The notes under the pieces are model-generated. The model had not been told where the DNA came from. It saw nothing but the letters and a program-made list of their open reading frames with translations, and ran no database searches. A stretch of 47,226 nucleotides of DNA from Oscillospiraceae bacterium (GTDB taxonomy: Bacteria; Bacillota; Clostridia; Oscillospirales; Ruminococcaceae). This document shows, in pieces, positions 1-47,226 of the stretch (positions within the stretch are counted from its first letter, which is position 1; every line of letters begins with the position of its first letter). The translations under genes and the position numbers were made by a program. The stretch covers positions 1 to 47,226 of the forward strand of contig JAFUWN010000023.1 of the NCBI GenBank assembly GCA_017483465.1. Direction: 5' to 3'.

Positions 1-141
1 ACGCTTCACAATGTAGTCCTGCTTCGTCAGTCCTGAAAGTGCCACCGCCGAGTTAATCAGCTTGTTTTCTTCGGGCGAAACCCTGAATCCGATTGTCAGA
101 TTTCTGAATCTGCCCTTGTTATCAAGATTTTTTGCTGACAT
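1..141 (-). CDS. Mobilisation-type ribbon-helix-helix protein, N-terminal part (runs off window)
   Basis: The reverse strand reads 47 codons from an ATG at 141 to the window edge without a stop. The stretch NLTIGFRVSPEENKLINSAV, followed by SGLTKQDYIVKR, looks like the short ribbon-helix-helix start of MobC-type mobilisation or relaxosome proteins. Those proteins help a relaxase bind the transfer origin of plasmids and integrative elements. The start overlaps the last 20 bases of the integrase gene, so the two are probably translationally coupled in one leftward operon. Because only the N-terminus is visible, another small DNA-binding protein of a mobile element is possible. The family call is inference; the open frame itself is directly visible. 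Confidence 0.5.
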   Translation of the reverse strand, partial: MSAKNLDNKGRFRNLTIGFRVSPEENKLINSAVALSGLTKQDYIVKR

Positions 142-1240
142 TATTATCACCTGCCTTTCCATTATCAGTATTATCATCATTTCGGAATTCACTCAGCTTG
201 TCAGCCATTTCTGTCTGTGTACTCGGAAATAAATGTGCATATTTGTAAGTAATATCAATACTTTCATGACCTACTCTGTCAGCGATTGCCACAGCAGAAA
301 ATCCCATTTCAATCAATAATGAGATATGCGAATGTCTGAGGTCATGGATTCTAATACGTTTTACTCCGGATTCCTTAGCACCTCTGTTCATTTCATGATG
401 AAGATAACTTTTAGTCACCATAAACATTCGGTCATGTTCTCCAATTCCATAAAGCTGACCGAGAAAATCTTGGATTTCATCTGAAAGAAAATTAGGCATT
501 TTGATAACTCTGTTGCTTTTAGGTGTTTTCGGGTCAGTAATAATATCTTGTCCCTTGATACGCTGATATGATTTTGTGATAGAAACTGTCTGTTTCTGAA
601 AATCGAAATCAGCAGGGGTCAAAGCCAGTAATTCACCCTCACGAATGCCACACCAGTAGAGCATTTCAAAAGCGTAGAACGAAAGCGGTTTGTCCATCAT
701 GACCTCAGCAAATTTCTTGTACTCCTCCTGTGTCCAGAACAGCATTTCACGGCTTTTCGCTTTGCCCATGTTGCCTGCTTTAGCAGCCGGATTGCTTGCC
801 AGTCCGTAAAATCTCACTGCATAATTGAAAATTGCACTCAACTGATTATGAAGTGTTTTCAGATAAACAGGAGAATAGGCTTTTCCTGATTTGGTTGAAC
901 CACTTAGCATTTCATTCTGCCATGCGACTACATCTTTCGGCTGAATATCGCACATCTTACGTTTTCCGAAAAACGGGAGCAACTTTGTGCGGAGAATGTG
1001 TTCTTTCGTATGCCATGTATTTTCTTTCAGACGCTTCTTCATATCAGAGAAGTAAATTTCCGAGAAATTTTCAAACGTCATGTCGAGATTGGATTCCATT
1101 TTGTTCATCTGCTCACGTTCCCATGCCTGAGCCTCTTTTTTGGTAGAAAATCCACGTTTTTGTGTCTGTTTGCGTTCACCTCTGCTGTCGGTGTAGCGAT
1201 AAATCACACGCCATTTATTGCCATCTTTGTAAACTGACAT
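122..1240 (-). CDS. int: Tyrosine recombinase (integrase) of an integrative element
   Basis: This 372-residue site-specific recombinase would integrate and excise the element that fills the left 3 kb. An Arm-DNA-binding N-terminus (residues 1-50, MSVYKDGNKWRVIYR) is followed by a SAM-like core-binding domain (about 55-150) and the catalytic domain. The catalytic set is complete: R200 in CGIREGE, H299 and R302 in HDLRH, H325 in VGHES and nucleophile Y334 in YKYAHLF. The start at 1240 is chosen over the longer frame (1294) because GGAAGG lies just upstream and because the upstream excisionase stop is one base away. The length is typical of ICE/Tn916-like integrases. It is transcribed leftward from the perfect promoter at 1501-1529, together with the excisionase. 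Confidence 0.95.
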   Translation of the reverse strand: MSVYKDGNKWRVIYRYTDSRGERKQTQKRGFSTKKEAQAWEREQMNKMESNLDMTFENFSEIYFSDMKKRLKENTWHTKEHILRTKLLPFFGKRKMCDIQPKDVVAWQNEMLSGSTKSGKAYSPVYLKTLHNQLSAIFNYAVRFYGLASNPAAKAGNMGKAKSREMLFWTQEEYKKFAEVMMDKPLSFYAFEMLYWCGIREGELLALTPADFDFQKQTVSITKSYQRIKGQDIITDPKTPKSNRVIKMPNFLSDEIQDFLGQLYGIGEHDRMFMVTKSYLHHEMNRGAKESGVKRIRIHDLRHSHISLLIEMGFSAVAIADRVGHESIDITYKYAHLFPSTQTEMADKLSEFRNDDNTDNGKAGDNNVSKKS

Positions 1241-1241
1241 A

Positions 1242-1448
1242 CTATCCCTTCCTTTCCTGATTTTCCGAAATACTGCCGTAACAAGTTCTTTCAAGAAAAT
1301 ACTGTCTGTTTACTCTGCCTGAAATAGTGATATAGCCCTTATCTTCCAGTTCTTTATTGAGTTTCTGCACAATTTTGTAAGCATAGGACTTTGAAACATC
1401 AAGCTCTTTGGCAACATCTTCCACTCTCATGAAGCTTTTATCTGTCAT
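1242..1448 (-). CDS. Excisionase-like small helix-turn-helix protein
   Basis: A 68-residue protein with a winged-helix/HTH core (RVEDVAKELDVSKSYAYKIV, then KLNKELEDKGY and GRVNRQYFLERTCY). This pattern is common in Xis-type directionality factors and DUF6462/Tn916-Xis-like proteins of Firmicutes elements. Such proteins bind near the integrase arm sites and drive excision. It has a strong AGGAGG ribosome-binding site 7-8 bases before the ATG. It ends one base before the integrase start, so the two are expected to be co-expressed. A plain transcriptional regulator is the alternative; position directly before int favours excisionase. Confidence 0.8.
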   Translation of the reverse strand: MTDKSFMRVEDVAKELDVSKSYAYKIVQKLNKELEDKGYITISGRVNRQYFLERTCYGSISENQERKG

Positions 1449-1500
1449 TCAGATTACCTCCTTTTTATAAATTAACTTATTTTGTTTAAGCTGTATTTTT

Positions 1501-1529
1501 ATTATACTAAACATTTTAAGTTATGTCAA
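1501..1529 (-). promoter_or_regulatory. Consensus sigma-A promoter for xis-int
   Basis: On the minus strand TTGACA (1524-1529) and TATAAT (1501-1506) are separated by exactly 17 bases, which is a perfect vegetative promoter. It reads toward the excisionase at 1448. One of the three ACTAAACAT repeats overlaps the -10 box and the start of the spacer, so a repressor bound there would shut this promoter. Confidence 0.85.
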
Positions 1530-1582
1530 GCATAAAATCACTAAACATTTTTATTTCTACTATCTTGACAAACACTAAGCAT
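1506..1582. repeat. Three ACTAA(A/G)CAT sites at exact 34-bp spacing (candidate operators)
   Basis: ACTAAACATTTT occurs at 1506-1517 and 1540-1551, and a shorter variant ACTAAGCAT at 1574-1582. The start-to-start distance is 34 bp each time, about three helical turns, so all copies face the same side of the DNA. The outer copies lie in the xis promoter and in the spacer of the Xre promoter. This is the layout expected for an operator array of the divergently encoded Xre regulator, as in a lysogeny switch. The binding protein is inferred. Confidence 0.6.
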
Positions 1583-1594
1583 ATATGTTATAAT
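1565..1594 (+). promoter_or_regulatory. Consensus sigma-A promoter for the Xre regulator
   Basis: TTGACA (1565-1570) and TATAAT (1589-1594) with an 18-base spacer, reading toward the regulator at 1653. The spacer contains the third ACTAA(A/G)CAT site, suggesting autoregulation. Confidence 0.8.
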
Positions 1595-1652
1595 TAATTT
1601 GTGAAATATGGCGGCGCAGATTGTTAGCCGATTGAAAATGGAGGACAACAAT

Positions 1653-2150
1653 ATGGCAATAGGTGAGAGGATCAGGTTTATCAGAAACCTCAGAGGTATG
1701 ACGCAGAAATTTCTTGGCTTGCAGGTTGGCTTCTCGGAACGGACAGCCGATATTCGTATGGCACAGTATGAATCGGGTTCGAGAACACCAAAAGCTGACC
1801 TTGTAGAGCTGCTTGCCGATGCACTTGATGTTTCGACCGAGGCTCTGAACGTTCCGAATATTGACAGTTACACCGGGCTTATGCACACGCTGTTTGCCTT
1901 AGAGGACTTATACGGCTTCAAGATCGACCGTCTGGACGGTGAGATCTGTATCCGCATCAACAGGCAGAACAGCTCGACCTTTTCCAAAATGACAGGTCTG
2001 CTCGAACCCTGGGAGGAAATGGCTCAGAAATATCGCAATGGGGAGATCAGCCGTGAGGAATATGACCAGTGGAGGTACAGATATCCGAGGTCGGAGGCGG
2101 AGCAGAATGAAGCAGTTCGTAGGGCATTGAAAGAGGAGAACAATGGATAA
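1653..2150 (+). CDS. Xre-family HTH regulator of the mobile element
   Basis: This 165-residue protein has an N-terminal lambda-repressor-like HTH (MAIGERIRFIRNLRGMTQKF, then GLQVGFSERTADIRMAQYES and GSRTPKADLVELLADALDVS). Its C-terminal region, with EPWEEMAQKYRNGEIS and EEYDQWRYRYP, is often seen in regulators carried by Clostridial elements. The start at 1653 is preferred over 1608 because TGGAGG stands about 8 bases upstream and the HTH begins at once. It is transcribed away from xis-int from its own consensus promoter and probably represses both through the 34-bp-spaced sites. Its stop overlaps the start of the next gene by 8 bases, so the two genes form an operon. Confidence 0.85.
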   Translation: MAIGERIRFIRNLRGMTQKFLGLQVGFSERTADIRMAQYESGSRTPKADLVELLADALDVSTEALNVPNIDSYTGLMHTLFALEDLYGFKIDRLDGEICIRINRQNSSTFSKMTGLLEPWEEMAQKYRNGEISREEYDQWRYRYPRSEAEQNEAVRRALKEENNG

Positions 2151-2823
2151 ACTAATCCCTATTTGTATATTAGTTGTTATTATCATAATTGGTTTTATTT
2201 CCAAAATGGTAGACTTATCAACCATAGTTAAAAGAATAGAATTCACATCCAATTACAGAGAAAAATTCGTCAAGTTCATTAACAAGATTGTATCAGAAAA
2301 CACATTTGACCAAGGATTATATAATGAATTAACATCTGATGTAAAAGCAATGCAATATGAATTGGGCGAAGACGGAGTGTTTGCCTATATGAAAGATCAA
2401 CTCAAAGGAGTTGCAGGTAGGAATTATCAGCTGCTAATCAACTTTCTTCCTGAGACAAGAGAAATGGTCAATATAAATAATTCTATTTTGGCCCAAAGGT
2501 ATAATAAATCAATACATGACTGTGATGATATGTTTATTCGACATCTTGGAACTCTTGAAAGTCAAAGAAATAATATCAGAAAAGGGTTATTTAATCCGTT
2601 TTCTTCATTTGCGGAAGGAACAAAGACAATTATTCTAATGCCAATCATACTATTAAGCTGGTTTGGATTCATTTCTAATGAAAAAACAGATCAAGCAAAG
2701 GAAAATGCGATAGTAAAACTGTTGAATGTTTTTGTTTCAATCTTGGGCTTTGCTGCGACGATAATTACTATCGTAGTTGGTTGGAATGATTTCTGGGATA
2801 TAGTATTCAAATTCTTCAAATAA
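2143..2823 (+). CDS. Membrane protein of unknown function, element cargo
   Basis: I do not recognise this 226-residue protein. It has an N-terminal membrane segment (residues about 4-21), and a charged middle of about 135 residues rich in helix-forming sequence (FVKFINKIVSENTF, ETREMVNINNS). Two C-terminal membrane segments follow (about 164-180 and 193-214). Its ATGGATAA start overlaps the stop of the Xre gene, so it is controlled with the regulator. Its base composition is more AT-rich than the housekeeping genes to the right. A small membrane protein translated with an Xre regulator at the att end of an element is a common place for defence or abortive-infection cargo, but nothing in the sequence proves that role. 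Confidence 0.75.
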   Translation: MDKLIPICILVVIIIIGFISKMVDLSTIVKRIEFTSNYREKFVKFINKIVSENTFDQGLYNELTSDVKAMQYELGEDGVFAYMKDQLKGVAGRNYQLLINFLPETREMVNINNSILAQRYNKSIHDCDDMFIRHLGTLESQRNNIRKGLFNPFSSFAEGTKTIILMPIILLSWFGFISNEKTDQAKENAIVKLLNVFVSILGFAATIITIVVGWNDFWDIVFKFFK

Positions 2824-2828
2824 AATAA

Positions 2829-2870
2829 AGAGCTATCCGATTCAAATACGAATCAGATAGCTCTTATCTT
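2829..2870 (+). terminator. Intrinsic terminator after the cargo gene
   Basis: AGAGCTATCCGATTC (2829-2843) pairs with GAATCAGATAGCTCT (2850-2864) around a 6-base loop with one mismatch, followed by a T-rich tail. It ends the Xre-cargo transcript before the att region. Confidence 0.85.
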
Positions 2871-2892
2871 TTCAGACAGAATATTTATTACT

Positions 2893-3000
2893 GTTGCCGA
2901 TGATAGAGAAATGTTGCCAAACCGTTGCCATGATAACAGGCTGATAACGGTTTTTGGCGTGCTTACGCCCTATTTTTCGGGATGTTTATTATTCCCACTC
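2893..3000. other. Candidate attachment-site region at the guaA 3' end
   Basis: The last codons of guaA read GAGTGGGAATAA on the minus strand (2989-3000), the sequence type used as att core by many guaA-targeting islands. On the element side GTTGCC occurs three times in 37 bases (2893-2898, 2913-2918, 2924-2929), resembling arm-type binding sites for an integrase with an N-terminal arm-binding domain. A small GGCGT-GCTT-ACGCC hairpin with a T-run (2956-2977) lies between. The other end of the element is outside the window, so the duplicated core cannot be confirmed here. Confidence 0.6.
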
Positions 3001-4527
3001 AATCGTAGCCGGAGGCTTAGTAGTAACATCATAGACGATTCTGTTAACGTTTTTAACCTCATTTACAATTCTGTTTGCCGCTACTGCAAGGACATCATAC
3101 GGAATCTTAGCAAAATCGGCAGTCATGAAATCACTGGTTGTGACAGCACGGAGAGCAATTGTATAATCATAGGTTCTTGCATCGCCCATAACTCCGACAG
3201 AGCGCATGTTTGTCAGAACGGCGAAATACTGATTAATCTCCCGATCGAGACCGGCATTAGCAATCTCCTGCCGGAAAATGAAATCGGCATCCTGTAAGAT
3301 TTCAAGTTTATCGTCTGTGATTTCGCCGATAATACGAATGGCAAGGCCGGGACCCGGAAAAGGCTGTCTCCAGACCAGAACAGGAGATAAGCCTAACTCT
3401 GTACCAAGTTTACGCACTTCATCTTTGAAGAGCATTCTGAGCGGTTCGATAATTTCTTTGAAATCGACATAATCCGGCAGACCGCCGACATTATGATGAG
3501 ATTTGATCACAGCGGCATCACCTAAGCCGCTTTCAATGACATCCGGATAGATAGTTCCCTGAACCAGATAATCAACTTTGCCGATTTTCTTAGCTTCCTG
3601 TTCAAAGACACGGATAAATTCTTCTCCGATGGCTTTGCGTTTGGTTTCAGGATCAGAAACTCCACGGAGTCTGTTCATAAACTGTTCTTTTGCGTTGACT
3701 CTGATAAAATTCATACCGGAATCTTTAAAAGCGGCTTCAACTTCATCGCCTTCGTTCTTACGCATGAAACCATGATCGACAAAAATACAGGTCAGCTGAC
3801 TGCCGACTGCTTTTGCTAATAAAGCCGCTGCTACGGAGCTGTCCACACCGCCGGAGAGGGCTAACAGGACTTTTCCGTCACCGACTTTTTCACGGATATC
3901 TGCAATTGCAGTTTTTGCGTAGCCTGCCATTGTCCAGTCACCGACACAGCCGCAGACATTTTTCACAAAGCTGTCGATCATGCCTTGTCCGGCAAAAGTA
4001 TGATTGACTTCCGGATGGAATTGTACTGCATAGAGTTTGCGTTCGGCATTCTCGAAAGCAGCAGCAGGGCAGTCGTCAGTATGGGCTGTGATGCGGAAGC
4101 CGTCCGGAATTCTGGAAACATAATCCGTATGGCTCATCCATGAGGAAGCTGTTTCAGGCAGATGGATGCCGCCGAACAGAATACTGGAATTGTCATAATG
4201 AGTATCGGTTTTTCCGTATTCGGAAGTCTGACAGGCAGAAACTTCGCCGCCGAGGGTATAGGCCATAAGCTGAGCACCATAGCAGATGCCTAAGATGGGA
4301 ATATTTAAATCAAAAATATCTTTTGTGATATGCGGGGATGTTGCATCATAGACACTGTTGGGGCCGCCTGTGAAGATAATGCCTTTCGGATTCAGGGCTT
4401 TTAATTCTTCAAGAGATGTTTTATAGCTCCTGACCTCGCAGTAAACGCCGCATTCATGGACACGCCGTGCAATAAGCTGGTTATACTGACCGCCGAAGTC
4501 AAGAACAATCACTAACTGATGAGCCAT
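2989..4527 (-). CDS. guaA: GMP synthase (glutamine-hydrolysing)
   Basis: A 512-residue enzyme converting XMP, ATP and glutamine to GMP, the last step of guanine nucleotide synthesis in the cytosol. The class I glutamine amidotransferase domain (about 1-195) has nucleophile C82 in GICYGAQ and partners H171/E173 in FHPEVNH. The ATP-pyrophosphatase domain carries the P-loop SGGVDS (225-230), and the dimerisation domain ends in the usual PPATIEWE. Length and domain order are standard. The start is supported by an AAGGAAAA ribosome-binding site. It is transcribed alone from the promoter at 4570-4598. The 3' end is the probable insertion site of the neighbouring element, which leaves the protein sequence intact. 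Confidence 0.98.
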
Positions 4528-4569
4528 AGTTGTTTTCCTTTCTGATTCTGATGGTTTAAGTATAATATT

Positions 4570-4598
4570 ATCATAGCATATTTTTTGCTGTTTGTCAA
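4570..4598 (-). promoter_or_regulatory. guaA promoter
   Basis: Minus-strand TTGACA (4593-4598) and TATGAT (4570-4575) with a 17-base spacer ending in TATGC, i.e. an extended -10. No purine riboswitch-like fold is seen in the short leader of about 40 bases. Confidence 0.8.
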
Positions 4599-4659
4599 TT
4601 GTTAATTGGATTTTGTCCGGAAACTGCCGGGGGAAATATCCAAAGAAACAGAAAATCTA

Positions 4660-4688
4660 TTGACAAAAAACAGCAGTTATGCTATAAT
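4660..4688 (+). promoter_or_regulatory. Promoter of the glycosyltransferase gene
   Basis: TTGACA (4660-4665) and TATAAT (4683-4688) with a 17-base spacer and an upstream TG (TGCTATAAT). It closely mirrors the divergent guaA promoter. Confidence 0.85.
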
Positions 4689-4728
4689 AAAATCACAGAA
4701 AGCATTAAAAAACGGAGGAATTTTTATC

Positions 4729-5688
4729 ATGAATCAGAATGCAGTGCTCTATCTTGTCGTGCCTTGTTATAACGAAGAAGAAGTTCTGCCCGAAACTGCC
4801 AAACAACTGAAACAGAAAATCAATACACTCTCCGAACAGCAGAAAATCAGTCCGAAAAGCCGGATTGTCTTTGTCAATGACGGTTCCAAAGACAAGACAT
4901 GGCAGCTGATTCAGCAATATCATCAGGAAGATGAAATCTTTCAGGGTGTGAATCTTTCCAGAAATAAAGGCCATCAGAATGCTCTGCTTGCGGGTTTGAT
5001 GACAGTGAAAGACTGCTGTGATATTACTGTTTCCCTGGATGCCGATTTGCAGGATGATATTGATGCCATTGACGGCATGGTGGAAAAATATTATAACGGC
5101 TGTGAAATCGTCTATGGTGTCCGGAATTCTCGTGAAACAGATACGTTCTTTAAGAAAACTACCGCCGAAGGCTATTATAAAATCATGAAGCTGTTAGGAG
5201 CAGATATTGTATTCAACCATGCGGATTATCGTCTCATGAGCCGGAAAGCTCTCGAAGGTCTGGAACAGTTTGAAGAATCAAATTTATTTCTTCGGGGAAT
5301 TGTTCCTATGATCGGCTATCAGACCGGCGAGGTGTATTATGCCCGTAAAGAACGCATGGCAGGAGAGTCTAAATATCCCCTGAAAAAAATGCTTGCTTTC
5401 GCATGGGAGGGGCTGACTTCACTTACAGTCAGACCGATCAAGATGATTACCGCCTGCGGAGCTTTGATTTTTATTGTCAGCATTATCATGCTGATTTATT
5501 CTTTGATTCGTCATCTGACAGGTGCGACTATTACCGGCTGGACTTCTATGATGTTCTCAATCTGGGCAATCGGCGGACTGCAATTGCTGAGTATCGGCAT
5601 TATCGGTGAGTATATCGGCAAAGTCTATCTGGAATCCAAACACAGGCCGAAATATATTGTGCAGGAATATCTGCATGATGAAAATTAA
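4729..5688 (+). CDS. GT2-family glycosyltransferase, DPM1/GtrB type
   Basis: A 319-residue membrane-bound glycosyltransferase expected to move a sugar from a nucleotide donor to polyprenyl phosphate for surface polysaccharide or protein glycosylation. The N-terminal GT-A fold shows VVPCYNEEEVLPET, VFVNDGSKDKTW and LSRNKGHQNAL. The metal-binding DADLQDD motif is at about 104-110. Two C-terminal membrane helices follow (about 236-258 and 270-293). The start at 4729 is chosen because CGGAGGA lies 11 bases upstream and the fold begins within a few residues; the longer frame from 4606 would start upstream of the promoter. It stands alone between a consensus promoter and a strong terminator, so the acceptor and sugar are unknown. 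Confidence 0.9.
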   Translation: MNQNAVLYLVVPCYNEEEVLPETAKQLKQKINTLSEQQKISPKSRIVFVNDGSKDKTWQLIQQYHQEDEIFQGVNLSRNKGHQNALLAGLMTVKDCCDITVSLDADLQDDIDAIDGMVEKYYNGCEIVYGVRNSRETDTFFKKTTAEGYYKIMKLLGADIVFNHADYRLMSRKALEGLEQFEESNLFLRGIVPMIGYQTGEVYYARKERMAGESKYPLKKMLAFAWEGLTSLTVRPIKMITACGALIFIVSIIMLIYSLIRHLTGATITGWTSMMFSIWAIGGLQLLSIGIIGEYIGKVYLESKHRPKYIVQEYLHDEN

Positions 5689-5700
5689 AATAAATCAATA

Positions 5701-5736
5701 AAATATTCCCCTGTTTCTGAAAACAGGGGAATATTT
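5701..5736. terminator. Bidirectional terminator
   Basis: AAATATTCCCCTGTTT (5701-5716) pairs perfectly with AAACAGGGGAATATTT (5721-5736) around a 4-base loop. It lies between two genes that converge on it and can serve both strands. Confidence 0.85.
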
Positions 5737-5761
5737 CTATAGATTTATGATTCGGAAAGTT

Positions 5762-8700
5762 TTATTCAAAAGACCAGGAATCAAATGTAATATCGCCGCT
5801 GAACAGGAAATACAGATCTTTGCTTCCGCTGGGAGCATTGAGCACAGGAACTGTGATTTCTGTCATGCCGCCTGCCGGAATTTCTGCATAAGCAACAGCA
5901 TCACCTGTCAGACCTGTGCCGACTTTGATTGCTGCTCCGCTTGCGGAAGAAGCCTTGACTGTCATTGTCTTCGCACCGTTGGAGAAGTCTACACCGGAGA
6001 CTTTCAGCCAACTGCCCTTGCCGCCGGATACTGTAGTATCACCCAGACCGGATACGGAAATATCTTTCGACTGACTGGACATCATTTCAGCCTGATTAGT
6101 CTGGTACGGGCTGACTTTCTTCAGCTGCGGAATGCCTGTCATTGTACCGGTAACCGGATTGATCTTATCCCCTGTCATAGTGATCTGATCTACCTGCGGA
6201 CTTCTGTAGTTTCCGTCAATACCCATAGCCTTTTCTACCGGACGGGAATGATAGAACAGATATACTTTGCCGTTTAATTCTACGATAGAATGATGATTGT
6301 TTCCGGTCATGCCCGGGAAGAAGTTACCCTGATTCTTGAAGACTTCGCCTGCATAGGTGTACGGCCCAAGAGGATTATCAGCAACCATGTATTCAATACC
6401 TGCTGTGGATAATCCGTATTGATTGCCGCCTGTATTCCAGTTGGAGCAGTAAGTATAATAATACTTGTTGCCGATTCTGTTAATACCGGAATCTTCAAAT
6501 ACATACGGAGCATCGATTGTGACCGGAGTGCCGTCCAGATGAATCATATCATCAGAGAGCTTGACAACTCTGGTAGTAGAAGGCATAGCTGTCTTTCCTT
6601 CCGGAACACCGCCGCCAAATGCCAGATAACCGGTACCGTCATTATCTACAAATACAGCCGGGTCAAACAGCCACGGAATATCACCGCAGTTCGGAACGGC
6701 TCTTGTTACCAGAGGGCCGCCAAGCGGATCAGACCACGGGCCTGTCGGAGAATCTGCCGTCATAACGCAGACACCGTTACCGCCGTTGCAGAAATACAGG
6801 AAGAATTTTTCTGTTCCGTTGATGGTCTTGTGTGCAGCACACGGTGCCCAGGAGTTATTGGCAAATTTCGCAATACCATTCGCACCGGCTACCGGAATTG
6901 CACCGTGATCAGTCCAGTTGACCATATCATCAGAAGAAATGCAGTTGATTCTGTTAATTAAGCCGTAGCCGTTTTCTTTCACCTGTCCGTTGGAATCATA
7001 TTCAATCGTATCATCTGTCATGTAGACATAGACACGGCCGTTATATTCCATAACACCAGGGTCAGCACCGAAACGCTGTGTATACAGCGGATTGCTTTCG
7101 CCCTCTTTTTTATAGCTTGCAGACGGGGTGACAGAACCGAAAAGCTGTTCTAATTTTGTCACATCTACATTGACAGCGGGCTTTTCAACAACTGTGAAAG
7201 CCTTGATTCTGCCGTGCAGATAGTCTTGAATCTGCTTAATGTCTGCTGCATCCACAACACCGTTTTCATCGACATCAACAGCCTTGTTGTATGTGCCGGA
7301 AGCAGCGGCTCTCTTAGCAGCCATCAGATCGAAAATATTGATAACTTTATCGCCGTTGAAATCGCCTTTCTGATTATTTCCTGAAGGCTGTGTTGGCTGA
7401 TCAACCGGAATATCTACAGGGTCAGGCCCTTTGATGCCTGTACCTGCGACTGCACCAATCACTTCATCAATATAAAAATTATTGGTAGTTTCAGCAGTTT
7501 CAACATAAAGCTGCATATTGGAAGCATCGGCAGGAATTTTATAATTGGTATTTGCCAGCTGAACCCAGCTGCCCTTGACTCCGGCAGCTTCTGCAATAGT
7601 AGAATACTGAGTTTCTCCGGATGCATCAGTATACTGTAATTTCAGGTAGAAAATATCTGTCGCACTGCCGTCGAAATAGTTTACAATTGCACTGAAACTG
7701 TATTCATTGCCGGGAACAAATACTTTCGGACTGAGTGTTTTAGCCGCACCGTTCCAGGCGGATGTTCTGTCCTGTACGAGCAGAGATTCACTTCCGACAA
7801 AAGCAGTTCTGCCGCTTGTGCTGACACTTGCCGGCCCTCTGCCGGACCAGTCACACAGATCGCCTTCAAATCCGTCATCAAAATACCAGCCGAAGTCATT
7901 CGGTTCAACGGGCTTCACCTCGCCTGCACCGTTGCCCCATTCGGATTCCGGAATCATACTCATCAAAGTTGTATAGGCAAGTTTCGGCTGATTATTTTTA
8001 TCATAAAGCAGGGCATCAGAACCTGCTTTCAGCCAGGAGTTCGCATCGTTAGGACCCCAGATGCAGACCGCTGTCACACGGCCGTCAGATTTCGGATTTG
8101 TATTCCAGTCCATAGCCGCCTGGAAAATGGCCTTGTATTTATTGGCCTGATCTTGCAGACTATATTCACCACCGTTGAGAGAAATATCAAGCTCTGTTAC
8201 CTGTACATCACAGCCGATGGAAAGATATTTATACATTGCTTCAATATAAGAGTCAGTTCCTGCAAATCCGGTTGCATTTGCCGGAACATGAGACTGCATT
8301 CCGACACCGTCAAGCAGACCTTTCTGATAGAGAGACTTACACATATTATAGATGGCATCTCTCTTATGATCCCAGTATTCATTATAATCATTATAATACA
8401 GATCGCATCCGGCCGGAGCATATTTTCTTGCGTAGGTGAATGCCTGTTCTACAAAGCTGTTATCTCCGTAGACCTGTACCCATGCAGACTTGCCGCCTTC
8501 TACATTGTTGTCGCCGGGTTCTCTGGAACCGCCGTTATTGGCTGTTCTCTGCTGATTATCTGAAATGCACTCATTGCAGACATCATAAGCATAGAGATCA
8601 AGATTCGGATACTGCTGTTTGATTGCTCCGAACATGTTCTTGATATAGCTTTCCATACGGGCATTCATCGTATTTTTGTCTACCCATGCACCGTAATCAC

Positions 8701-9571
8701 TGAAATCGGACTTGAAGAACCAGCCCGGAGTCTGACTGTGCCATACAAATGTATGACCTCTCATAGAGATACCATTCTGAGAGCAGAAATCCATAATAGC
8801 TGCGGCACTGTTCAGAGATACACCAATATTTGTACCGCTGCACTGTGCTCTGTTGAGAGTCGCATCGGGTTTCATTTCGTTTTCGCATTCTACAGAATTG
8901 CAGTCTTTCAGAATATTGGCTGTAATAGCAGAATTCTGAACGGTTCCGCCGTTGAGAATGTTACCAACTTTGAAATAACCTGCGAATTCGTCTTTCAAAC
9001 CTTTGGCAGTACTTGCGGCCTTGGCAGTCAGAGCCTTATGATCTTTGGAAGCGATTTTTACATTATCAAACATAAAATCATTGGTACTGTCTGTGGTGAT
9101 AGTTAATCTGAATTCATAGCTGTCATCCGGAGCAGTATAATCAGCAGAAAGCTCTGTCCATTCGCCGGCTCCGGCAGATTTTGCAGTCAGTTCTTTTACA
9201 GTTTCTTCGCCTGTATTCTGGTCAATGCAGAGCAGGGAAAGTCGAAACGTTTCAGCAGTTTTGCTGTATACCTGTACGGAATAATGATATTTCACACCGC
9301 CGTATAAATAGAAGCCTTTGGAAGAACTTGCACCGTCTTCCGGAGCGGTTCTGCCGGTTACGAGCATACTTCTGGAAGCCTGATAGCCGTCTTCTACAGC
9401 AGTAAGCTGCATAGTATCGGCATTGCCGTACCAGCCGCCGTAACAGATTACAAAATCATTGTCAACGAATTCTTCGGCACGGGCGTTTTGTGTAAATTCC
9501 GGCATGAAAGCCAGTGTTCCGGAACAGCAGAGCAGTGCTGTCATACCGGCCAGAAATTTTTTAAAATTCAT
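5762..9571 (-). CDS. Bifunctional cellulosomal xylanase: CBM22-GH10-CBM22-dockerin-GH43-CBM6
   Basis: A secreted 1269-residue arabinoxylan-degrading enzyme. A signal peptide (1-32) is followed by a CBM22-like module (about 35-175) and GH10 (about 185-545). In GH10 the acid/base is E334 in YDVCNE, where WDVVNE is usual, and the nucleophile is E460 in VTELDIS. A second CBM22/CBM4_9-like module (560-710) precedes a type I dockerin (735-792; loops DFNGDKVINIFD and DVDENGVVDAAD). GH43 follows (820-1140) with D837 in GADPG, D970 in FDPAVF and E1026 in FEDSG, and then a CBM6-like module (1150-1269). GH10 would cut the xylan backbone and GH43 remove arabinose or xylose. The dockerin lies inside the protein rather than at an end. 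GGAGGG precedes the ATG. No frameshift separates the catalytic parts. Confidence 0.95.
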   Translation of the reverse strand: MNFKKFLAGMTALLCCSGTLAFMPEFTQNARAEEFVDNDFVICYGGWYGNADTMQLTAVEDGYQASRSMLVTGRTAPEDGASSSKGFYLYGGVKYHYSVQVYSKTAETFRLSLLCIDQNTGEETVKELTAKSAGAGEWTELSADYTAPDDSYEFRLTITTDSTNDFMFDNVKIASKDHKALTAKAASTAKGLKDEFAGYFKVGNILNGGTVQNSAITANILKDCNSVECENEMKPDATLNRAQCSGTNIGVSLNSAAAIMDFCSQNGISMRGHTFVWHSQTPGWFFKSDFSDYGAWVDKNTMNARMESYIKNMFGAIKQQYPNLDLYAYDVCNECISDNQQRTANNGGSREPGDNNVEGGKSAWVQVYGDNSFVEQAFTYARKYAPAGCDLYYNDYNEYWDHKRDAIYNMCKSLYQKGLLDGVGMQSHVPANATGFAGTDSYIEAMYKYLSIGCDVQVTELDISLNGGEYSLQDQANKYKAIFQAAMDWNTNPKSDGRVTAVCIWGPNDANSWLKAGSDALLYDKNNQPKLAYTTLMSMIPESEWGNGAGEVKPVEPNDFGWYFDDGFEGDLCDWSGRGPASVSTSGRTAFVGSESLLVQDRTSAWNGAAKTLSPKVFVPGNEYSFSAIVNYFDGSATDIFYLKLQYTDASGETQYSTIAEAAGVKGSWVQLANTNYKIPADASNMQLYVETAETTNNFYIDEVIGAVAGTGIKGPDPVDIPVDQPTQPSGNNQKGDFNGDKVINIFDLMAAKRAAASGTYNKAVDVDENGVVDAADIKQIQDYLHGRIKAFTVVEKPAVNVDVTKLEQLFGSVTPSASYKKEGESNPLYTQRFGADPGVMEYNGRVYVYMTDDTIEYDSNGQVKENGYGLINRINCISSDDMVNWTDHGAIPVAGANGIAKFANNSWAPCAAHKTINGTEKFFLYFCNGGNGVCVMTADSPTGPWSDPLGGPLVTRAVPNCGDIPWLFDPAVFVDNDGTGYLAFGGGVPEGKTAMPSTTRVVKLSDDMIHLDGTPVTIDAPYVFEDSGINRIGNKYYYTYCSNWNTGGNQYGLSTAGIEYMVADNPLGPYTYAGEVFKNQGNFFPGMTGNNHHSIVELNGKVYLFYHSRPVEKAMGIDGNYRSPQVDQITMTGDKINPVTGTMTGIPQLKKVSPYQTNQAEMMSSQSKDISVSGLGDTTVSGGKGSWLKVSGVDFSNGAKTMTVKASSASGAAIKVGTGLTGDAVAYAEIPAGGMTEITVPVLNAPSGSKDLYFLFSGDITFDSWSFE

Positions 9572-9740
9572 AAATAACCCTCCTGTTAATAATTTAAAAA
9601 CCGTAACTATTTCTTCACAAATTATACATATTATACATAATTTTCAGTAAAAGCACAACTCATTTTTTGCAGATTAGGTGGATAAAATGCATGATTTCTA
9701 AAGAAACATTCCCCAAAAATTTAATTCAGATACTGAAAAA

Positions 9741-9780
9741 GAAGTCAGTCGGCATAAAAAGGGGCGGCCGGCATAACTTC
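9741..9780. repeat. GC-rich patch with CGGCATAA direct repeats
   Basis: CGGCATAA occurs at 9750-9757 and 9769-9776, 19 bases apart, flanked by inverted GAAGT (9741-9745) and ACTTC (9776-9780), with GGGGCGGCCGG between. It contrasts sharply with the AT-rich surroundings. It may be an operator or a structured RNA; no family is recognised. Confidence 0.4.
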
Positions 9781-9889
9781 CTTTGCAGTAGGGTTTATCA
9801 TAAAGAAGTACATAGGGGAACAGATGTATCAAACTTTCTCTGTCACAGTTACAGTATAGCAGAAAGTGAAATAAAATCATATCATTTTT

Positions 9890-9919
9890 TTGATAAAAAT
9901 AGTAAAATCTTGATATAAT
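9890..9919 (+). promoter_or_regulatory. Promoter of the first ECF sigma operon
   Basis: TTGATA (9890-9895) and TATAAT (9914-9919) with an 18-base spacer and TG before the -10. About 80 bases of leader precede the sigma gene. This is a vegetative-type promoter; an additional self-recognised ECF promoter was not identified. Confidence 0.65.
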
Positions 9920-10001
9920 AAAATCAGAAAAAATTTTTTAAAATTTTCTGCAACGATTTTCAGTGACAGTTTGTATGTAGTAAGTGAAAGGGGGAATTAT
10001 C

Positions 10002-10601
10002 ATGACAAAAGAGGAATATTGTCCGGAACTACTCTATCAGAGTAATCCGGCAACAAAAGAGGGGAAAAACATGACGATCGAACAGCAGAGGCAGAAAAAT
10101 ATCTATGATACTTATTGGAAATATGTCTATACAATTGTCTTTCATATTCTCCGGAATACGGGTACAGCCGAGGATGTTGAAGAATGTATCAATGATGTTT
10201 TTACGGATGTCTTCCGGCATTATGATTTCAGTCAGAGCGATACGCTTAAAGCCTATCTCGGCACAGCGGCGAGAAATAAAGCTCTTAATGTCAGAGCGTC
10301 CCTGACTGCAAGGGCTTCTCATGTCAGAAATGCCGAAGATACAGAACTTTCTGCTGTTGCTTCTGATGAAGATATTCAGGCAGATCTTGAACAGCAGGAA
10401 TTAACAAGACTTCTGCTTGATACGATTCAGTCACTGGGGGAACCTGATGCTACAATTCTGATTCAGAAATATTTCTATCAGAGTAAATCCCGTGAAATCG
10501 GAAAAATTGTCGGATTATCCCCGATTGCTGTCCGTTCACGCTGTCACAGAGCTTTGAAGAAACTTCGTAAACTGCTCAAAGATTCCGATATTTCCGTATA
10601 A
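10002..10601 (+). CDS. ECF-type RNA polymerase sigma factor (module 1)
   Basis: A sigma-70-family extracytoplasmic-function factor of 199 residues. Region 2 includes YWKYVYTIVFHILRNTGTAE and DVEECINDVFTDVF. Region 4 has the HTH SKSREIGKIVGLSPIAVRSR followed by CHRALKKLRKLL. The start at 10002 has AGGGGG upstream. An internal ATG at 10071, also preceded by GAGGGG, aligns better with the start of the paralogue at 13080, so two starts are possible. It is followed after 23 bases by a membrane protein with extracytoplasmic DUF4367 domains, the usual partner arrangement for an anti-sigma factor. It is clearly paralogous to the sigma factor at 13080 (shared YxxYVYxIVxxIL, AEDVEEC and LGEPDAxIxIQKYxY). 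Confidence 0.92.
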   Translation: MTKEEYCPELLYQSNPATKEGKNMTIEQQRQKNIYDTYWKYVYTIVFHILRNTGTAEDVEECINDVFTDVFRHYDFSQSDTLKAYLGTAARNKALNVRASLTARASHVRNAEDTELSAVASDEDIQADLEQQELTRLLLDTIQSLGEPDATILIQKYFYQSKSREIGKIVGLSPIAVRSRCHRALKKLRKLLKDSDISV

Positions 10602-10624
10602 CTCTCAGATAAGAAGGTGTGATT

Positions 10625-12895
10625 ATGAAAAAGAAAATTTCTATGAAATATCTGCTGCAACATGCAGATTATGAAAATCTGGAACGCATTGCTAATGATT
10701 ATCCTGCTCCGGAAACCCGTAAAAAGGAACTGCTTCCGGAATATGCTGATTCTGAAACATTTGAAGTCCTGCCTATGAAGCATTCTGTCAGATGGAGTGC
10801 CGTACTTTCTGCAGCGGCGGCCTTTGCCTTTGTCTTCGGGAATGTTCTGTTATTCACGCATCTGCCGAAGCCTCAGCAACAAGCAGAAGAATCCGTTCCG
10901 GTGCAGACCGCTGTCAGCTCTCCGACAGAATCTCTTAACGAATCAGAAAAATTTCAGACAACAGCTGTTTCTGAATTCTCCGGAAAAAAATCTTCTTCCA
11001 TGACAATGAAAAATCAGCAGACAACAATTGTATCAGGAACTGAAAAAAAATCCGGAACTTCTCCGGAAACATCATCAAAAAATACTGGAAAAACAACAAA
11101 TTCTACAAAAACAACGCAGACAGAAACTGTTTCTTCAACGGCTCAGAATCAGAATCAAAACTCAATACAAGAGAATCTGCCTGTAGAAATTGTACAGTCT
11201 TCCGGACAAACGTCCGATTTTTGGCTTGAAGAGGCCGATCTTGATGAAAATGGTCTTCCGATTCTCCCCGGATTCAGAGTCAAATGGGCCAAGACAAACA
11301 ATCTCCCTGACAGTGCGATTCAGATTTTTCCTTTATTTGCTTTAAATATGCAGATTCTCGAACGCTACAGACCGAGTTATCTTCCGGAAGAATTTTCTTT
11401 CAAGGGCGAAGAAGCAGGAACGATCTATTCCGATCTCCTGAGTGTCCCCTGTGAGATTGCTCTTGACGGAAAAACTATACAGGGAAGTTTCTTCCAGAAA
11501 GCGAAAAATGCCGCAGAAGCAAGTATTGATAATGTTTCCTATAATGGAACATCCGCTTTTCTGTCCGCTGACAGTAAATTTTATCCTATAAATATTTCCG
11601 GAAATTATGGATATTTTAAAATCAATCATACAGAAATCTGTCTGAACTGGGTACAGAATGGCTATCTTTTCGGATTATGCTTCGATGATCTTCCTGTTTC
11701 TTATATCGAAGAAATGTTAAGAATTGCAGCCTCTGTTCAGCTTGAACGTTCTGCTCAGCAGCCGGAAATTGCCTCGCTCGCAATTCCGGGGTTCAGAATT
11801 GTCGATACTTACTCTAAACTCAACGGTCAGGAACAAGTATATCAGATTCAGCCTGAAAATCGTTCTGCTCCCAAGCTGATTGAAACCAGATACCGTCCTT
11901 CTTTCGTTCCGGAGGGCTTTGAACTCAAGAATTTTGCTGATCTTACGTCTTCTACAGATTGTGTCTATGCGAAAAATGATCAGAATATTATCATTTTCTG
12001 GCAATATTCCAATTGGCAGGATCTCGGCTATCTGGAATTTCATACTATAGAAAGTCTGATCTCCAATGTCAAACCCGTTACCGTCAACGGTCATTATGGC
12101 TATCTGATTAACGGAAAAATAGAGAGAGATATGGAATCTTTTGCAAGTAATTACGGCCTGGATGCAAATTATCAGTCACAGACCGGACTGCATTTAGTAT
12201 GGCTCGAAGGCGATTATGAGTTTGTGATCGGAGCAGAAGACCTCTCCGAAGAAGAAGTCATTCAGATAGCGGAGTCAATCCAGCCTATGCCAGATGTCGA
12301 AATTCAGGGCTATACAGTAAGATTCCAGAAATTCTCCTACGAAAATGAATTTGCCTATCATTTCTATGCTGAAAATATTCCGCTTCAGATTCCTAATTTT
12401 GAAAAATGGTATCAGCCCGTTACTCTGCCGGATGGCTTTTCGCTCAATACGTCTTACGGATGGGATTTCGGTACAATGGAACGCATATTATTATACGATA
12501 AAAACGGTCAGAATGCGATCATATTCAAACAGGAAACAATTGATACTGCTTACAGAATCTCAGAGAAAAACATTCAGAATGTCCGGAGCATCTCCATCAA
12601 CGGCGGAGCAGGCTATATTTTATCTTATCAGGCTGATCAGCCGGGCTTTATGGAAGTTCTGCTCGGTGGAAGCTATCAGCCTCAGAATAAGACATTCTTA
12701 TCATGGAATGACGGAAAATACGTGTTTAGCTTACAGGGAGAGGATGTTTCCGAAGAAGATTTAATCAAAATGGCAGAATCTATTGATTTTGAATATTATT
12801 CCAGATATTCAGGAGGCATTCAGAATATAGACTATGAAAAAATGATGGAAAATAATCCGTTCCCGAATAAATTCAATCCGTATGATCCGGATTAA
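10625..12895 (+). CDS. Membrane-anchored sensor/anti-sigma-like protein with three DUF4367 domains
   Basis: A 756-residue single-pass protein. A cytosolic N-terminus of about 55 residues (LLQHADYENLERIANDYPAP) is followed by one membrane helix (about 57-79), a Thr/Ser/Gln-rich stalk (about 82-200) and three extracytoplasmic repeats at about 214-373, 386-552 and 557-721. Each repeat begins with a PGFR-like motif, contains (Y)RPSYLPEEF/YRPSFVPEGF-type segments and ends SEEExIxxAESI, the DUF4367 signature found on Firmicutes anti-sigma factors. The N-terminus matches that of the protein at 13634, suggesting a common sigma-binding segment, but no zinc-binding HxxxCxxC motif is present. It presumably sequesters the preceding sigma factor and senses an envelope or substrate signal; the ligand is unknown. 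The start at 10625 follows AGAAGG; the earlier GTG (10619) is less likely. Confidence 0.85.
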   Translation: MKKKISMKYLLQHADYENLERIANDYPAPETRKKELLPEYADSETFEVLPMKHSVRWSAVLSAAAAFAFVFGNVLLFTHLPKPQQQAEESVPVQTAVSSPTESLNESEKFQTTAVSEFSGKKSSSMTMKNQQTTIVSGTEKKSGTSPETSSKNTGKTTNSTKTTQTETVSSTAQNQNQNSIQENLPVEIVQSSGQTSDFWLEEADLDENGLPILPGFRVKWAKTNNLPDSAIQIFPLFALNMQILERYRPSYLPEEFSFKGEEAGTIYSDLLSVPCEIALDGKTIQGSFFQKAKNAAEASIDNVSYNGTSAFLSADSKFYPINISGNYGYFKINHTEICLNWVQNGYLFGLCFDDLPVSYIEEMLRIAASVQLERSAQQPEIASLAIPGFRIVDTYSKLNGQEQVYQIQPENRSAPKLIETRYRPSFVPEGFELKNFADLTSSTDCVYAKNDQNIIIFWQYSNWQDLGYLEFHTIESLISNVKPVTVNGHYGYLINGKIERDMESFASNYGLDANYQSQTGLHLVWLEGDYEFVIGAEDLSEEEVIQIAESIQPMPDVEIQGYTVRFQKFSYENEFAYHFYAENIPLQIPNFEKWYQPVTLPDGFSLNTSYGWDFGTMERILLYDKNGQNAIIFKQETIDTAYRISEKNIQNVRSISINGGAGYILSYQADQPGFMEVLLGGSYQPQNKTFLSWNDGKYVFSLQGEDVSEEDLIKMAESIDFEYYSRYSGGIQNIDYEKMMENNPFPNKFNPYDPD

Positions 12896-12928
12896 AATTT
12901 AGCTTTCTTCATTTTCTTTACAGATACA

Positions 12929-12958
12929 GAAACTCCCGTGTTTCGGCACGGGAGTTTC
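12929..12958 (+). terminator. Terminator between the two ECF modules
   Basis: GAAACTCCCGTG (12929-12940) pairs with CACGGGAGTTTC (12947-12958) around TTTCGG. The following tail is only weakly T-rich, so termination may be partial, but it separates the two sigma operons. Confidence 0.7.
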
Positions 12959-13079
12959 ACTGTTGTTATAAAATTAAAAATTTTTTCAGAAATCTGTTAC
13001 ACTAAGCACAATTTTTTTGATTATATTAATGAAAGCGGATTTTGCAAATGAAAGCTTTTCAGAAATGAGGTGAATCCCT

Positions 13080-13637
13080 ATGGCAGAACATCAGCCCCGC
13101 TCTCCGGACGAGCACAGAAAATTATTTCAGCTTTACAGTAATTATGTCTATGCCATTGTATGGCGGATTCTCGGACAGGCAGGCTCATCCGAAGATGTCG
13201 AAGAATGCGTTTCGGATATTTTCGCTGAAGTCTTTTCAAAATTAGATTCTGTCTACGAAAACAGTATGAAAGCCTATATCGGCACAGTCGCCAGAAGAAT
13301 GGCTCTGAATCGCTTTCAGAAACTCACATCCGGAAAGATGAAAATAATCTCTCTGGAGGATATTTCCGTCAGCGATATGGCTTCTGATGTGAATATCACA
13401 GAGGATTATGAAAAAGCGGAACAGGCCGGAACGTTACTGAATCTGATTCTTTCACTCGGTGAACCGGATGCCAGTATTATTATCCAGAAATATTATTATG
13501 ATCGTAATTCTGTCGAAATCGCAAAAATTGTGAATTTAAATCCTGTCACAGTCAGAATGCGGCTGAGCCGTGCTCTGAAACGCTTAAGAAAATTACTCGA
13601 AGAAAATCATATCACATATGAGGAGGGATATTTATGA
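13080..13637 (+). CDS. ECF-type RNA polymerase sigma factor (module 2)
   Basis: A 185-residue ECF sigma factor and clear paralogue of the one at 10002. Region 2 shows YSNYVYAIVWRILGQAGSSE and DVEECVSDIFAEVFSK. Region 4 shows NSVEIAKIVNLNPVTVRMRL then SRALKRLRKLLEE. AGGTG lies upstream of the ATG. Its stop overlaps the start of the next gene (ATGA, 13634-13637), giving tight coupling to its DUF4367 partner. No clear vegetative promoter was seen in the roughly 120 bases before it, so it may use its own ECF promoter or read-through from module 1. Confidence 0.92.
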   Translation: MAEHQPRSPDEHRKLFQLYSNYVYAIVWRILGQAGSSEDVEECVSDIFAEVFSKLDSVYENSMKAYIGTVARRMALNRFQKLTSGKMKIISLEDISVSDMASDVNITEDYEKAEQAGTLLNLILSLGEPDASIIIQKYYYDRNSVEIAKIVNLNPVTVRMRLSRALKRLRKLLEENHITYEEGYL

Positions 13638-14941
13638 AAAAGAAATTAGATTTATCTTTATTGAAATATGCTGATTCTGCTGCGATTGAAAGAATTGCAG
13701 ATAACACACCGTCTGCTCCTGTCCGGAATATGGAGAGGATATTCCAGACAAGTGAGAAAAAATATCAGTATCGTTTTGTCACACCGGAACAGGCATTCGA
13801 TTCCGAAACATGGGAAGCTGAACCAATCAGAAGATCCGGTATTCTATTCCATACGGCTTCAGCGGCGGCTTGTTTTGTAGTTTGTGCCGGAACAGTCGGC
13901 GGAATCTATCTGCTGAATCAGAACAGACCTGTACAGGATTTACAAACTGCTGAAGTCATCGAAACGGAAGCTTCTGAACCGGAAACTGAAACAACTGCTA
14001 AACAGCCTGCTCAGGTCATGACCGAAACAGTGAAATCCACAACAGCCAAAACGACAGAAACAGTAATCAAATCAACCGAAACTCAGAAAGCCGTTACTCC
14101 GGAAACAACAGCTGTTATTTCTGAAACGAAATCACAGACAACTCAGACAAAAAACATCACGACAGAGACAGTATCAGCAATTCAGACAGAAGCTCCCGAA
14201 ACAGAACCCATCACAGAAACAATTGCTGAAATCATTCCGGAAACAGTACAGATTCTTGAAAATCAGACACAAGTCATCATTCCGGAAACAGAAGCCCCTG
14301 CTCCGGAAACACAGCCCGTCATGGAAATTCAGCTCGAAACAGAATCCGAAGAAGAAACTCCGTTCCCGGGATTCAGAATCGAAAGCGAAGAAATAGTGAA
14401 TCCGGATAACGGAATTGTAGATTATTGGGACAAAATATATCCGGCTTCTCTGGAGAATGCCGCAAAGAATTATGATGTTCTCTATGCACCGACATGGCTT
14501 CCGGACGGATGGACTTTTGAAGAGATTTCCACCGGTGATGAACTGCTTGATCAGATGCGTCAGGCAGATAAAGAATTCATGGAACAGGAAATCAGAAACA
14601 ACATGACAACTGCATATGAAACAAGTTATCTTCCGGTTGATGAGAACGGAAATTTCAGGAAAATGACAGGCAATATCGAATTTTATCAGTATCTGAAAAC
14701 AGATGACTATTTCTTCGGAATAGGTTATACTGATATCAGTTATGAACATTTCACACCTTTTACAGTCAACGGCAAAAACGGTCTGCTCGTGACATGGCAT
14801 GACGAAGACGAAAATGACGAAAGACAGAGAACTTTCTCAATTATATGGGATAACGGCGACTATGTTTTCATGGTTCAGACGTTCTCCAATACCTTTGCAG
14901 AAGCTGTCAGAGTAGCGGAATCTGTACAGCCCGTAGGATAA
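13634..14941 (+). CDS. Membrane-anchored sensor/anti-sigma-like protein with one DUF4367 domain
   Basis: A 435-residue partner of the preceding sigma factor. The cytosolic N-terminus (LLKYADSAAIERIADNTPSA) resembles that of the 10625 protein. One membrane helix lies at about 69-94, followed by a stalk of about 150 residues made almost only of Thr, Glu, Pro and Gln (TETT/ETE repeats) that could span the wall. A single C-terminal DUF4367 domain (about 253-433) starts FPGFRIESEE and ends AVRVAESVQP. The ATGA overlap with the sigma gene fixes the start. No anti-sigma zinc motif is visible. Compared with module 1, the domain count is one rather than three, so the two modules may read different ligands. 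Signal and regulon are unknown. Confidence 0.85.
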   Translation: MKKKLDLSLLKYADSAAIERIADNTPSAPVRNMERIFQTSEKKYQYRFVTPEQAFDSETWEAEPIRRSGILFHTASAAACFVVCAGTVGGIYLLNQNRPVQDLQTAEVIETEASEPETETTAKQPAQVMTETVKSTTAKTTETVIKSTETQKAVTPETTAVISETKSQTTQTKNITTETVSAIQTEAPETEPITETIAEIIPETVQILENQTQVIIPETEAPAPETQPVMEIQLETESEEETPFPGFRIESEEIVNPDNGIVDYWDKIYPASLENAAKNYDVLYAPTWLPDGWTFEEISTGDELLDQMRQADKEFMEQEIRNNMTTAYETSYLPVDENGNFRKMTGNIEFYQYLKTDDYFFGIGYTDISYEHFTPFTVNGKNGLLVTWHDEDENDERQRTFSIIWDNGDYVFMVQTFSNTFAEAVRVAESVQPVG

Positions 14942-14996
14942 TGCTTTCATAAAGAGAAAAACGCAGATAAATTATTTTCTTCACCTTTACAGACAG

Positions 14997-15028
14997 AGAA
15001 GCTCTCATGCCTTGGCATGGGAGCTTCT
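14997..15028. terminator. Terminator shared by converging genes
   Basis: AGAAGCTCTCATGCC (14997-15011) pairs with GGCATGGGAGCTTCT (15014-15028), followed on the plus strand by GATTTTT. It sits between the DUF4367 gene and the leftward transglutaminase gene. Confidence 0.85.
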
Positions 15029-15033
15029 GATTT

Positions 15034-16035
15034 TTACTTGATCTTAAATATAATTCTCAGGATATATAAATCTTCATCAATCTGATAATTGACAGAACCG
15101 CCTTTTCTTCCGGTAGGAGTTTCAAAAATTTTAGCATTCCAGAAATTTTTCTTCTCGAATAAATCTTTAAGAGCATTCTGCAAATCCCGTTTTGACTCGA
15201 ACATCATTTCGATTCTGCCGTCTTTCACATGAGAAGTCAGGAGCTTATCTATATCAGAAAATTTGTAATCTTTGAAATATAATCTGTTATGGACAAAATA
15301 ATTATCTCTGATGGATTTGCAGGACGGAAGAAAAATAGTATCTTTATCGGCTTTTCTTGTCCGGAAGAGCATATCATCATTGAGCAGAAAATAATCATGA
15401 GAAATCCATTTTGCGAACTCATTATTTTTTTTCTGACAGACAGGGTCATCCCAGGTGACATCAATCCAGTAATAATTCTGACCGAGTTTGACATAATTCC
15501 AGGCATGAGCCTCACGCTTAGCGATTCCGGAACAGATACCGGATTCTATTTTCAGATTTTTCATCAATAAATGAAACGCTTTGGAATAGCCCTCACAAAC
15601 GGCTTTCCCCTCGACAAGACAGCCATACGCAGTATGCCGGAGAGAGTTTCCGTTTGTTTTTGCTTTATCATAAACAGTTGTATTGACTAAATAATCATGA
15701 ACTGCAAGAATTTTATCATAAGCTGTCGGCTTATTGGCCGATTTCAGAGCAAGTTTGATTTTCTGATTCAATGCCGAAACCATTTTTTTAAGGACATCCG
15801 TTTTATAATGATTCAGAATCTTGAAAGTTATTTCCGCATATTCGCTGTTATACCGGACAGAATAGCCATCAATCCAGAAAATTTCCGGATAATTCTGCTC
15901 TAATAATTTCACAGCGGATTCGATATTTTTAATATCTATTTTTTTATGAAATATAATACATTCCTGATACTGCGACAGAGCTTTATAAAATTCTTCGCAG
16001 AGCACTTGAATTTCCAGTTCTTTTTTAGAAAGCAT
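15034..16035 (-). CDS. Transglutaminase-like protein lacking a signal peptide
   Basis: A 333-residue protein with the transglutaminase/cysteine-protease fold. Catalytic C147 is in GKAVCEGYSKAF, H177 in EAHAWNYV and D192 in YYWIDVTWDDP. The family includes secreted protein cross-linkers and peptidases. It is a tandem duplicate of the lipoprotein at 16056; the two share the order HDYLVxxTxYD, HTAYGCLV/STAYGCLV and the catalytic boxes. Unlike that protein it begins directly with MLSKKELEIQVLCEE and has no signal peptide or lipobox. The 20-base gap upstream leaves no room for a longer N-terminus. GGAG lies before the ATG. Substrate is unknown; an intracellular role or a decaying copy are both possible. 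Confidence 0.85.
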   Translation of the reverse strand: MLSKKELEIQVLCEEFYKALSQYQECIIFHKKIDIKNIESAVKLLEQNYPEIFWIDGYSVRYNSEYAEITFKILNHYKTDVLKKMVSALNQKIKLALKSANKPTAYDKILAVHDYLVNTTVYDKAKTNGNSLRHTAYGCLVEGKAVCEGYSKAFHLLMKNLKIESGICSGIAKREAHAWNYVKLGQNYYWIDVTWDDPVCQKKNNEFAKWISHDYFLLNDDMLFRTRKADKDTIFLPSCKSIRDNYFVHNRLYFKDYKFSDIDKLLTSHVKDGRIEMMFESKRDLQNALKDLFEKKNFWNAKIFETPTGRKGGSVNYQIDEDLYILRIIFKIK

Positions 16036-16055
16036 GTGAATCTCCTGTTCTGTAG

Positions 16056-17246
16056 TTAGGGATTGACAGTAAAGATTAGTCTGAGAACATACATATCTTC
16101 ATCTGTCTGATAATTGATTGTCCCGCCTGTTGCCTGAAAAATCTGAGCATTCCAGATGGTTTCGCTGTTGAACAGATCGTTGACAGCCATCTGATAGGCT
16201 TCCGGAGTCGAGAACATAATTTCAATTCTGCCTTCGGACTGATGTTCTGTCAGTCTTCTGTCAATTTCAGAAAAATAATATTCTGTGAGATAATTGCCGT
16301 TCCGGACAAAATAATTTTCATCCAGTGAAGCACACAGTGGTACAAACTGACCATTGCTGTCAAAAGTTCTGCTTCTGGCAAGCATTCTGTCATCAATCAG
16401 AAAATAACCGTGATGAATCCAGTCGAAATTATAATTTTCCGAAACAGGATCATCCCAAGTGACATCAATCCAGTAATACTGGCCGTTCAGATTAATATAA
16501 TTCCAGGCATGTGCCTCACCTTTGGCATTCCCCGAGCAGATCCCGCATTCAATACCCATTTTATTCATGAGTATCTGAAATGCCTGTGAATATCCCTGAC
16601 AGACTGCCGAACCGTTTACAAGACAGCCGTATGCTGTACTCCAGAGACCTTTGCCCTTGCTTACAGCGGACTGATCATATTCTGTATGCTGTACAAGATA
16701 ATCATGAACCTGCAAAGCTTTTTCATAATCAGAAGCAGAAAGATTGATCTGCTCCAGAACAGCATTTGCCGTCCGGTCAAGTTCCTGAGACATCTGCCGG
16801 AGAGTATCGATAGAATAATTATCCATGATTTTCAGTGTAATTTCGGCAGAAACGTCATTGTATTTCATAGAATAGCCGTTAATCCAGAAAATTTCGGGGT
16901 GTTCCCATTCCAGTTCGGTAATCGCCGCAGAGATTTCATCTTTTTCTATTTTTCTGTCGAATTGAATCAAAGAATGAAACTGGCTGATTTCCTGATATAA
17001 TTCATCAGACAGAGAGAGAGTCTCTGAGACAGAAGCTGTAATTTCCGGTACAGATTCAGTTTCACGAGGGGGGAATGTCGGCTTGATTTTTTCCGTTTCC
17101 GGTGAAGTCATTTCGATATAATCCGGATAGTCTGTTGTAGCCATCGGCATCAGATCAGCTGTGATTTCTACAGCAGAAGAACAGCCTGTCATCATCAGCA
17201 TGATACAGAAGAAAGAGGAAAAAAATAAATTCTTTTTCAATACCAT
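16056..17246 (-). CDS. Transglutaminase-like lipoprotein
   Basis: A 396-residue exported protein. The N-terminus MVLKKNLFFSSFFCIMLMMT ends in a lipobox LMMTGC with C22 as the lipidated cysteine. A Thr/Pro/Glu-rich tether of about 50 residues follows, then a transglutaminase-like domain with C216 (GSAVCQGYSQAF), H247 (EAHAWNYI) and D261 (YYWIDVTWDDP). It would sit on the outer face of the membrane and act on surface proteins or peptides. Neighbouring genes encode other secreted dockerin proteins. GGGAGG precedes the ATG, and a consensus promoter lies at 17279-17307. The next gene downstream is its paralogue. Confidence 0.9.
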   Translation of the reverse strand: MVLKKNLFFSSFFCIMLMMTGCSSAVEITADLMPMATTDYPDYIEMTSPETEKIKPTFPPRETESVPEITASVSETLSLSDELYQEISQFHSLIQFDRKIEKDEISAAITELEWEHPEIFWINGYSMKYNDVSAEITLKIMDNYSIDTLRQMSQELDRTANAVLEQINLSASDYEKALQVHDYLVQHTEYDQSAVSKGKGLWSTAYGCLVNGSAVCQGYSQAFQILMNKMGIECGICSGNAKGEAHAWNYINLNGQYYWIDVTWDDPVSENYNFDWIHHGYFLIDDRMLARSRTFDSNGQFVPLCASLDENYFVRNGNYLTEYYFSEIDRRLTEHQSEGRIEIMFSTPEAYQMAVNDLFNSETIWNAQIFQATGGTINYQTDEDMYVLRLIFTVNP

Positions 17247-17278
17247 ATCCCTCCCGTAAAGTAAATAATTCTGTTTTT

Positions 17279-17307
17279 AATATAACATATTTCAGAAAGC
17301 TTGTCAA
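17279..17307 (-). promoter_or_regulatory. Promoter of the transglutaminase pair
   Basis: Minus-strand TTGACA (17302-17307) and TATATT (17279-17284) with a 17-base spacer. A TTTTCAACA half-site (17313-17321) lies 5 bases upstream of the -35, the same word found at the LRR-dockerin promoters. Confidence 0.8.
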
Positions 17308-17333
17308 GAGAATTTTCAACAGATTTCACAAAA

Positions 17334-17364
17334 AAGCTGACCGATTTATAAAATCGGCCAGCTT
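17334..17364 (-). terminator. Terminator of the LRR-dockerin gene
   Basis: AAGCTGACCGATTT (17334-17347) pairs with AAATCGGCCAGCTT (17351-17364). On the minus strand the stem is followed by a T-run, so it ends the gene at 17380. Confidence 0.85.
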
Positions 17365-17379
17365 AGATTTCTTTTTTGA

Positions 17380-18873
17380 TCAGTCTGTCAGAGAAGCAGT
17401 AATCCCGACAATATATTTCAGAATCATCAGGGATTCTTCAGAATCGGGTTTTCCGTTGCTGTTGAAGTCGATCGCTTTGAGCTGTTCGGGAGAGAGCGTT
17501 TCTTTTCCCATGGCGGCTTTATTGATCGTGATGACATCTAAAACATTGATTTTTCCGTCTCCGGAAGCATCGCCCTGTTTGAGTTCTTCTGTTTTTGGTT
17601 CTGTTGTGTCAGGTTCTTCATCGAGAAGAGCAAACTTAAAGCCATATTTTTCAGCATATACCTGAGCAGTTGAACCTTCATAGCCATAAAGTGTACCATT
17701 AAATTCAATATTCCCTCCTCCATCAACTTCACCATAAATTGTATATCCGCTATCTTCAATTTCACAATTGGGATTTTTAAAGATAATGCTGTCCAGATTA
17801 GAACACTTAGCAAGTGACCACTTTTCAATACTTGTTACATTGTGCGGAAGTGTTATGGAAGTTAGCTCAGAGCAGCCAAAAAATGCACTCTCTCCTAGAC
17901 TTGTTACACTATCTGGAATGACAATGGAGGACAAAGCAGAACATTCTTTAAATGTATTACTGTTAATAGCCTGCACACCATCTGGAATTGTCACAGAAGT
18001 CAGGCTGGTACATCCCAAAAATGTAGCATCTCCAATATCAGTCACACCGGAAGGAATTGTTACAGAACTTAAATTTGTTTGAGAAAATGCATAACTTCCA
18101 ATCCTTTTTATGCTGTCTGGAATAATAATAGTGGAAAGCCCAGAACCACAAAATATACTATATTCAATACTTGTCAAACCATCTGGAATAGTAATGGTAG
18201 TCAAAGACGGGCAATAAGCAAATGCATATGCTTCAATCTCTGTTACACTTTCTGAAATTGTCACAGAAGTCAGATTTTCACAGCCAGAAAAAGCACTTTC
18301 TGAAATTTTGGTGACAGTATCTGGAATCGTATAAGATTTGTCCTCTTTTCCTGCCGGATAACGTATCAATTCTGTTTTATCTTTATTAAATAATACGCCA
18401 TCTTCACTGGAAAGTGTAGGATGTGTATCAGAAACAAAAATTTGTTTTATTTCCGTACAGTGTCCAAAAGCCCCTATTCCAATAGAATCATCATTATTAT
18501 TAGACCTAAGAATCCGGGTTCTATAACCATCTGATTTTGTGTTTGCATAACAAAAAAATGCACCATTTTCAATTGTTGTTAGTGTATCTGGAAGAGTTAA
18601 AGAAGTAATATCAGTACAATTTTCAAATGTCCCCTGTCTAATATGTTTTACAGGCAATCCGTCAATTTCTTCCGGAATGACGAGTTCTCCTGTAGGTTCT
18701 TCTACATAGCCTGTAATTTCAATATAATCTGCATATTTTCTATAAGACAGATTTTCATAAGTATCCTCTGCATTAGCTGAAATCACAGCCGTTTCCTGCA
18801 TTGGAAGCACAGGCACAACAGAAACCATCATACACAGAGCCGAAACAACAGCAAGCATTTTTTTCATTCGCAT
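17380..18873 (-). CDS. Secreted BspA-type leucine-rich-repeat protein with C-terminal dockerin
   Basis: A 497-residue protein. The signal peptide MRMKKMLAVVSALCMMVSVV leads to a long LRR_5 (BspA/Treponema pallidum type) array with repeating motifs such as LTSVTISESVTEIEAYAFAY and TSLTSVTIPDGVQAI. A type I dockerin fills about 431-495 (GDASGDGKINVLDVITINKA and DFNSNGKPDSEESLMILKYI). LRR_5 proteins usually bind host or bacterial surfaces, or substrate. The dockerin would place this one on the scaffold. Codons in the LRR part (TCTGGA, GTTAC-rich, low GC) differ from the TCCGGA-rich neighbours, suggesting transfer or recombination of the repeat region. AGGAG lies 10 bases before the ATG. It is driven by an unusual promoter with an adjacent inverted repeat. 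Confidence 0.92.
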   Translation of the reverse strand: MRMKKMLAVVSALCMMVSVVPVLPMQETAVISANAEDTYENLSYRKYADYIEITGYVEEPTGELVIPEEIDGLPVKHIRQGTFENCTDITSLTLPDTLTTIENGAFFCYANTKSDGYRTRILRSNNNDDSIGIGAFGHCTEIKQIFVSDTHPTLSSEDGVLFNKDKTELIRYPAGKEDKSYTIPDTVTKISESAFSGCENLTSVTISESVTEIEAYAFAYCPSLTTITIPDGLTSIEYSIFCGSGLSTIIIPDSIKRIGSYAFSQTNLSSVTIPSGVTDIGDATFLGCTSLTSVTIPDGVQAINSNTFKECSALSSIVIPDSVTSLGESAFFGCSELTSITLPHNVTSIEKWSLAKCSNLDSIIFKNPNCEIEDSGYTIYGEVDGGGNIEFNGTLYGYEGSTAQVYAEKYGFKFALLDEEPDTTEPKTEELKQGDASGDGKINVLDVITINKAAMGKETLSPEQLKAIDFNSNGKPDSEESLMILKYIVGITASLTD

Positions 18874-18895
18874 AAAATATTCTCCTTTTTCGACA

Positions 18896-18959
18896 AGTTT
18901 TCAACAGGAATTTAAACTCTGTTGAAAACTATTATACTCAAAAAAAAAAAAATACAAGT
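18896..18959 (-). promoter_or_regulatory. Promoter with T13 spacer and inverted-repeat operator (LRR-dockerin 1)
   Basis: On the minus strand ACTTGTA, a run of 13 T and GAG precede TATAAT (complement of 18931-18936). Right after the -10 comes a perfect 12-base inverted repeat, AGTTTTCAACAG (18896-18907) and CTGTTGAAAACT (18919-18930), covering the expected start of transcription. The same T13 spacing and TTTTCAACA words recur upstream of the LRR gene at 23324. The position over +1 suggests a repressor operator; an RNA hairpin is the alternative. Confidence 0.6.
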
Positions 18960-19000
18960 GCTTCCGGAAATTTCCTGAAAAAAATCTGTTTTTTAAACAA

Positions 19001-19027
19001 AAAAGCCCTGCCGCAGCAGAGCCTTTT
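19001..19027 (-). terminator. Terminator of the dockerin gene at 19037
   Basis: On the minus strand AAAAGGCTCTGC pairs with GCAGGGCTTTT around TGCG, with one bulge and one wobble pair, followed by T residues. Confidence 0.75.
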
Positions 19028-19036
19028 TATTAAAAA

Positions 19037-20542
19037 TTATTCTGTCAGAGAAGAAGTAATACCAATGACATATTTTAAGACAGCAAGAGAATCCTCAGCA
19101 TCAGGAACGCCGTTCTGATTCACATCCGCAGAATTGAGCTGAGTATCAGTCAAGGAATCTTTTCCGATAACGGCTCTGTTGATCTGGATCGCATCAACAA
19201 TATTGATATTACCATCCGGAACGGCATCACCGACAGCGGCCGCAAGGCAGATAAAATAACCGAATTTGGAGCTGACGGGGAATTTTTCGATCTGATCGGC
19301 AGTCAGAGTGGCATAGAGTTTACCGTTTCTTTCGGAAGTAACGGAAATGCCTTTTTCTCTGAGGCGATCGGCTTCAGTCTGCGTATATTTCTGATCGAAG
19401 ACTTCTAATAAATAATTTTGCTGTTCCTGAACGATCTGAGAAACCTGCAAACCGAGTTCTTTGCTGATCTGCTGACCGGCAGCATCAGCAGCATAGAAAT
19501 CAGACATAATATCGGCATAAGATATGTTATCAATAAAATGTGTCGTAAGAAATTCCTGTTTTTCGTCAGTGAGCCGATCAATATCGCCATAAGGCTGAAT
19601 TACAACACCGAATTTCGCATCCGGATAAGCATAGATCAGACCGCTGACGAGTTCAGAACAATCGAAAGTTCCGGCATTGGGGACATATTCTTCTGTAATC
19701 TGATCTTCGAGGATTCTGCCGTCATAGCTGGTAGAGGTATAATAGAATGTATCATCAGCAGAGCGGGAAAACATACCGTCATAGTATTTCAATTCCGCAG
19801 GGGTATGAGAGAAAGTATGTTTTGCTTCTTCATCGGGGTCATATTCGAGGAGAGAGGCGAGGCAGATACGATAGCTTATTTTAGGATTCACAGGAAAATT
19901 TCTGATCTGATCAGCAGTAAGATAGGCCTGATAGCCATAATAATTCGGCCGAGGTTCGAGCATATTCAGACCGGCTTCTTGTAATCTTTGATATTCGCCG
20001 TCAAGCTCCTGAGAAGCCAGACTCCAGACATAATCTTTAATTTCGTTTTGGATTTTATAAGCTTCAAGAACAGTCTGTACTTCTTCTTCGGAGAGAGTCT
20101 GCATAGCTTCATGGGCTTGAATGAGTGGTTCTGTTTCAGCAAGAAATTCGGCATAAGTTTTGCCATTGAAAGTATGTTCCTGCATGTATTGTGTTTTGAG
20201 ATCATCATAAACAGAATCGACATAGCAAGTCGTAATTTTGATAGAAAATTCAGCATCAGGATATTGAGCAAGAAGTGTATTCAGAAGAGAACTAAGCTGA
20301 TAAGTTCCGGCCGGAGGGGTATAGACAGTGCCGTCTTCATTCAGAGGGATATAGTCGCTTTGTGTTTTGAGGGAGAAATAGATCAGATTTTCATCAGTCA
20401 CAGTATAGACATCTTCGATCGGATAAGTATAATTTCCGGCCTGAAAGACATCAGATTGAGAATCCTCAGCGGATAAGGGCAGAGCTGTCAGAGAGCAGAC
20501 AAGCATACTAAGAGCACATAAAGCAGAGAATAATTTTTTCAT
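19037..20542 (-). CDS. Secreted two-module protein of unknown function with C-terminal dockerin
   Basis: A 501-residue protein with signal peptide MKKLFSALCALSMLVCSLTA. Two related modules of about 190 residues follow. Each contains an AGTYQLSSLLNTLLAQYPDA / AGTFDCSELVSGLIYAYPDA segment, a helical glutamate-rich middle, and a closing motif LTADQIRNFPVNPKISYRIC / LTADQIEKFPVSSKFGYFIC. I do not recognise the module family. The type I dockerin is at about 438-501 (PDGNINIVDAIQINRAVIGK and DVNQNGVPDAEDSLAVLKYV) and is nearly the same class as those at 17380 and 27620. The first dockerin loop lacks the usual GDANGD and reads GDAVPDGN. A clear AGGAGG precedes the ATG. It is a likely novel scaffold-borne protein; enzymatic activity cannot be predicted. 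Confidence 0.88.
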   Translation of the reverse strand: MKKLFSALCALSMLVCSLTALPLSAEDSQSDVFQAGNYTYPIEDVYTVTDENLIYFSLKTQSDYIPLNEDGTVYTPPAGTYQLSSLLNTLLAQYPDAEFSIKITTCYVDSVYDDLKTQYMQEHTFNGKTYAEFLAETEPLIQAHEAMQTLSEEEVQTVLEAYKIQNEIKDYVWSLASQELDGEYQRLQEAGLNMLEPRPNYYGYQAYLTADQIRNFPVNPKISYRICLASLLEYDPDEEAKHTFSHTPAELKYYDGMFSRSADDTFYYTSTSYDGRILEDQITEEYVPNAGTFDCSELVSGLIYAYPDAKFGVVIQPYGDIDRLTDEKQEFLTTHFIDNISYADIMSDFYAADAAGQQISKELGLQVSQIVQEQQNYLLEVFDQKYTQTEADRLREKGISVTSERNGKLYATLTADQIEKFPVSSKFGYFICLAAAVGDAVPDGNINIVDAIQINRAVIGKDSLTDTQLNSADVNQNGVPDAEDSLAVLKYVIGITSSLTE

Positions 20543-20667
20543 AATGATTCCTCCTTTAAAATTATATTACAGAAGACAGTAAATTTCCGGAATTTATTCT
20601 TCTTATCTCATAAGACGAAAAAACAGAGAAAATGTGACAGAAAAAATATTTTTAAAGAGAAATAAAA

Positions 20668-20692
20668 AATCCTCTGCGGAATGCAGAGGATT
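20668..20692 (-). terminator. Terminator of the HD-domain gene
   Basis: AATCCTCTGC (20668-20677) pairs with GCAGAGGATT (20683-20692). The minus-strand tail is TTTTTTA. Confidence 0.85.
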
Positions 20693-20697
20693 GAAAT

Positions 20698-21252
20698 TTA
20701 TGCATAGACAGGATTGGTATCAAAGACGAGTTCCGGAATTTCAGTATGAATTCTTCCTTCGAGCATATGAATTACTTTTTCGAGAGAATACAAATGCCAG
20801 ATTTCGCTTGCGGCACAGCATTTGTCAGCGATTGTGATAATATAGCTTTCCTTGTATTTCGGCAGAGGAAAACACAGAGGAAACATGTGTTTCCGGATAA
20901 TATCCCGCTCTACTTTATTAAGAGTAAATTCTTTTTCGGCATTTTTGAGTGCAACAATCGGATGTCTGAATGTATGGAATTTACAGGCAGTTTCTTTATC
21001 ATGCCAGTCATAGAGAAAGAAATCATGTAAGAGACAGCCTCTGACAAGACTTTTTTTATCTATTTTTTTAATATGTAACACTTCTGCGACTCTCAGTGCC
21101 ATATAAGCGACACAGATCGAGTGTGTGAAGCAGTCAGTTGAACCATGCTGCATGAAATTACGTTCGGCCTGCATATTAGGAGAGCGAAGTACATCCTCTC
21201 CGTATTGCAAAACCTGTTCAGCAAGAGATTTATCAGCTTTGATATACCACAT
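20698..21252 (-). CDS. HD-domain phosphohydrolase
   Basis: A 184-residue cytosolic protein of the HD superfamily. Metal ligands are visible as H44 (CFTHSICVAY), H76-D77 (GCLLHDFFLYDWHD), likely H97/H122 (FRHPIV, IRKHMFP) and D143 (TIADKCCA). Such single-domain HD proteins hydrolyse nucleotides or small phosphoesters; the exact substrate cannot be told from sequence. It resembles short uncharacterised Clostridial HD proteins that keep the KxxxE and IADK motifs. It is transcribed alone from a consensus promoter with a small palindrome at the start site and ends at its own terminator. The ribosome-binding site is weak (GAAAGGA about 13 bases upstream). Confidence 0.88.
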   Translation of the reverse strand: MWYIKADKSLAEQVLQYGEDVLRSPNMQAERNFMQHGSTDCFTHSICVAYMALRVAEVLHIKKIDKKSLVRGCLLHDFFLYDWHDKETACKFHTFRHPIVALKNAEKEFTLNKVERDIIRKHMFPLCFPLPKYKESYIITIADKCCAASEIWHLYSLEKVIHMLEGRIHTEIPELVFDTNPVYA

Positions 21253-21279
21253 AGCTTACCCAGTCCTTTCTTTATCATT

Positions 21280-21328
21280 CAGTACTTTCTGTACTGTATA
21301 TTATACATCAGTATTAAAGATTTGTCAA
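21280..21328 (-). promoter_or_regulatory. Promoter of the HD gene with a palindrome over +1
   Basis: Minus-strand TTGACA (21323-21328) and TATAAT (21300-21305), spacer 17. Immediately downstream CAGTAC (21280-21285) and GTACTG (21291-21296) form an inverted repeat with 5 bases between, a possible operator. Confidence 0.7.
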
Positions 21329-21336
21329 GTCTGAAT

Positions 21337-21714
21337 TCAAAGAATATGCCAGATTTCAGGAAGTTCTTCTTCATAGATAGAGAGAATTAAATTTTTCATT
21401 TTCTGGATTTCAGAATCTGCTTCCGGATGTTGATTTGCAATCAGAGGTCTGAGGCCGGACATCGTTTCTCTGAGAGAATCCAGTTCGCTTCCGTTGACGA
21501 ACGTACCGTTGATATTATGATAACTTTTCCAGTTTGCTTCGAGATCATCCAGAGCAGAAAGAGCCTGATCAGTATTATTCTGATTCACAGCAGATTCGAC
21601 AGCTTCTGTAAGAAGCAGATAATTCTCACATTGTTTCTGCAATTCGATCAGAGAAAAAATACATAATAAAATTAAACTTAATAAGATATAGATACTGACT
21701 TTACAGCGATTCAT
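21337..21714 (-). CDS. DUF4363 family protein
   Basis: A 125-residue protein with one N-terminal membrane helix (about 6-24, IYILLSLILLCIFSLI) and an outward helical domain (LTEAVESAVNQNNTDQALSA, LEANWKSYH). It matches the DUF4363 pattern, a small family almost always encoded right after a DUF421 gene in Clostridia. Here the two overlap by the ATGA at 21711-21714. The function of the pair is not established; association with sporulation or envelope maintenance is suggested for related YetF/SpoVA-type genes but is not shown here. Confidence 0.8.
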   Translation of the reverse strand: MNRCKVSIYILLSLILLCIFSLIELQKQCENYLLLTEAVESAVNQNNTDQALSALDDLEANWKSYHNINGTFVNGSELDSLRETMSGLRPLIANQHPEADSEIQKMKNLILSIYEEELPEIWHIL

Positions 21715-22400
21715 GAAACAGATACTCCTTTCGGGATAAGCTGATAAGCAGAAGATTTATCAGCCGTAAGAATAAAGACATCTTTGATGTTCAGTTTTTC
21801 TTGATTCAGAATAGTATCAAGCCACTGTCTGTCCAGACCGATCGCAGAGAGAGAATGTTCTCTTAACTGACCGTCAGCAATAATTGTCTGAGGCGGATCA
21901 ATAGACGGCTGAAAGGCTTGTAAATCCTGTTTTTCGGATGGCTGATAAGCAGATTTCTGATAAACGGAAACGCTTCCGTTTGTTTCGACAATAGCAAATT
22001 GTACTTCTTCGATAAAGAATACACCGCCCATCCGGAGAGCGGCCATCAGATCATCAACAGAAAACCGGAGTGTTTTCATCATTTCCTGATCAATCACACC
22101 ATCACGAATTAAAATTTTCGGACTGCCGGAAATCCATCTCCGGAATCTGACGGATTTGAGAGAAATCCAGGAAGCAATGACTTCATAACAGACAAGTGCT
22201 AAGATCGGCAGAATGCCATGCAGGAGAGGAATTTCAATATCTTCAAGTGCAAGGGTAGCAATATTAGAAATCAGGATTGTTACGACAAGTTCAGCAGGCT
22301 GAAGTTCCCCGAGCTGACGTTTTCCCATGAGCCGGACGGAGAACATCACGACAAGATAGAGAATAAACGAACGGATTAATACAATCGTCATGCAGAGCAC
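21711..22400 (-). CDS. DUF421 (YetF-like) membrane protein
   Basis: A 229-residue protein with three N-terminal membrane helices (about 4-22, 33-52 and 58-78) and the cytosolic or extracytoplasmic DUF421 domain. The sequence SGSPKILIRDGVIDQEMMKT and LRFSVDDLMAALRMGGVFFI, followed by VQFAIVETNGSVSVYQKSAY, is the family hallmark. It is expressed with the DUF4363 gene. The ribosome-binding site AAAGGAG is clear. The biochemical role is unknown. Confidence 0.9.
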   Translation of the reverse strand: MLCMTIVLIRSFILYLVVMFSVRLMGKRQLGELQPAELVVTILISNIATLALEDIEIPLLHGILPILALVCYEVIASWISLKSVRFRRWISGSPKILIRDGVIDQEMMKTLRFSVDDLMAALRMGGVFFIEEVQFAIVETNGSVSVYQKSAYQPSEKQDLQAFQPSIDPPQTIIADGQLREHSLSAIGLDRQWLDTILNQEKLNIKDVFILTADKSSAYQLIPKGVSVS

Positions 22401-22446
22401 TCCTTTCTGATAAGAGTATAACCATCAAAGGGGAAAAAATACAGAA

Positions 22447-22466
22447 CCCCTGCCAGAAAGCAGGGG
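22447..22466 (-). terminator. Terminator of the LRR half-dockerin gene
   Basis: CCCCTGC (22447-22453) pairs with GCAGGGG (22460-22466) around CAGAAA, directly after the stop at 22473; T-rich sequence follows on the minus strand. Confidence 0.75.
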
Positions 22467-22472
22467 ATTTTA

Positions 22473-23324
22473 TTACATTGCTAAAAATACAGAGAGTTCG
22501 ACATAGCCATTCGCACCGGTATAGGCAGCATATTGCAGAACAATAGCCGCATCCAGAGCATCAATAGTTCCGTCCGAATTAATATCAGGCGTAAATTTTT
22601 TAGGAGGATTTTCTGCACCATAGTGAACTGTAGCAGAGCTTAACCGAGATTGATTTTCTATAGTATTCCATTGAGCTTTTGAACCTGCATAGTAAACATC
22701 TGTAATATTAGTTTCTTTAAAAGTACTATCCCATGATATGTAGGATATGCTGAGAGGAAGAGAAATTTCTTGTAGTAAAGTGCAATAAGCAAAACTACTA
22801 TATGGGATAGATGTTACTCCTTCCTGTATGGTAACACTTTGTAAATAGGCACAAGAATCAAAAATATGTGCTTCAAATGAAGTCAGAGATTTGGGTAAAA
22901 CAATTTCCGTTAAGCTAACGCATCTGCTAAAAGCAGATTCTCCTATTGTTTTAAGGCTATTTGAAAATGTAATATTTTCCAAAGCAGAAGCATTATAAAA
23001 AGACTTAGTTCCGATAGCTGTAACAGTATCCGGAATAGTAACAGATTTTAATTTAGTCGCATTCTGAAAAGCATAGTTTCCAATTTGAGTCACAGGAAGG
23101 CCCTCAATTCTGGAAGGGATTTCTAATTCCGTAACAGAGTTATCGAATCCGGTAATCACAGCATAGTTACTATATAATGTATAAGTCATAGTGCCATAAG
23201 TTCCGGAAGTTTCAGCCGAAGCGATCAGAACAGCATCATCACGGATCACAGCAGACGGCAGAGTCATTCCGCATAAAAAAGCAGAAACAGCAGTCAGCAC
23301 AGCGATTGATTTTTTTAATTTCAT
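22473..23324 (-). CDS. Secreted LRR protein with a single-repeat (half) dockerin
   Basis: A 283-residue protein. The signal peptide MKLKKSIAVLTAVSAFLCGM is followed by about six LRR_5 repeats (LKSVTIPDTVTAIGTKSFYN, LTEIVLPKSLTSFEAHIF). The C-terminus has only one dockerin calcium loop, DINSDGTIDALDAAIVLQYA, where a full dockerin has two. Similar lone repeats occur in Ruminococcus proteins; whether they bind cohesins is uncertain. The start at 23324 is preferred because AAAGGA is too close to the ATG at 23330. The promoter has the same T13 spacer and TTTTCAACA words as the LRR-dockerin gene at 17380. Codon use is lower in GC than in neighbours. Confidence 0.87.
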   Translation of the reverse strand: MKLKKSIAVLTAVSAFLCGMTLPSAVIRDDAVLIASAETSGTYGTMTYTLYSNYAVITGFDNSVTELEIPSRIEGLPVTQIGNYAFQNATKLKSVTIPDTVTAIGTKSFYNASALENITFSNSLKTIGESAFSRCVSLTEIVLPKSLTSFEAHIFDSCAYLQSVTIQEGVTSIPYSSFAYCTLLQEISLPLSISYISWDSTFKETNITDVYYAGSKAQWNTIENQSRLSSATVHYGAENPPKKFTPDINSDGTIDALDAAIVLQYAAYTGANGYVELSVFLAM

Positions 23325-23349
23325 AAACATCTTCCTTTCTGAGATGAAA

Positions 23350-23429
23350 TTTTCAACAAGCTTTCAACAATATCAGGATTGTATGTTGAAATCTAATTCT
23401 ATTATACACAAAAAAAAAAAAATACAAGT
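23350..23429 (-). promoter_or_regulatory. Promoter with T13 spacer and TTTTCAACA repeats (LRR half-dockerin)
   Basis: On the minus strand ACTTGTA, 13 T and GTG precede TATAAT (complement 23401-23406), identical in spacing to the element at 18896-18959. Downstream lie TGTTGAAA (23384-23391) inverted to TTTCAACA (23362-23369), plus another TTTTCAACA at 23350-23358. The shared design points to co-regulation of the two LRR genes. Confidence 0.6.
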
Positions 23430-23528
23430 ATTTTTTCATATAATATACAAACTGTTCACAATCTTTGTAGAGAGTATCAAAATCAGTAACCAGATTTTAG
23501 TCAAAATTACAGATACGGATGAAAAAAA

Positions 23529-23555
23529 CCGGAAACTATCTGAAACTGTTTCCGG
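23529..23555 (-). terminator. Second terminator downstream of rpsI
   Basis: CCGGAAAC (23529-23536) pairs with GTTTCCGG (23548-23555); on the minus strand the stem is followed by seven T, an ideal intrinsic terminator. Confidence 0.8.
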
Positions 23556-23603
23556 ATTTGAATCATTATTATACCTCTTTTTCAACAATTATCAGCATCA
23601 CTA

Positions 23604-23633
23604 AAATCCGTCCCGACGAATCGGAACGGATTT
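23604..23633 (-). terminator. First terminator downstream of rpsI
   Basis: AAATCCGTCCCGA (23604-23616) pairs with TCGGAACGGATTT (23621-23633) around CGAA with one mismatch; a short T-run follows on the minus strand. Confidence 0.75.
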
Positions 23634-23725
23634 GAGAAATCTTGCAATAAAGACCAAACAAAGACCAATAAGAATTTGCAAGGCCTGAAAAGTGCCGAAA
23701 ATACGGCGATTTGAGATAAGTCCGA

Positions 23726-24127
23726 TTATCTCTTGGAGAACTGCGGTGCACGACGAGCAGCCTTGAGACCGTACTTCTTTCTTTCTTTCATTCTGGGGTC
23801 ACGAGTCAGGAAACCTGCACTCTTGAGAACCGGACGAAGATCAGCATCATACTGAAGCAGAGCACGGGAAATGCCATGACGGATTGCACCGGCCTGACCG
23901 GTAACACCGCCGCCTGCTACTGTGCAGATGACATCAAACTTTTCAAGAGTTTCTGTCAGATTCAGAGGCTGACGAACGATTAATTTCAGAGTTTCCAGAC
24001 CAAAATAATCATCAATTGTTCTGCCGTTGATGACAATATTGCCATTGCCGGGAACTAATCTGACTCTGGAAACAGAGTGTTTTCTTCTGCCTGTACCATA
24101 GTGGTATGCAACTTTAGGTTCGTACAT
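23726..24127 (-). CDS. rpsI: 30S ribosomal protein S9
   Basis: 133 residues with the family pattern [20 protein letters not shown], the glycine-rich [20 protein letters not shown], and the conserved C-terminal tail [20 protein letters not shown] ending SKR, which reaches into the ribosomal P site. It lies 19 bases after rplM, the usual L13-S9 operon. GGAGG lies before the ATG. Two terminators follow. Confidence 0.98.
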
Positions 24128-24146
24128 ATATGTTTCCCTCCTTTAA

Positions 24147-24575
24147 TTAAAATTCGTAAACTTCGGGCTTCTGAGCAGCATGTTTATGTTCTGCACCCTT
24201 AACGGTACGCAGACGCTTGAGCTGGTTTGCACCCTGTGTATTATGCGGAAGCATTCCGGTAACAGCGATTGTCATAGCTCTTTCCGGATTTTCGGCCATG
24301 AGTTTCTTATAAGAAACTTCTTTGATACCGCCGATCCAGCCGGTATGCCAGTAGAATTTCTTCTGTTCCAGCTTTTTGCCGGTCAGGATTGCTTTGTCGC
24401 AGTTGATGATAATCACATGATCGCCGCAGTCAGTATGCGGTGCAAAGATCGGCTTATGTTTGCCTCTGAGAAGAACAGCAGCCTGTGCAGCCACACGACC
24501 GAGGGGCTTGTCTGTTGCATCTAAAATATACCATTTACGGCTGATTTCATTAGCCTTCGGCATTGTAGTAGACAT
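24147..24575 (-). CDS. rplM: 50S ribosomal protein L13
   Basis: 142 residues matching L13: RKWYILDATDKPLGRVAAQA, GDHVIIINCDKAILTGKK, YWHTGWIGGIKEVSYKK and TGMLPHNTQGANQLKRLRT. The start at 24575 (MSTTMPKANE) is chosen because TGGAGGA lies just upstream; the ATG at 24590 overlaps this ribosome-binding site. It is the first gene of the rplM-rpsI operon, with a consensus promoter and a leader of about 130 bases that can fold and may mediate feedback control by L13. Confidence 0.97.
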   Translation of the reverse strand: MSTTMPKANEISRKWYILDATDKPLGRVAAQAAVLLRGKHKPIFAPHTDCGDHVIIINCDKAILTGKKLEQKKFYWHTGWIGGIKEVSYKKLMAENPERAMTIAVTGMLPHNTQGANQLKRLRTVKGAEHKHAAQKPEVYEF

Positions 24576-24703
24576 GAAATTTTCCTCCATTTTATTATTT
24601 TATTTTTGAAAGATCATACATGTTTGCAAAACGATCAGGCACGGGGATACCGGATACAACAAACATGAGCATTGGCAGGCGGTTACTCTGCAATGCCATA
24701 CAA
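24576..24703 (-). ncRNA. Structured rplM leader, candidate L13 leader
   Basis: On the minus strand the leader contains two nested stem regions. GCATTG with GCAG pairs with CTGC and CAATGC around AGUAACCGC, and CATGTTTG pairs with CAAACATG further on. Autoregulatory leaders are known for L13 operons in Firmicutes, and position and size fit. The covariance model was not run, so the family assignment is inference. Confidence 0.55.
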
Positions 24704-24708
24704 CTAAT

Positions 24709-24737
24709 ATTATACCCGTTTTTTAACATCTTGTCAA
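24709..24737 (-). promoter_or_regulatory. rplM-rpsI promoter
   Basis: Minus-strand TTGACA (24732-24737) and TATAAT (24709-24714) with a 17-base spacer, a perfect vegetative promoter as expected for ribosomal protein genes. Confidence 0.9.
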
Positions 24738-24781
24738 GTGTTTTTTTGAAATTTCTGCAATTTTTTCTGATTTGTTCTATA

Positions 24782-25777
24782 TTATTCGATAAATGTGAAT
24801 TCATGGGTATATCTGTCATAGGAAAAACTGATTTTATTGCTGACAGGTACAAGTTTCTTATGATGCGAAATTGCAAGATAAGCAGTGTATTTTTTGGCAT
24901 CATAAGAAAACGGAAAAACTTTTTCCGTCCAGTTCAAAGCATCACATTGTTCCTGCTTATTATCCATGATTGTAATCAGAAAAAGGGTTTTGAAATTTTC
25001 TTCCTCCGGATGAGTCGTTCTATAAATTGTATTTTCTTCAAAGCTGATTGTAAACAGATTTTCATAATCAGGCGTTTCGATTTTTGAGTCATGATCGACA
25101 GATGCAAGAAAACCGGAATGGGTATATAATTCAAATTCATGTGAGATATATCCGCAGAAATTCTCACTGATTGTATTATAATCCTGCTGAGAAATCTGAG
25201 AAAGATAAGAATCCGATTCAGAATCATACAAAGCATATTCTGACATATGAATATCATAACCGCCGAATCTTCCGTCTATATGATATTTGAAATCATGAGA
25301 ATTGTATTTTGGAATGCATTTCACAGTTTTTATAGTATGATCCTGTAAATCCTGTTCGATATCTTTCAATAAAGCATAAGTCTGCATCAGGATAGTGCCC
25401 TGATACTGATTTGCATTGCGTTGGAAATCAAATCGATTTTTCTGATTATCCATAAGCGTGAGCAATCCTAAAACAGATACGAAAATCATCACCAGACAAA
25501 TTTTAAACACTTTAAATTTTAATTTTTTTCCGATAGCAATCAGCATCAGACAAAGCAAAATAATAAATATGCTGAATAAAATTATATCTGCAATATTCAG
25601 CCAGAAATAAAGATTTAAATAATCTCTGATTTTCATTAGATTTATCATACCTATATAACTCTCAGGCAAAGCCATATTTCTAAGATAAGCATGAATCACG
25701 ACAGAGGATACAATATAGATCAGTCCGCTGACGGCGGATAAGATTATTAAAATTTTTAATGTTACAGACGATCTCAT
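24782..25777 (-). CDS. Membrane protein of unknown function (paralogue of 25782)
   Basis: I do not recognise this 331-residue protein. Three membrane segments (about 7-30, 54-83 and 91-110) are followed by an extracytoplasmic domain. It is a shorter paralogue of the next upstream gene. Both have YxGTxLMxT near residue 125, DIExDLQ, a DIHMSEYALY/HISMAEYALK motif, TIYRTTH plus NFKxL, and WTEK near the end with KYTAYLA/TYTAYLT. It ends after the domain that the paralogue continues beyond. GAGGTG precedes the ATG and only 4 bases separate the genes, so they form an operon. A surface or signalling role is possible but unsupported. Confidence 0.8.
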   Translation of the reverse strand: MRSSVTLKILIILSAVSGLIYIVSSVVIHAYLRNMALPESYIGMINLMKIRDYLNLYFWLNIADIILFSIFIILLCLMLIAIGKKLKFKVFKICLVMIFVSVLGLLTLMDNQKNRFDFQRNANQYQGTILMQTYALLKDIEQDLQDHTIKTVKCIPKYNSHDFKYHIDGRFGGYDIHMSEYALYDSESDSYLSQISQQDYNTISENFCGYISHEFELYTHSGFLASVDHDSKIETPDYENLFTISFEENTIYRTTHPEEENFKTLFLITIMDNKQEQCDALNWTEKVFPFSYDAKKYTAYLAISHHKKLVPVSNKISFSYDRYTHEFTFIE

Positions 25778-25781
25778 AAAA

Positions 25782-27296
25782 TCACCTCATAAAATGCAGA
25801 CTCTCCAGAATTGCAAGTGCATCTTCTGCAAAGACATCTCCGCCATAGGCCATTTCTATCCAGATATATTCCTGATCAGCATACGGAAATATTGCCGCTG
25901 TACGATAATAATCAGAATTATCAGCATTTATTTCATCCGGCTCATAGATCAGATACCAGCCCTCTGTGCCGTCAGATGTCCGGAAAGATTTTAATTCCGT
26001 CCGGGAATCCGGATTTTCATATTGCAGATATTCTTCAAAATCCGTGATACGCCATTTCATTTCTTTCAGATACGGCAGTTTCTCCCAGTCCATATAGATA
26101 TGAAAAAACTGTCCTTTTCCGGTGAAAATATTTCTGGTATAGCCGGAAGCATTCTCTTCCAGATCTGTGTTTTTGACAGAAGCATCTAGATTCAGAATCT
26201 TCGGAATTTCAAATTCAATTGAATATGTCTCTATCCGTACTTGCAAGCCGTCTTCCGTTTCTGTAACAGTTCCGGTTAATTCCGGACAGGGTTCGGGTTC
26301 AGGTTCTGTATAACTTTCTTCATCAAATTCATAACAGATTTCATTGCTGACACGGGTTTCCCAACCGTTATAAGTCATAGTCAGATAAGCTGTATATGTT
26401 CCGGCTCCCCGCACCGGAGGAGAAAATTTCTCTGTCCAGTCAGAAGCAACAATCTGACCGATTTGTTTCCCATTAAGTTCCTGTATCAGAGTCAGGTTCT
26501 TGAAATTTTTTTCAAGAGAGTGTGTCGTTCTGTAAATTGTATCATTTTCATATGTCAGTGTAAATAAATTTTCAGGATTAAAATCAGCGGAAAGCAGATT
26601 TCCGTCAATAGAAGCCATCAGACCGGAATTCTGATACACAGCAATTTCATATTCCGTATCTGAACCATAGAGATTTTCAATCTGATCTCTGTCATTTCCG
26701 GAAACCTGACAGAAAGCCTCTTCTAATTTCAATGCATATTCTGCCATAGAAATATGATAGCTGGAGCCTCTGCCGCCGATGGAATAGCCATAATCTTTTA
26801 TTTCAAACGAACAGGAAGCAGTAAAATTCTGTGTTTCCTCAGCTTGAAGATCTTTTTCGATATCCATAATCATAGCAGCCGTTTTCATCAGAGACGTTCC
26901 GGAATATTGTTTTTGTTTCATCTGGACTTCAAAGCCGTTTCGTTCTGTATAGCTTGAAAAACTGAAAATCACGCAGAGAATCAGGCCAATCACCAGAAAA
27001 AAACTGATAATTGAAAAATCTTTTTGCTCATCTTTTTTTCTGAAATAAGATACTATTCCGATGATAATCAAGGGCAGAGCAGGCAGAAAGAAAATCAGAA
27101 TCTTACCCCAAAAATATAAAATCAGATAATCATGAATCTGATGCAGAGCCTCCATGCCGATATATGTCACAGGACATTCTGCTTTCAGTATATCACTGAA
27201 TACAATATCTGATATACCAGACAGAATAAAACAGGCTAAAAATATCAGAGCCGGAATCATTGATTCTGATTCTTTTTCTTTTTTAATTTTGGGCAT
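25782..27296 (-). CDS. Membrane protein with extended extracytoplasmic region
   Basis: 504 residues, family not recognised. Three N-terminal membrane segments (about 15-36, 50-82 and 93-112) are followed by an extracytoplasmic domain shared with the 24782 protein. A Glu/Pro-rich linker (YTEPEPEPCPEL) then leads to a C-terminal domain of about 155 residues (EEYLQYENPDSRTELKSFRT, GWYLIYEPDE, LAILESLHFMR). Its ending resembles the AESI-type end of DUF4367-like domains, but the match is weak. AGGAGGG precedes the ATG. A promoter with 16-base spacing lies at 27326-27353. Confidence 0.8.
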   Translation of the reverse strand: MPKIKKEKESESMIPALIFLACFILSGISDIVFSDILKAECPVTYIGMEALHQIHDYLILYFWGKILIFFLPALPLIIIGIVSYFRKKDEQKDFSIISFFLVIGLILCVIFSFSSYTERNGFEVQMKQKQYSGTSLMKTAAMIMDIEKDLQAEETQNFTASCSFEIKDYGYSIGGRGSSYHISMAEYALKLEEAFCQVSGNDRDQIENLYGSDTEYEIAVYQNSGLMASIDGNLLSADFNPENLFTLTYENDTIYRTTHSLEKNFKNLTLIQELNGKQIGQIVASDWTEKFSPPVRGAGTYTAYLTMTYNGWETRVSNEICYEFDEESYTEPEPEPCPELTGTVTETEDGLQVRIETYSIEFEIPKILNLDASVKNTDLEENASGYTRNIFTGKGQFFHIYMDWEKLPYLKEMKWRITDFEEYLQYENPDSRTELKSFRTSDGTEGWYLIYEPDEINADNSDYYRTAAIFPYADQEYIWIEMAYGGDVFAEDALAILESLHFMR

Positions 27297-27325
27297 AAAA
27301 CTCCCTCCTTTATGTTATTACTATT

Positions 27326-27353
27326 ATTATAACAAATTGTAATGATTTGTCAA
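27326..27353 (-). promoter_or_regulatory. Promoter of the paralogous membrane-protein operon
   Basis: Minus-strand TTGACA (27348-27353) and TATAAT (27326-27331), spacer 16. The -35 region TTGACAAATCAT is repeated in mirror image at the divergent tRNA promoter. Confidence 0.75.
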
Positions 27354-27376
27354 TAAAAAAATTTTTGAAAAAACAC

Positions 27377-27405
27377 TTGACAAATCATAAAAAATATGCT
27401 ATTAT
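27377..27405 (+). promoter_or_regulatory. Promoter of tRNA-Pro
   Basis: TTGACA (27377-27382) and TATTAT (27400-27405) with a 17-base spacer and TATGC before the -10. The transcript would have a short leader before the tRNA at 27443. Confidence 0.8.
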
Positions 27406-27442
27406 AAGAAAGGTGGGTTGCCACCAGTACCCCGTTAAGGGT

Positions 27443-27518
27443 CTGGGTGTGGCGCAGTTGGTAGCGCGCTACCTTGGGGTGGTAGAGGCCGTGGGTTCAA
27501 GTCCCGTCACTCAGACCA
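27443..27518 (+). tRNA. tRNA-Pro (anticodon GGG)
   Basis: A 76-base cloverleaf with the CCA end encoded. The acceptor stem is CTGGGTG / CACTCAG with one G-T pair and discriminator A. The D stem is GCGC/GCGC. The anticodon arm is CTACC-TTGGGGT-GGTAG, giving GGG. The T arm has TTCAAGT in the loop. It stands alone between its own promoter and a terminator. No integrase lies beside it, so it is not a visible element insertion site. Confidence 0.95.
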
Positions 27519-27524
27519 GAAAAT

Positions 27525-27553
27525 AAAACCGTCTGCATTTTGCGGACGGTTTT
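27525..27553 (+). terminator. Terminator after tRNA-Pro
   Basis: AAAACCGTCTGC (27525-27536) pairs with GCGGACGGTTTT (27542-27553), followed by GTTTTTA. Confidence 0.85.
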
Positions 27554-27576
27554 GTTTTTATCTATGAAATCAAAAT

Positions 27577-27609
27577 AAAATTCCTGCTGTTCGGCACAGC
27601 AGGAATTTT
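27577..27609. terminator. Terminator after the second xylanase gene
   Basis: AAAATTCCTGCTGT (27577-27590) pairs perfectly with ACAGCAGGAATTTT (27596-27609). A- and T-runs on both sides make it usable in both directions. Confidence 0.85.
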
Positions 27610-27619
27610 TTTATGTTTC

Positions 27620-29557
27620 TTATTCAGCAGCAAGGGGAAGCTGATCGGCTGTGATCAAGCCGACAATCAGTTTCAGAATTGTCAGGGAATCTGTAGAATC
27701 AGGAACATTATTCTGATTCACATCTGCATTTTTAATCTGTTCAGGAGTCAGGGAATCTTTGCCCAGAATTGCCTTATTCAGTGTGATGACATCCAGAATA
27801 TTGACTGTATCGTCACTATTGGCATCGCCCCAAAGAATATCATCAGCAGATGTTTCAGAAGAATCTTCTGTTACAGGTTCAGACTCTGTTTCTGTCACAG
27901 TTTCTGTTTCAGATTCTGCTTGTGTTTCGGTTTCGGAAGTTTCCGGAACTTCGAGGCCGTCTACAATGGCATCAAAAGCAGGCTTGGCTGTATAATCTTC
28001 ATTGAACAGAAGCGGATATTTAGAAGCTCTCCAGCTCATATCGTCTGTCGTACCCCAGAATACAACCGCAGAGATTTCATCTTTATGTTCTACAATCGTA
28101 TCCATGATGTCAGAATAATACTGAGCCTGTTCTTCAAAATGATCAGTATCGTTGACAGTCGCATCCAGTTCGGTTACCTGAATATCCAGACCGGTTGCAC
28201 AAAACTTATCAAGAGCCTTTTTATAGACATTGACGGACGGGAATGCATCCGAACCGGAACGGGCATCCAAATGAGACTGTAAGCCGATTCCATCAATATA
28301 ATGGCCGTCTGCATTGATTTCTTCTACCATCTGAATAATTGCATCTGTTTTCTGTGGCATATATTCATTGAAGTCATTATAATACAGCTTGCAGCCTTCG
28401 GGAGCGTATTTCTTAGCAAATTCAAAAGCGGGCTTGATAAAAGAATTATCACCGAAAATCTGTACCCACGGAGATTTTGCAGAGCCTTCCTCCTGAGAGC
28501 CGGGATCACGGGGTACACCGCCGTCAAGCCAGCATTCATTCACAACATCCCATGCATAGAAATCTACATCCGGATATTCTTCTTCGACTGCGGCAAAGAC
28601 ATTCTTAATATAATTTTCCATACGGGCGAGCATTTTTTCTTTGGATACCCATTCGCCGTTTTCGTCATAATTTTCTTTAAAGAACCATGTAGGTGTCTGC
28701 TGATGCCATACCAGCACATGACCTCTGACCGGAATGTTATTATCTCTTGCAAAATTCAGAATCGAACGGGCACTTGCAAGGCTGATCTGCGGATTTTCGT
28801 CATCGCCTGTTTCAGCGAGAGCAAGACATGCATTTTTATCTAAGATTGCATCGGGTTTCAGTTCGTTTCCTGCGGTGATACTATTGAAATGCTTCAGGAT
28901 CAGTTCTTTTGTAGAAGCCGGAGCCAGTTCTTTTGTAGTCACAGCTGTACCGATCTTGAAATAATCCGCATAGGCATCTTTCAGAGAAACAATATCTGTC
29001 TGCGGATGATAAACCGGAGCAGTTTTCAGAACAAAATCATCAATATAAATATTATCAGAACCGCCCTCGAAATAGATATAAACATCTGTCATATCTTCTG
29101 TATAGCTGACTTTCAGATCAGTCACTTCCTGCCAGCCGTTGCCGTTCAGGTTCGCAAGATTTTCATAATGCTGTTCACCGCCCTGATCGGTATACTGAAA
29201 ACTTACTGTCACACTGGTATACCACTGCCCCATGGCCTGAGCACTCACCAGATAAGCCACACCCGGCTCGCACTTGTCATCCAGACGGAAAGCAGGGCCG
29301 TTCCATGATTTGGAGCGTTCACCGGCACACAGGGATTTTGTTCCGCTGACAGCATTATCTTCACTGGCAGTGATGACAGTTGTATCTGTAGAGCCTCTGT
29401 TTGTCCATGCGGAAACATCGCCGTCTTCAAAGTCAGAAGAATAGATAATTGTACTGTCGGCTTCTTCTGCCACAGCTGCGAATGCCGGCATTGCTGCTGC
29501 TGTACAGCTGAATGCTAACAAAGCAGCAAGTGTTTTTTTGCTATTTATTTTTTTCAT
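27620..29557 (-). CDS. Cellulosomal endo-1,4-beta-xylanase: CBM22-GH10-dockerin
   Basis: A secreted 645-residue xylanase. The signal peptide (1-28) is followed by a CBM22 module (about 38-180, SDFEDGDVSAWTNRG) and GH10 (about 190-530) with acid/base E341 in WDVVNE and nucleophile E463 in VTELDAT; NELKPDA and WHQQTP are also family marks. A Glu/Thr/Ser-rich linker (537-572) leads to a type I dockerin (577-635; GDANSDDTVNILDVITLNKA and DVNQNNVPDSTDSLTILKLI). It would bind a scaffold cohesin and cut the xylan backbone. The dockerin belongs to the same class as those at 17380 and 19037, not to that of the large xylanase at 5762. GGAGG lies 9 bases before the ATG; promoter at 29598-29627. Confidence 0.96.
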   Translation of the reverse strand: MKKINSKKTLAALLAFSCTAAAMPAFAAVAEEADSTIIYSSDFEDGDVSAWTNRGSTDTTVITASEDNAVSGTKSLCAGERSKSWNGPAFRLDDKCEPGVAYLVSAQAMGQWYTSVTVSFQYTDQGGEQHYENLANLNGNGWQEVTDLKVSYTEDMTDVYIYFEGGSDNIYIDDFVLKTAPVYHPQTDIVSLKDAYADYFKIGTAVTTKELAPASTKELILKHFNSITAGNELKPDAILDKNACLALAETGDDENPQISLASARSILNFARDNNIPVRGHVLVWHQQTPTWFFKENYDENGEWVSKEKMLARMENYIKNVFAAVEEEYPDVDFYAWDVVNECWLDGGVPRDPGSQEEGSAKSPWVQIFGDNSFIKPAFEFAKKYAPEGCKLYYNDFNEYMPQKTDAIIQMVEEINADGHYIDGIGLQSHLDARSGSDAFPSVNVYKKALDKFCATGLDIQVTELDATVNDTDHFEEQAQYYSDIMDTIVEHKDEISAVVFWGTTDDMSWRASKYPLLFNEDYTAKPAFDAIVDGLEVPETSETETQAESETETVTETESEPVTEDSSETSADDILWGDANSDDTVNILDVITLNKAILGKDSLTPEQIKNADVNQNNVPDSTDSLTILKLIVGLITADQLPLAAE

Positions 29558-29597
29558 ACATAAAATCCTCCCAAGATTTTAAATTTTCTATGGTTTT

Positions 29598-29627
29598 ATT
29601 TTAGCATATTCCGAGAGTATTTGTCAA
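29598..29627 (-). promoter_or_regulatory. Promoter of the dockerin xylanase
   Basis: Minus-strand TTGACA (29622-29627) and TAAAAT (29598-29603), spacer 18, with TATGC before the -10. Confidence 0.75.
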
Positions 29628-29643
29628 TAGTTTCTTAAAAATT

Positions 29644-29679
29644 TACAAGAAGTATAGAAAATATTTCTATCTTCTGTAA
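29644..29679. repeat. Imperfect palindrome upstream of the xylanase promoter
   Basis: ATAGAAA (29654-29660) and TTTCTAT (29664-29670) form the centre, extended outward by TACAAGAAG and TTCTGTA with two single-base bulges. It is located about 20 bases upstream of the xylanase -35, an activator- or repressor-type position. Confidence 0.5.
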
Positions 29680-29803
29680 GCCTGTCAAACAGATGTCCGT
29701 GTATCAAAAACAAATGTATCTGTAAAATATACAAAATAATTTTAATAAAAGATTACATCTTACTTTATTTTTTAAAAAATAATAATTGATTTTAAGTTTT
29801 TTC

Positions 29804-29832
29804 TTTACAAAATTTAAAAAATATGCTATAAT
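29804..29832 (+). promoter_or_regulatory. ddh promoter
   Basis: TTTACA (29804-29809) and TATAAT (29827-29832), spacer 17, with TATGC before the -10. Confidence 0.8.
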
Positions 29833-29877
29833 ATTCTGGTAAACTTAATTTAATAAAGAAAGCAGAGGTTTTTTCTC

Positions 29878-30867
29878 ATGAGTAAAATCAGAATCGCAAT
29901 CGCCGGTTACGGCAATCTTGGCAAAGGCGTAGAACTTGCCATCAGACAGAACCCGGATACTGAACTTGTCGGTGTTTTCACTCGCCGTGCTCCGGAATCC
30001 GTAAAACTCCTGACCGACGGCATTCCGGTTTATCAACTGGAAGATGCGAAAAATTATCAGGATCAAATTGATATGCTGATCATCTGCGGCGGCAGTGCAA
30101 CCGATCTGCCTGTTCAGACTCCCGAACTTGCAAAATATTTCAATGTCATTGACAGTTTCGATACACATGCAAGAATTCCGGAGCATTTTAACAATGTCGA
30201 TCAAGCCGCAAGAGAAAACAATCATCTTGCTATGATTTCCCTCGGCTGGGATCCCGGTCTGTTCTCCCTCAACAGAGTCTATGCAGAATCTATCTTATCC
30301 AACGGAAAAACTTATACATTCTGGGGCAAAGGTGTCAGCCAGGGTCATTCTGATGCAATCAGACGTGTAGAAGGCGTAAAAAAAGGCATTCAGTATACCT
30401 GCCCCATTGAAGCCGCTATTGAAGCTGTCAGAAGCGGTTCTCAGCCGGAACTGTCTACCCGTGAAAAACATGAGCGTGTGTGCTATGTTGTTGCGGAAGA
30501 GGGTGCAGATAAAGCCAAAATCGAATCTGATATTAAAAACATGAAAAACTATTTTGATGAATACAATACTACTGTTAATTTCATCAGCGAAGAAGAATTC
30601 AATCAGAATCATACTACCCTCCCCCACGGCGGATTTGTCATCCGTTCCGGCAAAACCGGTGACGGTGAAAATACAAACCAGACGATTGAATATTCTCTGA
30701 AACTGGAATCCAATCCGGAATTTACTGCTTCTGTTCTGGTTGCCTATGCAAGAGCACTCAGCAGACTCAAGGCAGAAGGTGCTGTTGGCTGCAAGACTGC
30801 TTTTGATGTAGCTCCGGGTTATCTCTCTCCGCTCTCTCCGGAAGAACTCCGGGCAAAAATGCTCTGA
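29878..30867 (+). CDS. ddh: meso-Diaminopimelate D-dehydrogenase
   Basis: A 329-residue NADPH-dependent enzyme making meso-diaminopimelate from tetrahydrodipicolinate in one step, for lysine and peptidoglycan. The N-terminal Rossmann motif is IAIAGYGNLGKGVELAI, and VGVFTRR follows. Family marks include DSFDTHARIPEH, SLGWDPGLFSLNR, the substrate region FWGKGVSQGHSDAIRRVEGV and the ending AFDVAPGYLSPL. Length matches the family. It is transcribed alone with a consensus promoter and terminator. AGAGG lies upstream of the ATG. Confidence 0.96.
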   Translation: MSKIRIAIAGYGNLGKGVELAIRQNPDTELVGVFTRRAPESVKLLTDGIPVYQLEDAKNYQDQIDMLIICGGSATDLPVQTPELAKYFNVIDSFDTHARIPEHFNNVDQAARENNHLAMISLGWDPGLFSLNRVYAESILSNGKTYTFWGKGVSQGHSDAIRRVEGVKKGIQYTCPIEAAIEAVRSGSQPELSTREKHERVCYVVAEEGADKAKIESDIKNMKNYFDEYNTTVNFISEEEFNQNHTTLPHGGFVIRSGKTGDGENTNQTIEYSLKLESNPEFTASVLVAYARALSRLKAEGAVGCKTAFDVAPGYLSPLSPEELRAKML

Positions 30868-30897
30868 TTCTTCTTTTTCAACTTCAATTTCTTAACC

Positions 30898-30933
30898 AAA
30901 ACAGCAGACGGAAAATTATTCCGTCTGCTGTTT
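30898..30933. terminator. Terminator between converging ddh and 30916
   Basis: AAACAGCAGACGGAA (30899-30913) pairs with TTCCGTCTGCTGTTT (30919-30933). It overlaps the 3' end of the leftward gene at 30916 and serves ddh. Confidence 0.85.
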
Positions 30934-31269
30934 CTGATTTTTTATCCAGTTATCAAGCCGGATTTTCATAAGCTCCTGAAATTCCGGATTCGGACATCTT
31001 GAAATCATATTTTTATATCTGCCAATTTCTTCCGGCATGTTCCGGAGCGGAACTGTTTCAATCAGATGAAGCAGTCCCCAGTCTAAATCCCAGTTGTATT
31101 CCAGATTTTCTTCTGAAAAGAGCGTGACAAGCAGTTCTGCTTCTTCCCATGTCACCGGAGAATCAAAACCGGAAAATAAATCTTCATATTTCTGAAACAA
31201 CTCATCAGATAATAACGCATCATCCGGAATTCTTCCGAGTCTGAATAATTCAGTCAATTGATTTCGCAT
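30916..31269 (-). CDS. Hypothetical protein
   Basis: 117 residues, family not recognised. It is acidic and helical (LTELFRLGRIPDDALLSDEL, WEEAELLVTLFSEENLEYNW, LLHLIETVPLR) with no signal or membrane segment. Its start overlaps the last 20 bases of the Xre/zinc-ribbon gene and has GGAG upstream, so it is translationally coupled to that regulator. It resembles small immunity- or SMI1/KNR4-neighbour-type proteins in shape only; no function is assigned. Confidence 0.7.
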   Translation of the reverse strand: MRNQLTELFRLGRIPDDALLSDELFQKYEDLFSGFDSPVTWEEAELLVTLFSEENLEYNWDLDWGLLHLIETVPLRNMPEEIGRYKNMISRCPNPEFQELMKIRLDNWIKNQKQQTE

Positions 31270-31918
31270 CGGTATTCTCCTTGTAGAGGACTTTCTTGTG
31301 ATAGCCTTTCTGATTGCAGTACGGGCATTTCATATTTCTGCTAAAGCCGATATGCGGAGCGAAAAAGACAGCTTTCATAGTCGGAACATAGACTTTCTGA
31401 CAGTTCGGGCATTCATAATAGCCGGTATCATGTTCAAGCTTGACACAATAAAAGATACCAATCAGGAAAATAATTGTACTGATGATGAAAAATACAATTT
31501 TCCAGCCTTCCATATCAGAGAGGGAAAGTCTTGTCTGGCCTTGGGAGAGTTTATCCCAGTTCAGTGCAAAAATCATGAGGAAATAAAATACACAGCTGAG
31601 AATGCCGATAATGATTTCCAGATGCAGGAGCTTTTTATTATTCAGCTCCTCTTGCTTCTGTAACTGCATTAAATTTTCCTCTGCCATTTTCTGATAGTTC
31701 ATCATATTCAGTCGTTCTCCGCTCAGAAGCTCGTTGATATTGATTTCCAGTGCTTCGCAGAGTTCAGGAATCAAGGAAATATCCGGCATACATTTTCCGG
31801 TTTCCCATTTGGAAACGGCTCTGTCAGTAATGCCGAGCCGTTCGGCAAGAACTGCCTGTGTGAGTTTCTTTTCTTTTCTGCATGAAGCAATGAATTTTCC
31901 GATCTTCTGTTGATTCAC
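31250..31918 (-). CDS. Xre-type HTH regulator with two membrane helices and a zinc ribbon
   Basis: 222 residues. The N-terminal HTH (KIGKFIASCRKEKKLTQAVL, RAVSKWETGKCMPDI, LCEALEININELLSGE) is followed by a coiled stretch, two membrane helices (about 95-116 and 136-158) and a C-terminal zinc ribbon with CPNC and CPYC pairs. This design is frequent in Clostridial membrane-tethered regulators that control neighbouring genes in response to envelope or small-molecule signals. A GTG start at 31918 is chosen because AGGAGG lies just upstream; the longer ATG frame would begin near the -35 box of the promoter. The promoter is at 31944-31972. It shares an upstream repeat with the gene at 32410. Confidence 0.88.
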   Translation of the reverse strand: MNQQKIGKFIASCRKEKKLTQAVLAERLGITDRAVSKWETGKCMPDISLIPELCEALEININELLSGERLNMMNYQKMAEENLMQLQKQEELNNKKLLHLEIIIGILSCVFYFLMIFALNWDKLSQGQTRLSLSDMEGWKIVFFIISTIIFLIGIFYCVKLEHDTGYYECPNCQKVYVPTMKAVFFAPHIGFSRNMKCPYCNQKGYHKKVLYKENTDAKSID

Positions 31919-31943
31919 GGGGAACTCCTCCTTTCTGAGTATG

Positions 31944-31972
31944 ATTCTATCACAAATCCGGCAATATGTAAA
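31944..31972 (-). promoter_or_regulatory. Promoter of the Xre/zinc-ribbon gene
   Basis: Minus-strand TTTACA (31967-31972) and TAGAAT (31944-31949), spacer 17. An inverted repeat GCGGTTGA (31980-31987) / TCAACCGC (32017-32024) lies just upstream. Confidence 0.65.
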
Positions 31973-31990
31973 CATACCGGCGGTTGAGTT

Positions 31991-32062
31991 CTGAAAAATA
32001 CCGATATTTCGTCAATTCAACCGCAGGTAGAGAACTGCTTTTCAGCATAAATTTCAGGATTT
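31991..32062. repeat. Intergenic repeat copy A (about 72 bp)
   Basis: The 55-base core (31991-32045) has CTGAAAA / TTTTCAG ends and differs from copy B (32446-32500) at only four positions. Similarity continues to about 32062, where both copies overlap the end of a reading frame. It lies upstream of the Xre gene and downstream of the membrane-protein gene. A MITE-like insertion or a duplicated operator are both possible. Confidence 0.75.
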
Positions 32063-32410
32063 ACTTCTTATTTTTTTGATAAACATAGAAATCAGCATAG
32101 CCGCTGTTCCTAAGAGCAGATAGATCGCTGTATATTCGAGAAACTCTGTATTTTCTATTTCAAAGAATATCCATGCACTTATTAAGAAAAATCCAGAGGA
32201 AAGAAAGGGCAGACTCCATAATTTTTTAATATTTTCGCCTGCAACTGCCCCCATAAGAATGATATACATTGCATTCACGGTAAAAAACAAAATATAATAA
32301 AGCCATTTTCCAGCGTGAGGAAGAAAAGAGCCTATGACTGTGAGAACCATCCACGGCAAGACGAACATGATGATAATAGAAATTATCAGCCAGAAAATAA
32401 ATTTTTTCAT
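32054..32410 (-). CDS. Small polytopic membrane protein
   Basis: 118 residues, four membrane helices (about 4-25, 34-54, 64-82 and 89-109), ending in a basic tail KKIRSKS. Family not recognised. The start at 32410 is chosen for its CGGAGG site; the earlier ATG (32428) lacks one. It is flanked by the two repeat copies and lies upstream of the Xre/zinc-ribbon gene in the same direction. Confidence 0.75.
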   Translation of the reverse strand: MKKFIFWLIISIIIMFVLPWMVLTVIGSFLPHAGKWLYYILFFTVNAMYIILMGAVAGENIKKLWSLPFLSSGFFLISAWIFFEIENTEFLEYTAIYLLLGTAAMLISMFIKKIRSKS

Positions 32411-32445
32411 ACTGCCTCCGGTTTTCAATACTTCTGATTAATATT

Positions 32446-32517
32446 CTGAAAAATGCCGATATTTCGATAATTCAACCGCAGGTAGAGAACAGCTTTTCAG
32501 TATAAAAATCAGGATTT
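32446..32517. repeat. Intergenic repeat copy B (about 72 bp)
   Basis: Direct repeat of copy A at 31991. The core is 32446-32500 with CTGAAAAA / TTTTCAG ends; AATTCAACCGCAGGTAGAGA is identical in both. It lies about 35 bases upstream of the membrane-protein start and reaches the stop codon of the gene at 32516. Confidence 0.75.
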
Positions 32518-32860
32518 ATACAGGTACATCCTTTCCATTCCATTTTGTTTCTTTTGCTTTTTCACTTTGAGTTGCCCAAAATATGAGATTTGAAACAAAC
32601 TTCGGAGTGATAATTTCCGGAATGTGAAAAGGTAATAAATATCTGTTCCAGAGGCCATTTGTCTCTTTATTCTGAAACCTATTTCCTTTGCTGATAACAT
32701 ATGGAGTCTTAGTTTTCAGAGGGCAGGAAATAATCAACGCTTTATCAAATGAGACAATATTCAATATATAGTATGGTGTATCGTCATCTAACTTAATATA
32801 CCATATATAATTTTTATCAGATACGGTTATTTTCCGTCTGCCTTTTTTAGCTGCTCCCAT
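32516..32860 (-). CDS. Small hypothetical protein
   Basis: 114 residues, family not recognised. The N-terminus (MGAAKKGRRKITVSDKNYIW) and the segment YIKLDDDTPYYILNIVSFDK suggest a small beta-rich protein without signal or membrane segment. Low GC and different codon use from its neighbours hint at a recent arrival. The start at 32860 has AGGTG about 11 bases upstream. It follows pyrB in the same direction with no clear terminator between. Small proteins of this look are often immunity proteins, but that is speculation. Confidence 0.6.
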   Translation of the reverse strand: MGAAKKGRRKITVSDKNYIWYIKLDDDTPYYILNIVSFDKALIISCPLKTKTPYVISKGNRFQNKETNGLWNRYLLPFHIPEIITPKFVSNLIFWATQSEKAKETKWNGKDVPV

Positions 32861-32904
32861 GTTTCTTAACACCTAATAAATTTCGATTTTTCTTATCAAG
32901 ATAT

Positions 32905-33987
32905 TTAATGCTCTAATAATAATCTTTCATCACAGTATTCGCATGTGAGTGTTGTGCCTGTTCCTGTGAAGCTCTTCGGAAGATAATATTCCTGATTCGT
33001 AATGCATTTCGGATTCTGACAGCATACGCCTTTATGCGTACTGCCGTATAAAAGCTGTGTCTTTGCCGGACTCTGGAGCATAGTCAGAATCAATGACATC
33101 CGGACATACATGCCATAGCGAGCCTGTTTAAAATAGAGTGCTCTGGGGTCGTCATCAACAGCGATTTCGATTTCATCCACACGAGGCAGAGGATGCAGAA
33201 CAATCATATCAGATTTCGCAAGTTTCATTTTCTGAGTCGTCAGGATATAAGTATCTTTCTGAGCTTCATACTCTTCCGGAGAGGCAAAACGCTCACGCTG
33301 GATTCTTGTCATATAAAGAACATCCAGCTTCGGCAGAGCCTCTTCCAGACTGTGTGTTTCTTCAAACGTGCCGCCGTGTGCTCTGATCGTATCTTTGATA
33401 TAAGAAGGCATTTTTAATTCTTTGGTAGAAATCATAATAAAATGATTATTTTCATAACAGCTCATCGCCTTGCAGAGAGAATGCACCGTCCGGCCGTTGA
33501 GCAGATCGCCGCATACACCGATTGTCAGCCCGGAAAGCGTTTTCTTTTCGGCTTTGAGCGTCAGCAGATCAGTCAGAGTCTGTGTCGGATGGAGATGTCC
33601 GCCGTCTCCGGCATTGATCACAGGGCATTCTGCTGTTAAAGCTGCTGCTTTTGCCGCTCCGACGGTAGGATGACGAATCACAAGTACATCAGAATAGCCG
33701 CTGATGATTTTCGTCGTATCTTTGAGATTTTCGCCCTTTGCGACTGAGGAAGTCTGCGGATTGTCAAAACCGATGATTGTGCCTCCTAAACGGAGCATAG
33801 CCGTCTGAAAAGACATCTGTGTCCGGGTAGAGGGTTCATAGAACAGCGTTCCCATAATTTTTCCCTTACAGCTGTCAGCATAGAGAGCCGGATTTTTAAT
33901 AATATCTTCAGCTTGTCTGAGCAGACCGTTCCACCAGGTAACCGGATAATCATTGAGATCAATCAGATGCGGATAAGCAGAAATCAT
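32905..33987 (-). CDS. pyrB: Aspartate carbamoyltransferase with fused C-terminal zinc domain
   Basis: 360 residues. The catalytic chain joins carbamoyl phosphate and aspartate in pyrimidine synthesis. Visible marks are the phosphate loop FYEPSTRTQMSF (STRT at 53-56), HPTQTLTDL, and HPLPRVDE (265-272). After the normal end near residue 305 comes an extra domain with C323-x4-C328 and C349-x2-C352. This matches the zinc-binding part of the regulatory chain PyrI, but the nucleotide-binding part is missing. In E. coli that zinc domain contacts the catalytic chain. AGGAGG precedes the chosen ATG at 33987; a longer frame exists upstream but lacks such a site. No other pyr gene is in the window. Confidence 0.95.
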   Translation of the reverse strand: MISAYPHLIDLNDYPVTWWNGLLRQAEDIIKNPALYADSCKGKIMGTLFYEPSTRTQMSFQTAMLRLGGTIIGFDNPQTSSVAKGENLKDTTKIISGYSDVLVIRHPTVGAAKAAALTAECPVINAGDGGHLHPTQTLTDLLTLKAEKKTLSGLTIGVCGDLLNGRTVHSLCKAMSCYENNHFIMISTKELKMPSYIKDTIRAHGGTFEETHSLEEALPKLDVLYMTRIQRERFASPEEYEAQKDTYILTTQKMKLAKSDMIVLHPLPRVDEIEIAVDDDPRALYFKQARYGMYVRMSLILTMLQSPAKTQLLYGSTHKGVCCQNPKCITNQEYYLPKSFTGTGTTLTCEYCDERLLLEH

Positions 33988-34028
33988 AAAAATACCTCCT
34001 GTTTTTTTGATGATTAAATATATAAAAA

Positions 34029-34379
34029 TTATGGATGAAAACATCTGCCGTATTCATGAAAGCCGCCTATCATCTCAATACAGAGCAGCATCAGAACAGC
34101 AGAAAGAATTATTGTTAAAATACTCCATAATTTATGCTTTTCTTTGAGTTTCAGGAATAAAATCACATTCGACGGTACTGCCAGAATCAGCCAGATCAGC
34201 AGTTCGATACCGCCCATCATGACAGAAATATCTTTTTCACTTCCTAAATCATAATCATAGCCCTTTGCATGTCCGGTAATATCCATCCAGATCCATGCAA
34301 GACAGATCGGAAATGTAAATGCAATCAGTTCTGACCATAAAAAATTCAGGCTGAATAAGATTTTCTTTTTCATTTTCAT
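34029..34379 (-). CDS. Small membrane protein
   Basis: 116 residues with three membrane segments (about 8-32, 52-75 and 82-104), family not recognised. The start immediately follows the stop of the previous gene (TAAATG), and AGGAGGGG lies inside the end of that gene, so translation is coupled. Last of four uncharacterised genes after asnB. Confidence 0.75.
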   Translation of the reverse strand: MKMKKKILFSLNFLWSELIAFTFPICLAWIWMDITGHAKGYDYDLGSEKDISVMMGGIELLIWLILAVPSNVILFLKLKEKHKLWSILTIILSAVLMLLCIEMIGGFHEYGRCFHP

Positions 34380-34859
34380 TTACCCCTCCTGAAAAAGCTC
34401 ATTCCAATGATAAGAAATTTCTTTTGCTGAGATAATTAAAATGCATTCACGCCGATACGGATGCTTATCAAAATGCAGTTCACACCGGAATAACATATCA
34501 TCTGTATCAAGCCCCTGATAAGCATAGAGAAATTCCAGTTTTTCGCCCTGTCTGATTCGTTTCATAAATTCTTCAAGAGGAATTTCCGTCCGGTGTGTGC
34601 CGTCATATTCTTCTTTGATCAGATAAATTGTGACATTGACATCCGGATTTGCATAGAACAATTCCATTCTCATTTCAGCTTCTCCTGTGTAGGCAAGTGC
34701 TGAAAATGGATTCTGCTCATGAGAGGCTTTCAGATAAAAGCCCTCTGAAAACTGAAAGATCAGTGTATTTTTTTGCAGAATCATTTTATCTGCAAAGCAG
34801 TCATGCAGAATAATATCATGATTCTGGTTTGTATCGGAATAGAGAAAATCGGTTTTCAT
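34380..34859 (-). CDS. Hypothetical protein
   Basis: 159 residues, soluble, no signal peptide. Beta-rich sequence (IILHDCFADKMILQKNTLIF, FSEGFYLKASHEQNPF, LFRCELHFDKHPYRRECILI). Family not recognised. AAAGGA lies before the ATG. It sits in the asnB-led group of leftward genes and is coupled to the membrane protein at 34379. Confidence 0.75.
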   Translation of the reverse strand: MKTDFLYSDTNQNHDIILHDCFADKMILQKNTLIFQFSEGFYLKASHEQNPFSALAYTGEAEMRMELFYANPDVNVTIYLIKEEYDGTHRTEIPLEEFMKRIRQGEKLEFLYAYQGLDTDDMLFRCELHFDKHPYRRECILIISAKEISYHWNELFQEG

Positions 34860-34875
34860 AGAAAATTCCTTTCTT

Positions 34876-35106
34876 TTACCAATTGTGACTTAATCTTTTT
34901 AAGTCCCTATCATAAGTATAATCGGATTTGACAGAAATGTCAAGTACAGTCCATGAATATTTTCTGCACAGGAGTGCAGTAAAATTATCAGATTCCGGAT
35001 CGCAGAGTGTTTCAATCTCCTGAATTTGTTTTTTTAATTCAGCGAAACTTCTGTTTTTACCGGTCAGAAGCACATCTCCCTTGAAGTATTCGATTTCTAA
35101 AATCAT
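34876..35106 (-). CDS. Small hypothetical protein
   Basis: 76 residues (MILEIEYFKGDVLLTGKNRS, FAELKKQIQEIETL, DYTYDRDLKRLSHNW). Soluble, family not recognised. AGGA lies about 8 bases before the ATG, and only 4 bases separate it from the gene upstream. Size and position suggest a partner of the adjacent proteins. Confidence 0.65.
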   Translation of the reverse strand: MILEIEYFKGDVLLTGKNRSFAELKKQIQEIETLCDPESDNFTALLCRKYSWTVLDISVKSDYTYDRDLKRLSHNW

Positions 35107-35110
35107 AGCT

Positions 35111-35896
35111 TTATCCTAACTGAGAAAATTCAATTCTTCCGGATTGAGAATCCACAATAACAGCAGAAGTATGCGGATGATTCCAATCTGCATTGGTAGA
35201 GAGAATATAAATATTTGTATGTGTTTCTCCTGCATATTCTTCAAAAGAAGATTCTTCCCAGAGACTGCTGACAATCACAGAAACAGATTTAAAATTTTCC
35301 CTGTCGAGTTCATAAGAATGGCCATGCAGTTCCGTCATAGGGAAATGATATTGTGCCTGTCCGGAATAAATTTTTTCATATTCCTGTGCCTGTTCCGGAG
35401 CCGTGATGAAAGAAACACAGTAATGCCCAGCCCCTTGCAGTATACTCGGCATGTAGCTGAATGTATAGTCACTGATAACAGCATCTGTAAAATCCGGGAA
35501 ATAATCAGGTTCTTTAATATTCTGATATAGATCAATATAGGCTTTCTGAACGGGATATTTCCACGGGCTGTGCGTGACAATAAACGGCGGAAACTGGAAT
35601 AAAAATCCGATATAGAGAATGGCAAGCAATGCCGCAAGTTCAAACAGAACAGCAAAGGGAATCGTTAATTTCTTCACTTTCCGGTACAAAATCCAGAGCA
35701 ATACGCAAATGCCTCCGGCAGCAAGTCTGTAAGGAGAAAAGCTGATAAAAATACTGTAAAAAATACTGATCATCAGAACCAAAACTGTAAGCAATTTCGC
35801 AACAGTAACAGAACCGATTTCCAGTATAGATTTTTTATTTTCCGGCGGTTCACTAACAACCGCCGGAATATTTTGTTCTTGATTTTTATTCCTCAT
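35111..35896 (-). CDS. Membrane protein of unknown function
   Basis: 261 residues. A short N-terminal cytosolic part is followed by three membrane helices (about 29-48, 52-70 and 77-97) and an extracytoplasmic domain of about 150 residues (WKYPVQKAYIDLYQNIKEPD, TFSYMPSILQGAGHYCVSFI, HTNIYILSTNADWNHP). Family not recognised. It starts two bases after the asnB stop (TGAATATG) with no separate ribosome-binding site, so its translation depends on asnB. Confidence 0.75.
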   Translation of the reverse strand: MRNKNQEQNIPAVVSEPPENKKSILEIGSVTVAKLLTVLVLMISIFYSIFISFSPYRLAAGGICVLLWILYRKVKKLTIPFAVLFELAALLAILYIGFLFQFPPFIVTHSPWKYPVQKAYIDLYQNIKEPDYFPDFTDAVISDYTFSYMPSILQGAGHYCVSFITAPEQAQEYEKIYSGQAQYHFPMTELHGHSYELDRENFKSVSVIVSSLWEESSFEEYAGETHTNIYILSTNADWNHPHTSAVIVDSQSGRIEFSQLG

Positions 35897-35898
35897 AT

Positions 35899-37782
35899 TC
35901 AGATACCAAATGCAATAGATTCACTTTCAAAATAGACTGCATACCAGATCAGGAACATGAACACTGTCCAGATTTTCCGGCTGTTATCCGCTTTTCCTTC
36001 TTTATGCTCATCCAGTAACTGCATTAACTGATCAGTATGGAAAAACTGTTCTGCCGTTTCGCTTGTGAAATATTTCTTGACAATACGATAATAAACATCT
36101 TCTTTGAGCCATACTCTGATCGGAACGGGAAAGCCTAACTTTTTCTTAGCAGCCGTCTTCTCTGTTTCTTTCGGAGTATCTTTTTTCGCTGCAAGACGCA
36201 TGGCATATTTGGTAATATAAGGCGTATCTTTATCCGTGATTTCATCTCTGGTGACTCTGTAGCGAGTCGGAATCTGTTCTGCAAGATACATAACCTCTTT
36301 ATCCAGGAACGGCACACGGAGTTCCAGAGAATGTGCCATACTCATTTTATCAGCTTTCAGAAGTATATCTCCTGCCATCCACATATGCAGATCAAGATAC
36401 TGCATTTTGGTAACATCATCCATATCTTCGACACGCTCATAATAAGGAGCGGTAATCTCCTGCGGATCAGGGGCATTCGTCTCGATCTTCAGTAATTTTT
36501 TACGTTCTTCGGGTGTGAACATATAAGCATTGCCGATAAAGCGTTCTTCGAGATCTTTCCCCTTACGAACGAGGAAATTCACACCTTTGCCGGAATGGAA
36601 TTTTTCAGCTACTGAGCCGATGCCTCTTCTTAAACCTCTGGGAAGTTTATCATAAGCTGTTCCGTTCGGCTCACTGTAAATATTATAGCCGCCGAAAATT
36701 TCGTCAGCACCTTCGCCGGACAATACAACTTTCACTTGCTTGGAAGCTAACTGACATACGAAAAATAAAGCAATTGCCGCAGGGTCGGCAAGAGGTTCAT
36801 CCATCTGATACTGAATATGTTTCAGCTCACCCCAGTATTCTTCCGGCTGAATGACTTTGGAATAATTCTTTTTCTTAATCGCTTTGGAAAATCCCTTTGC
36901 CCAGCCGATTTCATTATATTTTTCATCATCACCGAATCCGACTGTAAATGTTTTATCGACATTGGCAACAGCCGCTACATAACTGGAATCCACACCACTG
37001 GAGAGAAAAGAACCAACTTCCACATCAGCAATTTTATGTGCTTTCACAGAATCATGAAAGACATCAGAAATTTCTTTTACCCATTCATCCAGAGAGGGTT
37101 CTTCTGCCGGTTCAAATTCAACATCCCAGTAACGCTTGATTTCCAGCTGCTGATCATGATAAATAAAATAATGTGCCGGCGGCAGTTTATAGACATTCTT
37201 GAAAAAAGTCTCATCCATAGCAGAATATTGAAATGTCAGATATTCTTCCAGAGCATCCGGATTCAGTTCTTTAATAAAAGCAGGATGCTGTAAAAATGCC
37301 TTGATCTCCGAACCGAACATGAACGTATCATCCATCAGAGCATAATACAGCGGCTTGATGCCGAAAAAGTCTCTTGCTCCGAACAGTGTCTTTGTTTCCT
37401 TATCCCAGATCACAAAAGCAAACATGCCTCTTAATTTTTCGAGCAGATCTGCTCCGTATTCCAGATAGCCGTATAATAACACTTCGGAATCCGTTTTTGT
37501 CCGGAAATGATAGCCCAGTTCTTTGAGTTCTTTCCGGATTTGCTTATAATTATAAATCTCGCCGTTGAATACCAGCACCAGACTGCCGTCTTCGCTGTAC
37601 ATGGGCTGATTCCCCTGTTCTGAAATATCAATAATACTCAGTCTTCTGTGACCGAGAGCGACATCTTCATCCACATATTTTCCGCCGGCATCGGGGCCTC
37701 TGTGACGGATTTCCTCCATCATATTTTCAATCACCTGATTGGCATCATCAATCTGATTCGTAAATCCTACAAAACCACACAT
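35899..37782 (-). CDS. asnB: Asparagine synthase (glutamine-hydrolysing)
   Basis: 627 residues. The class II glutaminase domain starts with nucleophile C2 (MCGFVGF) and has HRRLSIIDISEQGNQPM and FNGEIYNYKQIR. The synthetase domain has the ATP pyrophosphatase loop LSSGVDSSY and GEGADEIFGGY. It makes asparagine from aspartate, ATP and glutamine; some members amidate other carboxyls such as those of peptidoglycan diaminopimelate. AGGAGG precedes the ATG; promoter at 37826-37854. It leads a group of four uncharacterised genes, which is unusual company for this enzyme. Confidence 0.96.
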   Translation of the reverse strand: MCGFVGFTNQIDDANQVIENMMEEIRHRGPDAGGKYVDEDVALGHRRLSIIDISEQGNQPMYSEDGSLVLVFNGEIYNYKQIRKELKELGYHFRTKTDSEVLLYGYLEYGADLLEKLRGMFAFVIWDKETKTLFGARDFFGIKPLYYALMDDTFMFGSEIKAFLQHPAFIKELNPDALEEYLTFQYSAMDETFFKNVYKLPPAHYFIYHDQQLEIKRYWDVEFEPAEEPSLDEWVKEISDVFHDSVKAHKIADVEVGSFLSSGVDSSYVAAVANVDKTFTVGFGDDEKYNEIGWAKGFSKAIKKKNYSKVIQPEEYWGELKHIQYQMDEPLADPAAIALFFVCQLASKQVKVVLSGEGADEIFGGYNIYSEPNGTAYDKLPRGLRRGIGSVAEKFHSGKGVNFLVRKGKDLEERFIGNAYMFTPEERKKLLKIETNAPDPQEITAPYYERVEDMDDVTKMQYLDLHMWMAGDILLKADKMSMAHSLELRVPFLDKEVMYLAEQIPTRYRVTRDEITDKDTPYITKYAMRLAAKKDTPKETEKTAAKKKLGFPVPIRVWLKEDVYYRIVKKYFTSETAEQFFHTDQLMQLLDEHKEGKADNSRKIWTVFMFLIWYAVYFESESIAFGI

Positions 37783-37825
37783 AAAAAATCCTCCTTGTAC
37801 AGAAAAAAATTTTTTCTCTCTCTAT

Positions 37826-37854
37826 ATTATACTATAGAAAAGCCGCTTTTGCAA
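37826..37854 (-). promoter_or_regulatory. asnB promoter
   Basis: Minus-strand TTGCAA (37849-37854) and TATAAT (37826-37831), spacer 17. Confidence 0.7.
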
Positions 37855-37893
37855 TATTTTTTTAAGATTTTATGAAAAAGATAAGAAAACCCC

Positions 37894-37922
37894 TTGCAAA
37901 ATAAAGCCGTTTCGGTTATAAT
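37894..37922 (+). promoter_or_regulatory. Promoter of the 37960 operon
   Basis: TTGCAA (37894-37899) and TATAAT (37917-37922), spacer 17. It mirrors the divergent asnB promoter, including the uncommon TTGCAAAA -35. Confidence 0.75.
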
Positions 37923-37959
37923 ATTAATAGACAAAACCCAAAACGGAGGCAAAGAAACT

Positions 37960-38709
37960 ATGGCTAAGAAAAAAAAGAAAAAACACGGCAGGATAGAAAA
38001 AAAGAAATCCGGTCCGTTTTTGCGTTTCAAACTCGGTGTTCTGTTATTGCTGATTGTCCTGTCTTTCGGAAGTACATTCGGCATTTATATGATTTCGGCA
38101 ACTTCTGACCCTGATTACTGGCAGAATGAAATTATGAACAGTTCTGAAAATAAATCTTCCGAAGAAGAAACCAAATCTGTTAAAAATAAAAAATCCGTAA
38201 CCAATCCCGTTCCGGTTTCAGAACGTGCCGAAGATTCCCGCATGACAGAAAGTGCTTTCATCGGTGAGTTCTCCCCTCTGACTGCTTATTATGATACCAA
38301 AACAGAACTTGTCTTTACAGACAGTGTGACAGGGATGTCAGAATCCAGAATGAACAGCATCAGCCGGAATGTCACAGAATCCAAAGCTATCTATATCTGG
38401 TACGGTTATCCTGAAAATGCAGAAGAAACTATTGCGGCTCTGAAAAATTTAGTATCTGTTATTCAGAATCAGCATAACAAGCCCATCTATTTATTAAATA
38501 CTATCCCCGATATTGATGCCGAACAGTCCAGAAAAATTGATGAATGGAACAGTCAGCTGTTTGCTTTCTGTGATGCCTATAGTGTGCATTATGTAGATAT
38601 TAACACCAGTCTCAAAAACAATGAAGGCACCCTCTCCGGTGAATATGAAAACAATGAAACACTCTATAAAGAAGTCGGAGAACTGCTTCTCACACATGTT
38701 GCGGATTAA
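37960..38709 (+). CDS. Membrane-anchored degenerate SGNH-hydrolase-like protein
   Basis: 249 residues. A very basic N-terminus (MAKKKKKKHGRIEKKKSG) is followed by one membrane helix (about 25-46) and an extracytoplasmic domain. Where SGNH enzymes of this layout have FIGDS, this protein reads FIGEFSPL. The following YYDTKTELVFTDSVTG, IYIWYGYPENAEE and LLNTIPDIDAEQSRKIDEWN match the order of the fold. The nucleophile Ser box is altered and no C-terminal DxxH is visible, so catalysis is doubtful and a binding role likely. CGGAGG precedes the chosen ATG. It leads a three-gene rightward group. Confidence 0.7.
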   Translation: MAKKKKKKHGRIEKKKSGPFLRFKLGVLLLLIVLSFGSTFGIYMISATSDPDYWQNEIMNSSENKSSEEETKSVKNKKSVTNPVPVSERAEDSRMTESAFIGEFSPLTAYYDTKTELVFTDSVTGMSESRMNSISRNVTESKAIYIWYGYPENAEETIAALKNLVSVIQNQHNKPIYLLNTIPDIDAEQSRKIDEWNSQLFAFCDAYSVHYVDINTSLKNNEGTLSGEYENNETLYKEVGELLLTHVAD

Positions 38710-38717
38710 ACCATTTT

Positions 38718-39482
38718 ATGAAAGAAATTATTAAAAATAACATTCTCATAAAAGGCGAATACTCCGGAAATGTTCTTTTTATTCCGGAAGGCGTGGAAAC
38801 TCTGGAACAACATGCTTTTCCGTGGAAAGATTTCGTTACTCTCAAAAATGAAGTATATCTCTGCTGTTCTGTAGGTGTCTGGTTTTCGCTCCCGAACGGC
38901 AGTTGTGCGTATTTCAGCGGAAGCTCGAAAAAGAAAAATCTCTATCAGATATTCTGCTGGTATCATGATTCGTCTGATCACCACACTCGTGAAGAAGTCT
39001 TTGCTTCTCCGAAATTTCTCGAATACTTCAGGACTGAAAAAATAAAACTGGCAAACAGTCTGTATCGTTCTGTGAAGCAGCTGGTTCAGATTTTCAGTAA
39101 ACAGTATACTAATTTTCAGAAATTTCCTGATTTTTGTTTTTATCAGGGCAAAAACGGCGATTTTTACATGGAAGCAGAAAAAATGGATGCCTCTGCCTAT
39201 GGACTGGAACTGGAACAAGGCTGCCGAAAATTTCTGGAAAAACATCTTGATACTGTCATGACTCACTGGATGCAGCAATGGATGTTTGAAAAAAATACTG
39301 TTTTAATTCAGAATATCTGCAATGCCGGTCTGATTCCTGAAAAATATATTGATCAGCTGATACAAGATTCCATTGTTTTCGCACATGAAACCGGAAATTA
39401 TGAAATTCAGATTCTGCTGGCAGAATATAAACATCAGCATTTTCCGGACAGTAATCCGGCTGATAAGTTAAGATTGGAGTAA
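38718..39482 (+). CDS. Hypothetical protein
   Basis: 254 residues, soluble, family not recognised. The N-terminus (IKGEYSGNVLFIPEGVETLE, QHAF) resembles a single LRR_5-like repeat. The C-terminal part is helical (RKFLEKHLDTVMTHWMQQWM, IVFAHETGNYEIQILLAEYK), the last segment being like an ankyrin-type helix pair. It is rich in aromatic residues and Cys. It starts 8 bases after the preceding stop with no strong ribosome-binding site, and ends 4 bases before the next gene. Confidence 0.75.
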   Translation: MKEIIKNNILIKGEYSGNVLFIPEGVETLEQHAFPWKDFVTLKNEVYLCCSVGVWFSLPNGSCAYFSGSSKKKNLYQIFCWYHDSSDHHTREEVFASPKFLEYFRTEKIKLANSLYRSVKQLVQIFSKQYTNFQKFPDFCFYQGKNGDFYMEAEKMDASAYGLELEQGCRKFLEKHLDTVMTHWMQQWMFEKNTVLIQNICNAGLIPEKYIDQLIQDSIVFAHETGNYEIQILLAEYKHQHFPDSNPADKLRLE

Positions 39483-39486
39483 ATCT

Positions 39487-39810
39487 ATGCGAAATTATGA
39501 AATCACCCTGACCAGAAAACAATATGCAATGCTGGAAAAAATGCTGACTTCTGATAATGCCGGCAGACTCGCACGAAATCAGCCAATCAACGGCTATGAC
39601 CTGTTTCAGGCAGTACTGGAAGAAATTTATGATGCCGTTGAATCCGGCTGGAGTACACTCGAAACAGTTCTTGAAGAATCTCCCGAACAATTGGATTTGC
39701 TCAGAACGCTGACAAAAACTGTTTTCCCGGATGATGAAAATTATTTCGTCCGTCAGCTCGGAAAAAAATTCAAATGCAAAAAAGATTTTGAAATCATAAT
39801 CAATCTGTAA
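39487..39810 (+). CDS. Hypothetical protein
   Basis: 107 residues, soluble, acidic and helical (ITLTRKQYAMLEKMLTSDNA, LFQAVLEEIYDAVESGWSTL, LDLLRTLTKTVFPDDENYF). Family not recognised. Coupled to the gene at 38718 and followed by a strong terminator, so it closes this operon. The pair may act together; nothing shows how. Confidence 0.7.
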   Translation: MRNYEITLTRKQYAMLEKMLTSDNAGRLARNQPINGYDLFQAVLEEIYDAVESGWSTLETVLEESPEQLDLLRTLTKTVFPDDENYFVRQLGKKFKCKKDFEIIINL

Positions 39811-39818
39811 ATAAAATA

Positions 39819-39850
39819 AAAAGCCTTGCTTTGAAAAGCAAGGCTTTTTT
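39819..39850 (+). terminator. Terminator before the acn operon
   Basis: AAAGCCTTGCTTT and AAAGCAAGGCTTT (about 39820-39847) form a near-perfect stem followed by TTT. It ends the 37960-39810 operon just upstream of the acn promoter. Confidence 0.85.
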
Positions 39851-39861
39851 CATTTTTTCGT

Positions 39862-39879
39862 TTGTGAAATAGTTGACAA
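39862..39879. promoter_or_regulatory. Candidate Rex operator
   Basis: TTGTGAAATAGTTGACAA fits the Rex consensus TTGTKAAnnnnTTMACAA except for one base in the right half (G where A or C is usual). It covers the -35 box of the acn promoter (39873-39878), so a bound repressor would block polymerase. The last gene of the same operon encodes Rex, which supports autoregulation. Confidence 0.65.
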
Positions 39880-39901
39880 AGACTGTTTTTTGCAGTATAA
39901 T
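39873..39901 (+). promoter_or_regulatory. Promoter of the acn-icd-rex operon
   Basis: TTGACA (39873-39878) and TATAAT (39896-39901), spacer 17. No other convincing promoter or terminator was found before 44924, so all six genes probably share it. Confidence 0.85.
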
Positions 39902-39937
39902 AAAATTATAATTAAATTTTGAAAGGAATGAATTACA

Positions 39938-41890
39938 ATGGGTTTGACACTCACAGAAAAAATTCTCCGTGCTCATCTCGTTGACGGCGAACCCGTCAAA
40001 GGTCAGGAAATCGGTATCAGAATTGACCAGACTCTGACTCAGGACGCTACCGGAACTATGGCATATCTCGAATTTGAGGCAATGGGTGTGCCTCGTGTCC
40101 GTACAGAAAGAAGTGTTGCTTATATTGATCATAACACACTTCAGAACGGCTTTGAAAATGCCGATGATCACCGCTTTATCGGCTCAGTCGCTAAAAAACA
40201 CGGCATTTATTTTTCCCGTCCCGGCAATGGTATCTGTCATCAGGTACATCTGGAAAGATTCGGCATTCCGGGCAAGACTCTGATCGGCTCCGACAGTCAT
40301 ACACCTACCGGCGGCGGTATCGGTATGATTGCAATCGGTGCAGGCGGTCTGGATGTTGCTGTTGCTATGGGCGGCGGTGCATATTATATTACTTATCCTA
40401 AGATCGTCAAAGTCAATCTGACCGGAAAGCTCTCCCCCTGGGTTGCCGCTAAGGATGTTATCTTAGAAGTATTAAGAAGATTATCCGTCAAGGGCGGTGT
40501 CGGCAAAGTGATCGAATACTGCGGCGAGGGCGTGAAGACTCTCTCTGTTCCGGAACGTGCTACTATTACCAATATGGGTGCGGAACTCGGTGCAACAACT
40601 TCTATTTTCCCGTCTGATGAAATCACTAAACAGTTCCTTGAAGCTCAGGGCAGAGGCGAAGTCTGGACAGAACAGAAAGCTGATGCTGATGCTGTCTATG
40701 ATGAAGAAGTCAATATCAATCTCTCTGAACTGGTTCCGCTGGCTGCCTGTCCGCATTCTCCGGATAATGTCAAGTCCGTAAAGGAAATCGAAGAAGAAAA
40801 GGGCGGCAAAATGAAAATCGATCAGGTCTGCATTGGTTCCTGTACCAACTCTTCCCTGCTGGATATGATGAAAGTGGCTCATATCCTGAAAGGCAAGACC
40901 GTACATCCGGATGTATCTCTTGCCATTGCTCCCGGCTCGAAACAGGTGCTCAATATGATGGCAGATATGGGCTTATTATCCATCATGATCGATGCCGGTG
41001 CAAGAATCCTCGAAAGTGCCTGCGGCCCCTGCATCGGTATGGGACAGTCTCCCAACTCGAAGGGCATTTCTCTGAGAACTTTCAACAGAAACTTCTTAGG
41101 CCGCTCCGGAACAAAAGACGGTCAGATCTATCTGGTATCTCCGGAATTAGCAGCGATTTCCGCAGTCACAGGCTATCTGACTGACCCCAGAGAAATCGGA
41201 GAAATGCCTGATTTCGTTCTGCCGGAGAAATTCACTGTTCATGATAACATGATTGCTCTTCCGGCATCCGAAGCAGAAGCCGATCAGGTCGAAATCCTGA
41301 GAGGCCCCAATATCAAGCCTTATCCGGAAACTGCTCCGCTCGAAGCTTCTATTGAAGCTCCGGTATCTCTGAAAGTCGAAGATAATATCACGACTGATCA
41401 TATCATGCCTGCCGGTGCAAAGATTCTGCCGTTACGCTCGAATATTCCGGCAATCTCCCAGCACTGCTTTACCGTTTGTGACGAAACTTTCCCGACCAGA
41501 GCAAAAGAACTCGGCAAGAGCATTATCGTCGGCGGTTCCAACTACGGGCAGGGTTCTTCCCGTGAACATGCGGCACTTGCTCCGCTCTATCTGGGTATCA
41601 AGGCTGTTCTTGTAAAATCTTTTGCAAGAATTCACAGAGCAAATTTGATTAATGCCGGCATTCTGCCGCTGACATTCGTGAATGAATCTGATTATGATGC
41701 CATCAGTCAGGGCGATGTTCTGGAATTAGCCGATATTCGTGCGAAAGTCGAAGCAGGAGAAACACAGTTCAATATCATCAACAAGACAACCAGTAAAGAA
41801 ATTCCGGTACTCTGCGAACTGACAGGCCGTACAAAAGATATTATGCTTGCCGGAGGTCTGCTGGATTATACAAGAGAAAACCTGAAATAA
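39938..41890 (+). CDS. acn: Aconitate hydratase
   Basis: A 650-residue [4Fe-4S] enzyme interconverting citrate and isocitrate, mitochondrial/AcnA-like in domain order but short. Iron-sulphur ligands are C302 (IGSCTNSS), C362 and C365 (ACGPCIGMG). GSDSHTPTGGGIG (118-130) and the swivel-domain motif GGSNYGQGSSREHAAL are intact. GAAAGGAA lies upstream of the ATG. With icd downstream it forms the oxidative branch that makes 2-oxoglutarate for glutamate. No citrate synthase is in the window. Confidence 0.96.
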   Translation: MGLTLTEKILRAHLVDGEPVKGQEIGIRIDQTLTQDATGTMAYLEFEAMGVPRVRTERSVAYIDHNTLQNGFENADDHRFIGSVAKKHGIYFSRPGNGICHQVHLERFGIPGKTLIGSDSHTPTGGGIGMIAIGAGGLDVAVAMGGGAYYITYPKIVKVNLTGKLSPWVAAKDVILEVLRRLSVKGGVGKVIEYCGEGVKTLSVPERATITNMGAELGATTSIFPSDEITKQFLEAQGRGEVWTEQKADADAVYDEEVNINLSELVPLAACPHSPDNVKSVKEIEEEKGGKMKIDQVCIGSCTNSSLLDMMKVAHILKGKTVHPDVSLAIAPGSKQVLNMMADMGLLSIMIDAGARILESACGPCIGMGQSPNSKGISLRTFNRNFLGRSGTKDGQIYLVSPELAAISAVTGYLTDPREIGEMPDFVLPEKFTVHDNMIALPASEAEADQVEILRGPNIKPYPETAPLEASIEAPVSLKVEDNITTDHIMPAGAKILPLRSNIPAISQHCFTVCDETFPTRAKELGKSIIVGGSNYGQGSSREHAALAPLYLGIKAVLVKSFARIHRANLINAGILPLTFVNESDYDAISQGDVLELADIRAKVEAGETQFNIINKTTSKEIPVLCELTGRTKDIMLAGGLLDYTRENLK

Positions 41891-41900
41891 TCCATATTTT

Positions 41901-42140
41901 ATGAAACCGGAAGAAAATATAATTGTCATCATTGTGTTTATTCTTCTGTATCTGCTTTGTAGTGGAACGGAATTTGCACTTGTAATTATTATTATGATTG
42001 TGGCGATGCTTTATATAACAGCAGAATATATGTTAGAAAAATATGCTCTGAATATCCCATCTGATGTCAGAAAAATCATCAGTGTTTTAATCGCAACTGT
42101 TTTCTGCGTGGCCGCAATGGTACTGTATAACTTGTCATAA
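41901..42140 (+). CDS. Small two-helix membrane protein
   Basis: 79 residues with two or three hydrophobic segments (about 7-20, 25-42 and 61-77) and a charged middle YMLEKYALNIPSDVRKIISV. It is a paralogue of the next gene (YFLKKYVPGVSPEIRKVTGT aligns to that middle). Family not recognised. It lies 10 bases after acn; the ribosome-binding site is poor, suggesting coupling. Confidence 0.65.
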   Translation: MKPEENIIVIIVFILLYLLCSGTEFALVIIIMIVAMLYITAEYMLEKYALNIPSDVRKIISVLIATVFCVAAMVLYNLS

Positions 42141-42144
42141 TTTT

Positions 42145-42327
42145 ATGTGGATGAAAAAAGAAATAGTCAAATTTATTACGGTTATTATGATGATACTATT
42201 TTATTACGGAACAGATTATTTCTTAAAAAAATATGTTCCGGGTGTATCGCCTGAAATCAGAAAAGTGACTGGTACACTATTGGCAGTCGTCATCTGTATG
42301 CTTATGATATGGTTGGAGGGTCGATGA
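42145..42327 (+). CDS. Small membrane protein, paralogue of 41901
   Basis: 60 residues with two hydrophobic segments (about 10-22 and 43-57) around YFLKKYVPGVSPEIRKVTGT. No clear ribosome-binding site precedes the ATG; a second ATG (MKKE) two codons in is possible. Its end overlaps the start of the PARG-like gene, so it may serve to couple translation. Function unknown. Confidence 0.55.
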   Translation: MWMKKEIVKFITVIMMILFYYGTDYFLKKYVPGVSPEIRKVTGTLLAVVICMLMIWLEGR

Positions 42328-43031
42328 TGAATTTTTTAAAAATCAAGTCTGAAAATGATAAAATTTTTAAAAATAATTCTTATCCGGATATGCAGTCAGA
42401 AGTCTTTCAGGACGTGACAGCCCAGTCTGTACAGAGAACATGGGAATTTCAAATTTCTGAATATCTGATTTGTACAGATACCATTTCAGCCATTTTAAAA
42501 TATGGCAGAGGAAAGACAATTGCTTTAAACTTTGCAAATGCAATGTATGCCGGAGGCGGTTATATCCTCGGCGGCAACGCTCAGGAAGAAGCTCTCTGCC
42601 GGGCAAGTATGCTCTATTATACAATCAAAACTGCTAAAACGTATTATCATGCGAATCGACTGCATGTTCTCCCGGATTATACAAATCACATGATCTATTC
42701 CCGGAATGTTCCGGTTATCCGGGATAATTCCGGAAATCTTCTGGAATCGCCGGAAATCTGTGATTTCATCACCTGTCCGGCAGTCAACCGGACTTTTGCA
42801 AAATTTCTGTTTTCGCAGAAAAAATTAAATCTCATCATGGAACAGAGAATTGAAAATATCATCAGACTCTGTGCCGTTCACAAGCCCGATGTTCTGATTT
42901 TAGGTGCTTTCGGATGCGGAGTGTTCGGCAATAAAAGAGAAATTGTCTATCCGCAGTTTGAAAAGGCGATCAATCAGTATCTTTCTGATGAAATAACAAT
43001 TATATTTGCTGACCCTTCAGCAAATAACTAA
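42327..43031 (+). CDS. PARG-like ADP-ribose glycohydrolase (TIGR02452/DUF2263 type)
   Basis: 234 residues of the macrodomain-related bacterial PARG family. The signature is present: NFANAMYAGGGYILGGNAQE followed by E, i.e. GGG-x6-QEE with the catalytic Glu pair. LILGAFGCGVFGNKRE marks the second ligand loop. Family members remove ADP-ribose or poly-ADP-ribose from proteins. The N-terminal part (FLKIKSENDKIFKNNSYPDM) varies. GGAGGG lies 5-8 bases before the tandem ATGs at 42324/42327. It is placed between acn and icd in what looks like a Rex-controlled operon, an unexpected setting that links NAD-derived modification to redox control. No ADP-ribosyltransferase is seen nearby. Confidence 0.88.
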   Translation: MNFLKIKSENDKIFKNNSYPDMQSEVFQDVTAQSVQRTWEFQISEYLICTDTISAILKYGRGKTIALNFANAMYAGGGYILGGNAQEEALCRASMLYYTIKTAKTYYHANRLHVLPDYTNHMIYSRNVPVIRDNSGNLLESPEICDFITCPAVNRTFAKFLFSQKKLNLIMEQRIENIIRLCAVHKPDVLILGAFGCGVFGNKREIVYPQFEKAINQYLSDEITIIFADPSANN

Positions 43032-43056
43032 ATATTATTAAGGAGGAATTTTTCCG

Positions 43057-44271
43057 ATGGACAAAATCAAAATGACTACCCCTCTGGTCGAAATGGACGG
43101 AGACGAAATGACCCGTATTCTGTGGCAGTGGATTAAAGATATTTTAATCACTCCTTATGTCGATCTTAAAACCGAATATTATGATCTTGGTCTGAATCAC
43201 CGTGAAGAAACAAAAGATCAGGTTACTTTCGACAGTGCCGAAGCTACTAAGAAATACGGCGTTGCTGTCAAGTGTGCGACTATCACCCCCAATGCTGCCC
43301 GTATGCCGGAATATCATTTATCTGAAATGTGGAAATCTCCGAACGGTACCATCAGAGCCTTTCTGGACGGTACTGTATTCAGAACCCCGATTCTTGTCAA
43401 GGGCATTACTCCCTATATTCCGACATGGACAAAGCCCATCACTATTGCCCGTCATGCTTACGGCGATGTCTATAAAAATACCGAAATGCAGGTAAAACAG
43501 GGCGGCAAAGCTGAACTTGTCTATACTGACAAAGACGGCAATGAAACTCGTCAGCTGATTCATGAATTTACTGAAAGTGACGGTATTATTCAGGGTCTGC
43601 ATAACCGTGATGACAGTATCTCCGGCTTCGCAAGAGCCTGCTTTAACTACGCTCTTGATCTGAAACAGGATCTCTGGTTTGCTACCAAAGATACAATCTC
43701 TAAGAAATACGATCACAGATTCAAGGATATTTTTGCCGAAATCTTCGAGAATGAATATAAAGCAAAATTTGAAGAAGCCGGTATTGAATATTTCTATACT
43801 CTGATTGACGATGCCGTTGCCCGTGTCATCCGTTCCAACGGCGGTTATATCTGGGCCTGCAAGAACTATGACGGCGATGTCATGTCCGATATGGTTTCTA
43901 CTGCCTATGGTTCTCTTGCCATGATGACTTCTGTTCTGGTATCTCCGACAGGTGTCTATGAATATGAAGCCGCTCACGGCACTGTGCAGAGACATTATTA
44001 TAAACATCTCAAAGGCGAAGAAACTTCCACTAACTCCGTTGCAACAATCTTTGCATGGAGCGGTGCTCTCCGCAAGAGAGGCGAACTTGATAACATTCCG
44101 GAACTGATCGCTTATGCTGATAAACTCGAAAAAGCTACGATTCAGACCATTGAAGAAGGCGTGATGACAGGCGATCTGTATCTGCTTTCCAAACTCGAAA
44201 ACAAGAGAAAAGTCAACTCCAGAGAATTTCTTGAAGAAATCAACACCAGACTGGCTGCTCTCATGCAGTAA
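43057..44271 (+). CDS. icd: Isocitrate dehydrogenase (NADP+), type II
   Basis: A 404-residue homodimeric enzyme of the eukaryote-like subfamily, making 2-oxoglutarate and NADPH. Marks are [37 protein letters not shown] (substrate Ser-Asn loop) and the cofactor region [20 protein letters not shown] with the Arg-His pair that prefers NADP. AGGAGG precedes the ATG. It is 25 bases after the PARG-like gene and 14 before rex. Confidence 0.97.
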
Positions 44272-44285
44272 GGAGTGCTTTCATT

Positions 44286-44924
44286 ATGGGAAAACAGGTG
44301 ATTTCTACTCCTGTAATTCGCCGGCTGCCCAGATATTACCGTTTTCTGGGCGAGCTGGAGCGTGAAAAGGTAGAACGCATTTCTTCCCGTGAGCTTGCTC
44401 AGCGAATGGGACTTTCTGCCTCTCAGATACGACAGGATTTCAATTGTTTCGGCGGTTTCGGTCAGCAGGGCTATGGCTATCATGTCAAGGAACTGCGTGA
44501 AATTATCGGAGAAATACTCGGTGTTCACGAACACACCGGTGTGATTCTGATCGGAGCCGGCAATCTCGGAAAAGCAGTTGCCGCTCATCTGGATTTTCAG
44601 AAGCGCGGGTGCGAGCTGATTGGCATTTTCGATGACAATCCTCTGCTTCAGGGAACAATGACGGCTAATCTTCCGATCATGCCGATGGAAACGCTTGACA
44701 GTTTCTGTCAGCAGAGAAAACCGCAGGTTGCTGTATTGTGTATTCCCAAAGATGCCGCTCAGCAGCTTGCAGACAAACTGATTGCCCTGGGCATTTACGG
44801 ATTCTGGAATTTCAGTCATTTTGATCTGAGAATTACCAATCCGGATGTGATTGTTGAAAACGTACATCTCGGCGACAGTCTGATGACACTTGCCTATTGT
44901 ATGCACCGCAGAGAAGAAAAATAA
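44286..44924 (+). CDS. rex: Redox-sensing transcriptional repressor Rex
   Basis: 212 residues. The N-terminal winged helix (PVIRRLPRYYRFLGELEREK, ISSRELAQRMGLSASQIRQD, FGGFGQQGYGY) binds DNA. The C-terminal Rossmann domain (VILIGAGNLGKAVAAHLDF, LIGIFDDNP) binds NADH, which releases the protein from DNA. Length and motifs are standard. It is the last gene of the operon, and its own target-like site lies at the operon promoter. AAGGAG lies upstream of the ATG. A strong terminator follows. Confidence 0.97.
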   Translation: MGKQVISTPVIRRLPRYYRFLGELEREKVERISSRELAQRMGLSASQIRQDFNCFGGFGQQGYGYHVKELREIIGEILGVHEHTGVILIGAGNLGKAVAAHLDFQKRGCELIGIFDDNPLLQGTMTANLPIMPMETLDSFCQQRKPQVAVLCIPKDAAQQLADKLIALGIYGFWNFSHFDLRITNPDVIVENVHLGDSLMTLAYCMHRREEK

Positions 44925-44925
44925 A

Positions 44926-44964
44926 AAAGCAATCCGGCTGATGCAGAATCAGCCGGATTGCTTT
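44926..44964 (+). terminator. Terminator after rex
   Basis: AAAGCAATCCGGCTGA (44926-44941) pairs perfectly with TCAGCCGGATTGCTTT (44949-44964), followed by GTCTTTT. Confidence 0.9.
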
Positions 44965-44990
44965 GTCTTTTCTGGCAATAAGGGAAATAA

Positions 44991-45019
44991 AACAGACTCT
45001 CTGAAACAGAGAGCCTGTT
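44991..45019 (-). terminator. Terminator after the cohesin-type gene
   Basis: AACAGACTCTCTG (44991-45003) pairs with CAGAGAGCCTGTT (45007-45019) with one mismatch; the minus-strand tail is TTTATTT. Confidence 0.8.
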
Positions 45020-45056
45020 ATTTGTTGTTTTAATTCTGTGCAGTCAAGAATCAGAA

Positions 45057-46115
45057 TTAGTCGTTCTTCTTCTTGGAAACTACTGCTACGCCGCCCAGAA
45101 CTGCAACTGCTGCTGCAACACCTGCGATCGGCAGAACATCTGCAACACCTGTCTTCGGAGAAGAGGTTGCTGTAACAGTGTTTGCTGTTGTAGATTTGCT
45201 GCTTGTAGAAGAGCTGGAGGGCTTGCCTGTTGTTGTAGTTGTAGTTTTGGAAGATGTTGTTGTGTTGGAAGATGTTGTTGTGTCGGAAGATGTTGTTGTG
45301 TCGGATGTTGTTGTGCTTTCTGTTGTTGTGGTTTCAGGTTCTGTGGATGTTGTTGTAGTTTCAGGTTCTGTGGTGGTGGTTGTAGTTGTTGTGGATGTAG
45401 ATGTTGTAGTTGTGGTAGTTGTAGTGGTTGTTGTGGTGGTAGTTGTTGTGGTGGTGGTTGTAGTTGTTGTTTCAACGCCTTCGATTTCGATATAACCATC
45501 AGCATGGCCAACTACACCCTGTGCGATATAGTCAACATCGTTGTTACTATCCTTGAACAGTTCCGGACGAGCTTCACCCTTGGAGTTTTCACCGGCTGTT
45601 CTGTAGAAGATGTCATAACGAGCACCTTCTTCAGCAGGAGAAGGAATCTTTACCATAATCAGCAGCAGGTTTGCATTGGAACGAGTGTTGCATCTTGCAA
45701 GTGCCCATGTGTTCCATGCTACATTGCCCTTGGAGGAAGATACCATTTCAAAGCTCAGGCCTGTACCTGTCAGGTCAGTTGCATCATCACCGTTGTTAAC
45801 GATCTGATCAATAGAGCATCTGGAATCTACTTCAAAACCAAATTCAGCAGCATTGAAGCCTGTAGGTGTGGTGTTGTTTACCACTTTGACAAATACCGGA
45901 ACTGTGTAATTGAGAGCTGCTGCTTCTTCAGCAGTTAAGGTAACCTGTTCAATTGCAACAGAAAGCTGAGGATCTGCAACGGTCTGACCATCAGCATTTA
46001 CAAAAGTATTGCTGACAGTTCTTTCTTCAGCAGAGGCAGCCAGAGCAGGTGTGCAGGCAACTAAAGTCATTGCAGCGAGGGCAGAAACTACCTTCTTAAA
46101 GCTAATCTTCTTCAT
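45057..46115 (-). CDS. scaE: Cohesin-type wall-anchored scaffoldin, ScaE-like
   Basis: 352 residues. The signal peptide (1-29, ending ALAASA) is followed by one cohesin-like beta domain (about 45-212: VPVFVKVVNN, GFNAAEFGFEVD, GNVAWNTWALARC). A Thr-rich stalk begins with 23 consecutive Thr (216-238). The C-terminal sorting signal is SPKTG (319-323), a hydrophobic helix and KKKND. SPKTG is a known non-LPXTG sortase motif. In R. flavefaciens the single-cohesin ScaE anchors the cellulosome and follows cttA; the same order appears here. LVAC at 18-21 could also read as a lipobox. It would hold dockerin proteins at the surface. The cohesin call rests on pattern, not a search. Confidence 0.68.
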   Translation of the reverse strand: MKKISFKKVVSALAAMTLVACTPALAASAEERTVSNTFVNADGQTVADPQLSVAIEQVTLTAEEAAALNYTVPVFVKVVNNTTPTGFNAAEFGFEVDSRCSIDQIVNNGDDATDLTGTGLSFEMVSSSKGNVAWNTWALARCNTRSNANLLLIMVKIPSPAEEGARYDIFYRTAGENSKGEARPELFKDSNNDVDYIAQGVVGHADGYIEIEGVETTTTTTTTTTTTTTTTTTTTTTTSTSTTTTTTTTEPETTTTSTEPETTTTESTTTSDTTTSSDTTTSSNTTTSSKTTTTTTGKPSSSSTSSKSTTANTVTATSSPKTGVADVLPIAGVAAAVAVLGGVAVVSKKKND

Positions 46116-46149
46116 TTTCGTAATTTTCCTTTCAAATAAAATTTATATC

Positions 46150-46178
46150 ATGCACCGCACTGCGAAAGTGCAGTGCAT
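46150..46178. other. Intergenic hairpin between the two scaffold genes
   Basis: ATGCAC-C-GCACT (46150-46161) pairs with AGTGC-A-GTGCAT (46167-46178) around GCGAA, with one mismatch and no T-run. With no promoter found before the cohesin gene, this may be an RNA-processing or attenuation site in a joint transcript. Confidence 0.5.
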
Positions 46179-46223
46179 AATACGTTGATGAAATGAGATT
46201 GAATTTATTTTGTCAATACCGGA

Positions 46224-47226
46224 TTAAGCAGTCTGATTTGTGTTATGATCGTTAATCCAGGTAGTGATTTCTTTTGTATACAGCGGCCAAGGTTCAGGCA
46301 GTACATTGTTACCCCAATCAGCATCCTGACCAGAACCATCCAGAGCAGCATGAATCAGAATATAAGCAGCGTCACCGGCATCAAGCATGCTCTTTGCAGC
46401 ACCTTCTTTGTTGCTGGTTACACCCTGATCTTTGGATTCACCGTCGATGTCAGCTAAGAACCAAGCAAAAGCTTCAGCAGCTGCATTAGAATTAGAATAG
46501 AGATATACATCATCCAGACCAGCACCGTCATTAGCAGCATAAATCAGAACCTTAGCAGCATCACCGGCATCAGAAACACCATCGAGGTCAGCATCGCCCT
46601 TTACACCGATATAGATGTAAACCTGCTTGTCAGCAACAGCATAAGCACCGTCATCATCTACATAGAAGATATACAGCGGCAGAACTGTGTAAGCGAAGTC
46701 CTGATTATCAGCCTTGTACTTGTTTACAACATCCAGCGGAGACAGTTCCTTGTCATAAATGCTGTCAGTCAGGCCAAATGCAAACTTGTTCTTGTCGACT
46801 TCTACTTCTTCAGTTGTTTCTACACCGTCAACAATTACTCTTTCAGTTACAGTAGCACCCTTGATGAGGTCTTCTGCATTGAACGGTCTCGGGTCATGAG
46901 AGAAATAGAAGTTTCTGTTGGAATCTACATCACCATCAACATTCAGGTGGAGATCTTTTACGATTTCTTCAGGAGTCTTGGACTCGGATTCAGATTCAGA
47001 CTCGCTTTCAGATTCGGAAGTCTTGTCTGTATCAGATTCGGATTCAGATGTCTTGTCTGTATCAGATTCGGATTCAGATGTCTTGTCTGTATCGGATTCG
47101 GATTCAGATGTCTTGTCTGTATCGGATTCGGATTCAGATGTCTTGTCTGTATCGGATTCGGATTCAGATGTCTTGTCTGTATCGGATTCGGATTCAGATG
47201 TCTTGTCTGTATCGGATTCGGATTCA
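46224..47226 (-). CDS. C-terminal part of a secreted dockerin protein, CttA/ScaB-like (runs off window)
   Basis: An open frame of 334 codons including the stop enters from the right edge; the start is outside. From the edge inward there is a Ser/Glu/Asp linker of ten-residue repeats [11 protein letters not shown] domain of about 120 residues follows ([40 protein letters not shown]). An atypical dockerin comes next, with loops [20 protein letters not shown] and ADIDGESK...[14 protein letters not shown] separated by an unusually long insert. X-module plus insert-bearing dockerin is the design of R. flavefaciens CttA and ScaB, whose dockerins bind ScaE. The neighbour downstream is ScaE-like, which supports this. 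The N-terminal domains cannot be seen. Confidence 0.7.
47011..47226 (-). repeat. 30-bp tandem repeat encoding an acidic linker
   Basis: A 30-base unit beginning GATTCAGATGTCTTGTCTGT repeats at 47041, 47071, 47101, 47131, 47161 and 47191, with a diverged copy at 47011 and a partial copy cut by the window edge. Each unit encodes ten residues ([10 protein letters not shown]). The near identity of the copies points to recent expansion. Confidence 0.95.

Follow-up and report, generated by a model that had tools for sequence, protein, structure and literature searches.

The window studied here (the whole stretch of DNA that was analysed, 47,226 nucleotides) carries two tandem genes for sigma factors of the ECF type, each followed by a gene for a membrane protein, and thereby raises the question of how these sigma factors are held in check and which signal frees them. 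The first-pass annotation had proposed that a short N-terminal motif of the membrane proteins binds the sigma factors and that the outer domains sense plant fibre, in keeping with a setting between a xylanase gene and dockerin genes. Judged by sequence, the locus most probably encodes two autoregulated ECF sigma/membrane anti-sigma switches.

Two sigma factor genes and their membrane-protein partners

Between positions 9949 and 15028, where all features lie on the forward strand, a gene for a single-pass membrane protein was found directly 3' of each of the two ECF sigma factor genes. The gene of ECF sigma factor 1 (sigma 1; 10002..10601) was taken from ATG 10002, ATG 10070 being also possible; by choice of the script, the orthologues L141 and L131 were taken to start at the place matching 10070. 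ECF sigma factor 2 (sigma 2) is encoded at 13080..13637 and shares 47% identity with sigma 1. Both matched Sigma70 r2/r4 and sigma70-ECF, region 2 of sigma 1 lying 0.6 bits below the Pfam cut-off, and both have regions 2 and 4 without region 3, the arrangement that defines ECF sigmas. The partner proteins are a putative anti-sigma protein of 756 aa counted from ATG 10625 (anti 1; 10625..12895) and one of 435 aa (anti 2; 13634..14941), whose gene overlaps the sigma 2 stop by 4 bases. Hydropathy gave one hydrophobic segment apiece, at residues 59-77 of anti 1 (10799..10855) and residues 76-94 of anti 2 (13859..13915). These gene calls, Pfam sigma regions and hydrophobic segments bear out the two tandem pairs of the first-pass annotation. 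Terminator-like hairpins, both of them consensus matches only, lie between the modules (13 pairs, 12929..12958) and 3' of module 2 (14 pairs, 14997..15028); with a hairpin and a predicted promoter of its own, each module looks like a separate transcription unit.

The expected one or three DUF4367 domains were also found. In anti 1, three DUF4367 (PF14285) stretches scored above the cut-off (E 4e-19); repeats 1 (11264..11749) and 3 (12302..12796) were delimited by Pfam and a local profile, and repeat 2 (11783..12292), the structure of which was predicted, by the local profile and the structure model. The single domain of anti 2 (14363..14938) is DUF4367-like, with 16.6 bits against the Pfam cut-off of 22.1; it was assigned to the same family by the local profile, of which anti 2 was itself a seed, and by alignment, and it bears the sequence signature of DUF4367, while clustering places it among the same ectodomains. 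DUF4367 was rejected as a marker of the whole class, since four rounds of profile search found it in just 42 of the 266 proteins. The ectodomains of the family fell into 49 clusters, 26 of which were singletons. Among 82 proteins of relatives, ectodomain matches included IseA (12) and M23, PASTA and RseB (1 each); when representatives of 30 of the 49 clusters were run against Pfam, the few matches above cut-off were SecDF_P1_head and Big_14. The eleven odd partial Pfam matches of L120, two of them above cut-off (BtrH_N, Rpf1_C), were set aside.

The N-terminal segment and its pairing with sigma

The motif LLxxADxxxxERIAxxxPxxxxR had been assigned to both membrane proteins. In anti 1, the first half is kept, and the second is shorter than the family consensus, with much of helix 2 absent. 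The predicted sigma-binding segments are located at 10625..10759 in anti 1 (short second half; profile hit in the own genome, E 1.5e-10) and 13634..13774 in anti 2 (E 5.8e-16, with family covariation with sigma), each sequence being a row of the profile that scored it. The motif was conserved outside the source genome, occurring in 34 of the 38 genomes that represent the genus (a count that takes in the source genome), and 115 of 117 motif-led matches lay directly behind a sigma gene, the other two being at contig ends. When all loci were pooled, there were 266 distinct sigma/motif pairs against four rows without a sigma gene. Two of these rows were contig ends, and the other two were the same gene, present in two loci, which follows a complete pair as an additional anti gene. 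Gene pairing and motif conservation were thus established computationally, the pairing counts being taken from the motif side and not from the sigma-gene side. The loci comprised 91 of 92 motif places in own-genus genomes (G020:C131 was left out) together with 30 loci and 80 stretches taken from the further motif matches listed; 80 of 106 relatives were kept.

By its matches, the motif family appears largely confined to Ruminococcus and its relatives, with at least 19 motif hits in R. flavefaciens 007c; two distant matches (29%) were all that spoke for a family on plasmids, which was rejected. Both window pairs are, on this comparison, members of a large Ruminococcus family whose wiring can partly be read from DNA. 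No published description of the motif family was found in the titles, abstract beginnings and main-text passages of open-access papers.

DCA was performed on all 266 pairs with columns of <30% gaps, sigma residues being numbered as in sigma 2. The best sigma/motif coupling was 2.89, compared with at most 1.12 in 12 permuted pairings, which established the motif-sigma covariation; TM columns coupled with sigma up to 1.21, and the top 7 pairs all fell in motif residues 1-46. Charge correlations taken position by position were about as strong with one sign as with the other (up to 0.49 either way), and only the charge-swapping pair of sigma R13 and anti E34 was used. Since 10 of the top 50 couplings involved TM columns, much of that list is background. 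Helix 1 had 8 couplings with region 4 and 5 with region 2, and helix 2 had 14 with region 2 and 7 with region 4, a split without statistical significance (Fisher p 0.16, and 0.39 and 0.44 when the list was cut at other depths). A model with sigma and motif linked in one chain, built for the relative L293 and not for a window pair, had a pTM of 0.80, linking in itself forcing nearness. Its pLDDT block means were 91-96 (residues 201-230) and 84 (231-240), a range that holds both helices, and were poor at the start (63, residues 191-200) and beside the membrane (49, residues 241-250); the motif was modelled as two main helices and a one-turn helix. Fold search with this model returned ordinary ECF sigmas and was uninformative on its domain arrangement, which no solved chain matched well (best TM-score by target 0.45 among the 50 matches listed).

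Could the segment belong to class I (ZAS-type) after strong divergence, and not to a separate class of anti-sigma domain? Very diverged domains would escape sequence search, and class I domains are often without zinc. On the other side, HxxxCxxC, which is not universal in class I, occurred in the first 90 residues of 0 of 266 family members; no known anti-sigma domain model matched the window proteins in Pfam or stood among 25 of the 28 families listed for 82 members, and the best match of the motif profile to PDB sequences had an E of 0.57, with none to CnrY. These results bear out the reported absence of a zinc anti-sigma domain. In addition, the L293 model suggests two main helices, as against the fourth helix by which class I domains bind region 2 according to excerpts of PMC7406223, so that this origin seems unlikely. 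It is far less credible still that the downstream proteins, instead of being inhibitors, act as activators or as independent surface receptors whose genes simply accompany those of the sigmas. Inhibition is itself a prediction and the motif has no recognised anti-sigma homologue, but the gene position, the single TM helix and covariation with regions 2 and 4 fit the dual interface of known anti-sigma classes as outlined in the excerpts of PMC7406223. The predicted sigma-motif interface is supported by covariation and by the confident linked-chain model of a relative, and, together with motif conservation and ECF adjacency, these lend good support to the proposal of a sigma-binding part of an unlabelled anti-sigma class. 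The N-terminal segment is very probably an anti-sigma domain unlabelled by Pfam, and it may act in a two-helix, class II-like manner.

Promoters, mechanism and the plant-fibre question

A family promoter, TGTnACAcTTT-N12-YGAwTrTA, was present upstream of 208 of 259 sigma genes compared with 2 of 259 shuffled sequences, the 259 being those of the 266 loci with enough upstream DNA. Two sites alone scored 10 or more on the promoter matrix in the window, where none was expected (10 shuffles): the predicted promoters of pair 1, TGCAACGATTT-N12-TGTATGTAGT (9949..9981; score 11.0), and of pair 2, TGTTACACTAA-N12-TGATTATATT (12995..13027; 13.8). In 192 of the 259 loci, selected by a site score threshold, the free -35 base (position 4) covaried with sigma residue 160 and the first -10 base with sigma residue 77; of the top 20 base-residue associations, 10 joined -35 with region 4, 9 joined -10 with region 2 and 1 was of another kind. 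When each of the 74 families was represented by a single member, neither value was reached in any of 2000 permutations; the crossed pairings were null (922 and 480 of 2000). Both window promoters obey this code, the bases of the first fitting the residues of sigma 1. The conserved promoter and the base-residue covariation established here argue for sigma autoregulation, that is, for a promoter read by the sigma that it serves. The shared promoter of the sigma/motif family and its two-base code are new in this analysis. Searched with the promoter pattern, the own genome yielded 5 hits (3 with the pattern reversed), and of these only the sigma 2 promoter lay outside open frames.

For inhibition, proteolytic release, the nature of the signal and the regulon of both window sigmas beyond their own operons, we infer the following mechanism. 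As long as the cell is at rest, the anti-sigma would use its cytosolic N-terminal segment, with two main helices and no zinc motif, to grip regions 2 and 4 of its own sigma, while one TM helix and a Thr-rich stalk would place the DUF4367 domains at the wall or beyond it. Some change there, for which the cell's own envelope or surface layer is the likeliest site, would trigger cleavage of the anti-sigma and release of the sigma. The freed sigma would then start transcription at the promoter of its own operon and probably also at further genes for surface proteins. The source genome encodes an M50 (site-2-type) protease (E 3e-61), a kind that is near universal (14 of 14 control genomes).

An alternative trigger is biomass, in which case the ectodomains would bind plant polysaccharide and the sigmas would switch on xylanase and cellulosome genes as an ECF counterpart of sigma-I/RsgI. 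The promoter pattern gave 64 hits in 15 genomes, namely 20 at sigma genes, 20 at distinct other sites that passed the filters (an ORF of at least 150 aa at 20-130 nt, the site outside ORFs of at least 200 aa, identical proteins merged) and 24 that were dropped. In R. flavefaciens-like genomes, 18 of the 20 distinct non-sigma sites were upstream of exported proteins and 6 of 20 preceded dockerin proteins, compared with 2 of 160 baseline ORFs, five of the six being homologous genes from five genomes. Because a promoter of the same kind precedes these dockerin proteins, some paralogues may be linked to the plant-degrading surface. Set beside the many motif hits of strain 007c, RsgI_N had at most one match per R. 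flavefaciens-like genome (6 of 12 genomes, 2 above cut-off). In R. albus 7, growth on cellulose instead of cellobiose reportedly raised an ECF gene 8.8-fold and the adjoining gene, for a TM protein, 8.2-fold (PMC4300822, in excerpt); the two are candidate relatives only. On the other hand, no CBM or glycoside hydrolase domain was seen among 25 of the 28 families listed for 82 proteins or in the representatives of 30 of the 49 ectodomain clusters. No family promoter precedes the window xylanase, and dockerin genes lay near pairs in 15 of 50 loci (at least 12 kb each, assorted genomes) against 3 of 20 control stretches (p 0.24), the controls being hand-picked at round coordinates in R. flavefaciens-like genomes and dockerins being counted by sequence pattern. 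Other predicted promoter targets were envelope proteins (VanY, LytR-CpsA-Psr), and the stricter pattern gave no hit in the classic cellulosome strain, FD-1. At the window locus, the plant-fibre ligand and the fit of the setting proposed earlier were thus unsupported, and biomass sensing is improbable next to a signal from the cell's own envelope or surface layer.

Significance and comparison with known systems

We know of no established account of how Ruminococcus flavefaciens adjusts its surface. The available text of a 2024 survey assigns a dedicated RsgI sensor suite only to Acetivibrio-type cellulosome producers (PMC11557425). Tentatively, and with more reserve than for the switches themselves, we propose that ECF switches with an anti-sigma domain of a separate structural class have expanded in Ruminococcus as a lineage-specific family (at least 19 hits in a single genome of R. 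flavefaciens), with ectodomains in 49 clusters and a two-position code that keeps paralogues apart, some of which might control dockerin surface proteins; if true, the family would be the missing rumen-cellulosome counterpart of sigma-I/RsgI, by way of a different kind of sigma. For R. flavefaciens-type bacteria, the many Pfam-unlabelled sigma/anti-sigma pairs, with predicted promoters, a sigma-promoter code and candidate targets, make surface regulation directly testable. The base-by-residue code could help to build orthogonal switches, and the motif may extend the short list of known anti-sigma classes by one domain.

A close parallel in mode of action may be CnrY of Cupriavidus (class II), described in the excerpts of PMC7406223 as a short cytosolic two-helix segment of which helix 1 sits on region 4 and helix 2 on region 2. 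The family couplings lean the same way, a split that was not significant; unlike CnrY, the window proteins have wall-spanning ectodomains and no sequence match to it, and CnrH (4cxf_A) is not a close structural match to the linked L293 model (TM-score by target 0.45). The RsiV/RsiP proteins (ECF30), Firmicutes ECF anti-sigmas with DUF4179 beside the membrane in the part of PMC6066255 available, also differ, as DUF4179 (PF13786) was found in neither window protein and weakly in 1 of 82 family members (E 0.009). Fold search with the DUF4367 model gave no match below E 0.001; a shared sheet may be all that underlies the weak likeness to RseB/MucB (RseB E 0.004, TM-score by query 0.35). In the window proteins the DUF4367 domain is fused to the anti-sigma, whereas RseB is a protein of its own. 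Sigma-24C of C. thermocellum is an ECF sigma. With Rsi24C, its membrane partner, it resembles the window pairs in plan and differs in the ectodomain, a GH5-like module for which biomass sensing was proposed (PMC3990059, in excerpt). The window sigmas may already belong to a published ECF group of the Casas-Pastor scheme, because ECF262 has a Ruminococcus albus reference in the accessible text of PMC8999054. The RsgI/sigma-I systems of C. thermocellum, as far as the excerpts of PMC3990059 and PMC11557425 describe them, likewise form sets of paralogous sigma and single-pass anti-sigma pairs with varied ectodomains; the window proteins differ from them in having ECF sigmas, no RsgI_N by Pfam (0 matches in the own genome) and no CBM or glycoside hydrolase in the ectodomains examined.

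The two modules and the spread of their family

Two modules are arranged head to tail in the window. Module 1 comprises a predicted promoter (9949-9981), the ECF sigma gene sigma 1 (10002-10601), the membrane protein gene directly behind it, anti 1 (10625-12895), with three DUF4367 repeats, and a terminator-like hairpin (12929-12958). Module 2 comprises a predicted promoter (12995-13027), the ECF sigma gene sigma 2 (13080-13637), anti 2 (13634-14941), with one weaker DUF4367 copy, and a hairpin (14997-15028). The first-pass annotation was right in describing two pairs of an ECF sigma factor and a DUF4367 membrane protein. Sigma 1 and sigma 2 are 47% identical and are therefore not a fresh duplication. 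Among 11 sigma-like matches in the source genome, only these two were close; the remainder showed 21-29% identity or matched over short stretches only (41% over 44 residues, 32% over 66 residues).

When sigma 2 was used as the query, 80 loci were kept of 106 relatives, 71 of the 80 being titled Ruminococcus. The open frame after the sigma gene encoded an early hydrophobic segment in all 80 loci and a second segment in two. A profile of the N-terminal cytosolic segment (the motif, with predicted helices 1 and 2) was built from these loci (47 positions, 44 rows) and searched regardless of sigma genes. It matched in 34 of 38 genomes of the genus (E 1e-3), 6 of 11 genomes of a related genus (E 1e-5), 5 of 197 genomes and 4 of 125 genera across the family (E 1e-6), and 3 of 295 genomes across the order, one of them outside the family (E 1e-5), with the source genome included in the genus, family and order counts; across the phylum, the only match among 398 genomes was the source genome (E 1e-5). 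Among the matches listed, R. flavefaciens 007c had 19 and FD-1 had 7. A sigma gene lay directly upstream on the same strand in 115 of 117 distinct matches, the other two being cut by a contig end, and the addition of further genomes gave 266 distinct sigma/anti pairs. Two motif genes less than 4 kb apart also occurred in other genomes (L148 on G030:C25, G516:C82 and G512:C6). In R. flavefaciens Y1, a second anti-sigma-like gene was found directly behind a complete pair (L043, ~1955-3140; the same gene in L312).

Predicted promoter recognition and targets

A two-block element (TGTnACAcTTT, 12 bases, YGAwTrTAww) recurred upstream of the sigma genes. Promoter scores above 8 were obtained for 208 of 259 sigma genes versus 2 of 259 shuffled sequences, a count that is generous because these sequences also served as the training set of the matrix. 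Covariation between promoter bases and sigma residues (sigma 2 numbering) served as an independent test. Residue 160 in region 4 covaried with the free base of the -35 block (z 17.5), and residue 77 in region 2 with the base that opens the -10 block (z 13.5); the top 20 associations comprised 10 between -35 and region 4, 9 between -10 and region 2, and one other. In a retest using one sequence per sigma family (74 families), with the tested bases excluded from site finding, 0 of 2000 permutations reached either value, and the crossed pairings were null. Counted by family, residue 160 was paired with the -35 base as K with C (16), Q with C (4), M with T (15) or G (7), S with A (11) and V with A (10) or T (5), plus six others, while residue 77 was paired with the first -10 base as D with C (32 of 35) and N with T (25 of 29). 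Sigma 1 carries S and N and has promoter bases A and T; sigma 2 carries M and N and has T and T. An excerpt of PMC3817407 presents an ECF factor reading its own promoter as usual; what the code adds is a new detail, not another principle.

No site in the window other than the two sigma promoters scored 10 or more (0 expected); two further sites above 8.5, at 23954 and 37663, were at about the shuffle level (1.2 expected). The pattern scan of the source genome gave 5 matches versus 3 for the reversed pattern, namely the promoter of sigma 2 and four sites inside open frames. In the 300 nt preceding the dockerin gene at 20542 (minus strand), a weak promoter-like site scored 6.0 (95th percentile of random stretches, 5.1); its base at the code position, C, suits neither sigma 1 nor sigma 2. 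The minus-strand genes at 15034-20542 encode two transglutaminase-core proteins, an LRR_5-dockerin protein and a dockerin protein, domain types similar to those of some targets predicted in R. flavefaciens-like genomes (L363, L390).

With a stricter pattern, 64 matches were obtained in 15 R. flavefaciens-like genomes, compared with 12 when the pattern was reversed; FD-1 contributed none of the 64. Twenty of the 64 sit before sigma genes of the motif family, and the other distinct sites before an open frame (n = 20) were compared with 160 baseline frames. Behind 18 of these 20 sites the frame encodes an exported protein, as do 54 of the 160 baseline frames (p 1e-6). A dockerin motif is encoded behind 6 of the 20 sites and in 2 of the 160 baseline frames (p 2e-5), although the dockerin sites are not independent because five of the six are homologous genes in five genomes. 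Pfam confirmed Dockerin_1 in L335, L327, L364 and L363, and did not find it in L333, which is cut off by the locus end, or L391. The other predicted targets were a VanY carboxypeptidase, a LytR-CpsA-Psr protein, two papain-type proteases, an LRR protein, a YunB-like protein and lipoproteins. The proteins of L335, L327, L333, L364 and L391, from five different genomes, are exported, carry WKYQ-type repeats and have a dockerin-like motif at the C-terminus; each gene lies behind the family promoter. The L239/L218/L226-type sigma gene and the dockerin gene share identical boxes at the pattern positions in G521, G522 and G534, and differ at two positions in G520; judged from these boxes, this sigma factor is only a candidate regulator of the dockerin gene. 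Single RsgI_N matches were observed in some R. flavefaciens-like genomes (L399, L400), at most one per genome, and in 2 of 12 genomes the match was over the cut-off.

Ectodomains and the likely signal

One hydrophobic segment was present in 254 of the 266 proteins and more in 12. The outer parts fell into 49 clusters, 26 of which were singletons, including some fragments. Pfam analysis of 82 proteins (E 0.05) detected IseA in 12 (best E 1.5e-8), DUF4367 in four and single hits that include M23, PASTA and RseB, with no CBM or GH among the 25 families listed of 28. The structure model of DUF4367 was confident (pTM 0.85); its closest fold matches were BT_1490, RseB and PsbP, each a weak likeness and none under E 0.001. 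These domain and fold likenesses suggest the cell's own envelope as the likelier signal source. The earlier proposal that the ectodomains sense plant polysaccharide, in parallel to sigma-I/RsgI of Clostridium thermocellum, is unsupported at this locus, given the lack of CBM or GH in the listed families and of a family promoter before the xylanase adjoining module 1 (GH10/CBM_4_9/dockerin/GH43/CBM_6; 5762-9571, minus strand), where the best score was 0.8. Sensing of plant fibre may still apply to some R. flavefaciens paralogues. An excerpt of PMC4300822 reports that an ECF gene and an adjoining transmembrane protein gene of R. albus 7 are up ~8-fold on cellulose, and the biomass reading would gain weight if these genes are members of the family.

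The motif as a putative sigma-binding domain

Mean-field coupling analysis of the 266 pairs (effective number, 196) gave a best sigma/motif coupling of 2.89 versus a maximum of 1.12 in 12 permuted pairings. Since permutation also removes shared descent, the transmembrane columns of the same proteins were used as a second control; their couplings with sigma reached 1.21 and accounted for 10 of the 50 strongest, whereas the top seven couplings all joined sigma to motif residues 1-46. Helix 2 was coupled to sigma residues 12, 13, 45, 49 and 52 plus some region 4 residues such as 168, and helix 1 to residues 121, 124, 131, 137, 159 and 161 plus 32-36, a split that was a tendency and not significant in the 266 pairs. 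Charge swaps occurred at sigma R13/anti E34. A relative with both genes in one frame was folded as a single chain, using 56 rows of this kind (pTM 0.80, mean pLDDT 85.7). The blocks containing helices 206-215 and 221-237 averaged pLDDT 84-96, compared with 63 for the motif start (191-200) and 49 for the juxtamembrane part. The PDB sequence search with the motif returned no relative (best E 0.57), and a zinc signature was present in 0 of the 266 proteins.

These couplings and the linked model, together with the pairing of motif and sigma genes, indicate that the motif behaves as a sigma-binding domain. The anti-sigma reading of the N-terminal segment made from the sequence alone is in all likelihood right, with far stronger support than before. 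According to an excerpt of PMC7406223, known anti-sigma classes contact the same two sigma surfaces, and we regard the motif as working like class II anti-sigma factors, not as a member of that class.
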